In this document: piece after piece, positions 1-49,090 of the stretch
Numbering within the stretch: position 1 is the first letter of the stretch
Layout: each line of letters begins with the position of its first letter
Assembly: GCA_021161905.1 (NCBI GenBank)
Contig: JAGGZT010000013.1
Coordinates: forward strand, 1-49,090
DNA from: Acidobacteriota bacterium
GTDB lineage: Bacteria > Acidobacteriota > B3-B38 > Guanabaribacteriales > JAGGZT01
Direction: 5' to 3'
Length of the DNA stretch: 49,090 bases
Notes under the pieces: generated by a model
The model's database searches: none
Told to the model about the DNA's origin: nothing
Seen by the model: only the letters and a program-made list of their open reading frames with translations
Made by a program: the position numbers and the translations under genes

Positions 1-7
1 AAATATT

Positions 8-1447
8 ATGGATCAGTATCCCTTTGGACCCCAAAAAGCCGCGCTTATTGAGATAGTGGCAAATTCTCTTGATGCAAAGGCTTCTTGTATTCAAATAACT
101 CTCAACAAAGATAAGGGAACTTTGGAAGTACTAGATGATGGCTGTGGTATGGATAAGACAGAATTTAAAAAATATCATGATTTTGCTGGTACTTCTAAAG
201 ATAGAGGTAGCGGTATTGGGTTCGCAGGCCAGGGTGCTAAACTTGCTTTAAATTTTTGCAAAGAGGTTTTGACTGAGACTTGGTCTGTGTCGCCCCGTTA
301 TCAAGGGTACTCACGGTGGTGGCTCAAAAAGGGAAAAGCGCCCTACGAGATTCATGATAACGAGCTTTTGACGCTTAAAGATATTGGGACAAAGGTTACC
401 TTATATTTGAAGGATAAAAATGTTTACTCGGAGGAGTTGATAAAGGATCTCTTACTTGAACATTATTTCCCCTTGCTTAATCCTAATTTAAGAGAAGAAA
501 AAATATATAGAGAATTGTATAAAGATGGTGTGAAAGTTTTATTAAATGGGGAAGAGGTAATTACCCCTCCTGAATATACTTTGGAAGATGGGAAAAACAT
601 AAAGATCGTTTATAAAAAAAAGGAGGCTTACGGTATATTTTGGAGGGTTAAGAGTGAATGTGCCTATCCGGGAGTAATGATATGTACCTATGGGAAAGTG
701 ATCAAGCGGACTTCCTTTAACAAAGAGCCAAGAGGAAAAGAAAAAATTATTGGTTGGATTGAGGCACCTTGGTTGATTGAAGCTGTTACTACCGATAAAT
801 GTAGATTTCAAGAAGGGAATAAAGCTTGGAGTAATTTTTCCAGAAAAGCTCAGAAAGAATTTTCTAAGTGGCTTGAAGAAATAGGGCTTTTAGAGAAACC
901 AGAGAAGAAGGGGTATATTAGTTTAGAAAAAGAGATAAATTCAATATTAAAACATATACCTGAACTCTCTTTTTTCGGTAGCACAACTCAGCGAGAAGTG
1001 CCTATACCAGATAAAAACGGGATGGAGAGAGAAGTGAAAGAAGGAGTACAAAGGGTTTCAGGCGATAAAGGAGGCGATACAACTGGAGAAGGAGTCCCCA
1101 TTCATCCTGGTGATGAGCCCGGGGAGGCTCCCAGTGATCAGTTGGGTGATGGACGTCCCGCCACACTTACCAGAAGAACAGTTAGAGGAGGTGTAGGAAT
1201 AACGGAAGTAGATAGACCAGACTTAAATGATAAAGAAGCTTGGTTTGATGGAGAAACAGTTAGCATAAATAAGTCTCATTCTGCCTACGCAAAGGCAAAG
1301 AATAAAGGGTTATTGAATTATCATATTTTAAAAGTTATTGTACTATCTTTAATCGAATATAGTGTAGGGAAGGGACCGGAGTTTCCATATCAAAAGATTT
1401 TCGAACTTCAAGAGAAATTTTTTAGGTTGTGGGGAGAAAAAGGATGA
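8..1447 (+). CDS. GHKL-fold ATPase (HSP90/MutL/MORC-like), possibly 5'-truncated
   Basis: ATP-binding protein of the GHKL superfamily. The N motif (E15, N19, D22 within EIVANSLDA), the G1 box DDGCGM (about 43-48) and a glycine-rich lid GSGIGFAGQG (about 67-76) are all visible. A beta-rich middle part follows, then a Gly/Pro/Asp-rich linker (about 340-400) and a helical C-terminal domain (about 410-479). The ATP site begins only 15 residues from the first ATG at the window edge, and the frame stays open to base 2, so the true start may lie upstream. The stop overlaps the next gene by ATGA, implying a coupled two-gene unit. The region is clearly more AT-rich than the operon downstream, which suggests transfer. 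Substrate and pathway are unknown; a DNA-acting defence or MORC-like role is only a guess. Confidence 0.75.
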   Translation: MDQYPFGPQKAALIEIVANSLDAKASCIQITLNKDKGTLEVLDDGCGMDKTEFKKYHDFAGTSKDRGSGIGFAGQGAKLALNFCKEVLTETWSVSPRYQGYSRWWLKKGKAPYEIHDNELLTLKDIGTKVTLYLKDKNVYSEELIKDLLLEHYFPLLNPNLREEKIYRELYKDGVKVLLNGEEVITPPEYTLEDGKNIKIVYKKKEAYGIFWRVKSECAYPGVMICTYGKVIKRTSFNKEPRGKEKIIGWIEAPWLIEAVTTDKCRFQEGNKAWSNFSRKAQKEFSKWLEEIGLLEKPEKKGYISLEKEINSILKHIPELSFFGSTTQREVPIPDKNGMEREVKEGVQRVSGDKGGDTTGEGVPIHPGDEPGEAPSDQLGDGRPATLTRRTVRGGVGITEVDRPDLNDKEAWFDGETVSINKSHSAYAKAKNKGLLNYHILKVIVLSLIEYSVGKGPEFPYQKIFELQEKFFRLWGEKG

Positions 1448-1938
1448 ATGAAAATGTAAGGATTCCTGTACAGATAAAGAGAGTCAAAGATCCAAGTGGT
1501 AGGGAGATAATGAAAGCTACTGTTCCTATGAATCTTATTTTCGAGAAAGATTTTAATCCAGACTGGTTTGAGAGAGAGTTGGCAAAATTTGAGGAAAGGT
1601 ATTTCAATCTTGTGACTCATTTAAAATCTCTTCTGAAGAAGATTCGCATTAAAAAACCAAAGGATGGGAGAGTATTGCTGTATTGGGAATTTGGCAATGA
1701 AATTATAGAATTTAAAGAACAAAGCAAAAATAATGCTTTATTTTTAGAGAATTTGACAAAATCTTTAGCTAGAGATGTTGAAGTTTCAGATAAAATCATT
1801 ACACGGTGTACACGCTTCAGGTCTCTTTACCCCGACATTACTCAAATTGATCCTAATAGATCTTTTGACAGTTACGTTGCAGAATTTGAAGGTGGATATA
1901 TTTCCGCAAGAAGGCAAGGTAGAAGAGAGGGAGGGTAG
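1444..1938 (+). CDS. Small partner protein resembling the DUF1016 (YhcG) N-terminal domain
   Basis: A 164-residue protein whose ATG (1444) overlaps the stop of the GHKL gene (ATGA), with a GGGGAGAAAAAGG ribosome site just before it; a GTG at 1429 in frame is a weaker start. Residues about 70-130 contain LLYWEFGNEIIEF and a following Leu/Phe-rich helix ending in RFRSLYPD. This resembles the Y-W-x-G-x-x-I pattern and terminal Tyr-Pro of DUF1016_N/YhcG N-terminal domains. No PD-(D/E)XK nuclease half follows, so it would be a stand-alone version. It probably acts with the ATPase, for example as a DNA- or protein-binding subunit. The family assignment is tentative; the pairing with gene 1 is firm. 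Confidence 0.6.
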   Translation: MNENVRIPVQIKRVKDPSGREIMKATVPMNLIFEKDFNPDWFERELAKFEERYFNLVTHLKSLLKKIRIKKPKDGRVLLYWEFGNEIIEFKEQSKNNALFLENLTKSLARDVEVSDKIITRCTRFRSLYPDITQIDPNRSFDSYVAEFEGGYISARRQGRREGG

Positions 1939-1949
1939 GTTCATCTAAG

Positions 1950-3044
1950 TTGGGAATGAGCTGCTCAGCGATCAAGCTTACCAAGAGGGGAAGGAATCAT
2001 CTCCTCTTCATCATCGCCATTCTCATCGCCGCGGTAAATACCGGCAATAACTTGCTCTATCTTATTCTCTCCTTTATGCTTTCCCTCCTTTTCTTCTCCT
2101 TCTTCGCCCCTCGATTTCTCTTTAAAGGGGTTGATATCGCGATCGAGCTCCCTCCCTATCTCTATGCCGGGGAGAGGGCAAGACTAAAGGTGCGGATAGA
2201 AAACAGGAAGCGGTATCTACCATCTCCTCCCTTCTACCTCAAAGCCCTCGGTTCCCTTCCTTTATCCACTCCTCCGTTTTTGCCCTCGGTTCTTGGAGGA
2301 GAGAGCTTCGAGGACCTTTTGTTCGAAGAGGTGAGGAGGCGTGGTCTCTATCGGATGGAAGGGCTTCTTGCTGCTACCCCCTATCCCTTTGGACTTTTCC
2401 TATCTGCGAAGACGGTGCCTACCGAAGAGAGGGAATTCCTCGTCTATCCCCGGATATTCCCTATCTCTTCGTTCATCGTCCACGGTATTCCTGGGGAGAA
2501 GGCGATGGTAAGTCTGTTCAAGGGGCGTTCGATGAGCCTCCGCAATATACGGGACTATACCTATGGGGATGAGGTTCGCTTCCTTCACTGGAAGGCATCG
2601 GCGAAGCTATCCAAGTTGATGGTCAAAGAGTTCTCGAGGAAGGAGGAGTTGAAGGTAACCATCCTACTTCCCACCTTCGTTTCTCCGAATTTTTCCCGCG
2701 AGGAGTTCGAGCTCAGGGTCAGCTTTGCCGCCTCCCTTGCTTTCTACCTGATCGGGAGGGATTATTTTGTCCGTCTCATCACCTCTCATTCTCAGGTTCC
2801 TTTCGGCGTCGGAGGGGTTCAATTGCATAAGATCCTCCGGGAACTCGCCCTCGTTGAGCCGGTTACCAGGGCTTCCGAGGATTTGGTAGAGAGGGAGCTC
2901 AAGGCGGGTGAGGCTTCTCTTTCCTCCTTTCGGGTGTTGATCGCTGATAGGGAGTATCCCCTTCCCAGAGGAGCGCTGGTGGTTCCCCTCACCGCTATTG
3001 AGAGGATAGGAGGAAAGGAGAAGGAAAGGGAGGATCCCGAATGA
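1950..3044 (+). CDS. DUF58 domain membrane protein
   Basis: Two N-terminal membrane helices (about residues 15-55) are followed by a beta-sandwich segment and the DUF58/vWA-like signature. The signature is seen at about 193-230 as [18 protein letters not shown] followed by [13 protein letters not shown], the classic R-x-Y-x-x-G-D...I-H-W-K-x-S-A arrangement. DUF58 proteins usually work with a MoxR AAA+ ATPase and a TgpA-like transglutaminase; the latter is the next gene and overlaps by ATGA at 3041. No MoxR gene is visible upstream, where the AT-rich island abuts. The start is ambiguous between TTG 1950 and ATG 1956; the purine-rich AGGGAGGG at 1928 favours the former slightly. The molecular function is not established for the family. 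Confidence 0.85.
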
Positions 3045-5116
3045 AGGCTTCCTTTTCTCATCATAAGGGAAGGGTCATTCTTCTATCCTATCTCCTTGTT
3101 TCTGCAAGCACCCTCTCCTTGATCCTCACTGGTGCCATTTCTCCCATTATCTCCTTTTTGGTGATCTTAGCCATCCCGGTAAGCTTTTTCTTCTCGGAGG
3201 AGCTTATGCGGAACAAGCTTTATGCTGGGGCTTGGAATATCGCCGCCCTTCTTTATATCTTTTTCTTCATCGTGGATACTGGAATGATCAGCCGTTCCCT
3301 TATCATCTCGGTGACCCATCTCCTTCTCTTTATCTCGGTGTTCAAGCTCTTCAACCGGGTTGAAGAGCAGGACTATCGCCAGCTCTATCTGGTCAGTTTC
3401 CTCTCGATGCTTGCTGCAGCGAGCCTCACCGCGGAGATGAGCTTTTTAATCGGCTTTATCCTCTTTATCTTTTCCTGGGTGGCGGTTCATACCTACCTCA
3501 ATTCCTGTGGTGAACCCTTCTCCTTTTTGGTTCCTGATGCTGCATTCTTGGCAGAAACGGTAAAGGCAAAGCCTCCCTCCCGGTTCAATTTCCTCGTCAT
3601 CCCCGGTCTTCTCCTCCTTTTTACCGGGGTTTTCTTTATAATAATCCCTCGGATGGAAGCGGGCTATGGTGGAGGGGGGATGAGAGGGAGGATGGTCTCC
3701 GGTTTTTCCGAGGAGGTTTTCTTGGGGGAGCAGGGCAAGATTTCCTCGAGCCCCCGGGTGGTGATGCGGGTTAGACTGGGGAAGAAGGGCTACGATGACA
3801 GGAGGTTCATCCACCTGAAGGGGATAGTCCTCGATTATTACGATGGGGCAGGCTGGCGCCGGAGCGATATCAGGGAATATCGATTGAGGGAGGATTCATC
3901 AGGTTGGTTCACCATTTCCCCAAGGCTTGCCAGGAAGAGAGGGCTTGTTCGAGAGGAGATATACCTCGAACCGGTATCGAGCCGGGTGCTTTTTTGCGGG
4001 GGGAGGGTGGCTCGATTACGAGGTCCCTTCCGCTATCTGTTCATCGATTTGGCGGGTTCTCTCTTGCTTCTTTCTCCCCATTATCATCGGAAGAACTACA
4101 CCGTTTACGCCGACTTGAGCCTGCCATCTCCGGAGAGATTGAGAAGGGCGGGTGAGGCTTATCCTGCTTCGATCTCCTACAAATACCTCGAACTTCCCCT
4201 GCTTTCCCCGGAGATAGGGGCGCTTGCCGAGCGGATCACCAAGGATAAGCCCACCCCGTACGACAAGGCGGTAGCTATAGAGGATTATTTAAGAAAGAAT
4301 TATACATACACCACCGAGCTCCCGCCGGTAGGGGCGAGTTTTGATCCTCTTTACACCTTTCTCTTCGAGACCAAGAAAGGGCACTGTGAGTACTTCGCCA
4401 CTGCGATGGCGGTGATGCTCCGTTCCCTCGGGGTGCCGGCGCGGGTGGTAAACGGTTATCTGAGAGGGGAGTACAACCCCATAGGTCGGTATTACCTCGT
4501 TCGGGCACGGGATGCCCACAGTTGGGTCGAGGTTTACTTCCCCGGCTATGGTTGGGTGGAGTTCGACCCCACCCCGATAGCGGAATACGATCGTCTTATG
4601 AGATTACGGAACCTCTCCTTCCTCGGCAGTCTCATCGATTCTGCCAAGCTCGCTTGGGATAAGAGGGTTATCTTCTATAACTTAAACGATCAGGTGCGGT
4701 ATTTGGCAGTAGCAAAGGAGAAGCTCGCCTCCTTCTCCTTGAAAGTTAAGTCCCTTTTCTCCCCCTCTTTTATCTTTAAATTTCTCTTTGTTTCCCTTCT
4801 CCTCTTTATGCTTTTCTTTTTCCTTCCTTTTCGCTTCTTTCCCTTTTTCAGGAAGAAAGGCGAGGAGAAGGGAAGTCCTCCTTGGTTCTATCAGCGTTTT
4901 CTCAAGATCGTGAGAGGAAAGGGGTTGGTTCGTGAGCCCCATCTTACCCCGTCTGAATTTGCCCACCTGCTTCGTGCGGAATTGCCAAAAGATCAACCTG
5001 CCATCGATCTTGTTACCGAGTGTTATTATCTCGTCCGCTACGGTGGGGTAAAGCTATCGAGGAGAAGGGAGGAGGAGATAAAGGAGGCGCTTTCCGCTTT
5101 AAGGAGGAAGGGATGA
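3041..5116 (+). CDS. TgpA-like membrane transglutaminase-fold protein (DUF3488-transglutaminase-DUF4129)
   Basis: A 691-residue polytopic protein. About six hydrophobic helices lie in the first 200 residues, then an extracytoplasmic beta-rich part, then a papain-like transglutaminase core. The catalytic triad is readable: Cys in [12 protein letters not shown] (about 447), His in [11 protein letters not shown] (about 492) and Asp in WVEFDPTP (about 508). A further membrane helix (about 577-603) precedes a cytosolic C-terminal domain of DUF4129 type. This is the usual TgpA order and length. It is coupled to the DUF58 gene upstream (ATGA at 3041) and to a coiled-coil gene downstream (ATGA at 5113). 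The physiological substrate is unknown; protease-like or crosslinking activity in the periplasm is what the family suggests. Confidence 0.9.
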
Positions 5117-5670
5117 GTGGGGAGCGAGGGAGGACGACGAAGAAGGAGATCATACTAAGAAAGGCGGAGGAGCTCCGGCTCCTCAAGGTTTACCGGCGGG
5201 ATCTCGAGCGAATAAATGAAGAGCTCAGGAGAGAGCTGGGAGAGGAGGGTACCACCTCCCTTTCTTACATCGCCAATCTCCTTATCGAGGCGGGCTACGA
5301 GGTCCTTTATTCCGATTTCCTGGTGGATAAGAAGCTCCCCCCGGAGGAGGCAGAGTTATTCGATGAGCTCATCAAGTTCAAGGATTTTTCCGCTGCCGAG
5401 GAGAGCTTAAGGCGAATGAGCGCCCTTTACCGGGAGTTCAAGGAGAAGAACGATCGGGGTAAGCTAAGAAGGCTCAAAGAGCTTGCCGATACTGCCCGGC
5501 GTCGCGCCCTCCTCATCGCGGAGAACGAGAAGGTGGCAGAGAAGAAAAGGAAGGAGAAGAAGGAGATAGCCTTCTGGTTCGAGCTTTTCCGGGAGAACCC
5601 GGAGCTCTTTCCCGACTGGCTCGATTTGAGGAAGCGTTCTTCCGGGTTCAAGCGTCGTTTCGGAGGTTGA
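5113..5670 (+). CDS. Hypothetical charged, helical protein in the DUF58/TgpA operon
   Basis: A 185-residue protein with no family I recognise. ATG 5113 overlaps the stop of the transglutaminase gene (ATGA) and is preceded by AGGAGGAAGGG, so this start is preferred over earlier in-frame codons. The sequence is very rich in Arg, Lys and Glu and predicted helical, with likely coiled coil around residues 10-50 and 95-155. There is no signal peptide or membrane segment. It ends in a basic tail ([13 protein letters not shown]). The tight coupling suggests it serves the DUF58/TgpA membrane complex from the cytosol, but no function can be assigned. Confidence 0.7.
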
Positions 5671-5671
5671 G

Positions 5672-6103
5672 ATGGGTGGTTCCTATCAGCTTCTCATCCG
5701 TCTTTTTAAAGGAGTATCCCTTCGGGTGGGGAGGCTCGGGGAGTTCTTCTTCCCTGCCGGCTATTACATCTATTCTGGACGGGCGAAGCGAGCTCTTTCC
5801 TCCCGCATCATTCGCCACTTAAGGAGGAAGAAGCGAAAGAGGTGGCACATAGATTACCTCACCGCCCATCCTGAAGCGGAGGTCATCTCCATAGTCATCT
5901 ATCCCGATCTCGATGAGTGTCGTCATCATCGGGAGATAGCGTCCCTACCCGGCGTTCGGGTGCCCGTTCCTCGATTCGGTAGCGGGGACTGTCGCAGTGG
6001 GTGTTCCGCCCATCTCCTTTATTCCCCTGTTTTCCTCTCTTTTTACGCTTTACAGGATTCTCCCTTACGGGATAGAATCGAGAAGGAAAGGAGGAAGCTA
6101 TGA
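5672..6103 (+). CDS. DUF123 family protein (GIY-YIG-related)
   Basis: A 143-residue protein matching the DUF123 pattern. It has an N-terminal strand (GSYQLLIRLFKG), the diagnostic FFPAGYYIYSGRAKRALSSR around residues 27-45, a basic patch with RWHIDYLT (about 58-65), and a conserved Cys/His part including ECRHHRE and the GSGDC...GCSAHLLY end (about 108-122). DUF123 is a compact relative of GIY-YIG nucleases and is sometimes fused to endonuclease III; a role in nucleic-acid repair is plausible but untested. It starts 1 base after the upstream stop, and its own stop overlaps the HD gene (ATGA at 6100). Two genes on lies endonuclease IV, which supports a repair context. Confidence 0.8.
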   Translation: MGGSYQLLIRLFKGVSLRVGRLGEFFFPAGYYIYSGRAKRALSSRIIRHLRRKKRKRWHIDYLTAHPEAEVISIVIYPDLDECRHHREIASLPGVRVPVPRFGSGDCRSGCSAHLLYSPVFLSFYALQDSPLRDRIEKERRKL

Positions 6104-6648
6104 TCTCGCGGGAAGAGGCGTTAGCCCTTGTTCGGGAAAAGGTGAACAACAAAAACCTGGTGAAACACTCATTGGCGGTTGAGGCGGGGATGAGGGCGCT
6201 TGCCCGTTATTTCGGGGAGGACGAGGAACTCTGGGGGCTAACCGGTCTCCTTCACGATATCGACTATGGCGAGACCGCAAAGGATCCTGATCGGCACGGT
6301 TTGGTTGCCCCGGAGATACTCGCCCCCTATGATCTCCCCGAGGAGATGATCTACGCCATAAAGGCGCATCCGGGCCATTTCCCGAGGGAGAGTTTGCTTG
6401 ACAAGGCGCTTTTTGCCGTCGATCCCCTCACCGGTCTTATTGTGGCAGCTACCCTGATGCATCCTACGAGGAGGATAGTGAATGTAGATGTTCCCTTCGT
6501 TATGAGGAGGTTCAAGGAGAAGCACTTCGCCCGGGGGGCAAAGAGGGAGGATATAAAGACCTGTGAGGAGTTCGGGGTTCCCCTTGAGAAGTTCATCGAG
6601 ATCGTCCTTTCCGGGATGAAGGAGATAGCGGATGAGCTCGGGCTCTGA
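6100..6648 (+). CDS. HD superfamily hydrolase (HDIG type)
   Basis: A 182-residue single-domain HD phosphohydrolase. The metal ligands are visible: His in VKHSLAVE (about 24), the HD pair in GLLHDIDYGE (about 50) and a later Asp in FAVDPLTGL (about 107). The order and spacing match small HDIG-domain proteins that hydrolyse phosphate esters of nucleotides or cyclic dinucleotides. No sensor or membrane part is attached. It is translationally coupled to the DUF123 gene upstream (ATGA) and overlaps endonuclease IV by 17 bases downstream. The specific substrate cannot be told from the sequence. Confidence 0.85.
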   Translation: MISREEALALVREKVNNKNLVKHSLAVEAGMRALARYFGEDEELWGLTGLLHDIDYGETAKDPDRHGLVAPEILAPYDLPEEMIYAIKAHPGHFPRESLLDKALFAVDPLTGLIVAATLMHPTRRIVNVDVPFVMRRFKEKHFARGAKREDIKTCEEFGVPLEKFIEIVLSGMKEIADELGL

Positions 6649-7507
6649 GGGTAAGGGAAGGAAAAAGCTCCTTTTGGGAGCCCATATGTCCATCGGGGGT
6701 GGGGTTCATCTCTCCCTTATCCGGGGGGCGGAGCTCGGTTGTACTGCCATCCAGATATTCACCAAGAGCGCTCGGGGCTGGTATGCGAAGCCGATCCCGG
6801 AGGAGGATGTCCTCGCCTTCAAGGAGAATGTGAAAAAGACCGGGATTTGGCCCGTGGTAGCCCACACCTCCTACCTCATCGATCTCGGAACTCCGGACCC
6901 GGAGCGGCTTCAAAAATCGAGGGATTCGCTCGTAGTCGAGCTCGAGCGGGCAGAGCTTCTCGGTATCCCCTGTCTTGTTCTTCATCCGGGCTCTCATTTG
7001 GGGAAGGGGGAGGATGAGGGGATAAAAAGGATAGCGGAATCGCTCAACCTGGTTCACGAACGGACCAAGGGGTTCAGGGTGAAGATAGCCCTGGAGACGA
7101 CCGCAGGACAGGGGACCAACCTCGGGTATCGGTTCGAGCAGATAGCGCGGATGATAGAGCTCACCGAGGAGGACGATCGCCTCGTCGTCTGTTATGATAC
7201 CTGTCATACCTTTGCCGCGGGCTACGATATAAGGACGAGGGAGGGATATGAGCGGACATTCGCCGAGTTCGATGAGATAATCGGACTGAACAGGCTCCGG
7301 GTATTCCACTTGAACGATTCGAAGGGAGATTTAGGCTCGAGGCTTGATCGACATATCCACATCGGTGAGGGCAAGCTTGGGGTAGAACCGTTTCGGATGC
7401 TCCTGAACGATCCGAGGTTTTATGATCTTCCCTTTATCATCGAGACCCCGAAGGAGGACGATTGGGATCGCAGAAACCTCGAGCTTCTGCGGAGCCTTGC
7501 TTCTTAG
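6632..7507 (+). CDS. nfo: Deoxyribonuclease IV (AP endonuclease)
   Basis: A 291-residue Zn-dependent apurinic/apyrimidinic endonuclease of base excision repair. The three-metal site of the TIM barrel is complete: GAHMSIGGG, VVAHTSYLIDL, VLHPGSHLG, the Glu in IALETTAGQGT, CYDTCHTFAAGYD, HLNDSK, the RHIHIGEG loop and a terminal IIETPKEDD. Length and motif order match endonuclease IV. The ATG at 6632 overlaps the HD gene by 17 bases, so the two are likely cotranslated. A weak hairpin with a T-run follows the stop. The identification is secure; the only uncertainty is the exact start, since a few residues precede the first strand. Confidence 0.95.
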   Translation: MSSGSEGKGRKKLLLGAHMSIGGGVHLSLIRGAELGCTAIQIFTKSARGWYAKPIPEEDVLAFKENVKKTGIWPVVAHTSYLIDLGTPDPERLQKSRDSLVVELERAELLGIPCLVLHPGSHLGKGEDEGIKRIAESLNLVHERTKGFRVKIALETTAGQGTNLGYRFEQIARMIELTEEDDRLVVCYDTCHTFAAGYDIRTREGYERTFAEFDEIIGLNRLRVFHLNDSKGDLGSRLDRHIHIGEGKLGVEPFRMLLNDPRFYDLPFIIETPKEDDWDRRNLELLRSLAS

Positions 7508-7520
7508 CCATTTTTGTCGG

Positions 7521-7546
7521 AAAACAAGCCCTGCTGTTTTTTCGTA
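7521..7546 (+). terminator. Possible weak intrinsic terminator after nfo
   Basis: An inverted repeat AAAACA(A)GC / GCTGTTTT with a 3-base loop and one bulge is followed by T residues. It lies 14 bases after the nfo stop. The stem is short and AT-rich, so termination would be partial. Confidence 0.35.
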
Positions 7547-7583
7547 TCTATATAGTGAAAACATTTAGTGAGGAGGTAATGTT

Positions 7584-7908
7584 ATGCCTGAAAGGCAAAA
7601 AGGGGATGTGCTTACCGGCTTTCTTTGGATGTTTTTTCTTTCGCTTCTTCTTTTCTGGCTTCCGGTGATAGGTAGTTTCATCGCCGGTTTTGTCGGGGGG
7701 GGGAGAGGAAGGTAGGGAACTCGGTTCCGCCATCCTTGCCGCTCTACTTCCCGCCATCATCATCGGAGCCTTTTTCTTCTTCCTTGGAGGGAGTCTCACC
7801 GGTCTTCCCCTTATCGGGGTGCTCGTCGCTTCCGGGGCGTTCGTTATAGCCCTTTTTGCCTCTCTTCCCCTTATTTTGGGGGCGATAATAGGCGGGGCGA
7901 CCGCGTGA
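7584..7908 (+). CDS. Small membrane protein interrupted by a frameshift at a G9 tract
   Basis: ATG 7584 has an ideal AGGAGG at 7571-7576 with 7-base spacing. The first frame encodes a charged start and one membrane helix (FLWMFFLSLLLFWLPVIG), then stops at 7713-7715 shortly after nine consecutive G residues (7695-7703). The frame one base over continues without a break to 7908 and encodes two further hydrophobic Gly-rich helices (AAIILAAL-type and LIGVLVASGAFVIALFAS). With eight Gs the two parts would form one protein of about 107 residues with three membrane segments. The break is therefore a sequencing error, phase variation or slippage. The family is not named with confidence; it resembles small polytopic proteins of unknown function. 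Confidence 0.6.
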
Positions 7909-7918
7909 GGGGTTTCCC

Positions 7919-8665
7919 TTACGGTCTGGTCAATATCTCTGGTCCTTCCTCGGTGATCGCCACCGTATGTTCGAACTGAGCGGATAGGCTTCTGTCCTTG
8001 GTCACCACCGTCCAGCCATCGGGTAATATCTCCACCTCGTAGCCACCGGCGTTTATCATCGGTTCGATGGCGATGACCAAGCCCGGTTTTATTCGGGGTC
8101 CTCTTCCTGGTGGTCCGTAGTGGGGGACTTGTGGGTCCTCGTGGAGTTTAGTGCCGATCCCGTGCCCGGTGAAATCGCGGACTACGGAGAAACCTTCACC
8201 TTCGACAAAGCGCTCGATCGCGTTCGAGATATCCCCGATCCTGTTTCCCACCCTCGCTTTCTCTATCCCGATATAGAGGGCGCGCTCGGTTACCTCAATG
8301 AGCCTTCTTGCCAGTTGGCTTACCTTCCCCACCGGCACGGTGATGGCAGCATCGCCGTAGTATCCCCCAAGCACCACCCCGACATCGATACTGATGATGT
8401 CCCCCTCCTTAAGTCTTCTTTTTCTGGGGATGGCGTGGACCACCTCCTCGTTTATCGAGGCGGTGATGGTATTGGGAAATCCGCGGTATCCTTTGAAGGC
8501 AGGGCGTCCTCCGTTCTTCCTTATTATCTCATAAGCTAAGGTATCGAGTTCGAGAGGGGTTACCCCCGGGGCGACCGCTTCCTTGAGCTTTTCGAGGACG
8601 AGGGCGGTGAGCCTACCGCTTTCCCGCATCCTTTCGATCTCTTCTTTTGTCTTGTAGATGATCAT
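7919..8665 (-). CDS. map: Methionine aminopeptidase, type I
   Basis: A 248-residue enzyme that removes N-terminal Met from nascent proteins. All five metal ligands of the pita-bread fold are present: Asp in IISIDVGV, Asp in GDAAITVP, His in TGHGIGTKLHEDP, Glu in VIAIEPMI and Glu in AQFEHTVAI. The substrate-binding His lies in NEEVVHAIP. The length is typical of short type I enzymes without an N-terminal zinc finger. The gene stands alone, converging on the small membrane protein gene with only 10 bases between the stops, and diverges from aspS across a 245-base gap. The identification is secure. Confidence 0.96.
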   Translation of the reverse strand: MIIYKTKEEIERMRESGRLTALVLEKLKEAVAPGVTPLELDTLAYEIIRKNGGRPAFKGYRGFPNTITASINEEVVHAIPRKRRLKEGDIISIDVGVVLGGYYGDAAITVPVGKVSQLARRLIEVTERALYIGIEKARVGNRIGDISNAIERFVEGEGFSVVRDFTGHGIGTKLHEDPQVPHYGPPGRGPRIKPGLVIAIEPMINAGGYEVEILPDGWTVVTKDRSLSAQFEHTVAITEEGPEILTRP

Positions 8666-8840
8666 CCACTCTCACCGTTAGCTCGAATTAATCTTATTAC
8701 AGATTTACAGTTTATAGCCAAGCCTTCCCCCTGTCAATCGCTCTTTCGTGGGCTGTAGTGATGCAGGCGAGGGAGAGATCGAGGAGCGGGGACCGGTTTT
8801 TGGTGGGATGAGGTGATTGTTTTACTTTCGTTCTATCCGC

Positions 8841-8870
8841 TTGATTCTTTTTCCCCCTCTGTGGTATGGT
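8841..8870 (+). promoter_or_regulatory. Candidate sigma-70 promoter for aspS
   Basis: TTGATT (8841-8846) and TATGGT (8865-8870) are separated by 18 bases, about 40 bases upstream of the aspS ATG at 8911. The -10 element overlaps an upstream in-frame ATG (8866), which argues against that ATG as the start. The rest of the map-aspS gap (8666-8840) holds no gene or clear structure that I can see. Confidence 0.45.
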
Positions 8871-8910
8871 AAGGCGTTGCTTAGTGAGGAAGGAGGGATA
8901 TTTCCTTAAA

Positions 8911-10680
8911 ATGGTCCGCACCGATTATTGTGGCGCTTTAAGAAAGAAGGATGTAGGAAGAAGGGTGGTGCTTGCCGGTTGGGTCCATCGACGGCGCGAT
9001 CTCGGTTCCCTCGTCTTCATCGATATCAGGGATCGGGAGGGGATAGCCCAATTGGTGATGAACGAAGAGCTATTCCCCGAGGCTCATAAGGTAGCGAAGA
9101 CGCTCCGTCCAGAGGATGTCATCCTGGTTGAAGGAGAGGTGGTCCTTCGGGAGAAGGCTAAGGTGAACCCGAAGCTCCCCACCGGCGAGATAGAGGTGGT
9201 GGTATCCGCCATCACCGTGCTCAACCGTTCGGATACCCTTCCCTTTGAGATCGAGGAGGCGGATAAGGTAGCGGAGGAGCTAAGGCTCCGCTATCGCTAC
9301 CTCGATCTCAGACGAAACCGGCTCAAGGAGAACCTCCTCCTCAGGCATAAGGTGACGCTCACTGTGCGGAACTACCTCTCGTCGCTCGGCTTCGTCGAGA
9401 TAGAGACCCCCTTCCTCACCAAATCGACCCCTGAGGGGGCGAGGGACTTCCTCGTTCCGAGCAGGCTCTCTTCTGGCAGGTTTTATGCCCTTCCCCAATC
9501 ACCCCAATTGTTCAAGCAGATACTGATGATAGCCGGTTTCGACCGCTACTTCCAGATCGTTCGCTGCTTCCGCGACGAGGACTTAAGGGCGAATCGCCAG
9601 CCGGAATTCACCCAGATAGACATCGAGATGTCCTTCATCACCCCGGAGGATATCTTCGGGGTGGTTGAGGGGATGTTGAAGGAGGTCTTCGCCCTCAAGG
9701 GGATAGAGGTGGAGACCCCCTTTCCCCGGCTTTCCTTTGCCGAGGCGATGGCGAAATACGGAACCGACAAGCCGGACATCCGCTTCGGGCTGACCTTTAT
9801 CGACATAAGCGATGTCCTTCGTGATTCCGGTTTTCCTCCGTTTGAGAAGGTGCTTGAGGAGAAAGGGGCGATAAAGGGGATAAACTTGAAGGGGAAAGCG
9901 GCGTTCTATTCCCGTAAGGTGGTCGATGGGCTTACCGAGCTGGTGAAGGAAATGGGGGCATCCGGGCTGATCACGGTGAAGGTTGAGGCTGATGGAGTGA
10001 AATCACCCCTTACCAAGCATCTTACCGAGGGGAGGATGGAGAAGCTTATCTCCGCCCTCTCGATGGAGGAAGGAGATATCGCCTTTATCGTGGCGGGGGA
10101 TGAGGAGGTGGTTGCCCGTTCCCTCGGTGGGCTGAGGCTTGAGCTCGGAAGAAGGGAGAAGCTCATCCCAAACGATCGCTATAGCTTCCTCTGGGTAGTG
10201 GATTTTCCCCTATTCGAGCTGACGGAAGAGGGAGAGCTTTCCTCGCGTCATCACCCGTTTACCTCTCCCAAAGAGGAGCATCTATCGTTGCTCGAAAAGG
10301 AACCCCTTTCTGTGCTTGCCGATTCCTACGACATCGTGCTTAATGGTGAGGAGATAGGTGGCGGTAGCATTAGGATCAACCGTCCTGATATCCAGCAGCG
10401 GGTGTTTGATGTTCTCGGGATATCGAGGAAGGAGGCGGAGGAGAAGTTCGGCTTTCTCCTGCGAGCTCTCTCCTATGGAGCGCCTCCCCATGGGGGGATC
10501 GCCTTAGGGCTCGATCGCATCGTGATGCTTCTTTCCTCCGAGGATTCCATAAGGAATGTGATCGCCTTCCCCAAGACCAGCTCCGGGCTCTGCCCCTTAA
10601 CCGGAGCTCCCTCGGAAGTGAGGAGGGAACAGCTCGATGAGCTTTCGCTCGAGGTGAAGAAAAAGAAAGGGGATAAATAG
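8911..10680 (+). CDS. aspS: Aspartyl-tRNA synthetase, bacterial type
   Basis: Charges tRNA with Asp. An OB-fold anticodon domain (GWVHRRRDLGSLVFIDIRD, about 21-39) is followed by the class II core. Motif 2 reads RCFRDEDLRANRQPEFTQ and motif 3 GIALGLDRIVML; the GARDFLVP flipping loop, LPQSPQLFKQ and a bacterial GAD-type insertion (about 280-410) are also present. ATG 8911 begins MVRTDYCGALR, matching the usual N-terminus; ATG 8866 is in frame but lies in the promoter. From 8911 the protein is 589 residues, normal for the family. A Leu occupies the OB-fold position where Pseudomonas-type non-discriminating enzymes have His, hinting at a discriminating enzyme; this last point is inference. Confidence 0.96.
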   Translation: MVRTDYCGALRKKDVGRRVVLAGWVHRRRDLGSLVFIDIRDREGIAQLVMNEELFPEAHKVAKTLRPEDVILVEGEVVLREKAKVNPKLPTGEIEVVVSAITVLNRSDTLPFEIEEADKVAEELRLRYRYLDLRRNRLKENLLLRHKVTLTVRNYLSSLGFVEIETPFLTKSTPEGARDFLVPSRLSSGRFYALPQSPQLFKQILMIAGFDRYFQIVRCFRDEDLRANRQPEFTQIDIEMSFITPEDIFGVVEGMLKEVFALKGIEVETPFPRLSFAEAMAKYGTDKPDIRFGLTFIDISDVLRDSGFPPFEKVLEEKGAIKGINLKGKAAFYSRKVVDGLTELVKEMGASGLITVKVEADGVKSPLTKHLTEGRMEKLISALSMEEGDIAFIVAGDEEVVARSLGGLRLELGRREKLIPNDRYSFLWVVDFPLFELTEEGELSSRHHPFTSPKEEHLSLLEKEPLSVLADSYDIVLNGEEIGGGSIRINRPDIQQRVFDVLGISRKEAEEKFGFLLRALSYGAPPHGGIALGLDRIVMLLSSEDSIRNVIAFPKTSSGLCPLTGAPSEVRREQLDELSLEVKKKKGDK

Positions 10681-10689
10681 ATTTTTTGC

Positions 10690-10718
10690 TTGACGAGCCT
10701 TACTTTGTGCCGTATCAT
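10690..10718 (+). promoter_or_regulatory. Promoter for the LysM lipoprotein gene
   Basis: TTGACG (10690-10695) and TATCAT (10713-10718) stand 17 bases apart, starting 10 bases after the aspS stop. A leader of about 105 bases follows. It contains a perfect 7-bp inverted repeat, CTCCTGC (10726-10732) with GCAGGAG (10775-10781), enclosing about 42 bases. Confidence 0.6.
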
Positions 10719-10829
10719 TGAATCGCTCCTGCCTGTATCTATTTGGGGTGGAAAGCCCGATTATGGGTTTGGGTGCAGGAGGGAGATGGGTTTTAATAAT
10801 TTTAAAAGGTGAGGAGAGGAGGTGAGAAG

Positions 10830-11702
10830 GTGAGAAGGAGATATACCCTTATTTTTACTGTGGTATTGGTAGTGGCTATCTTCGGCTTCGTCGGTTGTTG
10901 CCGTAAGCCGCCGGTAGAGGTTTCTCAGGCAGAGAAAGCGTTAGAGAAGGCTAAGGGCGAGCAGGCTGAGGTCTATGTGCCCGAGGATTACGAGGCGGCA
11001 GAGAAGAAGGTGGTTCGTGCCGAGGCGATGGGCGAGGTGAAGAAGTGCAAGCAGGCGAAGCAGGAGGCTTTGGCAGCTATTAAGCTCGCCGATGATGTTG
11101 CCAAGAAGGCAGTGGAGGCGAGGAACAAGGCGAAGGCTGATGCGGAAGCGGCTGTTGCCAAGGCGAAGGAGGCGATCGCCAAGGCGGAGAAGGCTAAGGC
11201 TTGTGATCTCCTTCCCGCGGTGATGAAGCAGGCGAAGGCTCATCTGGCGATGGCGGAGAAGTACCTCGGCGATCCCGCAGCCTACAAGAAGGCGAAACAT
11301 GTGGCTGATGTAGCGGCGATGATCGCGGAAAAGGCGACGATCGATGCTGAGGCGGTGGTGAAGTTGATCGAGGCGGAGAAGGCAAAGGCGGCGGAGAAGG
11401 CGAAGGCGGAAGCCAAGAAGGAGTTTGAGGAAGCGCTGAAGGCACATCCCCTCAACTGGGTGGTGAGGAAGGGTGAGTGCCTCTGGAAGATCTCCGAATA
11501 TGAGCAGATCTATGGGGATCCCTTCCAGTGGCCCGTGATCTACAAGGCGAACAAATTCCAGATTAAGGATCCCGACCTCATTTATCCGGGGCAGAGCTTG
11601 GTCATTCCGCGGAATGTGCCTAAGGACCAGATTGAAGAGGCGATCCGCTTCGCCAAGCGGAGAAAGTGGCCCGTACCCGACTATCTGTTCGATGGTAAAT
11701 AG
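10830..11702 (+). CDS. LysM-domain lipoprotein with long Ala/Lys/Glu coiled coil
   Basis: Envelope protein of 290 residues. A basic N-terminus and hydrophobic stretch end in a lipobox-like FVGCC (about 19-23), so it is probably lipidated. Residues about 35-205 form an Ala/Lys/Glu-rich helical rod with heptad character. The C-terminus holds a LysM module: WVVRKGECLWKISEY, then YGDPFQWPVIYKANK, then DPDLIYPGQSLVIP. The order lipoprotein - coil - LysM suggests a tether between outer membrane and peptidoglycan, comparable in concept to Lpp or Pal-type linkers. GTG 10830 is chosen because AGGAGG (10817-10822) sits 7 bases before it; GTG 10809 is the alternative. It has its own promoter and a strong terminator, so it is a monocistronic, probably abundant protein. 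Confidence 0.85.
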   Translation: MRRRYTLIFTVVLVVAIFGFVGCCRKPPVEVSQAEKALEKAKGEQAEVYVPEDYEAAEKKVVRAEAMGEVKKCKQAKQEALAAIKLADDVAKKAVEARNKAKADAEAAVAKAKEAIAKAEKAKACDLLPAVMKQAKAHLAMAEKYLGDPAAYKKAKHVADVAAMIAEKATIDAEAVVKLIEAEKAKAAEKAKAEAKKEFEEALKAHPLNWVVRKGECLWKISEYEQIYGDPFQWPVIYKANKFQIKDPDLIYPGQSLVIPRNVPKDQIEEAIRFAKRRKWPVPDYLFDGK

Positions 11703-11717
11703 CGTCATCTAATCTTT

Positions 11718-11759
11718 CAACTCTTACCTTTCTTTATGAAAGGTAAGAGTTGTTTTTTT
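11718..11759 (+). terminator. Strong intrinsic terminator after the LysM lipoprotein gene
   Basis: A perfect 15-bp stem (11718-11732 with 11738-11752), loop TTTAT, then seven T (11753-11759). The first possible start codon of phoH lies two bases after the T-run. Confidence 0.93.
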
Positions 11760-11769
11760 ATTGGTGAAA

Positions 11770-12741
11770 ATGAAAACTATCGTTCTTCCAGAAGAGGGAT
11801 TGAAGGAACTCTATGGAGTTAAAGATGAAAATCTGAAACTCCTTGAGGAGAGACTTGGGGTTAGCATCGCCGCTCGAGGAAACAATCTAATGATCGAGGG
11901 TGATGAGGAGAAGGTAGCTTTCGCCGAAAGGATAATAAACGAGTTTGTAAGGCTGGTAAAGGGAGGCTACTCGATAAAGAACGGCGATTTCAAAGTAGCG
12001 GTGAAGCTTCTTTCAGAGAACCCTTCCCTTTCTCTTGCCGAGTTTTTCCTGAGCACCCGGATCCATCCTTCAACGAAGAAAGAGGTTTCCCCGAAGAGCG
12101 TAAACCAGAAACGATATATTGAGGCGATAAAGCGATATGATATCGTCTTCGGGATAGGTCCGGCGGGGACTGGCAAAACCTATTTGGCGATGGCGATGGC
12201 TCTTTCCGCCCTTGAGAGCAAGCTGGTCTCCCGGATAATTCTCACCAGGCCCGCCCTTGAGGCAGGGGAGAAGCTCGGCTTCCTTCCCGGCGATCTTCTG
12301 GAGAAGGTGAACCCCTATCTCCGTCCTCTCTACGACGCCCTCTACGACCTCACCCACATCGATAAGGCACATCGTCTCCTCGAGCGGGGTTATATTGAGA
12401 TAGCCCCGATCGCTTTTATGCGGGGGAGGACCCTGAGCGATTCCTTTGTTATTTTAGACGAGGCGCAGAACACCACCGTGGAGCAGATGAAGATGTTCCT
12501 CACCCGAATCGGGCTGAACTCCAAGGTGGTGGTTACCGGCGATATCACCCAGATCGATCTCCCTCAGGGAACCCTTTCTGGCTTGAAGGAGGCGATTAAA
12601 ATCCTTTCTGGGATCAAGGGTATCTCCTTTATCTTTTTCGAAAAGAGCGATGTCGTCCGTCATCCTCTGGTTCAGGAGATAATTGATGCCTTCGAACGCC
12701 ACGAGAAAGCGATGGATGAGAAGAAGGATAAGAGGCAATGA
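11770..12741 (+). CDS. phoH: PhoH-like ATPase
   Basis: P-loop NTPase of the PhoH/YbeZ family. A KH-like N-terminal segment (about 1-75) precedes Walker A GPAGTGKTYLAMA (about 130) and Walker B SFVILDEAQNTT (about 228), with VVTGDITQIDLP as a further conserved motif. PhoH proteins are linked with YbeY in ribosome and RNA maturation, and ybeY lies two genes downstream. The start could be TTG 11761, GTG 11764 or ATG 11770; no good Shine-Dalgarno exists because a terminator hairpin ends at 11759. The stop overlaps the 7TM-HD gene (ATGATGA at 12738). This is the first gene of the conserved phoH - 7TM-HD - ybeY - corC - era block. Confidence 0.93.
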   Translation: MKTIVLPEEGLKELYGVKDENLKLLEERLGVSIAARGNNLMIEGDEEKVAFAERIINEFVRLVKGGYSIKNGDFKVAVKLLSENPSLSLAEFFLSTRIHPSTKKEVSPKSVNQKRYIEAIKRYDIVFGIGPAGTGKTYLAMAMALSALESKLVSRIILTRPALEAGEKLGFLPGDLLEKVNPYLRPLYDALYDLTHIDKAHRLLERGYIEIAPIAFMRGRTLSDSFVILDEAQNTTVEQMKMFLTRIGLNSKVVVTGDITQIDLPQGTLSGLKEAIKILSGIKGISFIFFEKSDVVRHPLVQEIIDAFERHEKAMDEKKDKRQ

Positions 12742-15074
12742 TGAGATGGTGGATAGGGAAGGTCCCTAAAGGGGAGGGGGGCGAAAAGGAGAAGAAGCCC
12801 TTCTATTTCTTCATCTTCCGAAGTAAAACCGCCTACATCATCTTCTTCCTCGTTGCCATCACCCTCCTCCTTATGCCGCGGAGAGAGATGAAGGTTCGGG
12901 AGTATCGATTGAATGAGATCGCCCCGAGGGATATAAAAGCCCCACGCGATATCGTGGTTCTCGATGAGCAGGCGACCGAGAAACGAAGGAAAGAGGCGGC
13001 GGAAGCGGTACTTCCGGTATTCGACTACGATGCTGGCCTTTCGGGAGAGGTAGAAGGAAAGATCAGGCTTCTGTTTAAGCTGGGAAGGGAGAAGCTTGTT
13101 GGGAAAAGGCTCACCAGCTCAGGGTTAGCGGAGTTTAAGAAAGAGATCCCCTTTTCCATAGATGATCCTTACCTTCGTTTCTTTCTTAGGAAGCGGTTTA
13201 ACCCGAAGCTTGAGGAGGAATTGGTAGTATTACTCCGGGGAGTTTTCTCCCGTGATATTGTGGGGAGTCGTTCCCTTTTGGAGCCGTTTCGGGAACGGGG
13301 TATCGTCCGTCGCGACCTTATCTCAGGTAAAGAGGTTGAAGTGCGCGATTTCTCCAGGATCTACGATCTTGTTCAGGCTGAGGAGAGCTTGAGGCTTGGT
13401 CTTTCCCGGCTCCCTGGTTTAACCAAATCGGAGGAGGATCTCCTTGTCGGATTTCTTAAACAGTTTCTTACCCCAAATCTTTCTTTTAATCGGAAGGAGA
13501 CCGAGGACAGGAAGGAGATAGCGAGGAGGAAGGTGGAGCCGGTTTACTATCGGGTGAAGAAGGGGGAGATGATCGTTCGCGAAGGGGATAGAATAGATGA
13601 AATCGCCCTCATCAAGCTTAGGGGGGTGATGAGGGCAGTGGGGACCGATTTCTACTTCGCTCGTCTCCTTGGTATAGCTATTGTGGTTATCCTTCTCTTT
13701 TTCGCCATCATCCGTTATCTGGAGGAGGGAGAGAGGAGGAAGAGAGGGAGGAGCAACCTCATTCTCCTCTTGGGAACGGTGCTTCTCATCACCATCCTCT
13801 TGGTGCGCGCTTCTATGTTTATTTCCGAATCGGTCGCTGGTTCCTTTACCCGTTCTCCCTTAAACAGTGTTGAAGCTTACTATTACGCCGTTCCCTACGC
13901 CTCGGGTTCGATGCTGGTGGTGCTCCTCCTCGGGGTGGCTCCGGGCATCGTCTTCGCTATGGTCCTTTCCGCCTTCGTTGGTATTATATCCCAGGGTAAT
14001 TTCTTCCTCGCCCTTTACGCTTTAGTGGGGGGTCTTTCCACCATCTACGGGATAAGCCGTTATCGGGAACGTTCCGGGGTAATAAAAGCGGGGCTGGTGG
14101 TGAGTTTGGTGAATGTGATCGCCCTTTCTGCCATAATCCTCATCAACGCTCGGTATCAAACGATTGGGTTTAATCTCTATCAGTTCGGTATGGCTTTTGC
14201 CGGTGGGTTGCTTGCGGCGACCGCCGTCTCAGCGATGTTGCCCATCTTCGAGTGGGCGTTCGGCATTACCACCGACATCAAACTCCTCGAGCTCTCCAAT
14301 TTGGACAACCCGTTGTTGAGGGAGCTTGCCCTTAAGGCTCCGGGCACCTATCATCACAGCATAATCGTAGCCCATCTCTCTGAGGCGGCGGTGAAGGAGG
14401 TGGGGGGGAATCCCCTGCTCGCTATGGTAGCCTCCCTCTATCATGATATTGGTAAGTTGAAGATGCCGGAGTACTTTGTAGAGAATCAGGCTGGCTCCTA
14501 CAATCGCCATGAGAAGCTTCCTCCCACTATGAGCGCCCTCATCCTTAAGAACCATGTCAAGGAAGGGGTGGAGATGGCGAGGGAGGCGGGCCTTCCTTTA
14601 GAGATAATAGACCTCATCGAGGAGCACCATGGGACGAAGCTCATCACCTATTTTTATGAGAAAGCGAAGAAACTGGCTGGTCCGGAGCACAGTGAGATCC
14701 GGGAGGAGGATTTTCGCTATCCCGGTCCCAAACCGAGAAGCAAGGAGGCGGGGATAATAATGCTCGCCGATGCTGTAGAGGCCGCTTCTCGTACCCTGGA
14801 GGAGCCCACCGGAGCGAGGATAAAGGGTTTGATAAAGAAGATCGTCACTGATACCCTGCTTGATGGCCAGCTCAACGAATGTCCCCTTACTTTTGTGGAT
14901 CTTGAGAGGGCTTCTCAGGTGTTTGGTAGACTCCTCGTTGGGATATATCACGAACGGGTGGATTACCCGGGCTATGAGTTTGAGGAAAAGGTAAAGAGGA
15001 ATGGAGATAACGGTAAGAAGCGACCATTCGGATTATCTACCCAGCCGGAAGAAGATAGAGCATCTAATCGGTAG
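12738..15074 (+). CDS. 7TM-HD family membrane phosphodiesterase (PgpH/YqfF-like)
   Basis: A 778-residue protein with the standard PgpH order: an N-terminal membrane helix (about 30-48), a large extracytoplasmic 7TMR-HDED domain (about 55-300), about seven hydrophobic helices (about 310-510) and a cytosolic HD domain. Catalytic residues are seen in GTYHHSIIVAHL (about 535-546) and SLYHDIGK (about 565-572). A conserved EEHHGTKLITYFYEKA segment (about 630) and an Asp in MLADAVEAASRT (about 675) complete the site. Known members hydrolyse cyclic di-AMP; the same reaction is inferred here. It overlaps phoH by 4 bases and ybeY by 74 bases, so expression is coupled. Confidence 0.92.
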   Translation: MMRWWIGKVPKGEGGEKEKKPFYFFIFRSKTAYIIFFLVAITLLLMPRREMKVREYRLNEIAPRDIKAPRDIVVLDEQATEKRRKEAAEAVLPVFDYDAGLSGEVEGKIRLLFKLGREKLVGKRLTSSGLAEFKKEIPFSIDDPYLRFFLRKRFNPKLEEELVVLLRGVFSRDIVGSRSLLEPFRERGIVRRDLISGKEVEVRDFSRIYDLVQAEESLRLGLSRLPGLTKSEEDLLVGFLKQFLTPNLSFNRKETEDRKEIARRKVEPVYYRVKKGEMIVREGDRIDEIALIKLRGVMRAVGTDFYFARLLGIAIVVILLFFAIIRYLEEGERRKRGRSNLILLLGTVLLITILLVRASMFISESVAGSFTRSPLNSVEAYYYAVPYASGSMLVVLLLGVAPGIVFAMVLSAFVGIISQGNFFLALYALVGGLSTIYGISRYRERSGVIKAGLVVSLVNVIALSAIILINARYQTIGFNLYQFGMAFAGGLLAATAVSAMLPIFEWAFGITTDIKLLELSNLDNPLLRELALKAPGTYHHSIIVAHLSEAAVKEVGGNPLLAMVASLYHDIGKLKMPEYFVENQAGSYNRHEKLPPTMSALILKNHVKEGVEMAREAGLPLEIIDLIEEHHGTKLITYFYEKAKKLAGPEHSEIREEDFRYPGPKPRSKEAGIIMLADAVEAASRTLEEPTGARIKGLIKKIVTDTLLDGQLNECPLTFVDLERASQVFGRLLVGIYHERVDYPGYEFEEKVKRNGDNGKKRPFGLSTQPEEDRASNR

Positions 15075-15432
15075 GGTGCTCAAGAAGCTTGGGGTAGAGG
15101 CGGATGAGGTAAGCATTTTATTCACTACCGATCCCGAGATCGAGGGCTACAATAGGAGGTTTCTGAAAAGGGAAGGACCGACCGATGTCCTCTCCTTTCC
15201 CCTCGAGGGAAAGACGATGGAGGGGAAGAGGAATCTGGGTGATATAATAATCTCGGTGGACACCGCTTTCAGACAGGCAAAGGAGCTTAACCATAGTTTT
15301 GAAGAGGAGATAAAGCTTCTTATCATCCATGGGCTTCTTCATCTTTTGGGATACGATCACGAGAAGGACGAGGGGGAGATGAGGAAGCTGGAGGAGGAGC
15401 TTCTCTCCGAACTTTCAGGAGGTGAGGGTTAG
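15001..15432 (+). CDS. ybeY: Endoribonuclease YbeY
   Basis: A 143-residue metal-dependent RNase of 16S rRNA 3'-end maturation and ribosome quality control. The zinc site HGLLHLLGYDHEKD (about 111-124) shows the H-x3-H-x5-H pattern, preceded by the typical PTDVLSFPLEG (about 60-70) and LGDIIISVDTAFRQA. The length is normal. It overlaps the 7TM-HD gene by 74 bases in another frame and the CNNM/CorC-like gene by 11 bases, an unusually dense arrangement. Conserved neighbours phoH and era support the call. Confidence 0.95.
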   Translation: MEITVRSDHSDYLPSRKKIEHLIGRVLKKLGVEADEVSILFTTDPEIEGYNRRFLKREGPTDVLSFPLEGKTMEGKRNLGDIIISVDTAFRQAKELNHSFEEEIKLLIIHGLLHLLGYDHEKDEGEMRKLEEELLSELSGGEG

Positions 15433-16708
15433 ATTGGGCGAAGAACTACCTGCATTACTTTTCCTCTCATTTCTTTTCCTCTTGTTTCTCCTCTTTTCGA
15501 TGGTTGAACGGGCATATCTTCTCCTCAACCGGTTTACCCTGAGGCGGGTTGCCGGTAAGGCGAGAAGGAGGCTTTCCGCAATAGAGCATCTATTCTCCTT
15601 CCCTTTTCAGCTCTCCGCTACTCTCACCCTGGCTCGCCAATTGCTCATCGCCTCTTTAGCCATCTATGCTACCCTGATTTCGGTACGGTTATTCTCTGGT
15701 GGCTTCCCTTTGTTTCTTTCGCTCCTTTTTATCCTTCTCTTTGTTTTTCTCACGGGTCAGCTTCTTCCCCGGATGTTGGTCGGTGCTGAGCCGGAGCGGG
15801 TCTTCTTTCTTCTTTTTCCCCTTTTTCTTCCCGCCTTTTATCTCCTTTATCCTCTCTCTTTTCCCTTGGCTAAGGTGGCTAAGGCGGTTGACGAGAGGAG
15901 GAGAAAGAGGTTCGAAGAGGAAGGGGAGACCATCTCCGAGGAGCAGTTTCGAGCCTTTCTCGCCGTTGGCGAAAGGGAAGGGCTCATCGAGGAGGACGAA
16001 GGGGAGATGATCCAGAGCGTGGTCGATTTCGGGGATAAGATCGCTCGGGAGGTGATGACCCCGCGGATAGATATGGTTTGCATCAAGGCGGATGCCACCT
16101 TGGCTGAGTTCAAGGAGCTCATCACCGAGACCAAGTTCTCCCGAATTCCGGTCTACCGGGAGCGGATAGACGAGATCGAAGGGGTGGCTTATAGCAAAGA
16201 CCTCCTCGATTGGCTGGATAAGGACTTGACTAAGACCCTCGTCTCGGAGATAATGCATCCCGCCTATTTCGTTCCCGAGACGAAGAAGCTCGATGATCTC
16301 CTCCGCGAGCTTCAGAAGAGGAGGATCCAGCTCGCCATCGTGGTCGATGAGTACGGGGGCACCTCGGGTTTGATAACCATTGAGGATATCCTGGAGGAGC
16401 TGGTGGGCGAGATACGGGATGAGCACGAGGAGGAGGAGGAGGGGATCATCGAGGAGAAGGATGGAAGCATCGTCCTTTCGGGAAAGCAGGATGTGGAGGA
16501 GCTGGGGGAGTATCTTGGGGTGAAGCTTGATGAGGGGGATTATGAGACGGTGGGAGGACTTGTGTTCGATGTCTTGGGGAAGGTGCCGAAAAGGGGCGAG
16601 AGTTTCACCTATAAAGGGCTTCAGTTTGAGATACTTGAGGTCGATGAAAGGAGGGTGCGAAGATTACGGATAAGAAGACTCCCTTCAAATCAGGATATGT
16701 CGCCTTAG
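15422..16708 (+). CDS. CNNM/CBS-pair/CorC-HlyC domain membrane protein
   Basis: A 428-residue HlyC/CorC family protein. Hydrophobic N-terminal helices (about 10-140) form the CNNM/DUF21-like membrane part. A cytosolic linker and a CBS pair follow: [12 protein letters not shown] at about 208 and a second CBS ending [27 protein letters not shown] (about 302-328; split here as two motifs, VVDEYGGT and [10 protein letters not shown]). The CorC_HlyC transporter-associated domain closes the protein (about 345-425). Members are tied to Mg2+/Co2+ handling or membrane repair. The start may be GTG 15422 or, better spaced from AGGAGG at 15417-15422, TTG 15434. It overlaps era by 46 bases if the ATT start of era is used. 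Confidence 0.9.
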
Positions 16709-17562
16709 TGGGCAAGACCAATGTAGGCAAGTCCACCCTGCTCAACCGATTGGTAGGGCACAAGGTGGCGATAACTGCGAAAAAGCCCCAGACCACCCGG
16801 AGCCGAATACTCGGGGTGCGCACCTTCGAGGATAGGGGGCAGATCATCTTCCTCGATACCCCTGGGGTGCACCGTCCAGAGTCCACGATGGGACGGATAA
16901 TGGTAAACATCGCCTACTCCACCTTGATGGAGGTGGACCTCATCCTGATGATGGTAGAGGCGACGAGGGAATTTTCTCCCGAGGACGAGGCGCTCCTCAA
17001 TCGGGTGAAGGAAGCGGGCACCACCTCGTTTCTCCTCATCAACAAGGTGGACGCGGTAAAGAGGGAGCAGGTCCTTCCGCTGATCGATTTTTACAGCAAG
17101 CTCCACTCCTTTGCCGAGATCATCCCCTTATCCGCCCTCACCGGAGATAATGTAGATCTCCTCATCGAGAAGATATTGGAGTACCTCCCCGAGGGACCGA
17201 AGTATTTTCCCGACGATGAGATCACCGACCAGCCGGAACGGCAGATAATGGCGGAGATAATAAGGGAGAAGGTGATAATGCTCACCCGACAGGAGCTCCC
17301 CTACCAGACCGCTGTTTCGGTCGATATGTTCAAAGAGGAGGAGGGGCTCATCCACATCGAGGCGACGATCTATGTGGAGCGGGAGTCGCAAAAGGGGATA
17401 GTGATCGGGAAGAGAGGGGAGATGCTCAAGAAGATCGGGACCCTCGCCCGGGAGGAGATGGAGTTCCTTCTCGGCACCAAGGTTTATCTTGGGCTCTGGG
17501 TGAAGGTTAAGCCCCGCTGGCGGGAGGATCTCCGCTTCCTCAAGAATTTGGGGATAAATTAG
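16663..17562 (+). CDS. era: GTPase Era, apparent ATT start codon
   Basis: Ribosome-assembly GTPase with a C-terminal KH domain. G1 is GKTNVGKST, G2 includes PQTTR, G3 is LDTPGVH, G4 is NKVD and G5 lies in IPLSAL; the KH domain carries GKRGEMLKKIG. The first canonical start codon in frame is GTG 16708, which begins inside strand beta-1 just before the P-loop. The 15 codons upstream encode the family's usual N-terminus ([12 protein letters not shown]), and the only plausible initiators are ATT 16663 or ACG 16666. AGGAGG at 16649-16654 lies 8 bases before ATT; a stop at 16645-16647 excludes earlier starts. I therefore call ATT 16663 (299 residues, normal length). Confidence 0.88.
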   Translation: MTDKKTPFKSGYVALVGKTNVGKSTLLNRLVGHKVAITAKKPQTTRSRILGVRTFEDRGQIIFLDTPGVHRPESTMGRIMVNIAYSTLMEVDLILMMVEATREFSPEDEALLNRVKEAGTTSFLLINKVDAVKREQVLPLIDFYSKLHSFAEIIPLSALTGDNVDLLIEKILEYLPEGPKYFPDDEITDQPERQIMAEIIREKVIMLTRQELPYQTAVSVDMFKEEEGLIHIEATIYVERESQKGIVIGKRGEMLKKIGTLAREEMEFLLGTKVYLGLWVKVKPRWREDLRFLKNLGIN

Positions 17563-17568
17563 CCCTTT

Positions 17569-18666
17569 CTATGTGGCGGGTTTGATCCAGACAACCGGAT
17601 GGATGAATTTTATCTCCTTCCTTTTCAAACTTATCGGGGGGTATTTCGGGTTGATGGAATAGAGTATCACCCGGTCTCCGGCGAAGGTCACCTTTTTTAG
17701 GTAGACCTCATCGCTTACCGTTCGCACCACTGCTATCGAGTTATTCCCCGCCTCCTTTTCCGGTGAGACGATGACGATATCGTTCTCATCGAGCTTGGGG
17801 GACATAGAATCGCCCTTCACCTTGAGGGCGTAGGCTGAGGGGTCGGTGACATCATGGGGCCGGGGGAGATATTCATCGGAGGCACCAGGGGGGTAGTCCT
17901 GATCGGTGTAGGGACGCCCGAGGCCAGCATCGGCATAGGAGATTATCGGTATCGGGGGAAGTGGTGAGGGGGGGATCCTCCCCAATTCCTCTTCTTCTTT
18001 TTCCTTGGTCAGGGTTTCGACGAGGACCACCCTCTTTTCCAGGGAAGGGTCGTATGGAGGGAGGATCTTCAGCATCTTTCTTAACCCCCGATCGAGTGCT
18101 TCCGCCTTGCAGATATCAAGCCCCCTCTCCCTGAGGAAGGAGAGCATCGTCTTTATCTCCTCTTCCCTCAGGTGGGGGTCAGCGCGGAGCCTCTTTTCTT
18201 CCTGAGCGAGGTCGATCCTCTCCCGTTCCACGATCTCCACCTCGTTTATGAGATGACAGCTCACCGCGATCGTCTCTCCCCGCGACTCATCGGTGAACCG
18301 GAAGCGGATGTCCCTTCTTTTTGCTTCGGCGAGTAGTTTTTTGTCCACCTCGAGGAGGAAGGGGAGGTCGCCGATCCATACCAGTCGATCCCCTGGTTTG
18401 AAGCGGAAGAAGGGGCGGGGTTCGTAGTAGGGTTTGAGGTCGGCTGGGGCTTTATCCCTTTTGGCGATGAGGGCGAGCTCTCCTGGGTCGAGCCCGAGCC
18501 CGCGGGCGAGCTTGAGGATGATGGCGTCGTCCGGGATCCTGAGTCCCCTTATTATCTTTGAGATGTAGTCGGCGGATACGCCGGTGAGTTTTTCTGCCTC
18601 GGCATAGGTTTCGATGCCCAGTTCTTTGAGTTTTCGTTTGAGGTAGTTGGCGAACTCGTTTGGCAT
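17569..18666 (-). CDS. Phage repressor: XRE HTH plus S24 (LexA/CI-type) autoprotease
   Basis: A 365-residue repressor. The N-terminal HTH (about 5-65) reads TYAEAEKLTGVSADYISKII. A central helical, charged region (about 90-230) is longer than in lambda CI. The C-terminal S24 domain has a putative Ala-Gly cleavage bond in SYADAGLGRP, the catalytic Ser in KGDSMSPKL and a Lys in VYLKKVTF. RecA-stimulated self-cleavage on DNA damage is the family's behaviour and is inferred here. An AAAGGAG site lies 8 bases before ATG 18666. It is divergent from the Cro-like gene, with operators between the -35 and -10 boxes of both promoters. It ends 6 bases from era, convergent with it. Confidence 0.92.
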   Translation of the reverse strand: MPNEFANYLKRKLKELGIETYAEAEKLTGVSADYISKIIRGLRIPDDAIILKLARGLGLDPGELALIAKRDKAPADLKPYYEPRPFFRFKPGDRLVWIGDLPFLLEVDKKLLAEAKRRDIRFRFTDESRGETIAVSCHLINEVEIVERERIDLAQEEKRLRADPHLREEEIKTMLSFLRERGLDICKAEALDRGLRKMLKILPPYDPSLEKRVVLVETLTKEKEEEELGRIPPSPLPPIPIISYADAGLGRPYTDQDYPPGASDEYLPRPHDVTDPSAYALKVKGDSMSPKLDENDIVIVSPEKEAGNNSIAVVRTVSDEVYLKKVTFAGDRVILYSINPKYPPISLKRKEIKFIHPVVWIKPAT

Positions 18667-18685
18667 AGTGTAGCTCCTTTAGGGG

Positions 18686-18714
18686 AGGATAATACATACT
18701 GTCTGTATTGTCAA
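18686..18714 (-). promoter_or_regulatory. Leftward promoter of the repressor gene, containing an operator
   Basis: On the minus strand TTGACA (18714-18709) and TATCCT (18691-18686) are 17 bases apart. The spacer holds operator 1 almost exactly, suggesting autorepression. The start codon lies at 18666. Confidence 0.65.
18694..18706. promoter_or_regulatory. Operator 1 (ACATAC-T-GTCTGT)
   Basis: A 6-1-6 inverted repeat with one mismatch from ACAGAC-n-GTCTGT, flanked by AT on both sides. It lies inside the spacer of the repressor promoter. Two perfect copies occur at 18756 and 19015. Confidence 0.75.
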
Positions 18715-18744
18715 GTATTATTTTACGGGGGATGGATTTTTCCC

Positions 18745-18773
18745 TTGACTTTAAGACAGACAGTCTGTATGAT
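18745..18773 (+). promoter_or_regulatory. Rightward (PR-like) promoter of the Cro-like gene
   Basis: TTGACT (18745-18750) and TATGAT (18768-18773) are 17 bases apart, a near-consensus sigma-70 promoter. The spacer holds operator 2. It would drive the Cro-like gene at 18795 and genes beyond it. Confidence 0.75.
18756..18768. promoter_or_regulatory. Operator 2 (ACAGAC-A-GTCTGT)
   Basis: A perfect 6-1-6 palindrome between the -35 and -10 of the rightward promoter; its last base overlaps the -10 box. Its centre is 62 bases from operator 1. Confidence 0.8.
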
Positions 18774-18794
18774 AATACCGGGAGGAAGAGAAAA

Positions 18795-19034
18795 ATGAGG
18801 TTCGACCACCATAAACTAAAAATGCTAAGGCTCTCCCGAGGCTACTCCTTGGGTCAGTTCGCCCGCCTGCTGGCGGTGAGAACGGGCCTCCGGGTGAGCA
18901 GAAGCGCAGTGAGCCTCTGGGAGCGGGGCAAGGCAACCCCGTCTTTGAGCTCACTCATCGCCATCAGTGCCTTTTACGGTCTTGAACCCGGTTATTTTTT
19001 TACCAAATCTGAAGACAGACAGTCTGTATTATGA
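18795..19034 (+). CDS. Cro-like XRE-family regulator
   Basis: A 79-residue single-domain HTH protein. The helices read KLKMLRLSRGYSLGQFARLL and SRSAVSLWERGKATPS, the typical XRE pattern with W-E-x-G-K after the recognition helix. ATG 18795 has GGAGGAAGAG just upstream; earlier in-frame codons fall inside the promoter and are rejected. It is divergent from the S24 repressor and probably competes for the same ACAGAC-n-GTCTGT operators. The third operator lies within its last codons. Its stop overlaps the next gene (ATGA at 19031), coupling it to the Cas4/AddB-like gene. Confidence 0.85.
   Translation: MRFDHHKLKMLRLSRGYSLGQFARLLAVRTGLRVSRSAVSLWERGKATPSLSSLIAISAFYGLEPGYFFTKSEDRQSVL
19015..19027. 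promoter_or_regulatory. Operator 3, at the Cro-like/Cas4-like gene junction
   Basis: A third, perfect ACAGAC-A-GTCTGT palindrome inside the end of the Cro-like gene, 3 bases before ATG 19031. No clear -35 is seen, so it may act as a roadblock or a DNA-looping partner of operators 1 and 2. Confidence 0.75.
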
Positions 19035-19912
19035 GGAACGGAATAAACTCGCTCTCGCAGGAGGAAATAACCCTCTACCTCACCTGCCCCCGTGCCTTCT
19101 ACCTCGCTCATATCAGAGGGGTCACCCGGGAGTTCATCCCTGCCCAGGCGATCGCCGGCTCTGCAGTAAAGGAGGTCATAAGGCTCATAAATATGAACGA
19201 GGAGACGAAAAAAGCGCTTCCTTATCTTTTTGCCACCATCTACGAGAGGATGAGATGGGGATACGAGCTCCAGGGAATAAGGGTGATTGCGGATGGTGCC
19301 TTCTCCCTCTCTCCCTATGTCACTATGATCGAAGGCTACCTGAGAAAGCGGGAAAAGGATGGGGGGCGGACCATCCTTTTCCGGGTTCCCTTCCGCTTCG
19401 AGATCGCTCCCTTTTCCTCTCGCTATTCCTTCTTCGGGGTGCTTGATGAGCTAAGGGAGGAGAAGGACGGAAGAATGATCCTTTTCTCCCTCACCACCGC
19501 CAGAGGGAAAGGTGGCTATCAGCTTGAGCTCTTCCGTTCCTCCTCCCTCGGGATGTCCGCCTATGCCCTCCGCTACGGGGAGCTCTTCATCTCCGGGAGG
19601 TGGTGCTCCCTTTCCTTGGTTCCTGATGCCTTAGGGGTTTATTTCCTCCGGGATCACCTTCCCTACAGCCGGGGAGGAAGGAAGCAGGTAGAGGGGAGGC
19701 TCATCCGATACCGGGCAGGGGAGGAGCGAGGTCCGGGGATCCATCTCCTTCCCTGGGACGAGGGGGATTTCGCCGGGCTATCGAGGGAGCTCGCCCGGAT
19801 CTTCGCTGCGGTGAAGCGGGGGGAGTTCTTCCGTTCTCCCAACCTTTTCTGTGGAAGGTTCTGTGGCTATTCCCGCTACTGTCGGGAGGATTTCCTTTTC
19901 AAGGAGGCTTAG
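19031..19912 (+). CDS. PD-(D/E)XK family Cas4/AddB-like Fe-S protein with degenerate active site
   Basis: A 293-residue protein with the layout of Cas4/AddB-type RecB nucleases. One Cys sits near the N-terminus (C19 in YLTCPRAFYL), and a C-terminal cluster (C274, C278, C284 in NLFCGRFCGYSRYC) fits a 4Fe-4S site. The core holds FFGVLDEL (motif II Asp) and the later QLELFRSSSLGMSAYAL helix (motif IV). The expected E/D-x-K of motif III is replaced by FSLTTAR, so nuclease activity may be lost. It is coupled to the Cro-like gene by ATGA overlap. In phages such proteins handle DNA ends or counter host CRISPR; the role here is unknown. Confidence 0.7.
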   Translation: MRNGINSLSQEEITLYLTCPRAFYLAHIRGVTREFIPAQAIAGSAVKEVIRLINMNEETKKALPYLFATIYERMRWGYELQGIRVIADGAFSLSPYVTMIEGYLRKREKDGGRTILFRVPFRFEIAPFSSRYSFFGVLDELREEKDGRMILFSLTTARGKGGYQLELFRSSSLGMSAYALRYGELFISGRWCSLSLVPDALGVYFLRDHLPYSRGGRKQVEGRLIRYRAGEERGPGIHLLPWDEGDFAGLSRELARIFAAVKRGEFFRSPNLFCGRFCGYSRYCREDFLFKEA

Positions 19913-20254
19913 ATGAACCCGGAGATCCCTGATTGGTGTTTCAAGGAGGTCCTTTATCCCGAGGAGGTGCTTTCCCGTCTCCCTGAGGAGCGAGGATTAT
20001 GGTACGAATCGCCCGAAGAGCGGGAGGAGAGATGGCGTCGTGAGGAGTGGAAGGAAAGGGTTCTTCCTGAGGTGTTGCGGATCGCGAAGAGGAGACTCAC
20101 TCCCTCGCAATATAGGGTGCTTTCCCTGTTTCTTTCCGGAAAGTCCCAACGGGAGATCAGCCTCATCTTAGGGCTCAGTCGGAATACGATCAGGGCTTAC
20201 TGGTTGATTCTGTTAAGAAAGCTTAAAAAATATACCGCCCATCTTGCCTATTAA
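19913..20254 (+). CDS. Sigma-70 region 4 / LuxR-like HTH protein, probable late-gene regulator
   Basis: A 113-residue protein starting 1 base after the previous stop, with AAGGAGG in front. The C-terminal half is an HTH of the sigma region 4/LuxR kind: LTPSQYRVLSLFLSGKSQRE, then LILGLSRNTIRAYWLILLRK. The N-terminal half is acidic and Trp-rich (PDWCFKEV, ERWRREEWKE) and unfamiliar. Its position directly before the terminase small subunit is where many phages keep late transcription activators (ArpU/RinA-like proteins). Control of the structural operon is inferred from this context only. Confidence 0.7.
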   Translation: MNPEIPDWCFKEVLYPEEVLSRLPEERGLWYESPEEREERWRREEWKERVLPEVLRIAKRRLTPSQYRVLSLFLSGKSQREISLILGLSRNTIRAYWLILLRKLKKYTAHLAY

Positions 20255-20269
20255 TGGAGGGGGAAATAA

Positions 20270-20710
20270 ATGGCTTCTTACTCCAGGAAGATAAGGGAGA
20301 GAGCAAGAAGGCTTTTTGAAAGCGGGATAACCGATGATGCAGAGATCGCCCGGATGGTTGGGGTGAGAAGGAAGGAGACGATCAGGAGGTGGCGGATCGC
20401 TGAGGATTGGGAGGGGAAGAAAGACCCTCATAAGAGGGATATCGAGGAGTACCTCGCCATCATCGACGAGGCGATCGGGGTATTGAAGGAGAGGATCCTC
20501 GAAGGAAGCATCAAGGGCAGCTTCTCCGATCTCGAGAAGCTGATCAGACTTCGTTCATTCCTGGTAGCGAGCGTCACCGAGGGAAGGGATGCCTTATCCA
20601 GAGATATAGGGGAGGATATCTCCGATGAAGAGCTCGATAAGGAGCTTAAAGCTACGGAAGCTCGAATTGCTGCGCTTGAAGGAGAAAAGGGCGAGGAAGG
20701 AACTTTCTGA
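20270..20710 (+). CDS. Terminase small subunit
   Basis: A 146-residue DNA-binding packaging subunit. The N-terminal HTH reads RARRLFESGITDDAEIARMV followed by a second helix with RKETIRRWRIAEDWE, typical of terS. Helical oligomerisation segments (about 60-100) and an acidic coiled tail follow. GGAGGGGGAAATAA precedes ATG 20270. It overlaps the large subunit gene by 86 bases in another frame. The call rests on the HTH and on its place in front of terL. Confidence 0.82.
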   Translation: MASYSRKIRERARRLFESGITDDAEIARMVGVRRKETIRRWRIAEDWEGKKDPHKRDIEEYLAIIDEAIGVLKERILEGSIKGSFSDLEKLIRLRSFLVASVTEGRDALSRDIGEDISDEELDKELKATEARIAALEGEKGEEGTF

Positions 20711-22058
20711 GAAAAGGATCGATATCTTTGCCCGGCTCTACCTCGCCCATTATTTCACCTCCCCATCAGCATCCTTCCACCGGGAGTTGATGATGATCGT
20801 TCAAAACGCCAAAGGGGGAAAGAGAGTGGCTATCGCCGCCCCGAGAGGGCATGGAAAATCGACTATCCTGAGCCTCCTCTTCCCCCTTTGGACCGCCCTT
20901 TTTGGCAAGAGGCGGTTCATCGTGCTCGTCTCCGATACCAAGGACCAGGCAAACCTCAATCTGGCAGCCATCTCCTGCGAGCTTACCGAGAACCCAAGGA
21001 TCAGAGCGGATTTCGGCGAGCTTATAGGGAGGAAATGGACCGGGGAGGAGATACTCCTCTCAAACGGGGTTCGGATAGTGGCTAAAGGCACTGGAAGCAA
21101 GCTCCGGGGCATTCGCAGTTTCGAGCATCGCCCCGACCTCATAATCTGCGACGATCTCGAGAACGACGAGCATGTGGAATCAAAGGAACAGCGGGAGAAG
21201 ATATACCGCTGGTTCACCCGGGCGCTCATCAATACGATGGACCCGGAGGGGGATCTCATCGTCATCGGCACCATCATCCATCACGATTCCCTCCTCTCCC
21301 GGCTTCTCGTCAAGGAGGGGTGGGAGCGTCGGATATTCAAGGCGCTCAGTGATGATGGAGCCCCTCTCTGGCCCTCCCGCTGGAATAAGGAAAGGCTCCT
21401 CGAAAGGAAGAGGGAGATAGGAAGCTTCGCCTTTTCCTCGGAGTTTATGAACGAGCCCCTCCCTCCCGAGGCACGGGTCTTCCCCGAGGAGAAGATCCGC
21501 TATTACCGCCCTGAGGAGATCTCGAAAGCCTCGCTCGATATATATGGGGCAGTCGATCCCGCGATAAGCGGAAGGAAGGAGGCGGATTACTCGGCGATAG
21601 TGACCATCGGGGTCGATGGTTCTGGACGCATATTCGTTCTTTCTGCCGATATCGGGAGGTATTCCCCGAGCCAATTGGTGGAGCGGATCTTCCTCTCCTA
21701 TCTCAGGTTCCATCACTTGGTGATCGGGGTGGAGGCTATCTCCTTCCAGGAGCTCCTCTGCAGGTTCATCGAGGATGAGGGGAGAAGAAGGAGACTATTT
21801 CTTCCGGTGAAGCCCATTGGAGTGCGGGGGGAGAAGAGGAGGCGCATCCTGAGACTCTCTCCTCTGATCGAGCGGGGAACCATCCTCTTTCGTCGCGAGG
21901 ACCGTCTTCTCATCGAACAGCTCATCGAGTTTCCCGCCTCTGCCCACGATGATGGTCCCGATGCCTTGGAGATGGCGGTCTCCTTAGCCAGGGAGGGGAG
22001 GGGCTTTTTTGAGGTGATCTCCGAGCCCGAGCGCCCGGGGGAGATCCAGCTTTGGTAG
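20625..22058 (+). CDS. Terminase large subunit
   Basis: Packaging ATPase-nuclease of 477 residues. Walker A is AAPRGHGKSTI (about 70), Walker B is DLIICDDLEND (about 175), and the coupling motif lies in VIGTIIHHDS. The RNase H-like nuclease domain shows GAVDPAISGRKEADYSA (first Asp), VIGVEAISFQE and DGPDALEMAVSLA (last Asp). Domain order and length match phage terL. ATG 20625 lies far inside terS; a later in-frame start such as TTG 20667 is possible, because the first 20 residues look like a basic extension. Confidence 0.95.
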   Translation: MKSSIRSLKLRKLELLRLKEKRARKELSEKRIDIFARLYLAHYFTSPSASFHRELMMIVQNAKGGKRVAIAAPRGHGKSTILSLLFPLWTALFGKRRFIVLVSDTKDQANLNLAAISCELTENPRIRADFGELIGRKWTGEEILLSNGVRIVAKGTGSKLRGIRSFEHRPDLIICDDLENDEHVESKEQREKIYRWFTRALINTMDPEGDLIVIGTIIHHDSLLSRLLVKEGWERRIFKALSDDGAPLWPSRWNKERLLERKREIGSFAFSSEFMNEPLPPEARVFPEEKIRYYRPEEISKASLDIYGAVDPAISGRKEADYSAIVTIGVDGSGRIFVLSADIGRYSPSQLVERIFLSYLRFHHLVIGVEAISFQELLCRFIEDEGRRRRLFLPVKPIGVRGEKRRRILRLSPLIERGTILFRREDRLLIEQLIEFPASAHDDGPDALEMAVSLAREGRGFFEVISEPERPGEIQLW

Positions 22059-22070
22059 AAGGGGTGAGTG

Positions 22071-23465
22071 ATGTTCGAATTTATCTCGGCTTGGCTTGAG
22101 AAGAAAAGATACGAACGGGAAAGATACCGTTTCGCCCGGAAGAGGCTCGTTGAGGCTTCCTCTTTTCTCCGGGATGAGGATGAGGGTGAGTATCAGCTAA
22201 TAGCCTCTGGAGGGAAGGACTTTTCCGAGCTCGATCAGAAAACGATGCTCGAGCGGGCGCGGGAGTTGTGGAAGAGCAACCCCCATGCCCGGGGGATAGT
22301 AAGGACGCTTGAGAAATTCGTCCTGGGAAGAGGGGTAAGGATAATCGCCCACGACGAGAATCCACGGGTTCAGGAGTGGTGGGATGAGTTCGCTCATGAG
22401 AACGATTTCGAAAGGAGAACGCGGGAGATAGTCCGCCGTTCCTTCCGCGACGGAGAGTGTTTCCTCCGCTATTTCGTGAACGAGGAGACGGGAAGGGTAA
22501 AACTCCGCTTCCTCGAGCCAGAGGAGATAGCTGATCCCGAGGGAAGGGTGAGCTACGGTATCGAGACCGACCCGGATGATATCGAGACCCCACTCCGCTA
22601 CTTCCGGGCGCGGAACGGGAGGCTCATCGAGATCATCCCCGCCCGGTTTATCCAGCACATAAAGATCCTGGTCGATTCCAATGTGAAACGAGGTCTCTCC
22701 TTCCTCTATGTGGTAATGCCCCTGATCAGCAAGTACGAGCAGTGGCTCAACGACCGGATCGTGCTCAACAAGATCAGATCAGCGGTGGCGATAATCAGGA
22801 AGGTCTCCGCCCCTCGAGGGGAGCTTACTGCCTTCTCCCGCGAGGGACTTACCGACGCTGGACGGAGGAGGATGTGGAAGCCCGGCTCCATCATCACCGT
22901 GAGCGAGGGGGTGGATTATCAGATACTCTCTCCCAACCTCCAGGCGCACGATGTCCAGTACGATGGGAGGAACATCCTCCTCGCCATCGCCTCCGGTTGC
23001 GGTCTTGCGGAGTATATGGTCTCTGCTGATGCGAGCAACGCCAACTACGCCTCCACGATGGTCGCCGAATCCCCATCGGTCCGCGAGTTTGAAGACTGGC
23101 AGCAGTTCTTCGAGGTGGAGTTCGCCGAGATATTCCGCCGGGTTATAAGCGCTGGCATCGAAATGGGTGCTCTTCCCGCGGAGAAAGAGGTGACCTATTA
23201 CGAGACCGGAGAAGACGGGGTCAGGGTCTCCCGGAGGAGACTGGTGAAGACGAGCCTAAGCTGTGATGTCCTCTTCCCTCCCCTTGTTCACAGAAACATC
23301 AAGGAGGAAACCGAAGCCCTCAGGATGCACAAGGAGATGGGGATCGTCTCCAACCACACCTTGGCGGGGAAACTCGGCTACGACTATCGGGTGGAGCTGG
23401 AGAAGATGAGGAAAGAGGAAGGGGAGAAAAAGGGGGACATCCCTTTACGAGACAAGGAGGAGTGA
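22071..23465 (+). CDS. Portal protein
   Basis: A 464-residue portal protein. RARELWKSNPHARGIVRTLE (about 60-80) and the following FVLGRGVRI match the lambda-type portal N-terminal region. EFAHENDFERRTREIVRRSF and the FLEPEEIADPEG block also fit. The C-terminal half contains the tunnel-forming helices, including FEDWQQFFEVEFAE. GTG 22068 precedes ATG 22071; the latter has the better spacing to GAAGGGGTGAG. It ends 3 bases before the protease gene, as expected for the portal - protease - capsid order. It would form the dodecameric DNA entry ring of the head. Confidence 0.88.
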   Translation: MFEFISAWLEKKRYERERYRFARKRLVEASSFLRDEDEGEYQLIASGGKDFSELDQKTMLERARELWKSNPHARGIVRTLEKFVLGRGVRIIAHDENPRVQEWWDEFAHENDFERRTREIVRRSFRDGECFLRYFVNEETGRVKLRFLEPEEIADPEGRVSYGIETDPDDIETPLRYFRARNGRLIEIIPARFIQHIKILVDSNVKRGLSFLYVVMPLISKYEQWLNDRIVLNKIRSAVAIIRKVSAPRGELTAFSREGLTDAGRRRMWKPGSIITVSEGVDYQILSPNLQAHDVQYDGRNILLAIASGCGLAEYMVSADASNANYASTMVAESPSVREFEDWQQFFEVEFAEIFRRVISAGIEMGALPAEKEVTYYETGEDGVRVSRRRLVKTSLSCDVLFPPLVHRNIKEETEALRMHKEMGIVSNHTLAGKLGYDYRVELEKMRKEEGEKKGDIPLRDKEE

Positions 23466-23468
23466 ATA

Positions 23469-24311
23469 ATGGCGAAGGATAAAGATCTCTCCTCATCGGT
23501 GAGAACGATCGAGCTCAAGGAGGAGGTGCTCTCCTCACCGCTGGTAGAGGCGAGGCTCGATCGGGAGAGGAACATAATCCGCGGTATCTCCCTTCTTTCC
23601 ACCGTGAGCAGGAACGGAAGGAGATATACCGAGGAGGCGCTTAAGAAGGCGATCCCCCTTTTCGAGGGGGCGAAGACCTTTGCCAATCACCCGAAGCCAG
23701 CGGAGCGAGGTGAGGTGCGGGATGTGCGAGACCTCATTGGAAGGTGCTTCAATATCCGCTATGAGGAGGGAAAGCTCAAGGGGGACCTTGAGGTCCTTGA
23801 ATCCCATAAGGATTGGGTTTTCCCCTTGGCGGAGCAGGCGAGCGATCTCGTTGGTCTCTCCATAAACGCGAGGGGTAAGGTACGGCTGTCCGATGAGGGT
23901 GAGGTGGTAGAGGAGATCGTCCTTGTCCGTTCGGTGGACCTCGTCTCCGAGCCAGCAGCGACCATCAATCTCTTCGAAAGCAGAGAGAAGGGGTTAAGGG
24001 CGATGGTCGATGAGCTGGTGGAAGCCCTGGCAAGGGAGCAGGAGAAGGTGAGGAGGCTTGAGCGTGAGCTCGCCATCGAGCGGGCGCTTTCTCGCTCTCG
24101 ACTTCGGGGCGAGGATATAACCGAGGCTTTTCGGGAGGCTCTTTCTTCCGTCCCCGATCTTTCCGCGGTTTCTCGGTTGATCAGGGATCGGGAGGCGCTC
24201 CTTTTTTCTCCGAGGAAATGGGTCTCGGGTATGGGCGAGGAGAAGGAGCTTTTCCCTGGGAAGGGATGTTTTCCCGATGAGCTATTCATCAAAGCGGTTA
24301 AAGGGAGGTAG
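23469..24311 (+). CDS. Prohead protease with fused scaffold-like tail
   Basis: A 280-residue protein. The first 170 residues look like a herpesvirus/phage-type maturation protease: GISLLSTVSRNGRRYTEEAL, KTFANHPKP with a candidate catalytic His (about 78), VGLSINARGKV with a candidate Ser (about 133) and VRSVDLVSEPAATINLF. The remaining part is a charged coiled coil (about 180-225) ending in a basic segment, which fits an internal scaffold that is degraded on maturation. Its position between portal and capsid supports this. The exact peptidase family is not resolved. Confidence 0.8.
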   Translation: MAKDKDLSSSVRTIELKEEVLSSPLVEARLDRERNIIRGISLLSTVSRNGRRYTEEALKKAIPLFEGAKTFANHPKPAERGEVRDVRDLIGRCFNIRYEEGKLKGDLEVLESHKDWVFPLAEQASDLVGLSINARGKVRLSDEGEVVEEIVLVRSVDLVSEPAATINLFESREKGLRAMVDELVEALAREQEKVRRLERELAIERALSRSRLRGEDITEAFREALSSVPDLSAVSRLIRDREALLFSPRKWVSGMGEEKELFPGKGCFPDELFIKAVKGR

Positions 24312-24314
24312 CGA

Positions 24315-24770
24315 ATGTCAAATGTAATGAGGCATCGTTACGGCTATGAGAATCCGAGGTTGTTTGCGGTCGATTCCGCCACGGTGATCGAGATCGGGGA
24401 TCTCCTCTGGCTCGATACCGATGATGTGAAGCCGGCAGCCGATCTACCCTGGAATACCGATCTCGCCACCACCCAGGCTGATTTTTCTGCCAAGTTCGCC
24501 GGGGTAGCGATGGAGGCTTCGCCTGCGGGTCATTCCGGTGAGATTCGGGTGGCGACCACCGGTGTGTTCGAGTTCGACTGTGATTCCGCCACCTTCGAGG
24601 TTGGGGATATGGTGAGTTGTGCCAAGGGTTCCGGCGATTTCCTGGAGAACCAGAAGGTAGTTGCTGTCTCCGCCCATCCCATCGGCAAGGTGGCGCGGAG
24701 AGAGCCGGTGGCGGGGAGCAAGGTACTCGTCGAGATAAGGGCGAGTGTGGTGCCGGCTCCAGCCAGTTAA
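24315..24770 (+). CDS. Capsid decoration/cement-like protein (DUF2190-like)
   Basis: A 151-residue, beta-rich, soluble protein directly before the capsid gene. The pattern IEIGDLLWLDTDDVKPA, then FAGVAMEASPAGHSGEIRVA and TTGVFEFDCDSATFEVGDMV resembles DUF2190-type head proteins, with their repeated 'GVA...GE..V...GVF' layout. Such proteins stabilise the mature capsid on its surface. There is no signal peptide. The assignment comes from pattern and position; the specific family is uncertain. Confidence 0.65.
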   Translation: MSNVMRHRYGYENPRLFAVDSATVIEIGDLLWLDTDDVKPAADLPWNTDLATTQADFSAKFAGVAMEASPAGHSGEIRVATTGVFEFDCDSATFEVGDMVSCAKGSGDFLENQKVVAVSAHPIGKVARREPVAGSKVLVEIRASVVPAPAS

Positions 24771-24796
24771 TTTCTCAAGGTTTAGGAGAGGATGAG

Positions 24797-25792
24797 ATGA
24801 TAAAGGACAAAGGTCAGAACCTGCGCGACCTTTACAACGCTTTAGGGGAGAAGGAGTTTATGGGGAAGATAAGGGAGCTTCTTCATTCCGACCCCCCGAA
24901 GCTTACCCCTGAGGACTTCAGCCTCCGCGAGCTCTGGGAGGCGGTAGGGAGTTCTGCCTTTCCCACCATCACCGGTGAGATAGTCTCGAAGAAGGTCATC
25001 GATGCCTATGAGGCGACCCCGACCATTGGGGAGAAGCTGGTGCATACGGTTCCCTCCCGGAGGAAGCGGGAGAACATCGTCGGCTTCACCGCGGTCGAGG
25101 AGGTGCGGGAGGTTCACGAGGGGATGCCCTATGAGGAGAGCACGGTAGCGGAGAAGGCGGTGGTGGTGGAGAACAGGAAGTTCGGGCGGATCCTCGCCAT
25201 CACCGAGGAGGCGGTGATGGAGGACCAGACGGGGCAGATCCTCGAGCTCGCCGCCCGGTTGGGGGAGAAGGCGAAGCTCTTCAAGGAGAAGATGATCCTC
25301 GATGTAGTCCGTGATGTCGCCGGTACCGCCTACAACGGTTCCCCCCTCTACACTGAGGATCATGGGAACTTCCATTCGGTCGCCTTTGGCACCGATGGTT
25401 CTGGGCTCGAGGAGTCGAAGCGTCTCCTATCCAAGATGAAGGACGAGAATGGCGATCCCATCCTCATCTCGGGGAGGGTGCTCCTTGTACCGCCGGAGCT
25501 GGAGAAGGAGGCGTACAATTTGGTCAGCCCGGTGCTTACCCAGTCCACCTACCACAAGCAGATAATCTCCGAGATCCTTACCTCCCCCTTTATGACCGAT
25601 CCCAACGAGTTCTTCTACGGCGATTTCAAGCGTCAGTTCCGCTATCAGGAGGTTTGGCCCATCCAGGTTCTTCGCTCCAGCCCCGAGAGTGAGGATGCTT
25701 TCTCCCGGGACATCGTGGTCAAGTTCAAGGTTCGGCTTTTTGGCGGTTGTGGGGCGGTGGATTACCGGTATGTGGTTCGTTCTGAGGGCTGA
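24797..25792 (+). CDS. Major capsid protein (HK97 fold expected)
   Basis: A 331-residue head protein. ATG 24797 follows AGGAGAGGATGAG; the frame is open further upstream, but that part overlaps the decoration gene and has unlike composition. Residues about 60-140 (TITGEIVSKKVIDAYEATPT and GRILAITEEAVMEDQTGQI) look like the spine helix and E-loop area of Mu gpT-like capsids. GSPLYTEDHGNFHS (about 180) is also seen in that group. The C-terminal part (RVLLVPPELEKEAYNLV and FYGDFKRQFRYQE) is typical of the A/P-domains. It is followed by a GC-rich hairpin that may tune expression of the genes after it. Confidence 0.85.
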   Translation: MIKDKGQNLRDLYNALGEKEFMGKIRELLHSDPPKLTPEDFSLRELWEAVGSSAFPTITGEIVSKKVIDAYEATPTIGEKLVHTVPSRRKRENIVGFTAVEEVREVHEGMPYEESTVAEKAVVVENRKFGRILAITEEAVMEDQTGQILELAARLGEKAKLFKEKMILDVVRDVAGTAYNGSPLYTEDHGNFHSVAFGTDGSGLEESKRLLSKMKDENGDPILISGRVLLVPPELEKEAYNLVSPVLTQSTYHKQIISEILTSPFMTDPNEFFYGDFKRQFRYQEVWPIQVLRSSPESEDAFSRDIVVKFKVRLFGGCGAVDYRYVVRSEG

Positions 25793-25871
25793 TGCTGTTT
25801 TTTCAGCCAGGGGGATGCTCATCCCGGCGCTACCTCAGCTGGTGGCGGAGGTGTTCGCCGGGAGGAAGCAC

Positions 25872-25910
25872 GGGCGGGGGGGACATCCCCCCGCCCCCAC
25901 CCCCCTTTTT
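25872..25910 (+). terminator. GC-rich hairpin with T5 after the capsid gene
   Basis: A 10-bp stem of almost pure G:C (25872-25881 with 25887-25896) and a 5-base loop is followed nine bases later by TTTTT (25906-25910). It lies between the capsid and the connector genes. It could be an attenuating terminator or a 3'-stabilising structure for the capsid mRNA. Confidence 0.55.
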
Positions 25911-25925
25911 GGAAGGAGGAGCGAG

Positions 25926-26078
25926 ATGAAGGTAAGGCTTCCATCCTATGTGGACAAGAAGGAGCCGGTGATCCTCCGCACCACGGTGGAACGGCTCCTT
26001 GCCGAGGTACTATCTCAGCTTCAGGAGATAGCCAAGCTCATAAGGAAGGAGAAGGGGTGCGATGGGGATAAGTTATGA
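25926..26078 (+). CDS. Small hypothetical phage protein
   Basis: A 50-residue protein: ATG 25926 with GGAAGGAGGA six bases upstream, overlapping the next gene by 17 bases. The sequence is basic and helical (VERLLAEVLSQLQEIAKLI, about 20-38), with no recognised domain. Codon pattern and the strong ribosome site support it as a real gene. Its place between the capsid and the head-connector genes suggests a structural or assembly role, otherwise unknown. Confidence 0.6.
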   Translation: MKVRLPSYVDKKEPVILRTTVERLLAEVLSQLQEIAKLIRKEKGCDGDKL

Positions 26079-26316
26079 GGAGATAGAGGCGAAGATAGCC
26101 TCGATCCGGGCAGAGCTCGACAAGTTAGCCCAATCACCCGAGGTGGACTATCAGATAGGGGACAAGAAGGTCTCCGCCTCTCAGAAGCAGGCACAGCTTC
26201 TCGCCCAGCTTGAGTATTGGGAGAGGAGGCTTAGGTCGTTCCCCTTTGAGGACGCCTTAAGCTTCGATTATCGGATCACCAGGTTTGGGGATGATGTCTC
26301 CGATTATGAGGAGTAG
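26062..26316 (+). CDS. Small head-joining-like protein (gpW/DUF6148-like)
   Basis: An 84-residue helical protein. VDYQIGDKKVSASQKQAQLL followed by QLEYWERRLRSFP resembles the 'Y-x-I-G-x-r-x-v...L-x-x-L' pattern of small gpW/DUF6148 head-tail joining proteins, which have two helices around a short hairpin. It overlaps the 50-residue gene and ends 3 bases before the head-closure gene. The family call is tentative; the connector role is supported by order. Confidence 0.6.
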   Translation: MGISYEEIEAKIASIRAELDKLAQSPEVDYQIGDKKVSASQKQAQLLAQLEYWERRLRSFPFEDALSFDYRITRFGDDVSDYEE

Positions 26317-26319
26317 CAG

Positions 26320-26682
26320 ATGGCGGATATAGAGAAGATGAAGGAGGACACGGAGCGGATCCTCTCGGAGTGGGGGAGGAAGGTGGTGGTGAAACGGCTT
26401 ACCCTTAGCTACTCCACTATGGGGGAGCCGGAGGAGGGTTTCTCCCCGGTGGATCAGGGGGGCACGGTGGAGGTTACCTGCGATCTTCAGCCGATAGGTG
26501 GCGATCTCTCCTTCCGGATGGATGGCGTTCTCTCTTCGGCTACTCATCGTGCCTTCTTCCCTTCCTCCTCCGACATCAAGCCGAACGATCGGGTCTATCT
26601 CGACGAGGAGAACTTTCTCATCGTGCTCCGGGTGGATGCTCACCCCGATCACCTCGTCGCCTATCTCAAGGAGAGGAGATGA
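26320..26682 (+). CDS. Head-closure / head-tail adaptor protein
   Basis: A 120-residue protein with an N-terminal helix (about 1-20) followed by a beta-barrel-like part: VVVKRLTLSYS, VTCDLQPIGGDLSFRMDG, then IKPNDRVYLDEENFLIVLRV. This is the arrangement of SPP1 gp16-type stoppers (Phage_H_T_join). It overlaps the gp10-like gene by 4 bases (ATGA at 26679). It would plug the portal after packaging and receive the tail. Confidence 0.72.
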   Translation: MADIEKMKEDTERILSEWGRKVVVKRLTLSYSTMGEPEEGFSPVDQGGTVEVTCDLQPIGGDLSFRMDGVLSSATHRAFFPSSSDIKPNDRVYLDEENFLIVLRVDAHPDHLVAYLKERR

Positions 26683-27101
26683 AGGGGAGGGATTTCCTTA
26701 TCCGGCTGAGGGGTTTCCCGGAGGAGCTTAAGGGGAGGATGAAGGTTATGCTTTCCGCCATATCGGAGGAGATGGTGGCTTACGCTAAGGCGAACCATCC
26801 CTACCATGATCGGAGCTCTGAGCTTACCCGTTCCATCTACGCCAGGGTGAAGGTCGATGGAGGGCGGTTTTCCCTCATCCTCGGCGCTTCTGCCCCTTAT
26901 GCCTCCTTCCTCGAGTTTGGGACCGCTCCCCACTTCGTCGGTTCAGCAGTGTTCCTCAAGGGTATCGGTTTCCGCTACATCGGGCTCCATCCGGGAACCC
27001 CTCCTTCTCCTTTCCTTAGACCCACGGTGGAGGCTTTCAGGGGAAGGGTGAGGGAGGAGACGAAAAAGGTCCTAATCCGGATTATGGAGGGGATTAAATG
27101 A
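26679..27101 (+). CDS. HK97 gp10-like neck protein
   Basis: A 140-residue protein of the HK97 gp10 family. Conserved features are MVAYAKANHPYHDRSSELTR (about 32-50), APYASFLEFGTAPHFVG (about 71-86) and HPGTPPSPFLRPTVEA (about 108-123). These follow the usual 'T.G.L..S', 'A.Y...vEfGT' and 'P.pfl.pa' pattern. It is coupled on both sides by ATGA overlaps (26679 and 27098), which fits the connector operon. It sits between head closure and tail terminator. Confidence 0.85.
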   Translation: MKGRDFLIRLRGFPEELKGRMKVMLSAISEEMVAYAKANHPYHDRSSELTRSIYARVKVDGGRFSLILGASAPYASFLEFGTAPHFVGSAVFLKGIGFRYIGLHPGTPPSPFLRPTVEAFRGRVREETKKVLIRIMEGIK

Positions 27102-27511
27102 AGGAGATCAAGGAGGCGATATACGGCAAGCTGGTGGCGGACGAGACCTTACGGGTGCTTCTCGGCGCTTCAGCGGAGGATCCCCGGATCTACTACTACT
27201 TCCCACCAGGGGAGATAGGGCTTTCTTCCTCTGCTCCTGCCTATATCACCTACTACGAGCTTTCCTCCGCCTCCCCCTTCATCGAGCGGGAGGAGGAGGT
27301 CTATGCCATAGATATCTGGGCGTGCACCCTTTCCGTATTGGAGGATGTATTTTCACGGGTTGATGGGCTTCTCAATCGGAGGTTCCTCTCCCTTCCAAGC
27401 TACTATCATCTTCTCACGGTGAGGGAGTTCAAGCGCGATCTCTTCGAGCCGGAGCGAGGGCTCTACCATAAGGTGGTTCACTATCGGGTCATATTCATCA
27501 GGAAGGAGTAG
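27098..27511 (+). CDS. Tail completion/neck protein (DUF3168-like position)
   Basis: A 137-residue mixed alpha/beta protein: an N-terminal helix (KEIKEAIYGKLVADETLRVL), then PAYITYYELS and EEVYAIDIWACTLSVLEDVF, ending in YHKVVHYRVIFIRKE. The alternating strands and the helix before a final strand match tail completion proteins of the DUF3168/gp-U-like type. It overlaps the gp10-like gene by 4 bases and precedes a second protein of similar size. Which of the two is the true tail terminator cannot be decided from the sequence. Confidence 0.65.
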   Translation: MKEIKEAIYGKLVADETLRVLLGASAEDPRIYYYFPPGEIGLSSSAPAYITYYELSSASPFIEREEEVYAIDIWACTLSVLEDVFSRVDGLLNRRFLSLPSYYHLLTVREFKRDLFEPERGLYHKVVHYRVIFIRKE

Positions 27512-27514
27512 GAG

Positions 27515-27931
27515 ATGGTGGGAAAAAGAGAGGAGATATTGGCTGACATAGCCGCTACCCTTTCCTCTTTGGGGGATGCTTCGGTCATCCGTAGGGCATC
27601 GTTTCCCGATCCCTCTGAGTTCGAGGATGTCTCCCTTCCCCTTCTTTATGTGATCGACGGCGAGGAGACCTTTGTTCCCGAGAAGGGGAGGGGATATTGG
27701 TCGGAGCTCGGGGTTAGCGTCTTGGGGGTGATAGAGGATAAGGATACCCCGTCGACCAGTTTGAACCAGCTTCTCTCACGGGTGATGGAGGCGCTTTCCG
27801 GGGACATCACCCGGGGAGGCTTCTCGGTATCCACTGAATTTGTCAGGGTGCGGATAAGCCCTGAATTCAAATACCCCTATGCCGGTTTTATCCTTGAGCT
27901 CAAGGTTCTTTACCTTGAGGAGGCGCTTTAG
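27515..27931 (+). CDS. Tail terminator-like protein
   Basis: A 138-residue protein directly upstream of the tail tube gene, the normal place of the tail terminator. A helix (KREEILADIAATLSSL), the strand LPLLYVIDGEETFV, the strand ELGVSVLGVIED, a helix with TSLNQLLSRVMEALSG and the closing strands FVRVRISPEF and FILELKVLYL give the alpha/beta layout of lambda gpU-like proteins. There is a clear ribosome site (GGAAGGAGTAGGAG). The function is inferred from layout and position. Confidence 0.65.
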   Translation: MVGKREEILADIAATLSSLGDASVIRRASFPDPSEFEDVSLPLLYVIDGEETFVPEKGRGYWSELGVSVLGVIEDKDTPSTSLNQLLSRVMEALSGDITRGGFSVSTEFVRVRISPEFKYPYAGFILELKVLYLEEAL

Positions 27932-27944
27932 AAGGAGGTTTTGA

Positions 27945-29285
27945 ATGGCTTATCAGGACGATCAGATGACGATAGCCTTAGGGCGGGATGAGATCCTCTT
28001 CGTCGTTCCTGAGAATGAGATGGGGGTGACGGCAGAGCCCGAAGCTGACGATGCCGTCTTCCTCACCTCGGAGGCATCCTTCCGTCAGGGCTATACCTAT
28101 CACGAAAACGAGGAGAGGAACGGTACTCGCTCCCAAAAGGAGAGGATCCCCGGGAGGATCCCCCACGGAGAGTTCTCCTTCTCCTGCTACATCAAGCCGA
28201 GCGGTACCCCTGGTGTTGAGCCGGCGGGTTCCTCCCTCTTCCTCGGCGTATTCGGGAGCAAGGAGGTGAGCTCTGAAGATACGATAAGCGATACCCCTAC
28301 CCCCACTACCACCAGGTTCGCCGTTTCCGATGGAGGAGGCTTCAAGGTGGGTCAGGCGGTGCTGGTCAATGGGGAGGCGACCTTTATCTCCGCCATCGAT
28401 GGGGATCTCCTCACCGTGGACCCAGCCCTCTCCACCCCACCTGCTCCTCAAGATAAGGTGGGAGCGGGAGTGCACTATCGGGTTGCCGAGGACCTTCCTT
28501 CGTTCACCATTTGGGCGAAGAAGGGGCATACTGTGTTCACCTTCGTAGGCTGTGGCTTTGATGAGCTCTCCCTTACCGTATCCGGAAGGGAGCCCCTTTC
28601 CGCGAATTTCCGCGGTGGGTTTCTCCGGATGGTGGTGACGGGAAGCGATGAGCTTTTCTCCTCGATCGACGCGGTTAGCGAGACCGTCCCTGTTCGGGAT
28701 GCGAGGAAGTTCGAGGTGGGAAGCATAATCAAGGTGGATGATGAGGTGATGAAGGTAAGCGGGGTCGATCATCAGGCGAACGAGCTTACGGTCATTCGGG
28801 GGTATAAGGGAACGACCGCCTCATCCCACGATGGAGGAGCGAAGGTCACCCCGTATCTTCCCTCACCTTCCTCAACAGGCTATCCGGTGAACGGTAAGCT
28901 CGGCATCGCTCGAATGGATGGGGCAGAGTTTCCCATTCTCGAGGGAAGCATCACCTTCCGCAACTCCCTTCGCTTCCTCGAAGAGGAGAAGACGGGAGAG
29001 GAGGAGGCTACCTCCTTTATTCCTGGGGAGAGAAGGATCGAAGGGAGTATCCGGATCTATTTCCGGAAGAAGGATGCCTCGTTCTTCTACGAGGCGAGAG
29101 AGAGGATAGCGAAATCGCTCATCCTCCCGGCAGGGGATGAGAAGGGGAAGATCGTTCTCCTCCACCTCCCGCAGTTTCACCTTGCCTTCCCCGAGATCAG
29201 GGGTGGTGAAGAGCAGGTAGCGGAGCTCACCCTTATGCCCTACGCCGATTCCGGTGAGGAGGAGCTTTCCCTTCACTTTTTGTGA
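27945..29285 (+). CDS. Major tail tube protein with inserted beta domains
   Basis: A 446-residue tail tube protein. The N-terminal part includes RIPHGEFSFSCYIKPSGTPG, a usual tail-tube feature. Two small inserted domains follow: about 120-180 (VGQAVLVNGEATFISAID) and about 245-305 (VGSIIKVDDEVMKVSGV with TVIRGYKGTTASSH). The latter resembles the 'I-x-G-E-x-M-x-V' modules often decorating phage tail tubes. The C-terminal part (GSITFRNSLRFLEEE to the end) returns to the tube fold. It follows the terminator gene and precedes the G/GT chaperones, as in lambda-like tails. Confidence 0.82.
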   Translation: MAYQDDQMTIALGRDEILFVVPENEMGVTAEPEADDAVFLTSEASFRQGYTYHENEERNGTRSQKERIPGRIPHGEFSFSCYIKPSGTPGVEPAGSSLFLGVFGSKEVSSEDTISDTPTPTTTRFAVSDGGGFKVGQAVLVNGEATFISAIDGDLLTVDPALSTPPAPQDKVGAGVHYRVAEDLPSFTIWAKKGHTVFTFVGCGFDELSLTVSGREPLSANFRGGFLRMVVTGSDELFSSIDAVSETVPVRDARKFEVGSIIKVDDEVMKVSGVDHQANELTVIRGYKGTTASSHDGGAKVTPYLPSPSSTGYPVNGKLGIARMDGAEFPILEGSITFRNSLRFLEEEKTGEEEATSFIPGERRIEGSIRIYFRKKDASFFYEARERIAKSLILPAGDEKGKIVLLHLPQFHLAFPEIRGGEEQVAELTLMPYADSGEEELSLHFL

Positions 29286-29296
29286 TGAGGTGAACG

Positions 29297-29752
29297 ATGA
29301 GTGGGGAGATGGATTTAGGGAAGATAGCGGTTTTCGAGGATGACGAGGGGACCTGGTTCCCCTTCTCCGATGATCCCTTTTTCTCCGGTTTTGAGATAAA
29401 GCTCCGGTTTCTCGATCCGAAGACGATAGACAGGATAAGGAGGAAGTGTCTCCGGATAGCTCTGGGCAAGGAGGAGCTGGACGAGGAGAAGTTCTTTCGC
29501 TTAACGACCGAATACTCCTTCGTTGGCTTTCGTGGGCTTACGGTGAGGATGCTCAAGAGGCTGATGCCCCTCCGTGAGGTGAGGCTTCCCGGGGGGAAGG
29601 TGCTTGAGGATGATGATGAAATACCCTATTCCCCGAAAAACGCCCTTTTCCTTCGGGAGAACTCCTACGCCATTCGCCGGTTTATAAGCGAACATCAGCT
29701 CGAATGGGAGCGGTTCTACGAGAGAAAGAGGGAGGCGGAGCTAAAAAACTGA
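29297..29752 (+). CDS. Tail assembly chaperone, G-like frame
   Basis: A 151-residue protein between the tail tube gene and the tape measure gene, the place of lambda G. It is mostly helical and charged after an N-terminal beta part (IKLRFLDPKTIDRIRRKCL). It ends CTA AAA AAC TGA: the classical A AAA AAC slippery heptamer (29743-29749) lies directly before its stop in the correct phase. A purine-rich GGGAGG lies 8 bases upstream and could act as a stimulator. A minor fraction of ribosomes would slip -1 and make the longer GT-like fusion. Confidence 0.85.
   Translation: MSGEMDLGKIAVFEDDEGTWFPFSDDPFFSGFEIKLRFLDPKTIDRIRRKCLRIALGKEELDEEKFFRLTTEYSFVGFRGLTVRMLKRLMPLREVRLPGGKVLEDDDEIPYSPKNALFLRENSYAIRRFISEHQLEWERFYERKREAELKN
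29743..29749 (+). promoter_or_regulatory. -1 programmed frameshift site A AAA AAC
   Basis: The heptamer is in the zero-frame phase (CT)A AAA AAC immediately before TGA 29750-29752. After a -1 slip, reading continues as LRELARFLRGGG for over 100 codons. Confidence 0.85.
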
Positions 29753-30075
29753 GGGAGCTCGCCCGTTTCCTTCGGGGAGGAGGGTTGAGGGATTATGAGC
29801 TTGCGGAGCTTATCGCTCAAGGGATCATCCCCGAGGAGGAGCGGGCGAGCCACCTTCCCCCAAGGGTTCTTCCCGGAAATGAGGAGGCGGTGAGACTTTT
29901 CACCCTTCTCCGGGACCAATATCGGATCCTCGGTTATGAGAAGGAGGGAAGACCGGTGATCGCCCCTGATATACCAGCGATAAAGGCGATGCTCGATATC
30001 TATGAGGTCGAGAGGAAGGAGGAGGTTTTCGAGAAGATCCTCTTTCTCTTCCATGAAGTCCTATTGGGCGACTGA
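29743..30075 (+). CDS. Tail assembly chaperone T-part, expressed as a G-T frameshift fusion
   Basis: An open frame of about 110 codons with no start codon of its own that has a convincing ribosome site. It is reached by -1 frameshifting at 29743-29749. The T part (LRELARFLRGGGLRDYELAE, then HLPPRVLPGNEEAVRLFTLL) is helical and acidic and ends 39 bases before the tape measure gene, as lambda T does. The fusion would span 29297-30075, about 259 residues. The GT form is expected to bind the tape measure protein during tail assembly. Confidence 0.8.
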   Translation, partial: KKLRELARFLRGGGLRDYELAELIAQGIIPEEERASHLPPRVLPGNEEAVRLFTLLRDQYRILGYEKEGRPVIAPDIPAIKAMLDIYEVERKEEVFEKILFLFHEVLLGD

Positions 30076-30114
30076 TCTTCCCTCATACTGGCTAAACAGT
30101 GAGGACTAAGGTAG

Positions 30115-31347
30115 ATGGCAACGGTGGAATTCGATCTGGTGATCGATACCTCGCCTGCGGAGAGAGGAATAAAGGACCTTGATGACGCTCTTTCCTCCCT
30201 CCTCGAGGCGAGCGAAGGATTAACCAAGGGCTTTGATACCCTCTTTAAGGGGATTTCCTCCGCTTCCGTCAAGGCAGGGGAGGCGTTCCGTTTGAACCTC
30301 TTCTCCCCTTTTAAGGAGATGAGGGATGTTTTTTCCCGTCTCCCCGAGGAAGCGGAATCGTTTGGCTATGAGTTCATCGATAGCTTCGTAGCCGGTTTCT
30401 CCTCAGCCTGGCGTTACCATAAGCGAGCTCTTGCCGATATCGCTGATGATGTCCTTTCTCTCTTCCAGTTTGCGGGAAGCCCTCCCTTTTTCCGGGTGAG
30501 GCGTTCCGGGTACCGCTTTATCTCCTCTTTCGCCGCTGGGATTGAGGAGGCTTCTCCCGACCTTTTAGGAAAGGTGGCGGATACCGCCTTAGAGGTGGTC
30601 GATACCTTGATCGGCGGGCTGAGGGAGAAAGGAGGCGATATCTCGAAGATTGCTTCCGAGGTGATAGGAGGACCGTTCCTTTCCCACGGCTCGGTGGCGA
30701 GTGTCATCTCCTCTTTCTTTAAGGGAGGAGGGCTCGAGGGGATGGTCAAATCGGCTGAGGATATCTTTCTCCGCTTCTTCGGTGATGACGGTTCCATACC
30801 TCAGATATTCAAGGGTCTTTTTGGCTCTGGAGGCACGATTGAAACGATATTTAGCGATCTTTTCGGCGAAGGAGGACGGCTCTCAAGCATCCTCTCGGGT
30901 TTCCTCTCCCAGCTCGGCGGAGCCTTTGGCTGGGTTTCCGGCATCCTGAGCCTGATGAAGAAGATCAATGTATTCCCAGAGCCCTGGTGGCTATATGAAG
31001 AGGAACATTATACCTTGATACCAGGGGAGAGACCGGGGAGGAGAGAGCCGCCAAAAGGCTCTCCTTGGCGGCGGTGGTGGAGGGAAGGTAATTTTCAGCA
31101 CGGCACCCCTTATGTCCCGGAAACGGGTCTTTACCAGCTCCATAAGGGGGAGGCGGTTATCCCTGCCTGGGCGAACCCCTTCAAGGGAGGGGTGAAGACG
31201 GAGGCGAAGGTCGAGAACCATCTTACTCTTCACCTGGATGTGAGCCTTGATGGAGAAAAGATAAAGCAGTTTGTGTTCAAGAACATCGAGACCGCCACCA
31301 AGGATGGAGCGATCAAGCTTCATCCGATAGCGGTAAAGGAGTTTTAA
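30115..31347 (+). CDS. Tape measure protein (short)
   Basis: A 410-residue protein after the G/GT genes. The N-terminus (ATVEFDLVIDTSPAERGIKD) and long amphipathic/hydrophobic helices (about 100-290, including FIDSFVAGFSSAW) are usual. The C-terminal GTPYVPETGLYQLHKGEAVI is the recurrent end motif of tape measure proteins. Its length is small for the family; at about 1.5 angstrom per residue it would set a tail of about 60 nm, which is an inference. It spans the tail lumen and helps DNA entry. Confidence 0.88.
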   Translation: MATVEFDLVIDTSPAERGIKDLDDALSSLLEASEGLTKGFDTLFKGISSASVKAGEAFRLNLFSPFKEMRDVFSRLPEEAESFGYEFIDSFVAGFSSAWRYHKRALADIADDVLSLFQFAGSPPFFRVRRSGYRFISSFAAGIEEASPDLLGKVADTALEVVDTLIGGLREKGGDISKIASEVIGGPFLSHGSVASVISSFFKGGGLEGMVKSAEDIFLRFFGDDGSIPQIFKGLFGSGGTIETIFSDLFGEGGRLSSILSGFLSQLGGAFGWVSGILSLMKKINVFPEPWWLYEEEHYTLIPGERPGRREPPKGSPWRRWWREGNFQHGTPYVPETGLYQLHKGEAVIPAWANPFKGGVKTEAKVENHLTLHLDVSLDGEKIKQFVFKNIETATKDGAIKLHPIAVKEF

Positions 31348-31349
31348 AG

Positions 31350-32117
31350 ATGGCGAGCAGAATAAGATATCTCTGGCAGAACCTTATCGACCTTACCGGG
31401 ACGAACCTTACCGCCTCATCCGAGGTCTCTACCCTGCCCGTTGCCAATCTCAGGCATCCTTTTCGCACCCTCGTCTGGCGGACTACTGGTTGTGCGGAGG
31501 AATATGTGGTGGTCGATTTCGGTAGCCCCTACAGCGTGAAGGCGGTTTCGTTCATCAACCATAATCTGACGAGCAATGCGGTTATCAAACTGCAGGCAAA
31601 TTCATCCGATAGTTGGGATAATCCTCCGTTCGAGACCACACTTACCCCTCATAAAGAGACGATTATCAAGTGCTTCGACGCTCAGAATTACCGCTATTGG
31701 CGGTTATGGATACAGGATAGTGGAAACCCTTCTGGCTACATCGAGATCGGGAGGTTGTATCTCGGCTCCTATTTCGAGCCGAGCAGAAATTTCGTCTATG
31801 GCTGGGAGTACCGGATTATAGACCCCTCCCGGATAGATGCTTCGGAAGGGGGGCAGGAGTTCGCTGATATCGAGGACAATTATCGGGTTATCTATGTTGC
31901 CTTCGGAGCGGGGATGATTACAGAGGAAGATAAAGAAGAGTATGAGCGGATGCTTGCTTATTGTGGTAGAAGCAGGGATTTGTTCATCGCTCTCGATTAT
32001 GAGAATCACCCAAACGATTGGACTTTTTATGGCAAATTCGTAAATACCGATTTCAGTTTCAAGAACTCCGTTGGTGAGTTCTATGAGGCAGGCTTTGAAT
32101 TTAAGGAGAGCAGGTAA
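31350..32117 (+). CDS. Distal tail (Dit)-like protein with discoidin-like domain
   Basis: A 255-residue baseplate protein. Residues about 20-140 resemble an F5/8 type C (discoidin) sandwich: TASSEVSTLPVANLRHPFRT, VVVDFGSPYSVKAVSFINHN and YRYWRLWIQDSGNPSGYIEI. A C-terminal domain (about 145-255) with YGWEYRIIDPSRIDASEGGQ and the ending YEAGFEFKESR fits a distal tail adaptor. It lies between the tape measure and the hub gene, where Dit is found, and touches the hub gene by a 1-base overlap. Sugar binding at the host surface is plausible but not shown. Confidence 0.7.
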   Translation: MASRIRYLWQNLIDLTGTNLTASSEVSTLPVANLRHPFRTLVWRTTGCAEEYVVVDFGSPYSVKAVSFINHNLTSNAVIKLQANSSDSWDNPPFETTLTPHKETIIKCFDAQNYRYWRLWIQDSGNPSGYIEIGRLYLGSYFEPSRNFVYGWEYRIIDPSRIDASEGGQEFADIEDNYRVIYVAFGAGMITEEDKEEYERMLAYCGRSRDLFIALDYENHPNDWTFYGKFVNTDFSFKNSVGEFYEAGFEFKESR

Positions 32118-34405
32118 TGGCGATCACCACCTTTTCTGAGTTAATAACTTCGCCAGGGGCGAGAAAGGTTTATCTCGCCGAGATCGTTCCCGGCGTCGAG
32201 CTCGATAGCGATAACTGGACCGCCACCGGCGGTGGTGCCTACTATCAGACCTGGTATGAGAGGTTTTTCTCCGTCCCGGTGGAGATAGAGAAGGTAGAGG
32301 AAAACGGGGTAGAGCTTACTAAGAGGAGCTCGATCGCCGAGGTGGAGGCGAACGCCGGCTCCTGGTATCAGGAACCACCACAGGAGACGGTTTGGGATAA
32401 TGGGGCTACCATCTGGGATAACGGGCAGACGAGCTGGGACAGCTGGGGAGCGGTTTACATCCATTGCACCGATAGCGGGAGCCCAAATGAAAAGACAGTG
32501 ATCGCCTACATCCGGCTCAGGTTTGCCAGCTCGCCTGTAATCTTCGATAACCATTATTACTTCCCTCGGCTCTCCAAGGAGGGGCTTCCCTCGGTCTCCG
32601 CCGAAAGTCAGGATATCTTCTTCTCCGGGATCTCGGTTGGCTCAGCAGGGATATCCTTGCTCAATAACGATGGCTTCTTTGATTCCATTCTCAGGCGGTA
32701 TATCTGGATAAATCGAGAGGTGAAGATACTGCTCGGTGGCGAGGAGCTCCCCTATTCGGAATATAAGACCATCTTCCGGGGAAAGATACAAGGGGTGAGC
32801 TATACCGATAGGAAGGTAAGCTTCTCCTTACGGGATATCCGGGTGGATTTCCATAAGAAGCTTCCGCCGAACGAGTTTTACACCGCTACCTATCCCCATA
32901 TGGATCCGGGTGCCGAAGGAAAGCCGATCCCTATAATCTGGGGCGAGGTGAGGAATATCAGGCCCACCCTTATCGATTCCACCGTCAATTACGGCAAGTA
33001 TAAGGTCGCCGATCACGCCCTCTATTCTGTAGATGCGGTTTATGCGGATGGCTCGGCATTGACGGAGAATACCGATTACTCGGTTGACCTGGCAAATGGT
33101 GAATTTACCCTGCTAACCAGCCAGAGCGGTAAAGAGATAACCTGCGATGTCAAGGGGAGAAGGGACGATGCGAGCGGTTCAATAACCGGCACCCCGAATG
33201 GTCTGATAGAGAAGGCGTCGGATGTGGTAAGGGATATCTGCCTCAATTACCTTGATGTTTCCTCTGCTGATATCGATAGCACCAGTTTTGAGGAAGCACG
33301 AGAGAGGGACTGGCCATTATCTATTTATCTTTCTAAAACTGAATCATCAGCGGAGATAATCAGGAAAATTTGTCAATCAACCATCGCCCATTTCATCATC
33401 GGGGCTGATGGTAAGGTCTATTTCAAGATGTGGAAGGGAGAGGTTCCGGCGGGAGCACCCACCATAAAGGACGAGGAGATAATCAGCTTTCAGGCGTCTT
33501 CCAAGGCGGATGAGGTCTTTTATAAGGTGATCGTCTATTACGGTGATGATCCGGAAAATCGACGGGCAACCAGTTATTCCGATAGCGAGGTGAAGATAAA
33601 GTATGGGCGAGCGATTACGAAAGAGGTTCAGTCCTATCTCAAGGATACCGTCGATGCCAACGATCTTGCCTTCAAACTATTTCAGCTGGCTCAAAAGCCG
33701 TTGACCGAATATGAGATCATCACCAAGCTCAAGCCGATAGAGCTCGCCATCGGGGATAAGATCAAGATCAGGCGAAGAAGAGCACCGACCGCTACCGGGA
33801 AGCTCTCCGAAGATGTCTTCCGCATCCTCGCTATCTCCCGGGACATCGCTGGGATGAGGACGAGGCTGAAGGTGGTGGAGGATATCGCCTCACTCGGCTA
33901 TGAGGTATGTAATTATCAGTGCCAGACCGGCTGTGAGGTATCCTGTGAGACTGCCTGCCAGCTTCAACCCTGCCAGGAGGGGTGCGAGATTACCTGTGAG
34001 ACCACCTGCGAGAAAAGCTGTCAAGGTGGGTGTCTTACCAGTTGCCAGGAGACTTGCGAGGTATCCTGCCAGACCGGTTGTGAATTGGGGGAATGTGAAA
34101 CTGCTTGTGAATTGGGAGAGTGTCAGACTGCCTGCGAATCAGGAGAGTGTGAAACTGCCTGCGAAACGGGAGGGTGTGAAACTGCCTGCGAAACGGGAGG
34201 GTGTGAAACTGCCTGTGAGCTCCAGCCCTGCCAGAGGGTTTGCCAGATTTCCTGTCAGACCGCCTGTGAGCTTCAACCCTGCCAGGAGGGGTGCGAGGTT
34301 TCCTGTGAGACCGGATGCGAGGTCAGCTGTACGGTGGGGTGCGAAGTCTCCTGTCAAGAATTCTGCGAAATCGAGTGTGAATTTGCAGAGGAGATGCCAG
34401 AATGA
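32117..34405 (+). CDS. Tail hub/tip protein with 38-Cys C-terminal repeat domain
   Basis: A 762-residue tail protein. Residues 1-590 are beta-rich and hub-like: GISLLNNDGFFDSILRRYIW, TIFRGKIQGVSYTDRKVSFS and a later part around 400-590 with ISFQASSKADEVFYKVIVYY. From C598 to C754 it changes completely: 38 Cys in 157 residues, mostly as CX3C with some CX4C, the intervening residues being Glu, Gln, Thr, Ser, Ala and Gly. Five 9-residue units E-x-G-x-C-x-T-A-C sit at 34082-34216. The stop overlaps the start of a radical SAM/SPASM gene (ATGA at 34402). I infer that the Cys domain is that enzyme's substrate and forms a crosslinked tip. Disulfides or metal binding are alternatives. Confidence 0.85.
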   Translation: MAITTFSELITSPGARKVYLAEIVPGVELDSDNWTATGGGAYYQTWYERFFSVPVEIEKVEENGVELTKRSSIAEVEANAGSWYQEPPQETVWDNGATIWDNGQTSWDSWGAVYIHCTDSGSPNEKTVIAYIRLRFASSPVIFDNHYYFPRLSKEGLPSVSAESQDIFFSGISVGSAGISLLNNDGFFDSILRRYIWINREVKILLGGEELPYSEYKTIFRGKIQGVSYTDRKVSFSLRDIRVDFHKKLPPNEFYTATYPHMDPGAEGKPIPIIWGEVRNIRPTLIDSTVNYGKYKVADHALYSVDAVYADGSALTENTDYSVDLANGEFTLLTSQSGKEITCDVKGRRDDASGSITGTPNGLIEKASDVVRDICLNYLDVSSADIDSTSFEEARERDWPLSIYLSKTESSAEIIRKICQSTIAHFIIGADGKVYFKMWKGEVPAGAPTIKDEEIISFQASSKADEVFYKVIVYYGDDPENRRATSYSDSEVKIKYGRAITKEVQSYLKDTVDANDLAFKLFQLAQKPLTEYEIITKLKPIELAIGDKIKIRRRRAPTATGKLSEDVFRILAISRDIAGMRTRLKVVEDIASLGYEVCNYQCQTGCEVSCETACQLQPCQEGCEITCETTCEKSCQGGCLTSCQETCEVSCQTGCELGECETACELGECQTACESGECETACETGGCETACETGGCETACELQPCQRVCQISCQTACELQPCQEGCEVSCETGCEVSCTVGCEVSCQEFCEIECEFAEEMPE
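34082..34216 (+). repeat. Five tandem 27-bp units encoding E-x-G-x-C-x-T-A-C
   Basis: Units start at 34082, 34109, 34136, 34163 and 34190. The last two differ by a single base, which suggests recent duplication. A longer imperfect duplication flanks them: CQEGCE-type segments near 33970 and 34281. Confidence 0.9.
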
Positions 34406-35565
34406 AACTTTTTTGGGTTTATTTGACTAATAATTGCAACCTTGCCTGCCGCTATTGTTTTCAGCGACACCAAAAGCGAGATATGTCCCTTTCCGTAGCA
34501 ACAGCGACCATCGACTTCATTACCAATGATCCAAGGGATGATCTCCAGGTTCAGTTCTACGGTGGGGAGCCAACCCTCAAGTGGGATTTGATGTGGTGGA
34601 TGATCGAAACGATCAGGGAGAGACGAAAAAAGACCCGGTTCACCTTTACCACCAATGGCACTCTCCTTACCCGGCAAAGGCTGAAGCAAATAAAGGAGGG
34701 GAAGGTAAGGTTTGCCCTCTCCTGCGACGGGCCGCCTGAGGTTCAGAACCGTTCCCGTCCCCTTAAAGGGGGTGGTAAGAGCTTTGAGCGGATACCCCTT
34801 GCGGATATCGCCGATCTTTTCCCTGAGACCCAGATAATTATGGTGGTTGACCCTTTAAATGCCCCTTATCTGGTGAAGTCAACCCGGTTTTTCATCGAGC
34901 GGGGATTTAGGAATATCGCCCATAACCCGGATTTTGAGGCAAGCTGGCAAGAGGCAGACCTTGCCCTTCTTAGAGAAAAGGTAAAGGAGTTGATGGATTA
35001 CTATATCGACCTCTACGAGGCGGGGAAGAGGGTTAACTTTATGTGGCTTGGCTGGGCGATGAAGAACATCAATGCTGCTAAGGGAAGGATCGCTCAGACC
35101 CTTTGTGGTCTCAATAATAATCTGCTTGCTATCGATACCGATGGGAGGATCTACCCCTGCCAGGGATATATCAACTGCCGGTCGGAGCTTTCAAAGCTTT
35201 ATTCCATCGGGGATGTGTTTAAGGGGATAACTGCAGAGAAGAAGGAGGCGGGGATATTGGCAAAAAGCAGGCTTAAGCCGCCGGATGGGGCAGATTGTGC
35301 ACACTGTTTCCTTAGGTGGAAGTGTAGCGGTGGTTGTCTTCCTGAAAATCTCGCCGTCACTGGCGATCGGTATCAGATAAGGGAGAATCACTGCCGGCTA
35401 CTAAATATCATCATCCCGGAGGCAACGAGGGCGTTGATCTTGACGGGTCAGGTGTCTGTTGGCACTCCGCCTCCTCCGCCGTGGCGAGCTCTTGAAGAAA
35501 GGCTTGCCCGAATTGAGAAAAAGCTCTCCGGGATGCCAATCGTTCAGATAGAGAAAGTGAGGTGA
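34402..35565 (+). CDS. Radical SAM/SPASM peptide-modifying enzyme in a tail module
   Basis: A 387-residue enzyme. The SAM-cluster motif CNLACRYC uses C12, C16 and C19; YGGEPTL (53-59) is the SAM-binding loop. The SPASM domain is complete: C235-x12-G-x4-C253, C259, then C299-x2-C-x5-C-x3-C312 and C331, enough for two auxiliary 4Fe-4S clusters. This matches maturases of sactipeptides/ranthipeptides and sulfatases, which act on Cys or Ser side chains. An unusual C-terminal extension (341-387) has a Pro5 linker and an amphipathic helix. The gene overlaps the Cys-rich tail gene by 4 bases and is followed 4 bases later by a tail fibre gene, so it is cotranslated with its likely substrate. It requires anaerobic conditions and a reductant; the exact reaction is unknown. 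Confidence 0.93.
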   Translation: MKLFWVYLTNNCNLACRYCFQRHQKRDMSLSVATATIDFITNDPRDDLQVQFYGGEPTLKWDLMWWMIETIRERRKKTRFTFTTNGTLLTRQRLKQIKEGKVRFALSCDGPPEVQNRSRPLKGGGKSFERIPLADIADLFPETQIIMVVDPLNAPYLVKSTRFFIERGFRNIAHNPDFEASWQEADLALLREKVKELMDYYIDLYEAGKRVNFMWLGWAMKNINAAKGRIAQTLCGLNNNLLAIDTDGRIYPCQGYINCRSELSKLYSIGDVFKGITAEKKEAGILAKSRLKPPDGADCAHCFLRWKCSGGCLPENLAVTGDRYQIRENHCRLLNIIIPEATRALILTGQVSVGTPPPPPWRALEERLARIEKKLSGMPIVQIEKVR

Positions 35566-35569
35566 TAAT

Positions 35570-36103
35570 ATGGCTTGGGATAAAAACAAACCATCCTCAG
35601 GAAATGCTACTACCCAAAGTGTAAGGGATAATTTTGCTGCCATCGAGGCGGTGTTATCTCAGGATGCCCTTCTAAACGGATACATCAGGGCTGAAGTGGT
35701 GAGTAGCAATCCAACCCCGGGGAAAGAGGGGCGGTTGATATTCAACACGACCTTAGGGGCACTTCTGGTAGATAGCGGCTCCTCCTGGCTCAATCTGACG
35801 CCATCAGCGAGGATGAAGTGTGGTTCCTATACCGGAAACGGAGTGGATAACCGGGAGATAACCGGGATCGGCTTCCAGCCGGATTATGTCATAGTGAAGA
35901 GGGCTGGGGGAACTGATCTTACCGATTCTGGATTGGTCTTTCGCACCAAAACGATGGGGACGAATGAGAGCTTTAGCACTTACGGAGCTGCCCTTACCAA
36001 TGGTATCAAATCCTTCACCACCGATGGTTTCACACTCGGCACTGATGACCGGGTGAATAAGAACGGTGAGACCTATCACTATATAGCTTTCAAGGAGGGC
36101 TGA
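35570..36103 (+). CDS. Tail fibre/receptor-binding-like protein
   Basis: A 177-residue protein with a helical start (TTQSVRDNFAAIEAVLSQDA) typical of fibre trimer heads. A beta-domain follows with GSYTGNGVDNREITGIGFQP and DYVIVKRAGG. The motif G-x-Y-x-G-N-G...GF-x-P-D-x-V-I-x-K recurs in phage tail fibre and tail-associated domains (DUF7483-type). GAGGTGATAAT precedes ATG 35570, 4 bases after the radical SAM stop. Binding of a host surface ligand is inferred. Confidence 0.68.
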   Translation: MAWDKNKPSSGNATTQSVRDNFAAIEAVLSQDALLNGYIRAEVVSSNPTPGKEGRLIFNTTLGALLVDSGSSWLNLTPSARMKCGSYTGNGVDNREITGIGFQPDYVIVKRAGGTDLTDSGLVFRTKTMGTNESFSTYGAALTNGIKSFTTDGFTLGTDDRVNKNGETYHYIAFKEG

Positions 36104-36106
36104 TGG

Positions 36107-36517
36107 ATGAAGCTTGCAGTGAGGAAGAAGGATAACCAGGTGATGAACGATATACAGGATAACCTGAACACCCTAAAGGGGATCGTGGCACAGTTCGGAG
36201 GGAGGGAGGAGGACTATCTCCTTCTCGATGTCCCTCCTGAGCTGGCAGAGAAGATAAGAAAGGGTGTTCGGTACATCAAGTTCGATGGGAAGAGGTTCAT
36301 CTTAGAAAAGGAGGCTCTCCGTCCGCCGGCAATAAAGCTCGACGATGGCAAGATCCTCCTCACCAGGGGATGGGTGAGGGGAAACGAATGGCGGGATAAG
36401 GATGAAGAGGTGGACGATCCGAATTTTCCTTACGAGCAGATAAAAGCGAAGAGATGGGCGGAACTCACAGCCAGGGAGAAAGAGCTTTTTTGGGAACGGA
36501 TGAAAAAGGTCCTTTAG
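36107..36517 (+). CDS. Hypothetical tail-region protein
   Basis: A 136-residue soluble protein that I do not recognise. The N-terminal part (MKLAVRKKDNQVMNDIQDNL) is basic. The middle shows YLLLDVPPELAEKIRKGVRY and IKLDDGKILLTRGWVRGNEW, and the end is helical (KRWAELTAREKELFWERMKK). ATG 36107 is chosen because AAGGAGGGCTG lies just before it and ATG 36103 is out of frame and soon stops. Its place after the fibre gene suggests a tail fibre assembly or attachment factor. No domain supports this. Confidence 0.6.
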   Translation: MKLAVRKKDNQVMNDIQDNLNTLKGIVAQFGGREEDYLLLDVPPELAEKIRKGVRYIKFDGKRFILEKEALRPPAIKLDDGKILLTRGWVRGNEWRDKDEEVDDPNFPYEQIKAKRWAELTAREKELFWERMKKVL

Positions 36518-36527
36518 AGGGAGAGAG

Positions 36528-36797
36528 ATGTCCGGGCGTAAGAAGGGGCTTGATCGCGAGGCGCTGATGCTTGGTGAGCTCCGTCAGGGGTTTTCCGAGC
36601 TCGGACGGAGGCTCGATCAACTCGAGGAATCCCTTGGCGAGCGGATCGAGCGACTGGAATTCCGGCTTGCTGAGGCGGAAAAAGCGATAGTGGAGATGAG
36701 AACCTGGGGAGGCGCCCTCAAGGTGGCAGCGGGGATAATCGCCGGCATCATCTCAACGATGGTCTCGGCGGTGTTCGCCTATTTCCTTAAGAGGTGA
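36528..36797 (+). CDS. XhlA-like hemolysin/holin accessory protein
   Basis: An 89-residue protein with a long coiled coil (LGRRLDQLEESLGERIERLE, about 25-55) and one C-terminal membrane helix (VAAGIIAGIISTMVSAVFAY, about 66-85). This is the layout of XhlA-type proteins, which sit next to endolysin genes and help holins. It ends 3 bases before the amidase gene. Membrane topology is predicted by eye. Confidence 0.65.
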   Translation: MSGRKKGLDREALMLGELRQGFSELGRRLDQLEESLGERIERLEFRLAEAEKAIVEMRTWGGALKVAAGIIAGIISTMVSAVFAYFLKR

Positions 36798-36800
36798 GGG

Positions 36801-37418
36801 ATGAGACGGCTGGCGATCTCGGCAGGGCATTATCCGGAAAGACCAGGAGCAAAGGTATCCTTCAAGCAAAATGGTAAGAGGATAACCCTGATTGAGCACG
36901 AGCTCGCCTGCCAGGTGATAGAGGAACTCTACCTCATTCTGGTAGCTGATGGCTATTCGGTCTTTGAGACGCCACGGACGCCCCTTTCGGAGAAGGTTCG
37001 GTTCATAAATTCTCTTCCCGCGCTTGATCTTGCCCTCGAGGTTCACTTCAACGCCGGTCCTCCCGGAGCAGAAGGCACAGAGACGATCTACTTCTCGGAG
37101 GAAGGAGAAAAACTCGCTTGGGCAATGATGAGCGGGCTTATGGCTCGTCTTCCTTTTGCTAATCGGGGGGCGAAAAAGGACGAGACGATTCTCCGAAATG
37201 GCGAGCCGTTTATCTCTTATTTCCTACGGCGCACCTATCCACCGGCGGTGCTGGTCGAGGTATGTTTCCTCACCAATCCCGGAGATCGCTCCTTCCTCCT
37301 TTCTCGCTCTGCTTTTTATGAGATCGCCTCTGCCCTGAAGCAGGGAATAGACGAGTATTATCTAACTCTGGAAAAAGACGAGGTGAAAGAATGGACGCGG
37401 TTATCCTCCTTATCCTGA
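36801..37418 (+). CDS. N-acetylmuramoyl-L-alanine amidase (endolysin)
   Basis: A 205-residue Amidase_3 enzyme cleaving the bond between MurNAc and L-Ala of peptidoglycan. Zinc ligands are His in AISAGHYPE (about 9), Glu in LIEHELACQVI (about 30) and His in LALEVHFNAGP (about 78); the catalytic Glu is in AVLVEVCFLTNPGD (about 151). There is no signal peptide or cell-wall binding domain, so export would need the holin. It overlaps the following TM-anchored gene by 28 bases. Confidence 0.9.
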   Translation: MRRLAISAGHYPERPGAKVSFKQNGKRITLIEHELACQVIEELYLILVADGYSVFETPRTPLSEKVRFINSLPALDLALEVHFNAGPPGAEGTETIYFSEEGEKLAWAMMSGLMARLPFANRGAKKDETILRNGEPFISYFLRRTYPPAVLVEVCFLTNPGDRSFLLSRSAFYEIASALKQGIDEYYLTLEKDEVKEWTRLSSLS

Positions 37419-38293
37419 TCGCCCTTTGTACTGCTCTCGGTTATCTGCTCGCAAGTAGAAGAAAGCAGGATGAACCCCCGGGTTCGGTTGAACCCCCGGG
37501 TTCGATTGAACCCCCTGGCTCGGATGAGCCTCCGCCACAGCCGATACCTCCGGAACCCGAAGAGCTCTTCAAGCCAGAGGGGGCAAATGTGCCGAAGCCT
37601 TACCACTTTCCAGAAAAGCAAGCCGAGGCGTTAAGGGCGATGGGGATAGATTGGGTTCGCATCCCCTTGGGACGGCGAGGCATTGATCCGACGCCTTTCA
37701 TCAGGGAGGGGTTTCACATCTTGGCGGTAACCGATAACTATGCCAGGGATGTTCCCCGCTATCCTGAGATCCCCGCCTGGGAGTTCAGAAACGAAGCAAA
37801 CCTGATGGGGAAATCGCCAGCGGATTATCTCATAGAGCTCCGGGCGTTCTACAAGTATATGAGGAAATATCACCCAGAGAAAATCATCCTGACTTCCTGC
37901 GCCGGTGGTGGAATGGAGAGAAGGATCAGGTGGAACACCGAGCTGTGGAGACTCCTTAGGGATGAGGATATGCCGGAACTCGTTTTGAACATCCATACCT
38001 ATAACGACGCCGTCCTTCACGAGCTTCCCATCTATAAGGAGGCTCTTGCTGGTTTTGCCAATCCCCTTTGGATTACCGAGTTCGGCGTTTCTGATTTTGA
38101 GAGGCAGGCGGAGATAGCTAATAGATGTTATCCCGCCTTGAAGGGGCTTCCTCGGCTTGAGAAGGTGTTCTGGTGGGCACTCTTCGATGGCGAGGCGGGT
38201 AAGGATCCGTTCTCCCTCGTTTGGGTATATCCTGAGCAAATTATCTACAGCCCCTTGGGGGAGCAATTGAAAAGGAGTAAGAGAAATGGCTAA
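37391..38293 (+). CDS. Membrane-anchored glycoside hydrolase-like TIM-barrel protein
   Basis: A 300-residue protein. An N-terminal membrane helix (about 3-22) is followed by a low-complexity linker of PPGS units (three 18-bp repeats at 37472-37525). A barrel domain (about 65-300) then follows. WEFRNEANLMG (about 137) looks like the Asn-Glu acid/base of clan A glycosidases, and NPLWITEFGVSDF (about 227) like the nucleophile Glu strand. The family (GH5/39-like) is not resolved. The anchor and its place in the lysis module suggest cell-wall or capsule cleavage from the membrane. It overlaps the amidase gene at its 5' end and the next small gene by 8 bases. Confidence 0.7.
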   Translation: MDAVILLILIALCTALGYLLASRRKQDEPPGSVEPPGSIEPPGSDEPPPQPIPPEPEELFKPEGANVPKPYHFPEKQAEALRAMGIDWVRIPLGRRGIDPTPFIREGFHILAVTDNYARDVPRYPEIPAWEFRNEANLMGKSPADYLIELRAFYKYMRKYHPEKIILTSCAGGGMERRIRWNTELWRLLRDEDMPELVLNIHTYNDAVLHELPIYKEALAGFANPLWITEFGVSDFERQAEIANRCYPALKGLPRLEKVFWWALFDGEAGKDPFSLVWVYPEQIIYSPLGEQLKRSKRNG

Positions 38294-38438
38294 GAGGATA
38301 CTTAAGGGATTGAGATTGATCGCCCTTTATGCCGTTTACGGCGTTTTGTGGGCGGTGTTATCCTTGCTTTCGGCGCTGGAGAAGGCGCTTGAATCCCTGT
38401 TTGCCAGGGTAGGGGAGGCGATCTATGCGGGGCGATGA
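38286..38438 (+). CDS. 50-residue single-helix membrane protein
   Basis: A short gene starting at ATG 38286, which overlaps the stop of the glycosidase-like gene (ATGGCTAA). The product has a basic N-terminus (MAKRILKGLRL), one hydrophobic helix (IALYAVYGVLWAVLSLLSAL) and an amphipathic tail. Its stop overlaps the next start by 14 bases (ATG 38425). Unbroken coupling on both sides supports translation. A holin or antiholin-like role fits size and place but is unproven. Confidence 0.55.
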   Translation: MAKRILKGLRLIALYAVYGVLWAVLSLLSALEKALESLFARVGEAIYAGR

Positions 38439-39372
38439 GCTCGCTAAGGCGGTGAAGCTTATCGGCTGGGCGAAGCTGATTCAGGTGGTTGTGGCAGTGG
38501 TAGTGCTCGTCGCTGTAATTTTTGGAGGTTTTTACATAATCTCCTTAAGGCGAGAGGTTGCAAAGAGCAATGCCAAGCTTGAGGAGATGAGTCGAAGCTT
38601 CCTTCGCCTTTCCCGGGCGGTGCGTGCTCGTTCGGTTGCGGTGTCGGATCTGCGGAGGACGATAAAGGATTGGCGGGTTAATCCCGAGGTGTTGCGCCTC
38701 ATCCGAAAAAATAGAGAGGAGATAACCTTAGTGGGCAAGCTGGTGGCGGAGATGAGGGGGGCCCGTCAGGGTATCTCCCTCGCTCCCACGCAAGGAGGGG
38801 GAAAGCCAGAAGTTAAGGAGTTCTCTTCGGAGATTAGGCTTCCTGACGGTCCTCCTATCGCCTGGTGGCGGGTGAACACCCTTGGCAAAGCGGAGCAAGG
38901 CATCTATCCTTTTGAGCTTCATCTCCTCACCACCCTTTCCCGGCAGAGCTCCGGTGGCTTCAACCTCTATAATGAGCTATACCTCACCCTGCCGGGCGAT
39001 CCGGTGTGGAAGGATAAGCGGTATCCCCTTCCCATCAAGAGCTCCGAAGTCCGCTTTATCTCTGAGGAGAGGAGGGGACTTTTCTTCAGCCCGGCGCTCG
39101 ATATCGGGCTCGATATCGGCGTAAAACCGCCTCGTTCAGCGGGTATCGGCTATAGTCTTGGGTTTTCCCTTCTTTCTTATGGAAGGAGGAGCGATTGTGA
39201 GTGGCGGTTTTTCCGGTTCTCCCTCGGTGCCCTCGATGATGGGCTTAGTATCGGTTTTTCGCCCGTATCTTACAATATCGGGGATTTGCTACCGCTGGTT
39301 CAGGATCTGTGGTTCTCTCTTGGCATAAATCACCGCGGTGCATTTCTCTTTACCCTGAGCACCGTATTTTGA
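38425..39372 (+). CDS. Membrane-anchored protein with coiled coil and beta-rich C-terminal domain
   Basis: A 315-residue protein. One membrane helix (about 18-42, VVVAVVVLVAVIFGGFYIIS) is followed by a charged coiled coil (about 43-115) and a beta-rich domain (about 130-315) with alternating hydrophobic residues, such as IGLDIGVKPPRSAGIGYSLG and FRFSLGALDDGLSIGF. The pattern of short amphipathic strands near the end resembles an outer-membrane or fibre-like sheet. I do not recognise the family. Because it spans from the inner membrane outwards and lies in the lysis module, a spanin-like or envelope-disrupting role is possible. Confidence 0.6.
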   Translation: MRGDELAKAVKLIGWAKLIQVVVAVVVLVAVIFGGFYIISLRREVAKSNAKLEEMSRSFLRLSRAVRARSVAVSDLRRTIKDWRVNPEVLRLIRKNREEITLVGKLVAEMRGARQGISLAPTQGGGKPEVKEFSSEIRLPDGPPIAWWRVNTLGKAEQGIYPFELHLLTTLSRQSSGGFNLYNELYLTLPGDPVWKDKRYPLPIKSSEVRFISEERRGLFFSPALDIGLDIGVKPPRSAGIGYSLGFSLLSYGRRSDCEWRFFRFSLGALDDGLSIGFSPVSYNIGDLLPLVQDLWFSLGINHRGAFLFTLSTVF

Positions 39373-39504
39373 TGGGTGGCGATATCCTGATGAGGGAGGA
39401 ACCTCTTTTCTCCTCAGAGGGTTAGGGTAGGGCGGGATGGTGCAGGTGTTTTCCCCTTGGTTTGGTTGGTTTTGGTGTTATAGCAAGACTTAAGGAGGGG
39501 ATCG

Positions 39505-39714
39505 ATGAAAGTTTCTTCTCCCGAACGGCCCTTTTTAGCCAAGCTCAATTCGCGGAGCTTTTTGGTAGTGGTTTCCCTCCTTGCTCTTTCCTGGATCGCC
39601 TTTTTCCTCGGCAAGCTTTCGGAGAGAGGCTTGATCCAACTTGTGATCTTCCTCACCGGCTTCTTCCTGAGCTATAAAGGCGCTAAGCATCACATATTTA
39701 ATACCCGCTCTTGA
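39505..39714 (+). CDS. Holin-like small membrane protein
   Basis: A 69-residue protein with two membrane helices (FLVVVSLLALSWIAFFLG, about 19-36, and LIQLVIFLTGFFLSYKGA, about 43-60) and a short basic start. TAAGGAGGGGATCG precedes ATG 39505. Small two-helix proteins at the end of phage lysis cassettes are commonly class II holins; the call rests on that. The 132-base gap before it (39373-39504) holds no gene that I can support. It is the last gene of the element. Confidence 0.6.
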   Translation: MKVSSPERPFLAKLNSRSFLVVVSLLALSWIAFFLGKLSERGLIQLVIFLTGFFLSYKGAKHHIFNTRS

Positions 39715-39739
39715 CATATATCGTATAATAGTGATAAAT

Positions 39740-40072
39740 ATGAATCGAGAGGTGAAGAAGGTGGTAAAGAAGGTGGGTTATTTACTTCTAACCGTAGAGT
39801 TTAAGAATATAGGCAGAAGGTGGACGGCAAGATGTATAGAGCTGGGTACATCTACATTCGGGCGTTCTTTGAATGAAGCCAAAAAGAGAATTGAAGAAGC
39901 AATTCTACTCCACCTACATACTCTCGAAGAAGTGAATGAATTGGAACGGTTTCTTGAAGAGCATGGCATCAAATTTTATGCCAAGAGACCTGCCTGGAAA
40001 GAGGTTTCAATATCCGTCCCCCTTGACAGAGGAACCTTTATTAAGCCGTATCTTCAGCCTGTACATTGTTAG
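39740..40072 (+). CDS. hicB: HicB-family antitoxin
   Basis: A 110-residue protein with the HicB partial RNase H-like fold: YLLLTVEFKNIGRRWTARCI, then ELGTSTFGRSLNEAKKRIEEA. This matches the 'F...eegg.w.a..pelpg..t.G.t..EA..ni.ea' pattern. Start ATG 39740 (or GTG 39731); TTGACA 39711 and TATAAT 39724 lie upstream but only 7 bases apart, so they belong to different promoter registers. The gene precedes its cognate toxin by 13 bases. Composition is AT-rich compared with the prophage, marking a separate acquired island. Confidence 0.85.
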   Translation: MNREVKKVVKKVGYLLLTVEFKNIGRRWTARCIELGTSTFGRSLNEAKKRIEEAILLHLHTLEEVNELERFLEEHGIKFYAKRPAWKEVSISVPLDRGTFIKPYLQPVHC

Positions 40073-40085
40073 CAATATATGATTA

Positions 40086-40343
40086 ATGACCTCCGATCTC
40101 CCCGCTATTACCGGCAAACAGTTAATTCGACTTCTTAAAAAAGATGGTTTTGTCATTAAACGGAGAGCGACTCACGGGGTTGCGATGGCAAAGTCTGTGG
40201 GCGAGCGGACTATAGTTACTGTTATCCCGGACACGAGAGCTTCGCTTCCTCGGGGAACTTTGATGGATATCCTTGGACCGAAGCAAACCAAGCTTGGAAG
40301 AGAAGGGCTTCTCAAGCTTATTGAGAAATACGGACTTAAATAG
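40086..40343 (+). CDS. hicA: HicA-family mRNA interferase toxin
   Basis: An 85-residue double-stranded-RNA-binding-fold toxin. GKQLIRLLKKDGFVIKRRAT followed by HGVAMAKS places the catalytic His (about 29) where HicA has its G-S-H motif, here T-H-G. The end shows RGTLMDILGPKQTKLGREGL, the conserved C-terminal helix pair. Length and the adjacent hicB support the pair. When free it would cleave mRNA at the ribosome. The Ser before the His is replaced by Thr, which is tolerated in the family as far as I know. Confidence 0.85.
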   Translation: MTSDLPAITGKQLIRLLKKDGFVIKRRATHGVAMAKSVGERTIVTVIPDTRASLPRGTLMDILGPKQTKLGREGLLKLIEKYGLK

Positions 40344-40476
40344 ACAGTTCGTGCCTGAATAGGATAGAACTCTATGTTTTAAGCTCAAATGGTTAATCTT
40401 CATTTGATTCGCTAATTGAACTGTTTGAAGCAAAGTTGCTCTTCATAAAATAGAGGCAAGAAATACCGTTCTTCAA

Positions 40477-41973
40477 ATGATTAAGGAGAAGGAAGAACAA
40501 CTGCGGAAATCGTTTGTTGAGTATGTAAAATTGTGTGAGAATTTCTTCTCATATAACAAATGTTTCATTACTTCTATACTACCAGTTCCTCTACCATGGA
40601 ATAACTTATATTTAATCTTATCACAATGCTTTAACCCATTAAATGTGCTCCTCCCCCGTGTTGAGGGAGGTTATGAGTTCAAAAAGCTTGTATCAGACTT
40701 TTCCGTTGCTTTTGGGGGTAAGCCTGTAGAAAACCTTGATAAAAAATATCTACCGCAACGGGAGATGATGAAAAATTTCCTTAGGCGTTCAGAGTTTTAC
40801 ATTGAGCTGTTGTGTAATGGGAACTTAGATGCTAACGATTATTTTAAAAAGCTGTGTTCCGCTTGCGGTAAAAAGAAGGTTAAAATAATAAAGCTTCATT
40901 TACTGGAATCAATCTATTTCTTTGAACAAAAAGAGCCTGTTGATTTTGGTGATTTCGTAATCCAGCAGTTCTCATTCTATGAACTTGAAGAATTAACCAA
41001 TAATAGGCTGAATCGTATATTCTATCCAAAGGCGGCGTTAGTTACAGAGGAGTTAGCTAATTATTGGTTTGTTAAGGAAGAAATATATGAAGAGAGAAAG
41101 GAATTGGATTTTAGTAAGATAGAGACTCCTGAGATAGAGCCGGGTGGACTTATTAATCCTCCTGATGTGGTTCCAGAAATACCGCAACCGATACGATTGT
41201 TAACCCTTTTCAGATGGCAAGGGGAATTTTTACAAACAAAACAGAAGAAGCCCTTTCATTGGTCTCGCTTTTCGAATCCAATATCACTTGTTATTACTGA
41301 CGATCTCTTGGAGACCCCTCACCCAGCTCCCAGTGTTTCTGCTTTACAAAAATTTCCAAAAATTGATCTTTCGACAGGGAGGGAAGTTGATAGAAATCCT
41401 TTCTATTATACTATTAAAAAAGATGATATACCGAAAATAAGAGAAATAGTAGATGGATATAAGAAATTCTCGGAAATTGATTTGGATAAATGTGGGTGGA
41501 AATTTGTTGAAAGGGCATTTGATTATTTAGTAAAAGCCTTTTTCGCTTCAGAATTGGACGAGTTATTATGGCATATGGTAGCGTTGGAGGCGTTGTTTGG
41601 TGAGGATAAGAGCAAGATAAGAGAGCTTATTCAAAACAGACTTAGTAAAATTTTTGAAGAGAAATATATAAAAATTGATGAATGTTATAAGGTTAGGAAC
41701 AAACTCGTCCATGGTGGAGGGATTAAAAGTGAAGCGGACCAGACGATTCTTTCTATGGCTCGGCATGTAGCTCGAAGGTCAGTTTTATGGTTTTTCAGCT
41801 TTCTGTCATATCTTCATTCCGAATTATCTAAGCATAGCATTCCACCTGAAAAGTACCCCGATAGAAAAAAACTTCTCCGGATAATAGATCATCAATTGAA
41901 GGATATTGAGGTGGAAGGAAAAAGGATAGAATTACCGGAGAGCTTTCCTAAGCTTCCTATCTGGGGTGAATGA
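40477..41973 (+). CDS. HEPN-domain (Apea-like) protein, probable defence function
   Basis: A 498-residue AT-rich gene. The N-terminal 300 residues are unfamiliar, with a CSACGKKK patch (about 130) that could bind zinc. The C-terminal third is helical: ELDELLWHMVALEALFGEDK is followed by ECYKVRNKLVHGGGI (about 401-415). R-N-x3-H is the HEPN RNase motif, and 'a-l-E-a-L' before it is typical of Apea-like HEPN proteins. HEPN proteins often act as toxic RNases in phage defence. The gene sits beside hicBA at the edge of a prophage-like element, which supports that reading. The trigger and partner are unknown. Confidence 0.7.
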   Translation: MIKEKEEQLRKSFVEYVKLCENFFSYNKCFITSILPVPLPWNNLYLILSQCFNPLNVLLPRVEGGYEFKKLVSDFSVAFGGKPVENLDKKYLPQREMMKNFLRRSEFYIELLCNGNLDANDYFKKLCSACGKKKVKIIKLHLLESIYFFEQKEPVDFGDFVIQQFSFYELEELTNNRLNRIFYPKAALVTEELANYWFVKEEIYEERKELDFSKIETPEIEPGGLINPPDVVPEIPQPIRLLTLFRWQGEFLQTKQKKPFHWSRFSNPISLVITDDLLETPHPAPSVSALQKFPKIDLSTGREVDRNPFYYTIKKDDIPKIREIVDGYKKFSEIDLDKCGWKFVERAFDYLVKAFFASELDELLWHMVALEALFGEDKSKIRELIQNRLSKIFEEKYIKIDECYKVRNKLVHGGGIKSEADQTILSMARHVARRSVLWFFSFLSYLHSELSKHSIPPEKYPDRKKLLRIIDHQLKDIEVEGKRIELPESFPKLPIWGE

Positions 41974-42025
41974 TTAATTAGCGCTGGTTGTTTTTCTTTG
42001 TTGTAGATGCTATCCTCAAAGAGCT

Positions 42026-43318
42026 ATGGAGTTTTTCCAAAAACTGTTGACCCCAAAGTATATATTTGCCGTCCTTTTTCTTGGAAGTTTGTTTTTGCTT
42101 CTGGGGCGGTTTTATGTCACCAGGAGTGTGGCAGGAGGGGATGCGGTATATTACTACATCACCTTAAGATCGCTTGTAATCGACCGGGACCTGAACTTCG
42201 CTAACGAATACCATCATTTCGCAAGTACCGTCTCTCCCTTCACCGGAAACCCGAAGATAAGGGAGATACCGAAACCAACGATAACAGGAAGGCTCCCCAA
42301 TAAATACCCGATAGGGAGCGCCATTCTCCTTTCCCCCTTCTTCGCCCTTGCCCACCTGTTAGCCCTCGCCCTGAAAGCGGTGGGCGTCCCTCTATCCGCC
42401 GATGGTTATGGAGCGATCTATCAACTTTCCGCCGGAATAGGAAGCCTCATCTACGGTTTTGCCGGCTTGCTCCTCATCTTTCTCCTCGGGAAAAGGCTTT
42501 ATGAGCCGAAGGCTTCCCTTCTTTCAACCTCCTTTATTCTCCTTGCCACCCCGCTCATCTACTACCTGACAATGGAACCGTTGATGTCCCATTCCCTCTC
42601 CTTCTTCATGATTAGCCTTTTCATCTTCCTCTGGTATCACCTGCGGAAGAAGGGGAGGGTTTACCACTTCGCCTTACTCGGGGCGATTGGCGGGCTCGCT
42701 GGTATCGTCCGCTATCAGGATGGCTTTTTCCTCCTCATCCCGGTGATCGACCTCGTCATCCTCTCCTTCCGCCGGAGGAGGGATGAGGTACTTCTTTTCG
42801 CCCGTTATGGTTTACGGCTGGCGATGTTTATCTTTGGAGCGGTTTTAGCCCTCTTGCCCCAGCTCTATGTAAATAGGGTGCTTTATGGTTCTTTTTTCAC
42901 CACCGGCTATGCGGGGGAGAGCTTTCCTTATTGGAAGATGCCGAAGCTCCTTTATACCTTATTCTCCCCGGCAAGTGGTCTTATCCTCTGGTCCCCGATA
43001 ATCGCTTTTTCCCTTGTGGGGCTCCTTTTTCTTTCTCGGCGGGATCGGCTTTTTGGTTCGCTCCTCTTTTTCGCCTTTCTCGCTCAGTGGTATTTGGTAA
43101 GTAGCTGGTGGAGCCCGGACCAGGGGGATTCCTTTGGTAATCGGATGCTTCTAAACTGCATCCCGATATTCGCCTTCGGTTTGATGGAGCTCTTCCAGCG
43201 GATTAAGAAGCGAGAAGGGCTTTATAAAACGGTGTTGATCCTCTCCTTTCTTTTCGTCCTGATAAACGGGGTCCTTGCCGGGCTTTACTGCTTCCGCATC
43301 ATCGGCAATCCTTATTGA
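42026..43318 (+). CDS. GT-C superfamily membrane glycosyltransferase-like protein (GT39/PMT-like)
   Basis: A 430-residue polytopic protein with about ten membrane helices. The first periplasmic loop carries an Asp (SVAGGDAVYYYITLRSLV, about 35-52), as in GT-C enzymes using polyprenyl-phosphate sugars. The second loop has RLPNKYPIGSAIL. Composition returns to the host pattern. It converges with and overlaps by 20 bases the CbiX-like gene. Transfer of sugar to lipids or proteins outside the membrane is inferred; the substrate is unknown. Confidence 0.72.
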   Translation: MEFFQKLLTPKYIFAVLFLGSLFLLLGRFYVTRSVAGGDAVYYYITLRSLVIDRDLNFANEYHHFASTVSPFTGNPKIREIPKPTITGRLPNKYPIGSAILLSPFFALAHLLALALKAVGVPLSADGYGAIYQLSAGIGSLIYGFAGLLLIFLLGKRLYEPKASLLSTSFILLATPLIYYLTMEPLMSHSLSFFMISLFIFLWYHLRKKGRVYHFALLGAIGGLAGIVRYQDGFFLLIPVIDLVILSFRRRRDEVLLFARYGLRLAMFIFGAVLALLPQLYVNRVLYGSFFTTGYAGESFPYWKMPKLLYTLFSPASGLILWSPIIAFSLVGLLFLSRRDRLFGSLLFFAFLAQWYLVSSWWSPDQGDSFGNRMLLNCIPIFAFGLMELFQRIKKREGLYKTVLILSFLFVLINGVLAGLYCFRIIGNPY

Positions 43319-44168
43319 TGGGAGGATTTGATCCCCTTCGGGGATGTAGGGTATTTTTAACCATCACTTCCACCCATCTTGCTAATCTTCGATCAGGAGC
43401 TAAAGGGGAACCATTATACCTGTAAGATAGGTTTTTCAATATCTGAGGAATGCGCTTCTCGGTGAAGAAACCAGCGCTTACCATAATCGGTATCACGATC
43501 ACCCTTCCCCTTTTTGCTTCCTCTTTCACCACTTCCCGGAGATAGGGGGACCTCCCTTTGAAGATGTAGCCGTACTTCACATCTTTTAGCCCGAGTTGCT
43601 TCTTGAGTTGGGTAGCCAGCGAGGCGAGTTGTTCATTCCATCTTGCCAGGTTTTCTTCGGTTTCCGCTCCATGAGCAGTGAGCACCACGATTTCATTCTT
43701 TTGGGAAACGCTTAGCTCCTTTACCCGGTCTCTGAGGATCTCTCCAATAAGGGGATGAGCGTCAAAGGCAGGGGTAAGAATGAAATGCGCATCGCTCCTA
43801 AGAGGATGGAGCTCTTCTGCTCCTTGTGGTGGCTCTTTTCTAAGCTTGAGGATATATTTTATCTCCTCGATGTGGTTGCTATAAGAGGAGATGAACAGGG
43901 GTATGGCGATTATCTCATCCGCCCCTTTCGCCATTAATTTGGCTACCGCCTGTTCGATAGTCTGATCAGGGACATACTCCAGAAAGCCAAGTTCAACAGG
44001 ATAAGGAAGGTTGACCATTTTAACGATCTTTTGGACCGGGCCGTTCCACATCCTCTCCGGGCTTCCGTGGGCGATGAGGAGTACGCCTACCTTGCCCTTT
44101 ATTGGGGTAAGGCTTCCCAAAAGGAAGAAAAATAAGATCAAGATTGGAAGGAGTTTCCTTTTTCTCAT
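43299..44168 (-). CDS. Exported CbiX-like (sirohydrochlorin chelatase family) protein
   Basis: A 289-residue protein with two CbiX half-domains. The first begins GVLLIAHGSPERMWNG (about 28-43), the second IVVLTAHGAETEENLARWNE (about 150-170); both carry the conserved A-H-G metal-binding site. YVPDQTIEQAVAKLMAKGAD and IAIPLFISSYSNHIEEIKYI fit the family. A basic N-terminus and hydrophobic helix (LLPILILFFFLLGSLTPIKG) form a signal peptide or anchor, unusual for a chelatase of cobalamin or siroheme synthesis. A 7-1-7 palindrome upstream (44202-44218) suggests metal-responsive control. Confidence 0.82.
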   Translation of the reverse strand: MRKRKLLPILILFFFLLGSLTPIKGKVGVLLIAHGSPERMWNGPVQKIVKMVNLPYPVELGFLEYVPDQTIEQAVAKLMAKGADEIIAIPLFISSYSNHIEEIKYILKLRKEPPQGAEELHPLRSDAHFILTPAFDAHPLIGEILRDRVKELSVSQKNEIVVLTAHGAETEENLARWNEQLASLATQLKKQLGLKDVKYGYIFKGRSPYLREVVKEEAKRGRVIVIPIMVSAGFFTEKRIPQILKNLSYRYNGSPLAPDRRLARWVEVMVKNTLHPRRGSNPPINKDCR

Positions 44169-44201
44169 AGTCTTTTCTCCATCGGCTCCCTCAATTTGAG
44201 A

Positions 44202-44233
44202 TTGAGATTAAATCTCAACAATATGATATCATA
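44202..44233. promoter_or_regulatory. Two palindromes upstream of the CbiX-like gene; first has Fur-family 7-1-7 form
   Basis: TTGAGATT-A-AATCTCAA (44202-44218) contains TGAGATT-A-AATCTCA, the 7-1-7 geometry of Fur/Zur/PerR boxes. TATGATATCATA (44222-44233) is a second perfect palindrome 4 bases on. Both lie 34-65 bases before the minus-strand start at 44168. Confidence 0.5.
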
Positions 44234-44329
44234 ACTCCCCTTCCGCTTCAAATTTTATTTCAGAGTTTTTTGATCTTCTGAAGCACTTCGTCAGGAGGGA
44301 GACGAGCCCCTATCTAAAGAGAAAGGTTC

Positions 44330-45526
44330 TCATTCCCCTTCGCCGGCAGGGGCTTCCTTTATTACGAAGATAAAGAGGATGCCAGCTACCGTCGCCATCA
44401 GGGCGCCATAAAGGAAGGTAGCGGTAGGAGAAAAAAGCTTCCACAGAAAACCGGCGATAACGTTTGCGGGAAAGAGAGCGATGCCCACCGCGGTGTGGTA
44501 GAGACCGTAAGCCGTCCCCCTCACCTCGTGCCGTGATATATCCCCCACGAACGCCCGCTGTACCCCTTCGGCAACCCCGTAGTAGATGCCGTAGCCTGCA
44601 AAAAGTAGAACGATGGATAGGGGAGAACGGGCAAAGGCGAAGCCAACGAAGATGAGGGCGAAGAAGAAATAGCCGAATATTATCAGCTTCTTCCTCCCTA
44701 TCCTATCCGAAAGGATGCCAGCAGGAATAGAGATGAGGGCGTAAACAAGATTAAAGAGGAGATAGACAAGGGGGATGATCTTGGGAGAGATACCGGCGGT
44801 CTGTGCCCTCAGGATGAGGAAGGCATTGCTGAAGTGGCCCAAGGAGAAGATGAAGCTCACCACGATAAAGAGCTTAAGCCCCCTTTCGAGGGAGGAGAAA
44901 GCCAGTTTTACCTCCCCTTCTTTTTCTTCTCCCTTTGGTTTTTCTTTCTTTTTCTCTTCGATCAGGGGAATAAGGGAGATGGCGATGAAAGCAGGTATCG
45001 CCGCGATAAGGAAGATGAGTCGATAGTTGGATGCAAGGAGAGACATAAGGGAAAAGGCGAGAAGCGAGCCGACGATAGCGCCAGCGGTATCCATTGCCCG
45101 GTGGAAGCCGAACGATTTTCCCCGGACCCTCCTTTTTGCGAGATCGGAGATCAAGGCGTCCCGCGGTGAGGTCCTTACCCCTTTCCCCACCCGATCGAAA
45201 AAGCGGAGGAAGAGGACCTGCTGCCAGAAGGTAACGAAGTAAAAGAGCGGTTTGGTAAGAGCAGAGACGAGGTACCCATAGAAGACGAAGATCTTCTTCC
45301 GATGTATCCGGTCGGAGAGCCAGCCGGAGAGGGTTTTAAGCAGGCTGGCGGTCGCCTCCGCTATCCCCTCGATCAACCCGATCACCGGGGACGATGCCTT
45401 GAGCACATTGGTGAGGAATAGGGGAAGGAGGGGGTAGATCGTCTCGCTTGAGGCATCGGTGAAAAAGCTCACCCAGCCGAGGAGGAAGACATTTTTCTCT
45501 ATCCCGAGGATCTTCTTTTCCTTCAT
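44330..45526 (-). CDS. MFS transporter
   Basis: A 398-residue permease with about 12 membrane helices and a charged central loop (IEEKKKEKPKGEEKEGEVKL). The loop 2-3 motif appears as GWLSDRIHRKKIFVFYGYLV, and its counterpart in the second half as GILSDRIGRKKLIIFGYFFF. RVGKGVRTSPRDALISDLA is typical of a subgroup of MFS proteins of unknown substrate. The gene stands alone, with GGGGAGAAAGAG before ATG 45526. The 161-base gap to the CbiX-like gene holds the palindromes noted there. Confidence 0.88.
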   Translation of the reverse strand: MKEKKILGIEKNVFLLGWVSFFTDASSETIYPLLPLFLTNVLKASSPVIGLIEGIAEATASLLKTLSGWLSDRIHRKKIFVFYGYLVSALTKPLFYFVTFWQQVLFLRFFDRVGKGVRTSPRDALISDLAKRRVRGKSFGFHRAMDTAGAIVGSLLAFSLMSLLASNYRLIFLIAAIPAFIAISLIPLIEEKKKEKPKGEEKEGEVKLAFSSLERGLKLFIVVSFIFSLGHFSNAFLILRAQTAGISPKIIPLVYLLFNLVYALISIPAGILSDRIGRKKLIIFGYFFFALIFVGFAFARSPLSIVLLFAGYGIYYGVAEGVQRAFVGDISRHEVRGTAYGLYHTAVGIALFPANVIAGFLWKLFSPTATFLYGALMATVAGILFIFVIKEAPAGEGE

Positions 45527-45595
45527 CTCTTTCTCCCCTTAAAGCGGTCTCCAATTATAACCGATTTATTTACTTGATCGCAAGGGCAAAGAAGC

Positions 45596-46351
45596 TTAGT
45601 GGATGACATCCTTTACGATTAAGAGAATGGCGATGCCGAGGAGGGTGATCCCGAAAAGCCTTCTCACCCCTTTCGGCTTCATTCGATGCGCCATTATCCT
45701 CGACCCGAGCTGGCTCCCGAGGATAACCGCGATGAGTGAGAGGACCCAGATCAAAGGGCGGGGCGTTGCTGCGGTTAAAAGATGGGAGATGAAGCTCGAG
45801 CTTCCGGAGAAGGTTACTACCAAAGCGGAGGTGGCGACCGCCGATTTCGGGTTGAGCCCAGAAAGCGAGAGGAGAGGGACGATGAAGGAACCACCACCCC
45901 GTCCGATCAAGCCGGCAAAGAAACCAAGGACGCTTCCGGCGATGATGCCGAGGGCAATCCGCTCCCTTCCCGTCATCTCCCCCTTTTTCGGCTGAAAGCC
46001 GGAGAGCATCAATATTGCCGCTCCTCCGGTGAAAATGGCAAAGGCCAAGATAACTCTGGGGGTGGAGAGCCTTAGGTTGATCAGGGTGCCCAATGGAGCG
46101 AAGATCACCATCGTAATGGCAAATGGTAGCGCTACCCGTAGATCGATGAGTTTCTTTCTCAAGTAGGTGATGGTGGCAGAAAGGGAATTGGCGACATTGA
46201 GGAGCATACCGAGCGGTATCGCCTCCCTTTTGAAATCCATCCCCAGCCAGAAGAGGATGGGAATGTAGAGTTGAGAACCGCCCATCCCCAACATCGAAAA
46301 GAGGAAGGCGATGGCAAAAAAGATCGGAGGTGCGAGATAAAGATGGTTCAT
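45596..46351 (-). CDS. TauE/SafE family permease, copy 1
   Basis: A 251-residue membrane protein with about eight helices. Family signatures are SMLGMGGSQLYIPILFWLGM (about 19-38), LNVANSLSATITYLRKKLID and, in the second repeat, GFFAGLIGRGGGSFIVPLLS. TauE/SafE proteins export sulfite, organosulfonates or other small anions. It lies 7 bases after a paralogue of the same orientation, so the two are probably cotranscribed and may form a heterodimer. It ends 69 bases from the MFS gene. Confidence 0.88.
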   Translation of the reverse strand: MNHLYLAPPIFFAIAFLFSMLGMGGSQLYIPILFWLGMDFKREAIPLGMLLNVANSLSATITYLRKKLIDLRVALPFAITMVIFAPLGTLINLRLSTPRVILAFAIFTGGAAILMLSGFQPKKGEMTGRERIALGIIAGSVLGFFAGLIGRGGGSFIVPLLSLSGLNPKSAVATSALVVTFSGSSSFISHLLTAATPRPLIWVLSLIAVILGSQLGSRIMAHRMKPKGVRRLFGITLLGIAILLIVKDVIH

Positions 46352-46358
46352 ATCTTTT

Positions 46359-47108
46359 CTATATTAACCCATAAAGCATTTTCCCTGCTATACCGAGGAG
46401 AATAATCCCTATTATCATCTTCACCTGCGAGCGGTTCAGCTTCTCGGTCATAAAGTAAGAGCCGAGGATTGCCCCGCCAATGGAACCAATGGCAGTTGCG
46501 GAAAGAAGCACCCAGTTTACCTCACCAATGGTAGCATGTCCTAAAAAACCAGAAAATGAGGAGAATATAACGATGAACGAAGTAGTTGCTGATGCCTTCT
46601 TCGGGTTGAACCCAAGCCAGATTAGCACTGGAACGATGATGTTTCCCCCACCAACCCCAAGAAGTCCCCCAGTAAAGCCAGCGATTGCCCCTACCGATCC
46701 TCCGTAGCTTATCAATCTCCCCTCAGAGATGTTCTCTCGTTCTTCTTTTCCCTTAGGGCGATAGAAGAGCATCATATAGGCGGCGAAGAGGAGAAAGCCG
46801 ATGAAGAAGATGCGAAGTGTCCTCACTGGAAGGAACTGAGCGGTATAAGCCCCAAGAGGAGAAAGGGCGGTGGCGACTATCAGTATCGGGATGGCTGTTT
46901 TGAACACCACCAGTCCCTTTCTTGCATACCGCGCCGAGGCGAAGACCATCGCTATAGAGTTGAGGAGGAGAGCGGTGGACATCGCCTCTCGTAAGGGGAT
47001 GCCCAGAGCATCGAATGTCGGTATAAGGATGAATGCCGCCCCCACCCCGGCTATGGTGAGGGCGACAGTAAAGATAAAGGTTACTAAGGCTGCTAAGGTA
47101 GTGACCAT
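46359..47108 (-). CDS. TauE/SafE family permease, copy 2
   Basis: A 249-residue paralogue of the neighbouring permease. The first repeat reads TIAGVGAAFILIPTFDALGI with LLNSIAMVFASARYARKGLV, the second GFTGGLLGVGGGNIIVPVLI with NPKKASATTSFIVIFSSFSG. Gly-rich motifs are at the same places as in copy 1, but identity is modest, so this is an old duplication. Anion export is inferred. The FmdE-like gene lies 64 bases upstream in the same orientation and may belong to the same transcript. Confidence 0.88.
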   Translation of the reverse strand: MVTTLAALVTFIFTVALTIAGVGAAFILIPTFDALGIPLREAMSTALLLNSIAMVFASARYARKGLVVFKTAIPILIVATALSPLGAYTAQFLPVRTLRIFFIGFLLFAAYMMLFYRPKGKEERENISEGRLISYGGSVGAIAGFTGGLLGVGGGNIIVPVLIWLGFNPKKASATTSFIVIFSSFSGFLGHATIGEVNWVLLSATAIGSIGGAILGSYFMTEKLNRSQVKMIIGIILLGIAGKMLYGLI

Positions 47109-47172
47109 AAGACACTCCTATTTCAATCAATATGATCGAGTCAGGCAGATCGCCGAATCGATCCATCTTCCT

Positions 47173-47775
47173 TCAACCGATATCACCGGAGCAGGGAAGA
47201 CAGAACTTCTTCCCCTCAATTACCCGGAGCCCATGGGCGAACACCACCTCACCGCACTTCTCGCACCTGCTCCACTCGAAGGTCCCCTTTCTCGGCTCGA
47301 AGTCGATCTCGAACACATCGCCCACCACCAGTATCTCTTCGTCGGGGGCGTTCCAGATTTTCTCAATGAGCGGGTCGATTATCTCCGGCTTTATGTCCTG
47401 GGGCTCCACCCCTTCCTTCCTCAACTTGACGAACTCCGAGGAAAGGCCCTTTATCTGGAATTCAGGATTTAATGAGACCCTTACCGCCCGTTTCGTCTTC
47501 ACATCGATCAAGGTGAGGGCGTTTTTGGAGTAGTCGAGCTTCTCGATGTTGCTCTTGCCAAAGGTGCAACCGGTAGCCACCTGTACGCCATCGACAAAGC
47601 ACATCGTGGCGTGGGCAAAGCCGGTTTCCACGAGACAGTGGAGCTCCTTATTCTTTGCCCGGGAGACACCGAGCGCCCTCATCGCGGAAAGACCTGCCCT
47701 TATGCCGAGGGGCATCGCCGGGCATTTGTGCCCGTGGAATTTTATGCCCAATTCAAGAAGCGATCTATCATACAT
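47173..47775 (-). CDS. FmdE-family protein with C-terminal zinc ribbon
   Basis: A 200-residue protein. The FmdE signature FHGHKCPAMPLGIRAGLSAM (about 12-31) is followed by VETGFAHATMCFVDGVQVAT and GCTFGKSNIEKLDYSK. The C-terminus carries a rubredoxin-like or ribbon pair, RCEKCGEVV and KFCLPCSGD. FmdE proteins were first seen with formylmethanofuran dehydrogenase but also occur in many anaerobes without it, with a suspected molybdenum/metal role. ATG 47775 is chosen because AAAGGAGGGAAGAAA precedes it. Its position with two TauE-like permeases could link it to anion or metal handling. Confidence 0.85.
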   Translation of the reverse strand: MYDRSLLELGIKFHGHKCPAMPLGIRAGLSAMRALGVSRAKNKELHCLVETGFAHATMCFVDGVQVATGCTFGKSNIEKLDYSKNALTLIDVKTKRAVRVSLNPEFQIKGLSSEFVKLRKEGVEPQDIKPEIIDPLIEKIWNAPDEEILVVGDVFEIDFEPRKGTFEWSRCEKCGEVVFAHGLRVIEGKKFCLPCSGDIG

Positions 47776-47887
47776 TTTCTTCCCTCCTTTCTTTCCCCTG
47801 TAGAGGGGCAAAGGGTTTCAATTTAGCCCATTATTTTTCCCTTTGTCAAGTATATTTTTATATTCGGATAGAGGAATATTAAGGAGT

Positions 47888-47917
47888 AAAAAAATCCCGC
47901 GCTTAAAAAGCGCGGGA
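47888..47917 (-). terminator. Intrinsic terminator of the tricorn-like peptidase gene
   Basis: A perfect 10-bp stem (47895-47904 with 47908-47917, TCCCGCGCTT type) with a 3-base loop, followed on the minus strand by seven T (47894-47888). It lies 21 bases after the peptidase stop. On the plus strand no matching T-run follows, so it is directional. Confidence 0.9.
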
Positions 47918-47938
47918 GAAAAGGGATGGCGTTCCGAT

Positions 47939-49090
47939 CTACTTCTTCAGCTCCTTCAATATGATCTCTATCGCCTTCTCAAGCTGGGGATCACGCCCCG
48001 CTACCCGATCCGCCAAGGTGTTCACCACGGTGATATCGGGCTCCACCCCGCCGATCGTCTCCAAATCCTTCCCCTCCAAGGTATAGCAGCCCCAGAAGGG
48101 GATACGGAAATAGGCGCCGTTTAACAGCCTTCTTCCCGTGGTGAAGATCAGCCAGCCGTAGGTTCTCGTCCCCACTATCTTACCCAAGTGTAGTGCTTTG
48201 AACCCATTTGCGGTCATCTCCGCATCGGACAGGGAGTATTCGTTGGTGAGGAGGATGATCGGCTTATCCCCGATGTTGAAGGTGGGCTGGGTGGTGGTGG
48301 AGAGGTCCCGCATCCGCCACTTGGCATAGGCACGCCGGCTCAGGGCGGAAAGCACCTGATCGTGAATATTTCCTCCCCGGTTGAACCTGATATCGAGGAT
48401 GAGCGCCTCCTTATCCGCTGCTTCGGATTCAAGCTCCTTCAGGAACCGGGTTAGATCCCATCTGCCCATAGCCCGCATATGGATGTAAGCCACCCTGCCG
48501 TTCGTTTTTTCCTCGACCATCTTCTTCCGGGCATCCTCCCACATCTGGTAGCGGAGGGACTGTACCTCTCGGGAGGAGATCGGCTTCACATATACCACCC
48601 GGGCGTTTTCCTTGGTCAGCTTCGAGTTTATGAGGAGCTTCACCTTCTTTCCTATCTTGTCGTTTAAGAGCTTCGCTATGTTCGTCCTTGGCGAGAGGAC
48701 GACATCATCTATGGCGATGAGGTAATCACCCAGCTTCACCCCTGCTTCTGCCTTTGCTACCGGTCCATCCTTTATTATCTTCTTTATTTTGAAGAATTCT
48801 TTACCTTCCTTCTGCTCGAACTCGATGCCAAGCTCACCGGTTCTCACTGCCGATGGGGAATAAGGGGGATAGATCCCCAGGTGCGATGAGTTGAGCTCTC
48901 CGAGCATCATACTTATCACATCGTAGAAGTCGGTGTCGGTGCCCACCCTCTCGATTATTGGGGCGTACTTCTCCCTTATCTTCTCCCAGTTCACTCCGTG
49001 GAAGTTCTTGTCGTAGTAGTAATCGCGGAGGGTGACCCAGACCTCGTTGAACATCTGCTTAAACTCCGCCTTCTTGTCTATGGTGAGCTC
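47939..49090 (-). CDS. Tricorn protease-like S41 peptidase, N-terminal part outside the window
   Basis: The C-terminal 384 residues of a larger protein; the frame is open to the last base, and ATG 49054 is internal (KKAEFKQMFNEVWVTLRDYY is continuous). The order is tricorn-like: C1 domain (YYYDKNFHGVNWEKIREKYA and LGELNSSHLGIYPP), a PDZ domain (about 70-150 from the ATG, GVKLGDYLIAIDDVVL) and the C2 catalytic domain with the serine in LLTNEYSLSDAEMTANGF. Full homologues have beta-propeller domains in front and about 1000 residues. They trim peptides in cytosol or periplasm. A terminator follows. Confidence 0.88.
   Translation of the reverse strand, partial: ELTIDKKAEFKQMFNEVWVTLRDYYYDKNFHGVNWEKIREKYAPIIERVGTDTDFYDVISMMLGELNSSHLGIYPPYSPSAVRTGELGIEFEQKEGKEFFKIKKIIKDGPVAKAEAGVKLGDYLIAIDDVVLSPRTNIAKLLNDKIGKKVKLLINSKLTKENARVVYVKPISSREVQSLRYQMWEDARKKMVEEKTNGRVAYIHMRAMGRWDLTRFLKELESEAADKEALILDIRFNRGGNIHDQVLSALSRRAYAKWRMRDLSTTTQPTFNIGDKPIILLTNEYSLSDAEMTANGFKALHLGKIVGTRTYGWLIFTTGRRLLNGAYFRIPFWGCYTLEGKDLETIGGVEPDITVVNTLADRVAGRDPQLEKAIEIILKELKK

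Follow-up and report, generated by a model that had tools for sequence, protein, structure and literature searches.

A cysteine-repeat tail protein and its probable radical SAM/SPASM maturase in an acidobacterial prophage, with counterparts in other tailed phages

The tail module of a prophage in an Acidobacteriota chromosome encodes a tail hub-like protein (P0001) ending in a domain of 38 regularly spaced cysteines, and its gene overlaps that of a radical SAM/SPASM enzyme (P0002) which, on comparative sequence evidence, very probably acts on this domain. Radical SAM/SPASM enzymes are chemically diverse, and some bridge cysteines by thioethers. The pairing of a Cys-repeat protein with such an enzyme recurs in many unrelated phages, suggesting that some components of phage particles are chemically stapled by the phages themselves.

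The prophage tail module and the cysteine-repeat protein

The window (the whole stretch of 49,090 nucleotides that was analysed) consists of bacterial chromosome with a resident prophage at about 17.6-40 kb. On the left side of the prophage a repressor with HTH and peptidase S24 domains is encoded (17569..18666, reverse strand), outside which host genes are found, while the head and connector genes, coding for the large terminase, portal, protease, major head protein, neck and tail terminator, are located at 20625..27931 on the forward strand, as are all features described below. A search for attachment-site repeats at the prophage ends yielded a single chance-like 13-mer. The gene for a probable tape-measure-like protein (30115..31347; weak match to PHROG 1272, E 0.014) is followed by a gene in the distal-tail position (31350..32117; PHROG 8610, a family of unknown function, E 5e-29), which lies directly 5' of the P0001 gene. 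A tail-fibre-like protein (35570..36103; PHROG 24898 tail fiber, E 2.7e-13) is encoded directly 3' of the enzyme gene, and an amidase endolysin is encoded at 36801..37418 (PHROG 435, E 1.1e-26).

P0001 comprises 762 amino acids (32117-34405), its gene being situated between the tape measure and fibre genes. The hub-like N-terminal part (residues 1-597; 32117..33907) contains only four cysteines, matches PHROG 8917 (E 6.5e-32), a family without an assigned function, and, at profile level, distantly matches five further hubs with Cys tails (HHalign E 1.8e-7). Among relatives of known structure, the tip attachment protein J of lambda is weakly matched (E 0.04), and the AF2 model of the hub has a pLDDT of 30. 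The original description of P0001 as a tail hub is favoured by its kinship to a tail protein family and by a gene-order position in common with hubs of the lambda J type, and weakly by relatives of known structure; judged by its homology, P0001 is probably a virion protein. To our knowledge, lambda J has neither such a Cys-repeat end nor a maturase.

The Cys domain, the proposed substrate, spans residues 598-754 (33908..34378) and is built of C-[E/Q]-x-[S/G/A/T] repeats. All 37 intervals between its cysteines are either CX3C (a gap of 4, 29 instances) or CX4C (a gap of 5, eight instances), and in 0/10,000 shuffled versions of the segment were the gaps confined to these two lengths. Glu or Gln directly follows Cys at 34 of the 37 positions (p about 3e-16 given the composition), and Lys and Arg are almost absent. 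Despite the tandem arrays of 27 and 51 bp detected by TRF within this segment, its Cys codons are mixed (20 TGT, 18 TGC), which argues that the domain is not merely a copied simple repeat.

The radical SAM/SPASM enzyme

P0001 terminates in ATGCCAGAATGA, and the P0002 gene begins at the ATG of an ATGA start/stop overlap (34402..34405), suggesting translational coupling. P0002 (387 amino acids; 34402..35565), the proposed maturase, carries the radical SAM cluster motif CX3CX2C (C12-X3-C16-X2-C19; 34435..34458), which is invariant in 21 aligned enzymes, and a SPASM region from C235 to C331 (35104..35394) predicted to bind auxiliary clusters. The SPASM set comprises C235, C253, C259, C299, C302, C308, C312 and C331; across 20 phage and prophage relatives the motif cysteines are invariant or nearly so, with C259 and C308 outside the nearly invariant list. 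The combination originally noted, of a 38-Cys domain with an overlapping gene for an enzyme with these motifs, was confirmed, and the coordinates given for it (33908-35565) were correct; the hub gene itself starts at 32117.

Pfam assigns P0002 to Radical_SAM (PF04055, E 4.5e-16) with a sub-threshold SPASM match (E 0.049). The best Foldseek match of its AF2 model (pLDDT 85) is CteB, the thioether-forming SCIFF maturase (5WHY/5WGG; E 1.9e-23, TM 0.73), with further fold matches to anaerobic sulfatase maturases, ChlB and, weakly, EpeE; by sequence, too, CteB is the PDB entry that the phage enzyme family matches best (E 3e-88). P0002 has the features by which radical SAM/SPASM maturases are recognised, namely the CX3CX2C core, auxiliary cysteines and a full-length fold match to SPASM enzymes. 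Among NCBIfam models, it scores 210.7 bits against a cut-off of 340 for PapB (NF047865, E 3e-62), 127 against 425 for the SCIFF maturase (TIGR03974, E 8.5e-37) and 113 against 350 for TIGR04115, with far weaker matches to sactipeptide maturase models than to PapB. As it falls below every NCBIfam maturase cut-off, the exact reaction is not readable from the family. Many RiPP maturases possess a leader-binding domain; none was seen among the Pfam domains of P0002.

Recurrence of the pair in other phages

An initial Cys pattern (7 x CXXX) gave mostly simple-repeat or out-of-frame matches, and only in-frame, non-simple and non-overlapped ORFs were retained, with records from the remaining matches serving as controls. 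Among the matches listed, a radical SAM gene is present in 28 of the 35 virus records whose Cys-repeat protein is convincing versus 3/50 controls (p 9e-13); all 28 pairs are on the same strand, 21 at most 1 kb apart and 13 overlapping or within 20 bp. The homologous pairs sought on the strength of the original prediction thus recur, while in two sizeable records with a Cys domain, G076 (35.6 kb) and G088 (63 kb), no radical SAM gene was detected. Co-occurrence was further assessed in two tail-protein families, with loci of readable flanks picked by tail homology without regard to the Cys domain. Here the enzyme is encoded at 8/8 loci with a Cys domain and 0/10 without (p 2e-5). Uncoupling of domain and enzyme in homologous tail genes, which would have told against the predicted relationship, was thus not found at these loci, and the core claim that the tail protein is the substrate of the adjoining enzyme gains strong comparative support, the modification itself being inferred.

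The closest P0001 homologue among the matches listed is the Cys-tailed tail protein of L533, which is homologous along the length of P0001 (best segment E 2e-33); it has the same hub and an end with 40 cysteines, and its gene overlaps that of an enzyme. A conserved-peptide scan of viral contigs found no direct relatives of P0001 or P0002, and tblastn of P0001 gave no match in phages and only one Kineococcus and one Pseudomonas record in plasmids, with no radical SAM gene annotated near the Kineococcus match. Hub relatives in the same phylum have no Cys domain, and their flanks are too short to judge the enzyme. Gut records labelled 'Bacteriophage sp.' that are matched by P0002 were rejected as phages, as they look cellular; one of them, MT835472, has a true SCIFF peptide beside the enzyme.

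In the cultured jumbo phages CR5, EarlPhillipIV and Phobos, 40/40 Cys columns are kept, 24 of them with synonymous changes, while 38/117 non-Cys columns have changed, and this pattern of substitution shows the cysteines to be under purifying selection. In some sequence records of these phages, which belong to Derbicusvirus, the two Cys ORFs are absent or annotated on the wrong strand. Two domain types occur in phages, C[E/Q]xx and C[S/T]Gx. The enzymes of the S/T/G type form one clade (support 100/98); those of the E/Q type do not form a single clade, and a single origin for them is unsupported by the tree. Of the acceptors originally suggested, Glu is plausible for the window type. The S/T/G-type domains have almost no acidic residues, so that either the acceptors differ between types or a common acceptor is Ser, Thr, Gly or Ala.

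Relation to known radical SAM systems

The ranthipeptide system PapA/PapB (NF047865) provides the best enzyme model for P0002 and most E/Q-type phage enzymes, and has spaced Cys with Glu nearby, but the proposed window substrate is a 38-Cys domain of a large, probable virion protein rather than a short leader-core peptide. We know of no PapB reaction with Gln as acceptor, and roughly one in three of the Glu/Gln sites of the window domain has Gln. PapB joins Cys to Asp or Glu across 0-6 residues with little sequence specificity (PMC9413430). As in ranthipeptide systems, the gene for the putative Cys-rich substrate lies beside the enzyme gene, here with the ATGA overlap and recurrently. The SCIFF/CteB system (TIGR03973/TIGR03974) includes the nearest solved fold to P0002, which, unlike CteB, has no N-terminal extension ahead of the radical SAM core. 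The SCIFF core CQTSCQSACKTSC has CX3C spacing as in P0001 and looks like CQTGCEVSCETAC at residue 602. The idea that the window repeat descends from SCIFF was nevertheless rejected, as with Cys fixed this likeness was reached by 264/5000 shuffles and is not significant. The domain does not match the SCIFF peptide model (TIGR03973).

The CXXX-repeat radical SAM families (targets TIGR04114 and TIGR04117, enzyme TIGR04115) likewise combine Cys at each fourth residue with an adjacent radical SAM gene. Enzymes of the S/T/G type in phages L117, L219, L270, L280, L355 and L542 exceed the TIGR04115 cut-off, and the Cys proteins of L219 and CR5 exceed that of TIGR04114, other S/T/G-type proteins matching weakly. 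The window domain matches none of the target models, and both it and P0002 lie outside these families, the names of which are silent on phages and virions. No description of phage tail proteins as radical SAM targets was found; the novelty originally claimed has to be qualified, as NCBI families for CXXX-repeat radical SAM targets already exist.

Proposed maturation and alternative explanations

P0002 may be a dedicated phage-encoded maturase that modifies the hub's Cys-repeat end while the hub is being translated or shortly afterwards, ahead of tail assembly. Its radical SAM cluster would generate a 5'-deoxyadenosyl radical which removes hydrogen from a residue between cysteines, and the carbon would then be bonded by the sulfur of a Cys bound to an auxiliary SPASM cluster. 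Many such steps along the domain would produce a thioether ladder involving up to 38 cysteines, with a loss of 2 Da per link, so that a flexible, Lys/Arg-poor segment would become a compact rod or plug at the tail tip, proof against reduction and probably against proteases. The explanation as a whole appears reasonably probable. Thioether crosslinking, the best reading by kinship to PapB and the CteB fold, is likely, while a mechanical role as a stiff tail tip is offered more tentatively. The heat resistance initially proposed for the tip gained no support, as reverse gyrase, the sole sign of thermophily sought, was not above the cut-off in the host genome.

P0002 could instead act on the domain without forming thioethers, for instance by introducing D-amino acids, by decarboxylation or by C-C or ether crosslinking, in which case the cysteines would be engaged in disulfides or metal binding. 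The diversity of radical SAM/SPASM chemistry, the additional fold matches of P0002 and the two domain types, which suggest variable chemistry or acceptors, are in keeping with this, but thioether formers are the closest families in both sequence and fold, and Cys alone is strictly conserved in the domain, so that we regard it as unlikely. A functional link would be lacking altogether if a disulfide- or metal-bonded tail tip merely adjoined a moron enzyme that serves some other substrate or the host. Genes are commonly added within tail gene clusters, which counts towards such a reading. Phages do carry other radical SAM genes, as in the Pelagimyophage 'radical SAM cassettes' and the 11-12 genes per Campylobacter phage genome; in the available portions of these reports they are read as metabolic or hypervariable, and no Cys-rich virion substrate is proposed there (PMC7029224, PMC2853527). 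The strict co-occurrence in tail families, the adjacency to several kinds of tail protein and the correspondence of enzyme clade with domain type would be difficult to account for if the two were functionally unrelated, making an unconnected pair very improbable.

Equally far from probable is that the domain is a peptide cargo which, once modified, is cleaved off the tail tip and delivered to the surface or interior of the target cell to act as a RiPP-like toxin or signal. The pair does resemble a RiPP substrate and enzyme, SCIFF-like and CXXX-repeat peptides occur free in cells, and in the hub family the domain is located at a protein end; against this, neither a protease nor an exporter gene was noticed beside the pair, and the N-terminal or mid-protein domains in the tail proteins of L198, L414 and L194 better fit a structural part than a released tail.

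Implications for phage biology

Beyond the window, the balance of evidence leans somewhat towards many unrelated tailed phages building tail or baseplate parts from enzyme-crosslinked domains with Cys at roughly every fourth residue. Each such domain would have a radical SAM maturase of its own, and the chemistry, on at least four tail-protein scaffolds and in two chemical types, would yield covalently stapled tail tips. If true, this would flag overlooked or misplaced genes in phage annotation and explain the radical SAM genes in tail modules of phages across many habitats. It would also provide natural examples of long protein elements bearing many crosslinks, together with permissive enzymes, and as one version is present in cultured phages, the idea is testable now. 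A new class of modification for phage structural proteins would be added, and RiPP-type chemistry would extend beyond peptides to the building of virus particles.

Cys domain of P0001 and its prophage setting

The hub-like tail protein P0001 contains 38 Cys in residues 598-754, as originally noted. Every gap between them is either 4 (29 times) or 5 (eight times), a spacing that was reproduced by none of 10,000 shuffles. The repeat reads C-[E/Q]-[T/V/L]-[S/G/A/T], with Glu or Gln directly after 34 of 37 Cys, while the Cys codons are near-equally divided between TGT (20) and TGC (18). A five-CXXX-unit pattern has no second occurrence in the host genome, and among 396 genomes sampled from the phylum only one other showed the C[E/Q]xx pattern, there as a simple DNA repeat.

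The genes for P0001 and the radical SAM/SPASM enzyme P0002 overlap by four bases (ATGA) and are read together. They belong to a tail module coding, in order, for a minor tail protein, a tape-measure-like protein (weak match), a PHROG 8610 protein, P0001, P0002, a tail-fibre-like protein and an endolysin. Host-type genes flank the prophage on the left (aspartyl-tRNA synthetase, 7TM-HD and CBS/CorC proteins) and on the right (MFS, S41/Tricorn); an HTH/S24 repressor gene (17569-18666) lies between the left host-type genes and the head module, with the terminase, portal, protease, head, neck and tail genes to its right. The G+C content is 0.38 at 1-2000 and 40001-42000, versus ~0.53, and the latter stretch, at the prophage edge, contains an ORF of 498 residues with no match in Pfam. 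Directly after the endolysin, a 300-residue protein with no PHROG match contains near its start a Pro-rich (EPPGSx) linker, encoded by an 18-bp tandem repeat (37471-37527).

In P0002, the radical SAM motif previously ascribed to it is present, as are the SPASM cysteines. Among curated models it scores best against PapB (E 3e-62, below cut-off); Nif11- and SCIFF-maturase models come next. Its predicted structure, modelled together with 20 relatives from phages and prophages (pLDDT 85), has as closest solved relative CteB (5WHY; E 1.9e-23, TM 0.73), a SCIFF thioether-forming enzyme which the model resembles by fold, and a profile search of PDB sequences likewise retrieved CteB (E 3e-88). On these comparisons, P0002 is clearly predicted to be a peptide-modifying radical SAM/SPASM enzyme, nearest to the ranthipeptide makers. 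No separate leader-binding domain was detected in P0002 in the Pfam search.

Recurrence of the gene pair

IMG/VR and GTDB contigs were scanned for Cys repeats; most matches were out-of-frame or simple-repeat, and restriction to in-frame, non-simple, non-overlapped ORFs left at least 43 loci among the matches listed. Radical SAM genes were sought by PF04055 search across whole virus records. Further pairs, for which the original prediction had proposed a search, were frequent: among the matches listed, 28 of 35 Cys-repeat virus records encode a radical SAM gene, versus 3 of 50 control records with the same patterns but without a Cys-repeat protein (Fisher p 9e-13), the former count being slightly generous as L149, L219 and L114 entered because the pair had already been seen. 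Four of the seven records lacking the enzyme are fragments of 7.8-17 kb (G064, G069, G077, G079), one is a doubtful member (G087) and two are real exceptions at fragment level (G076, G088). Both genes share a strand in all 28 measured loci, lie within 1 kb in 21 and overlap or are separated by ≤20 bp in 13, the shared strand being weak evidence because phage late genes mostly lie on one strand. Some contigs are near-copies (e.g. L235/L559/L560), and the counts describe the matches listed rather than prevalence.

A further set of loci was collected as homologues of two tail-protein families, using queries stripped of the Cys part. The Cys domain and the enzyme, whose separation in homologous tail genes was named in the original prediction as grounds for refuting it, were not found apart in those of these loci with readable flanks. 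The enzyme is encoded in all eight loci with a Cys domain and readable flank (L198, L548, L559, L560, L562, L222, L564, L565), versus none nearby in ten homologues without the domain (p 2e-5; 1.6e-4 once near-copies are removed); L198 and L222 were known beforehand, the other six being new or near-copies of known pairs. In four more Cys-domain loci the contig ends at the expected enzyme place.

On sequence grounds, the Cys domain is a module borne by tail proteins of four or more kinds. These comprise hub-like carriers (P0001, L222, L227, L235, L423, L533) and, as judged by weak PHROG matches and sequence reading, tail protein I-like/baseplate (L194, L200, L263, L264), propeller-like (L198, L253, L414, L441) and gpD-like hub (L207/L530) carriers. 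Some phages encode two or three Cys-domain proteins (L527, L530, L531); L527, a 172 kb virus contig, has three separate ones beside one 851-residue radical SAM protein. The longest domain among the matches listed, in a virus protein (L536 3930-7511 / L262), chains 188 Cys over ~780 residues. L533 is, among the matches listed, the closest complete homologue of the window pair: its tail protein shares similarity with P0001 throughout the hub part (E 2e-33; PHROG in common) and ends in 40 Cys, its stop overlapping the enzyme start (TAATG); the L533 enzyme is a weakly supported sister of P0002 (88/64).

Cysteine conservation and chemical types

The cultured Cronobacter phage CR5 (L119) and the Erwinia phages EarlPhillipIV and Phobos carry two radical SAM genes together with two genes, adjoining virion structural genes, for small Cys-rich proteins. 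In the three-phage alignment all 40 Cys columns are invariant (24 with synonymous codon substitutions), versus 38 changed among 117 non-Cys columns (p 3e-6), and most length changes preserve the Cys spacing. The alignment indicates that the cysteines are what selection keeps in these proteins. In EarlPhillipIV both Cys-rich genes (gp161, gp162) have the correct strand in the annotation; the CR5 annotation lacks them (L545 4772-5583, -) and has an opposite-strand short gene, CR5_157; in Phobos (L547 5766-6569, -) the annotated short genes gp167 and gp168 likewise run opposite to them.

In E/Q-type domains, Glu or Gln occupies +1 in 90% of CX3C units. A second type, C-S/T-G-x, has Ser/Thr and Gly instead, with acids nearly absent, and occurs mainly in gut phages and CR5-like jumbo phages; the sampling patterns favour both types, yet fix no more than four or five units in each protein. 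The C-S/T-G-x-type enzymes in the tree, from which the CR5 enzymes were left out, form one clade (100/98), and several exceed the NCBI cut-off of TIGR04115, 'CXXX-repeat target family'; no NCBIfam model matched the CR5 enzymes at E 1e-40. The single clade and the TIGR04115 matches indicate, at the sequence level, that enzyme lineage tracks domain chemistry, as expected for enzyme and substrate. A small tail-appendage-like protein on a 122 kb virus contig (L114 2614-4594), ending NCNCDCPVDCACNC with Cys every second to fourth residue, is encoded directly before a radical SAM gene and possibly represents a third chemical type.

Other Cys-rich proteins were also observed. One (CSSACSSGCTQNC...) is encoded in a jumbo phage (L085 5712-6815 and the 292 kb virus contig G060) whose genome has five radical SAM matches elsewhere. 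In Campylobacter phage CP21 (L148 15822-16926), two long proteins with CX2C repeats are encoded close to portal genes, and 11-12 radical SAM genes are described for its phage group in PMC2853527. A genuine SCIFF peptide and maturase occur in MT835472 (L144 7420-9080), filed as 'Bacteriophage sp.' and probably cellular DNA.

Proposed modification of the tail tip

P0002 very probably acts on the P0001 Cys domain. Produced in step with the hub, the maturase would link Cys to nearby residues by radical chemistry before assembly, and thioether bonds are the likely product. The acceptor in SCIFF peptides is Thr or Ser, and by this analogy Thr or Ser, which would fit both types better, is the main alternative to Glu. 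By analogy with PapB, which links Cys to either Asp or Glu and shows low sequence specificity (PMC9413430), Glu is a reasonable first candidate in the window type. Modification would yield a tightly looped element at the tail tip that withstands reduction, for which a stiff, resistant tail tip is a tentative function; the heat resistance once proposed for the tip found no support.

Radical SAM genes noted earlier in Campylobacter phages and pelagimyophages were read as metabolic or variable genes (PMC2853527, PMC7029224), and searches of the open-access literature gave no earlier account of a virion protein modified by a radical SAM enzyme (subscription papers lay outside the search). CXXX-repeat radical SAM targets are already a recognised kind, as TIGR04114, TIGR04115 and TIGR04117 show; the window Cys domain and P0002 match none of these over cut-off. 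The window pair may therefore be seen as a variant of a recognised kind, the surprising part being the location of the CXXX-repeat target.
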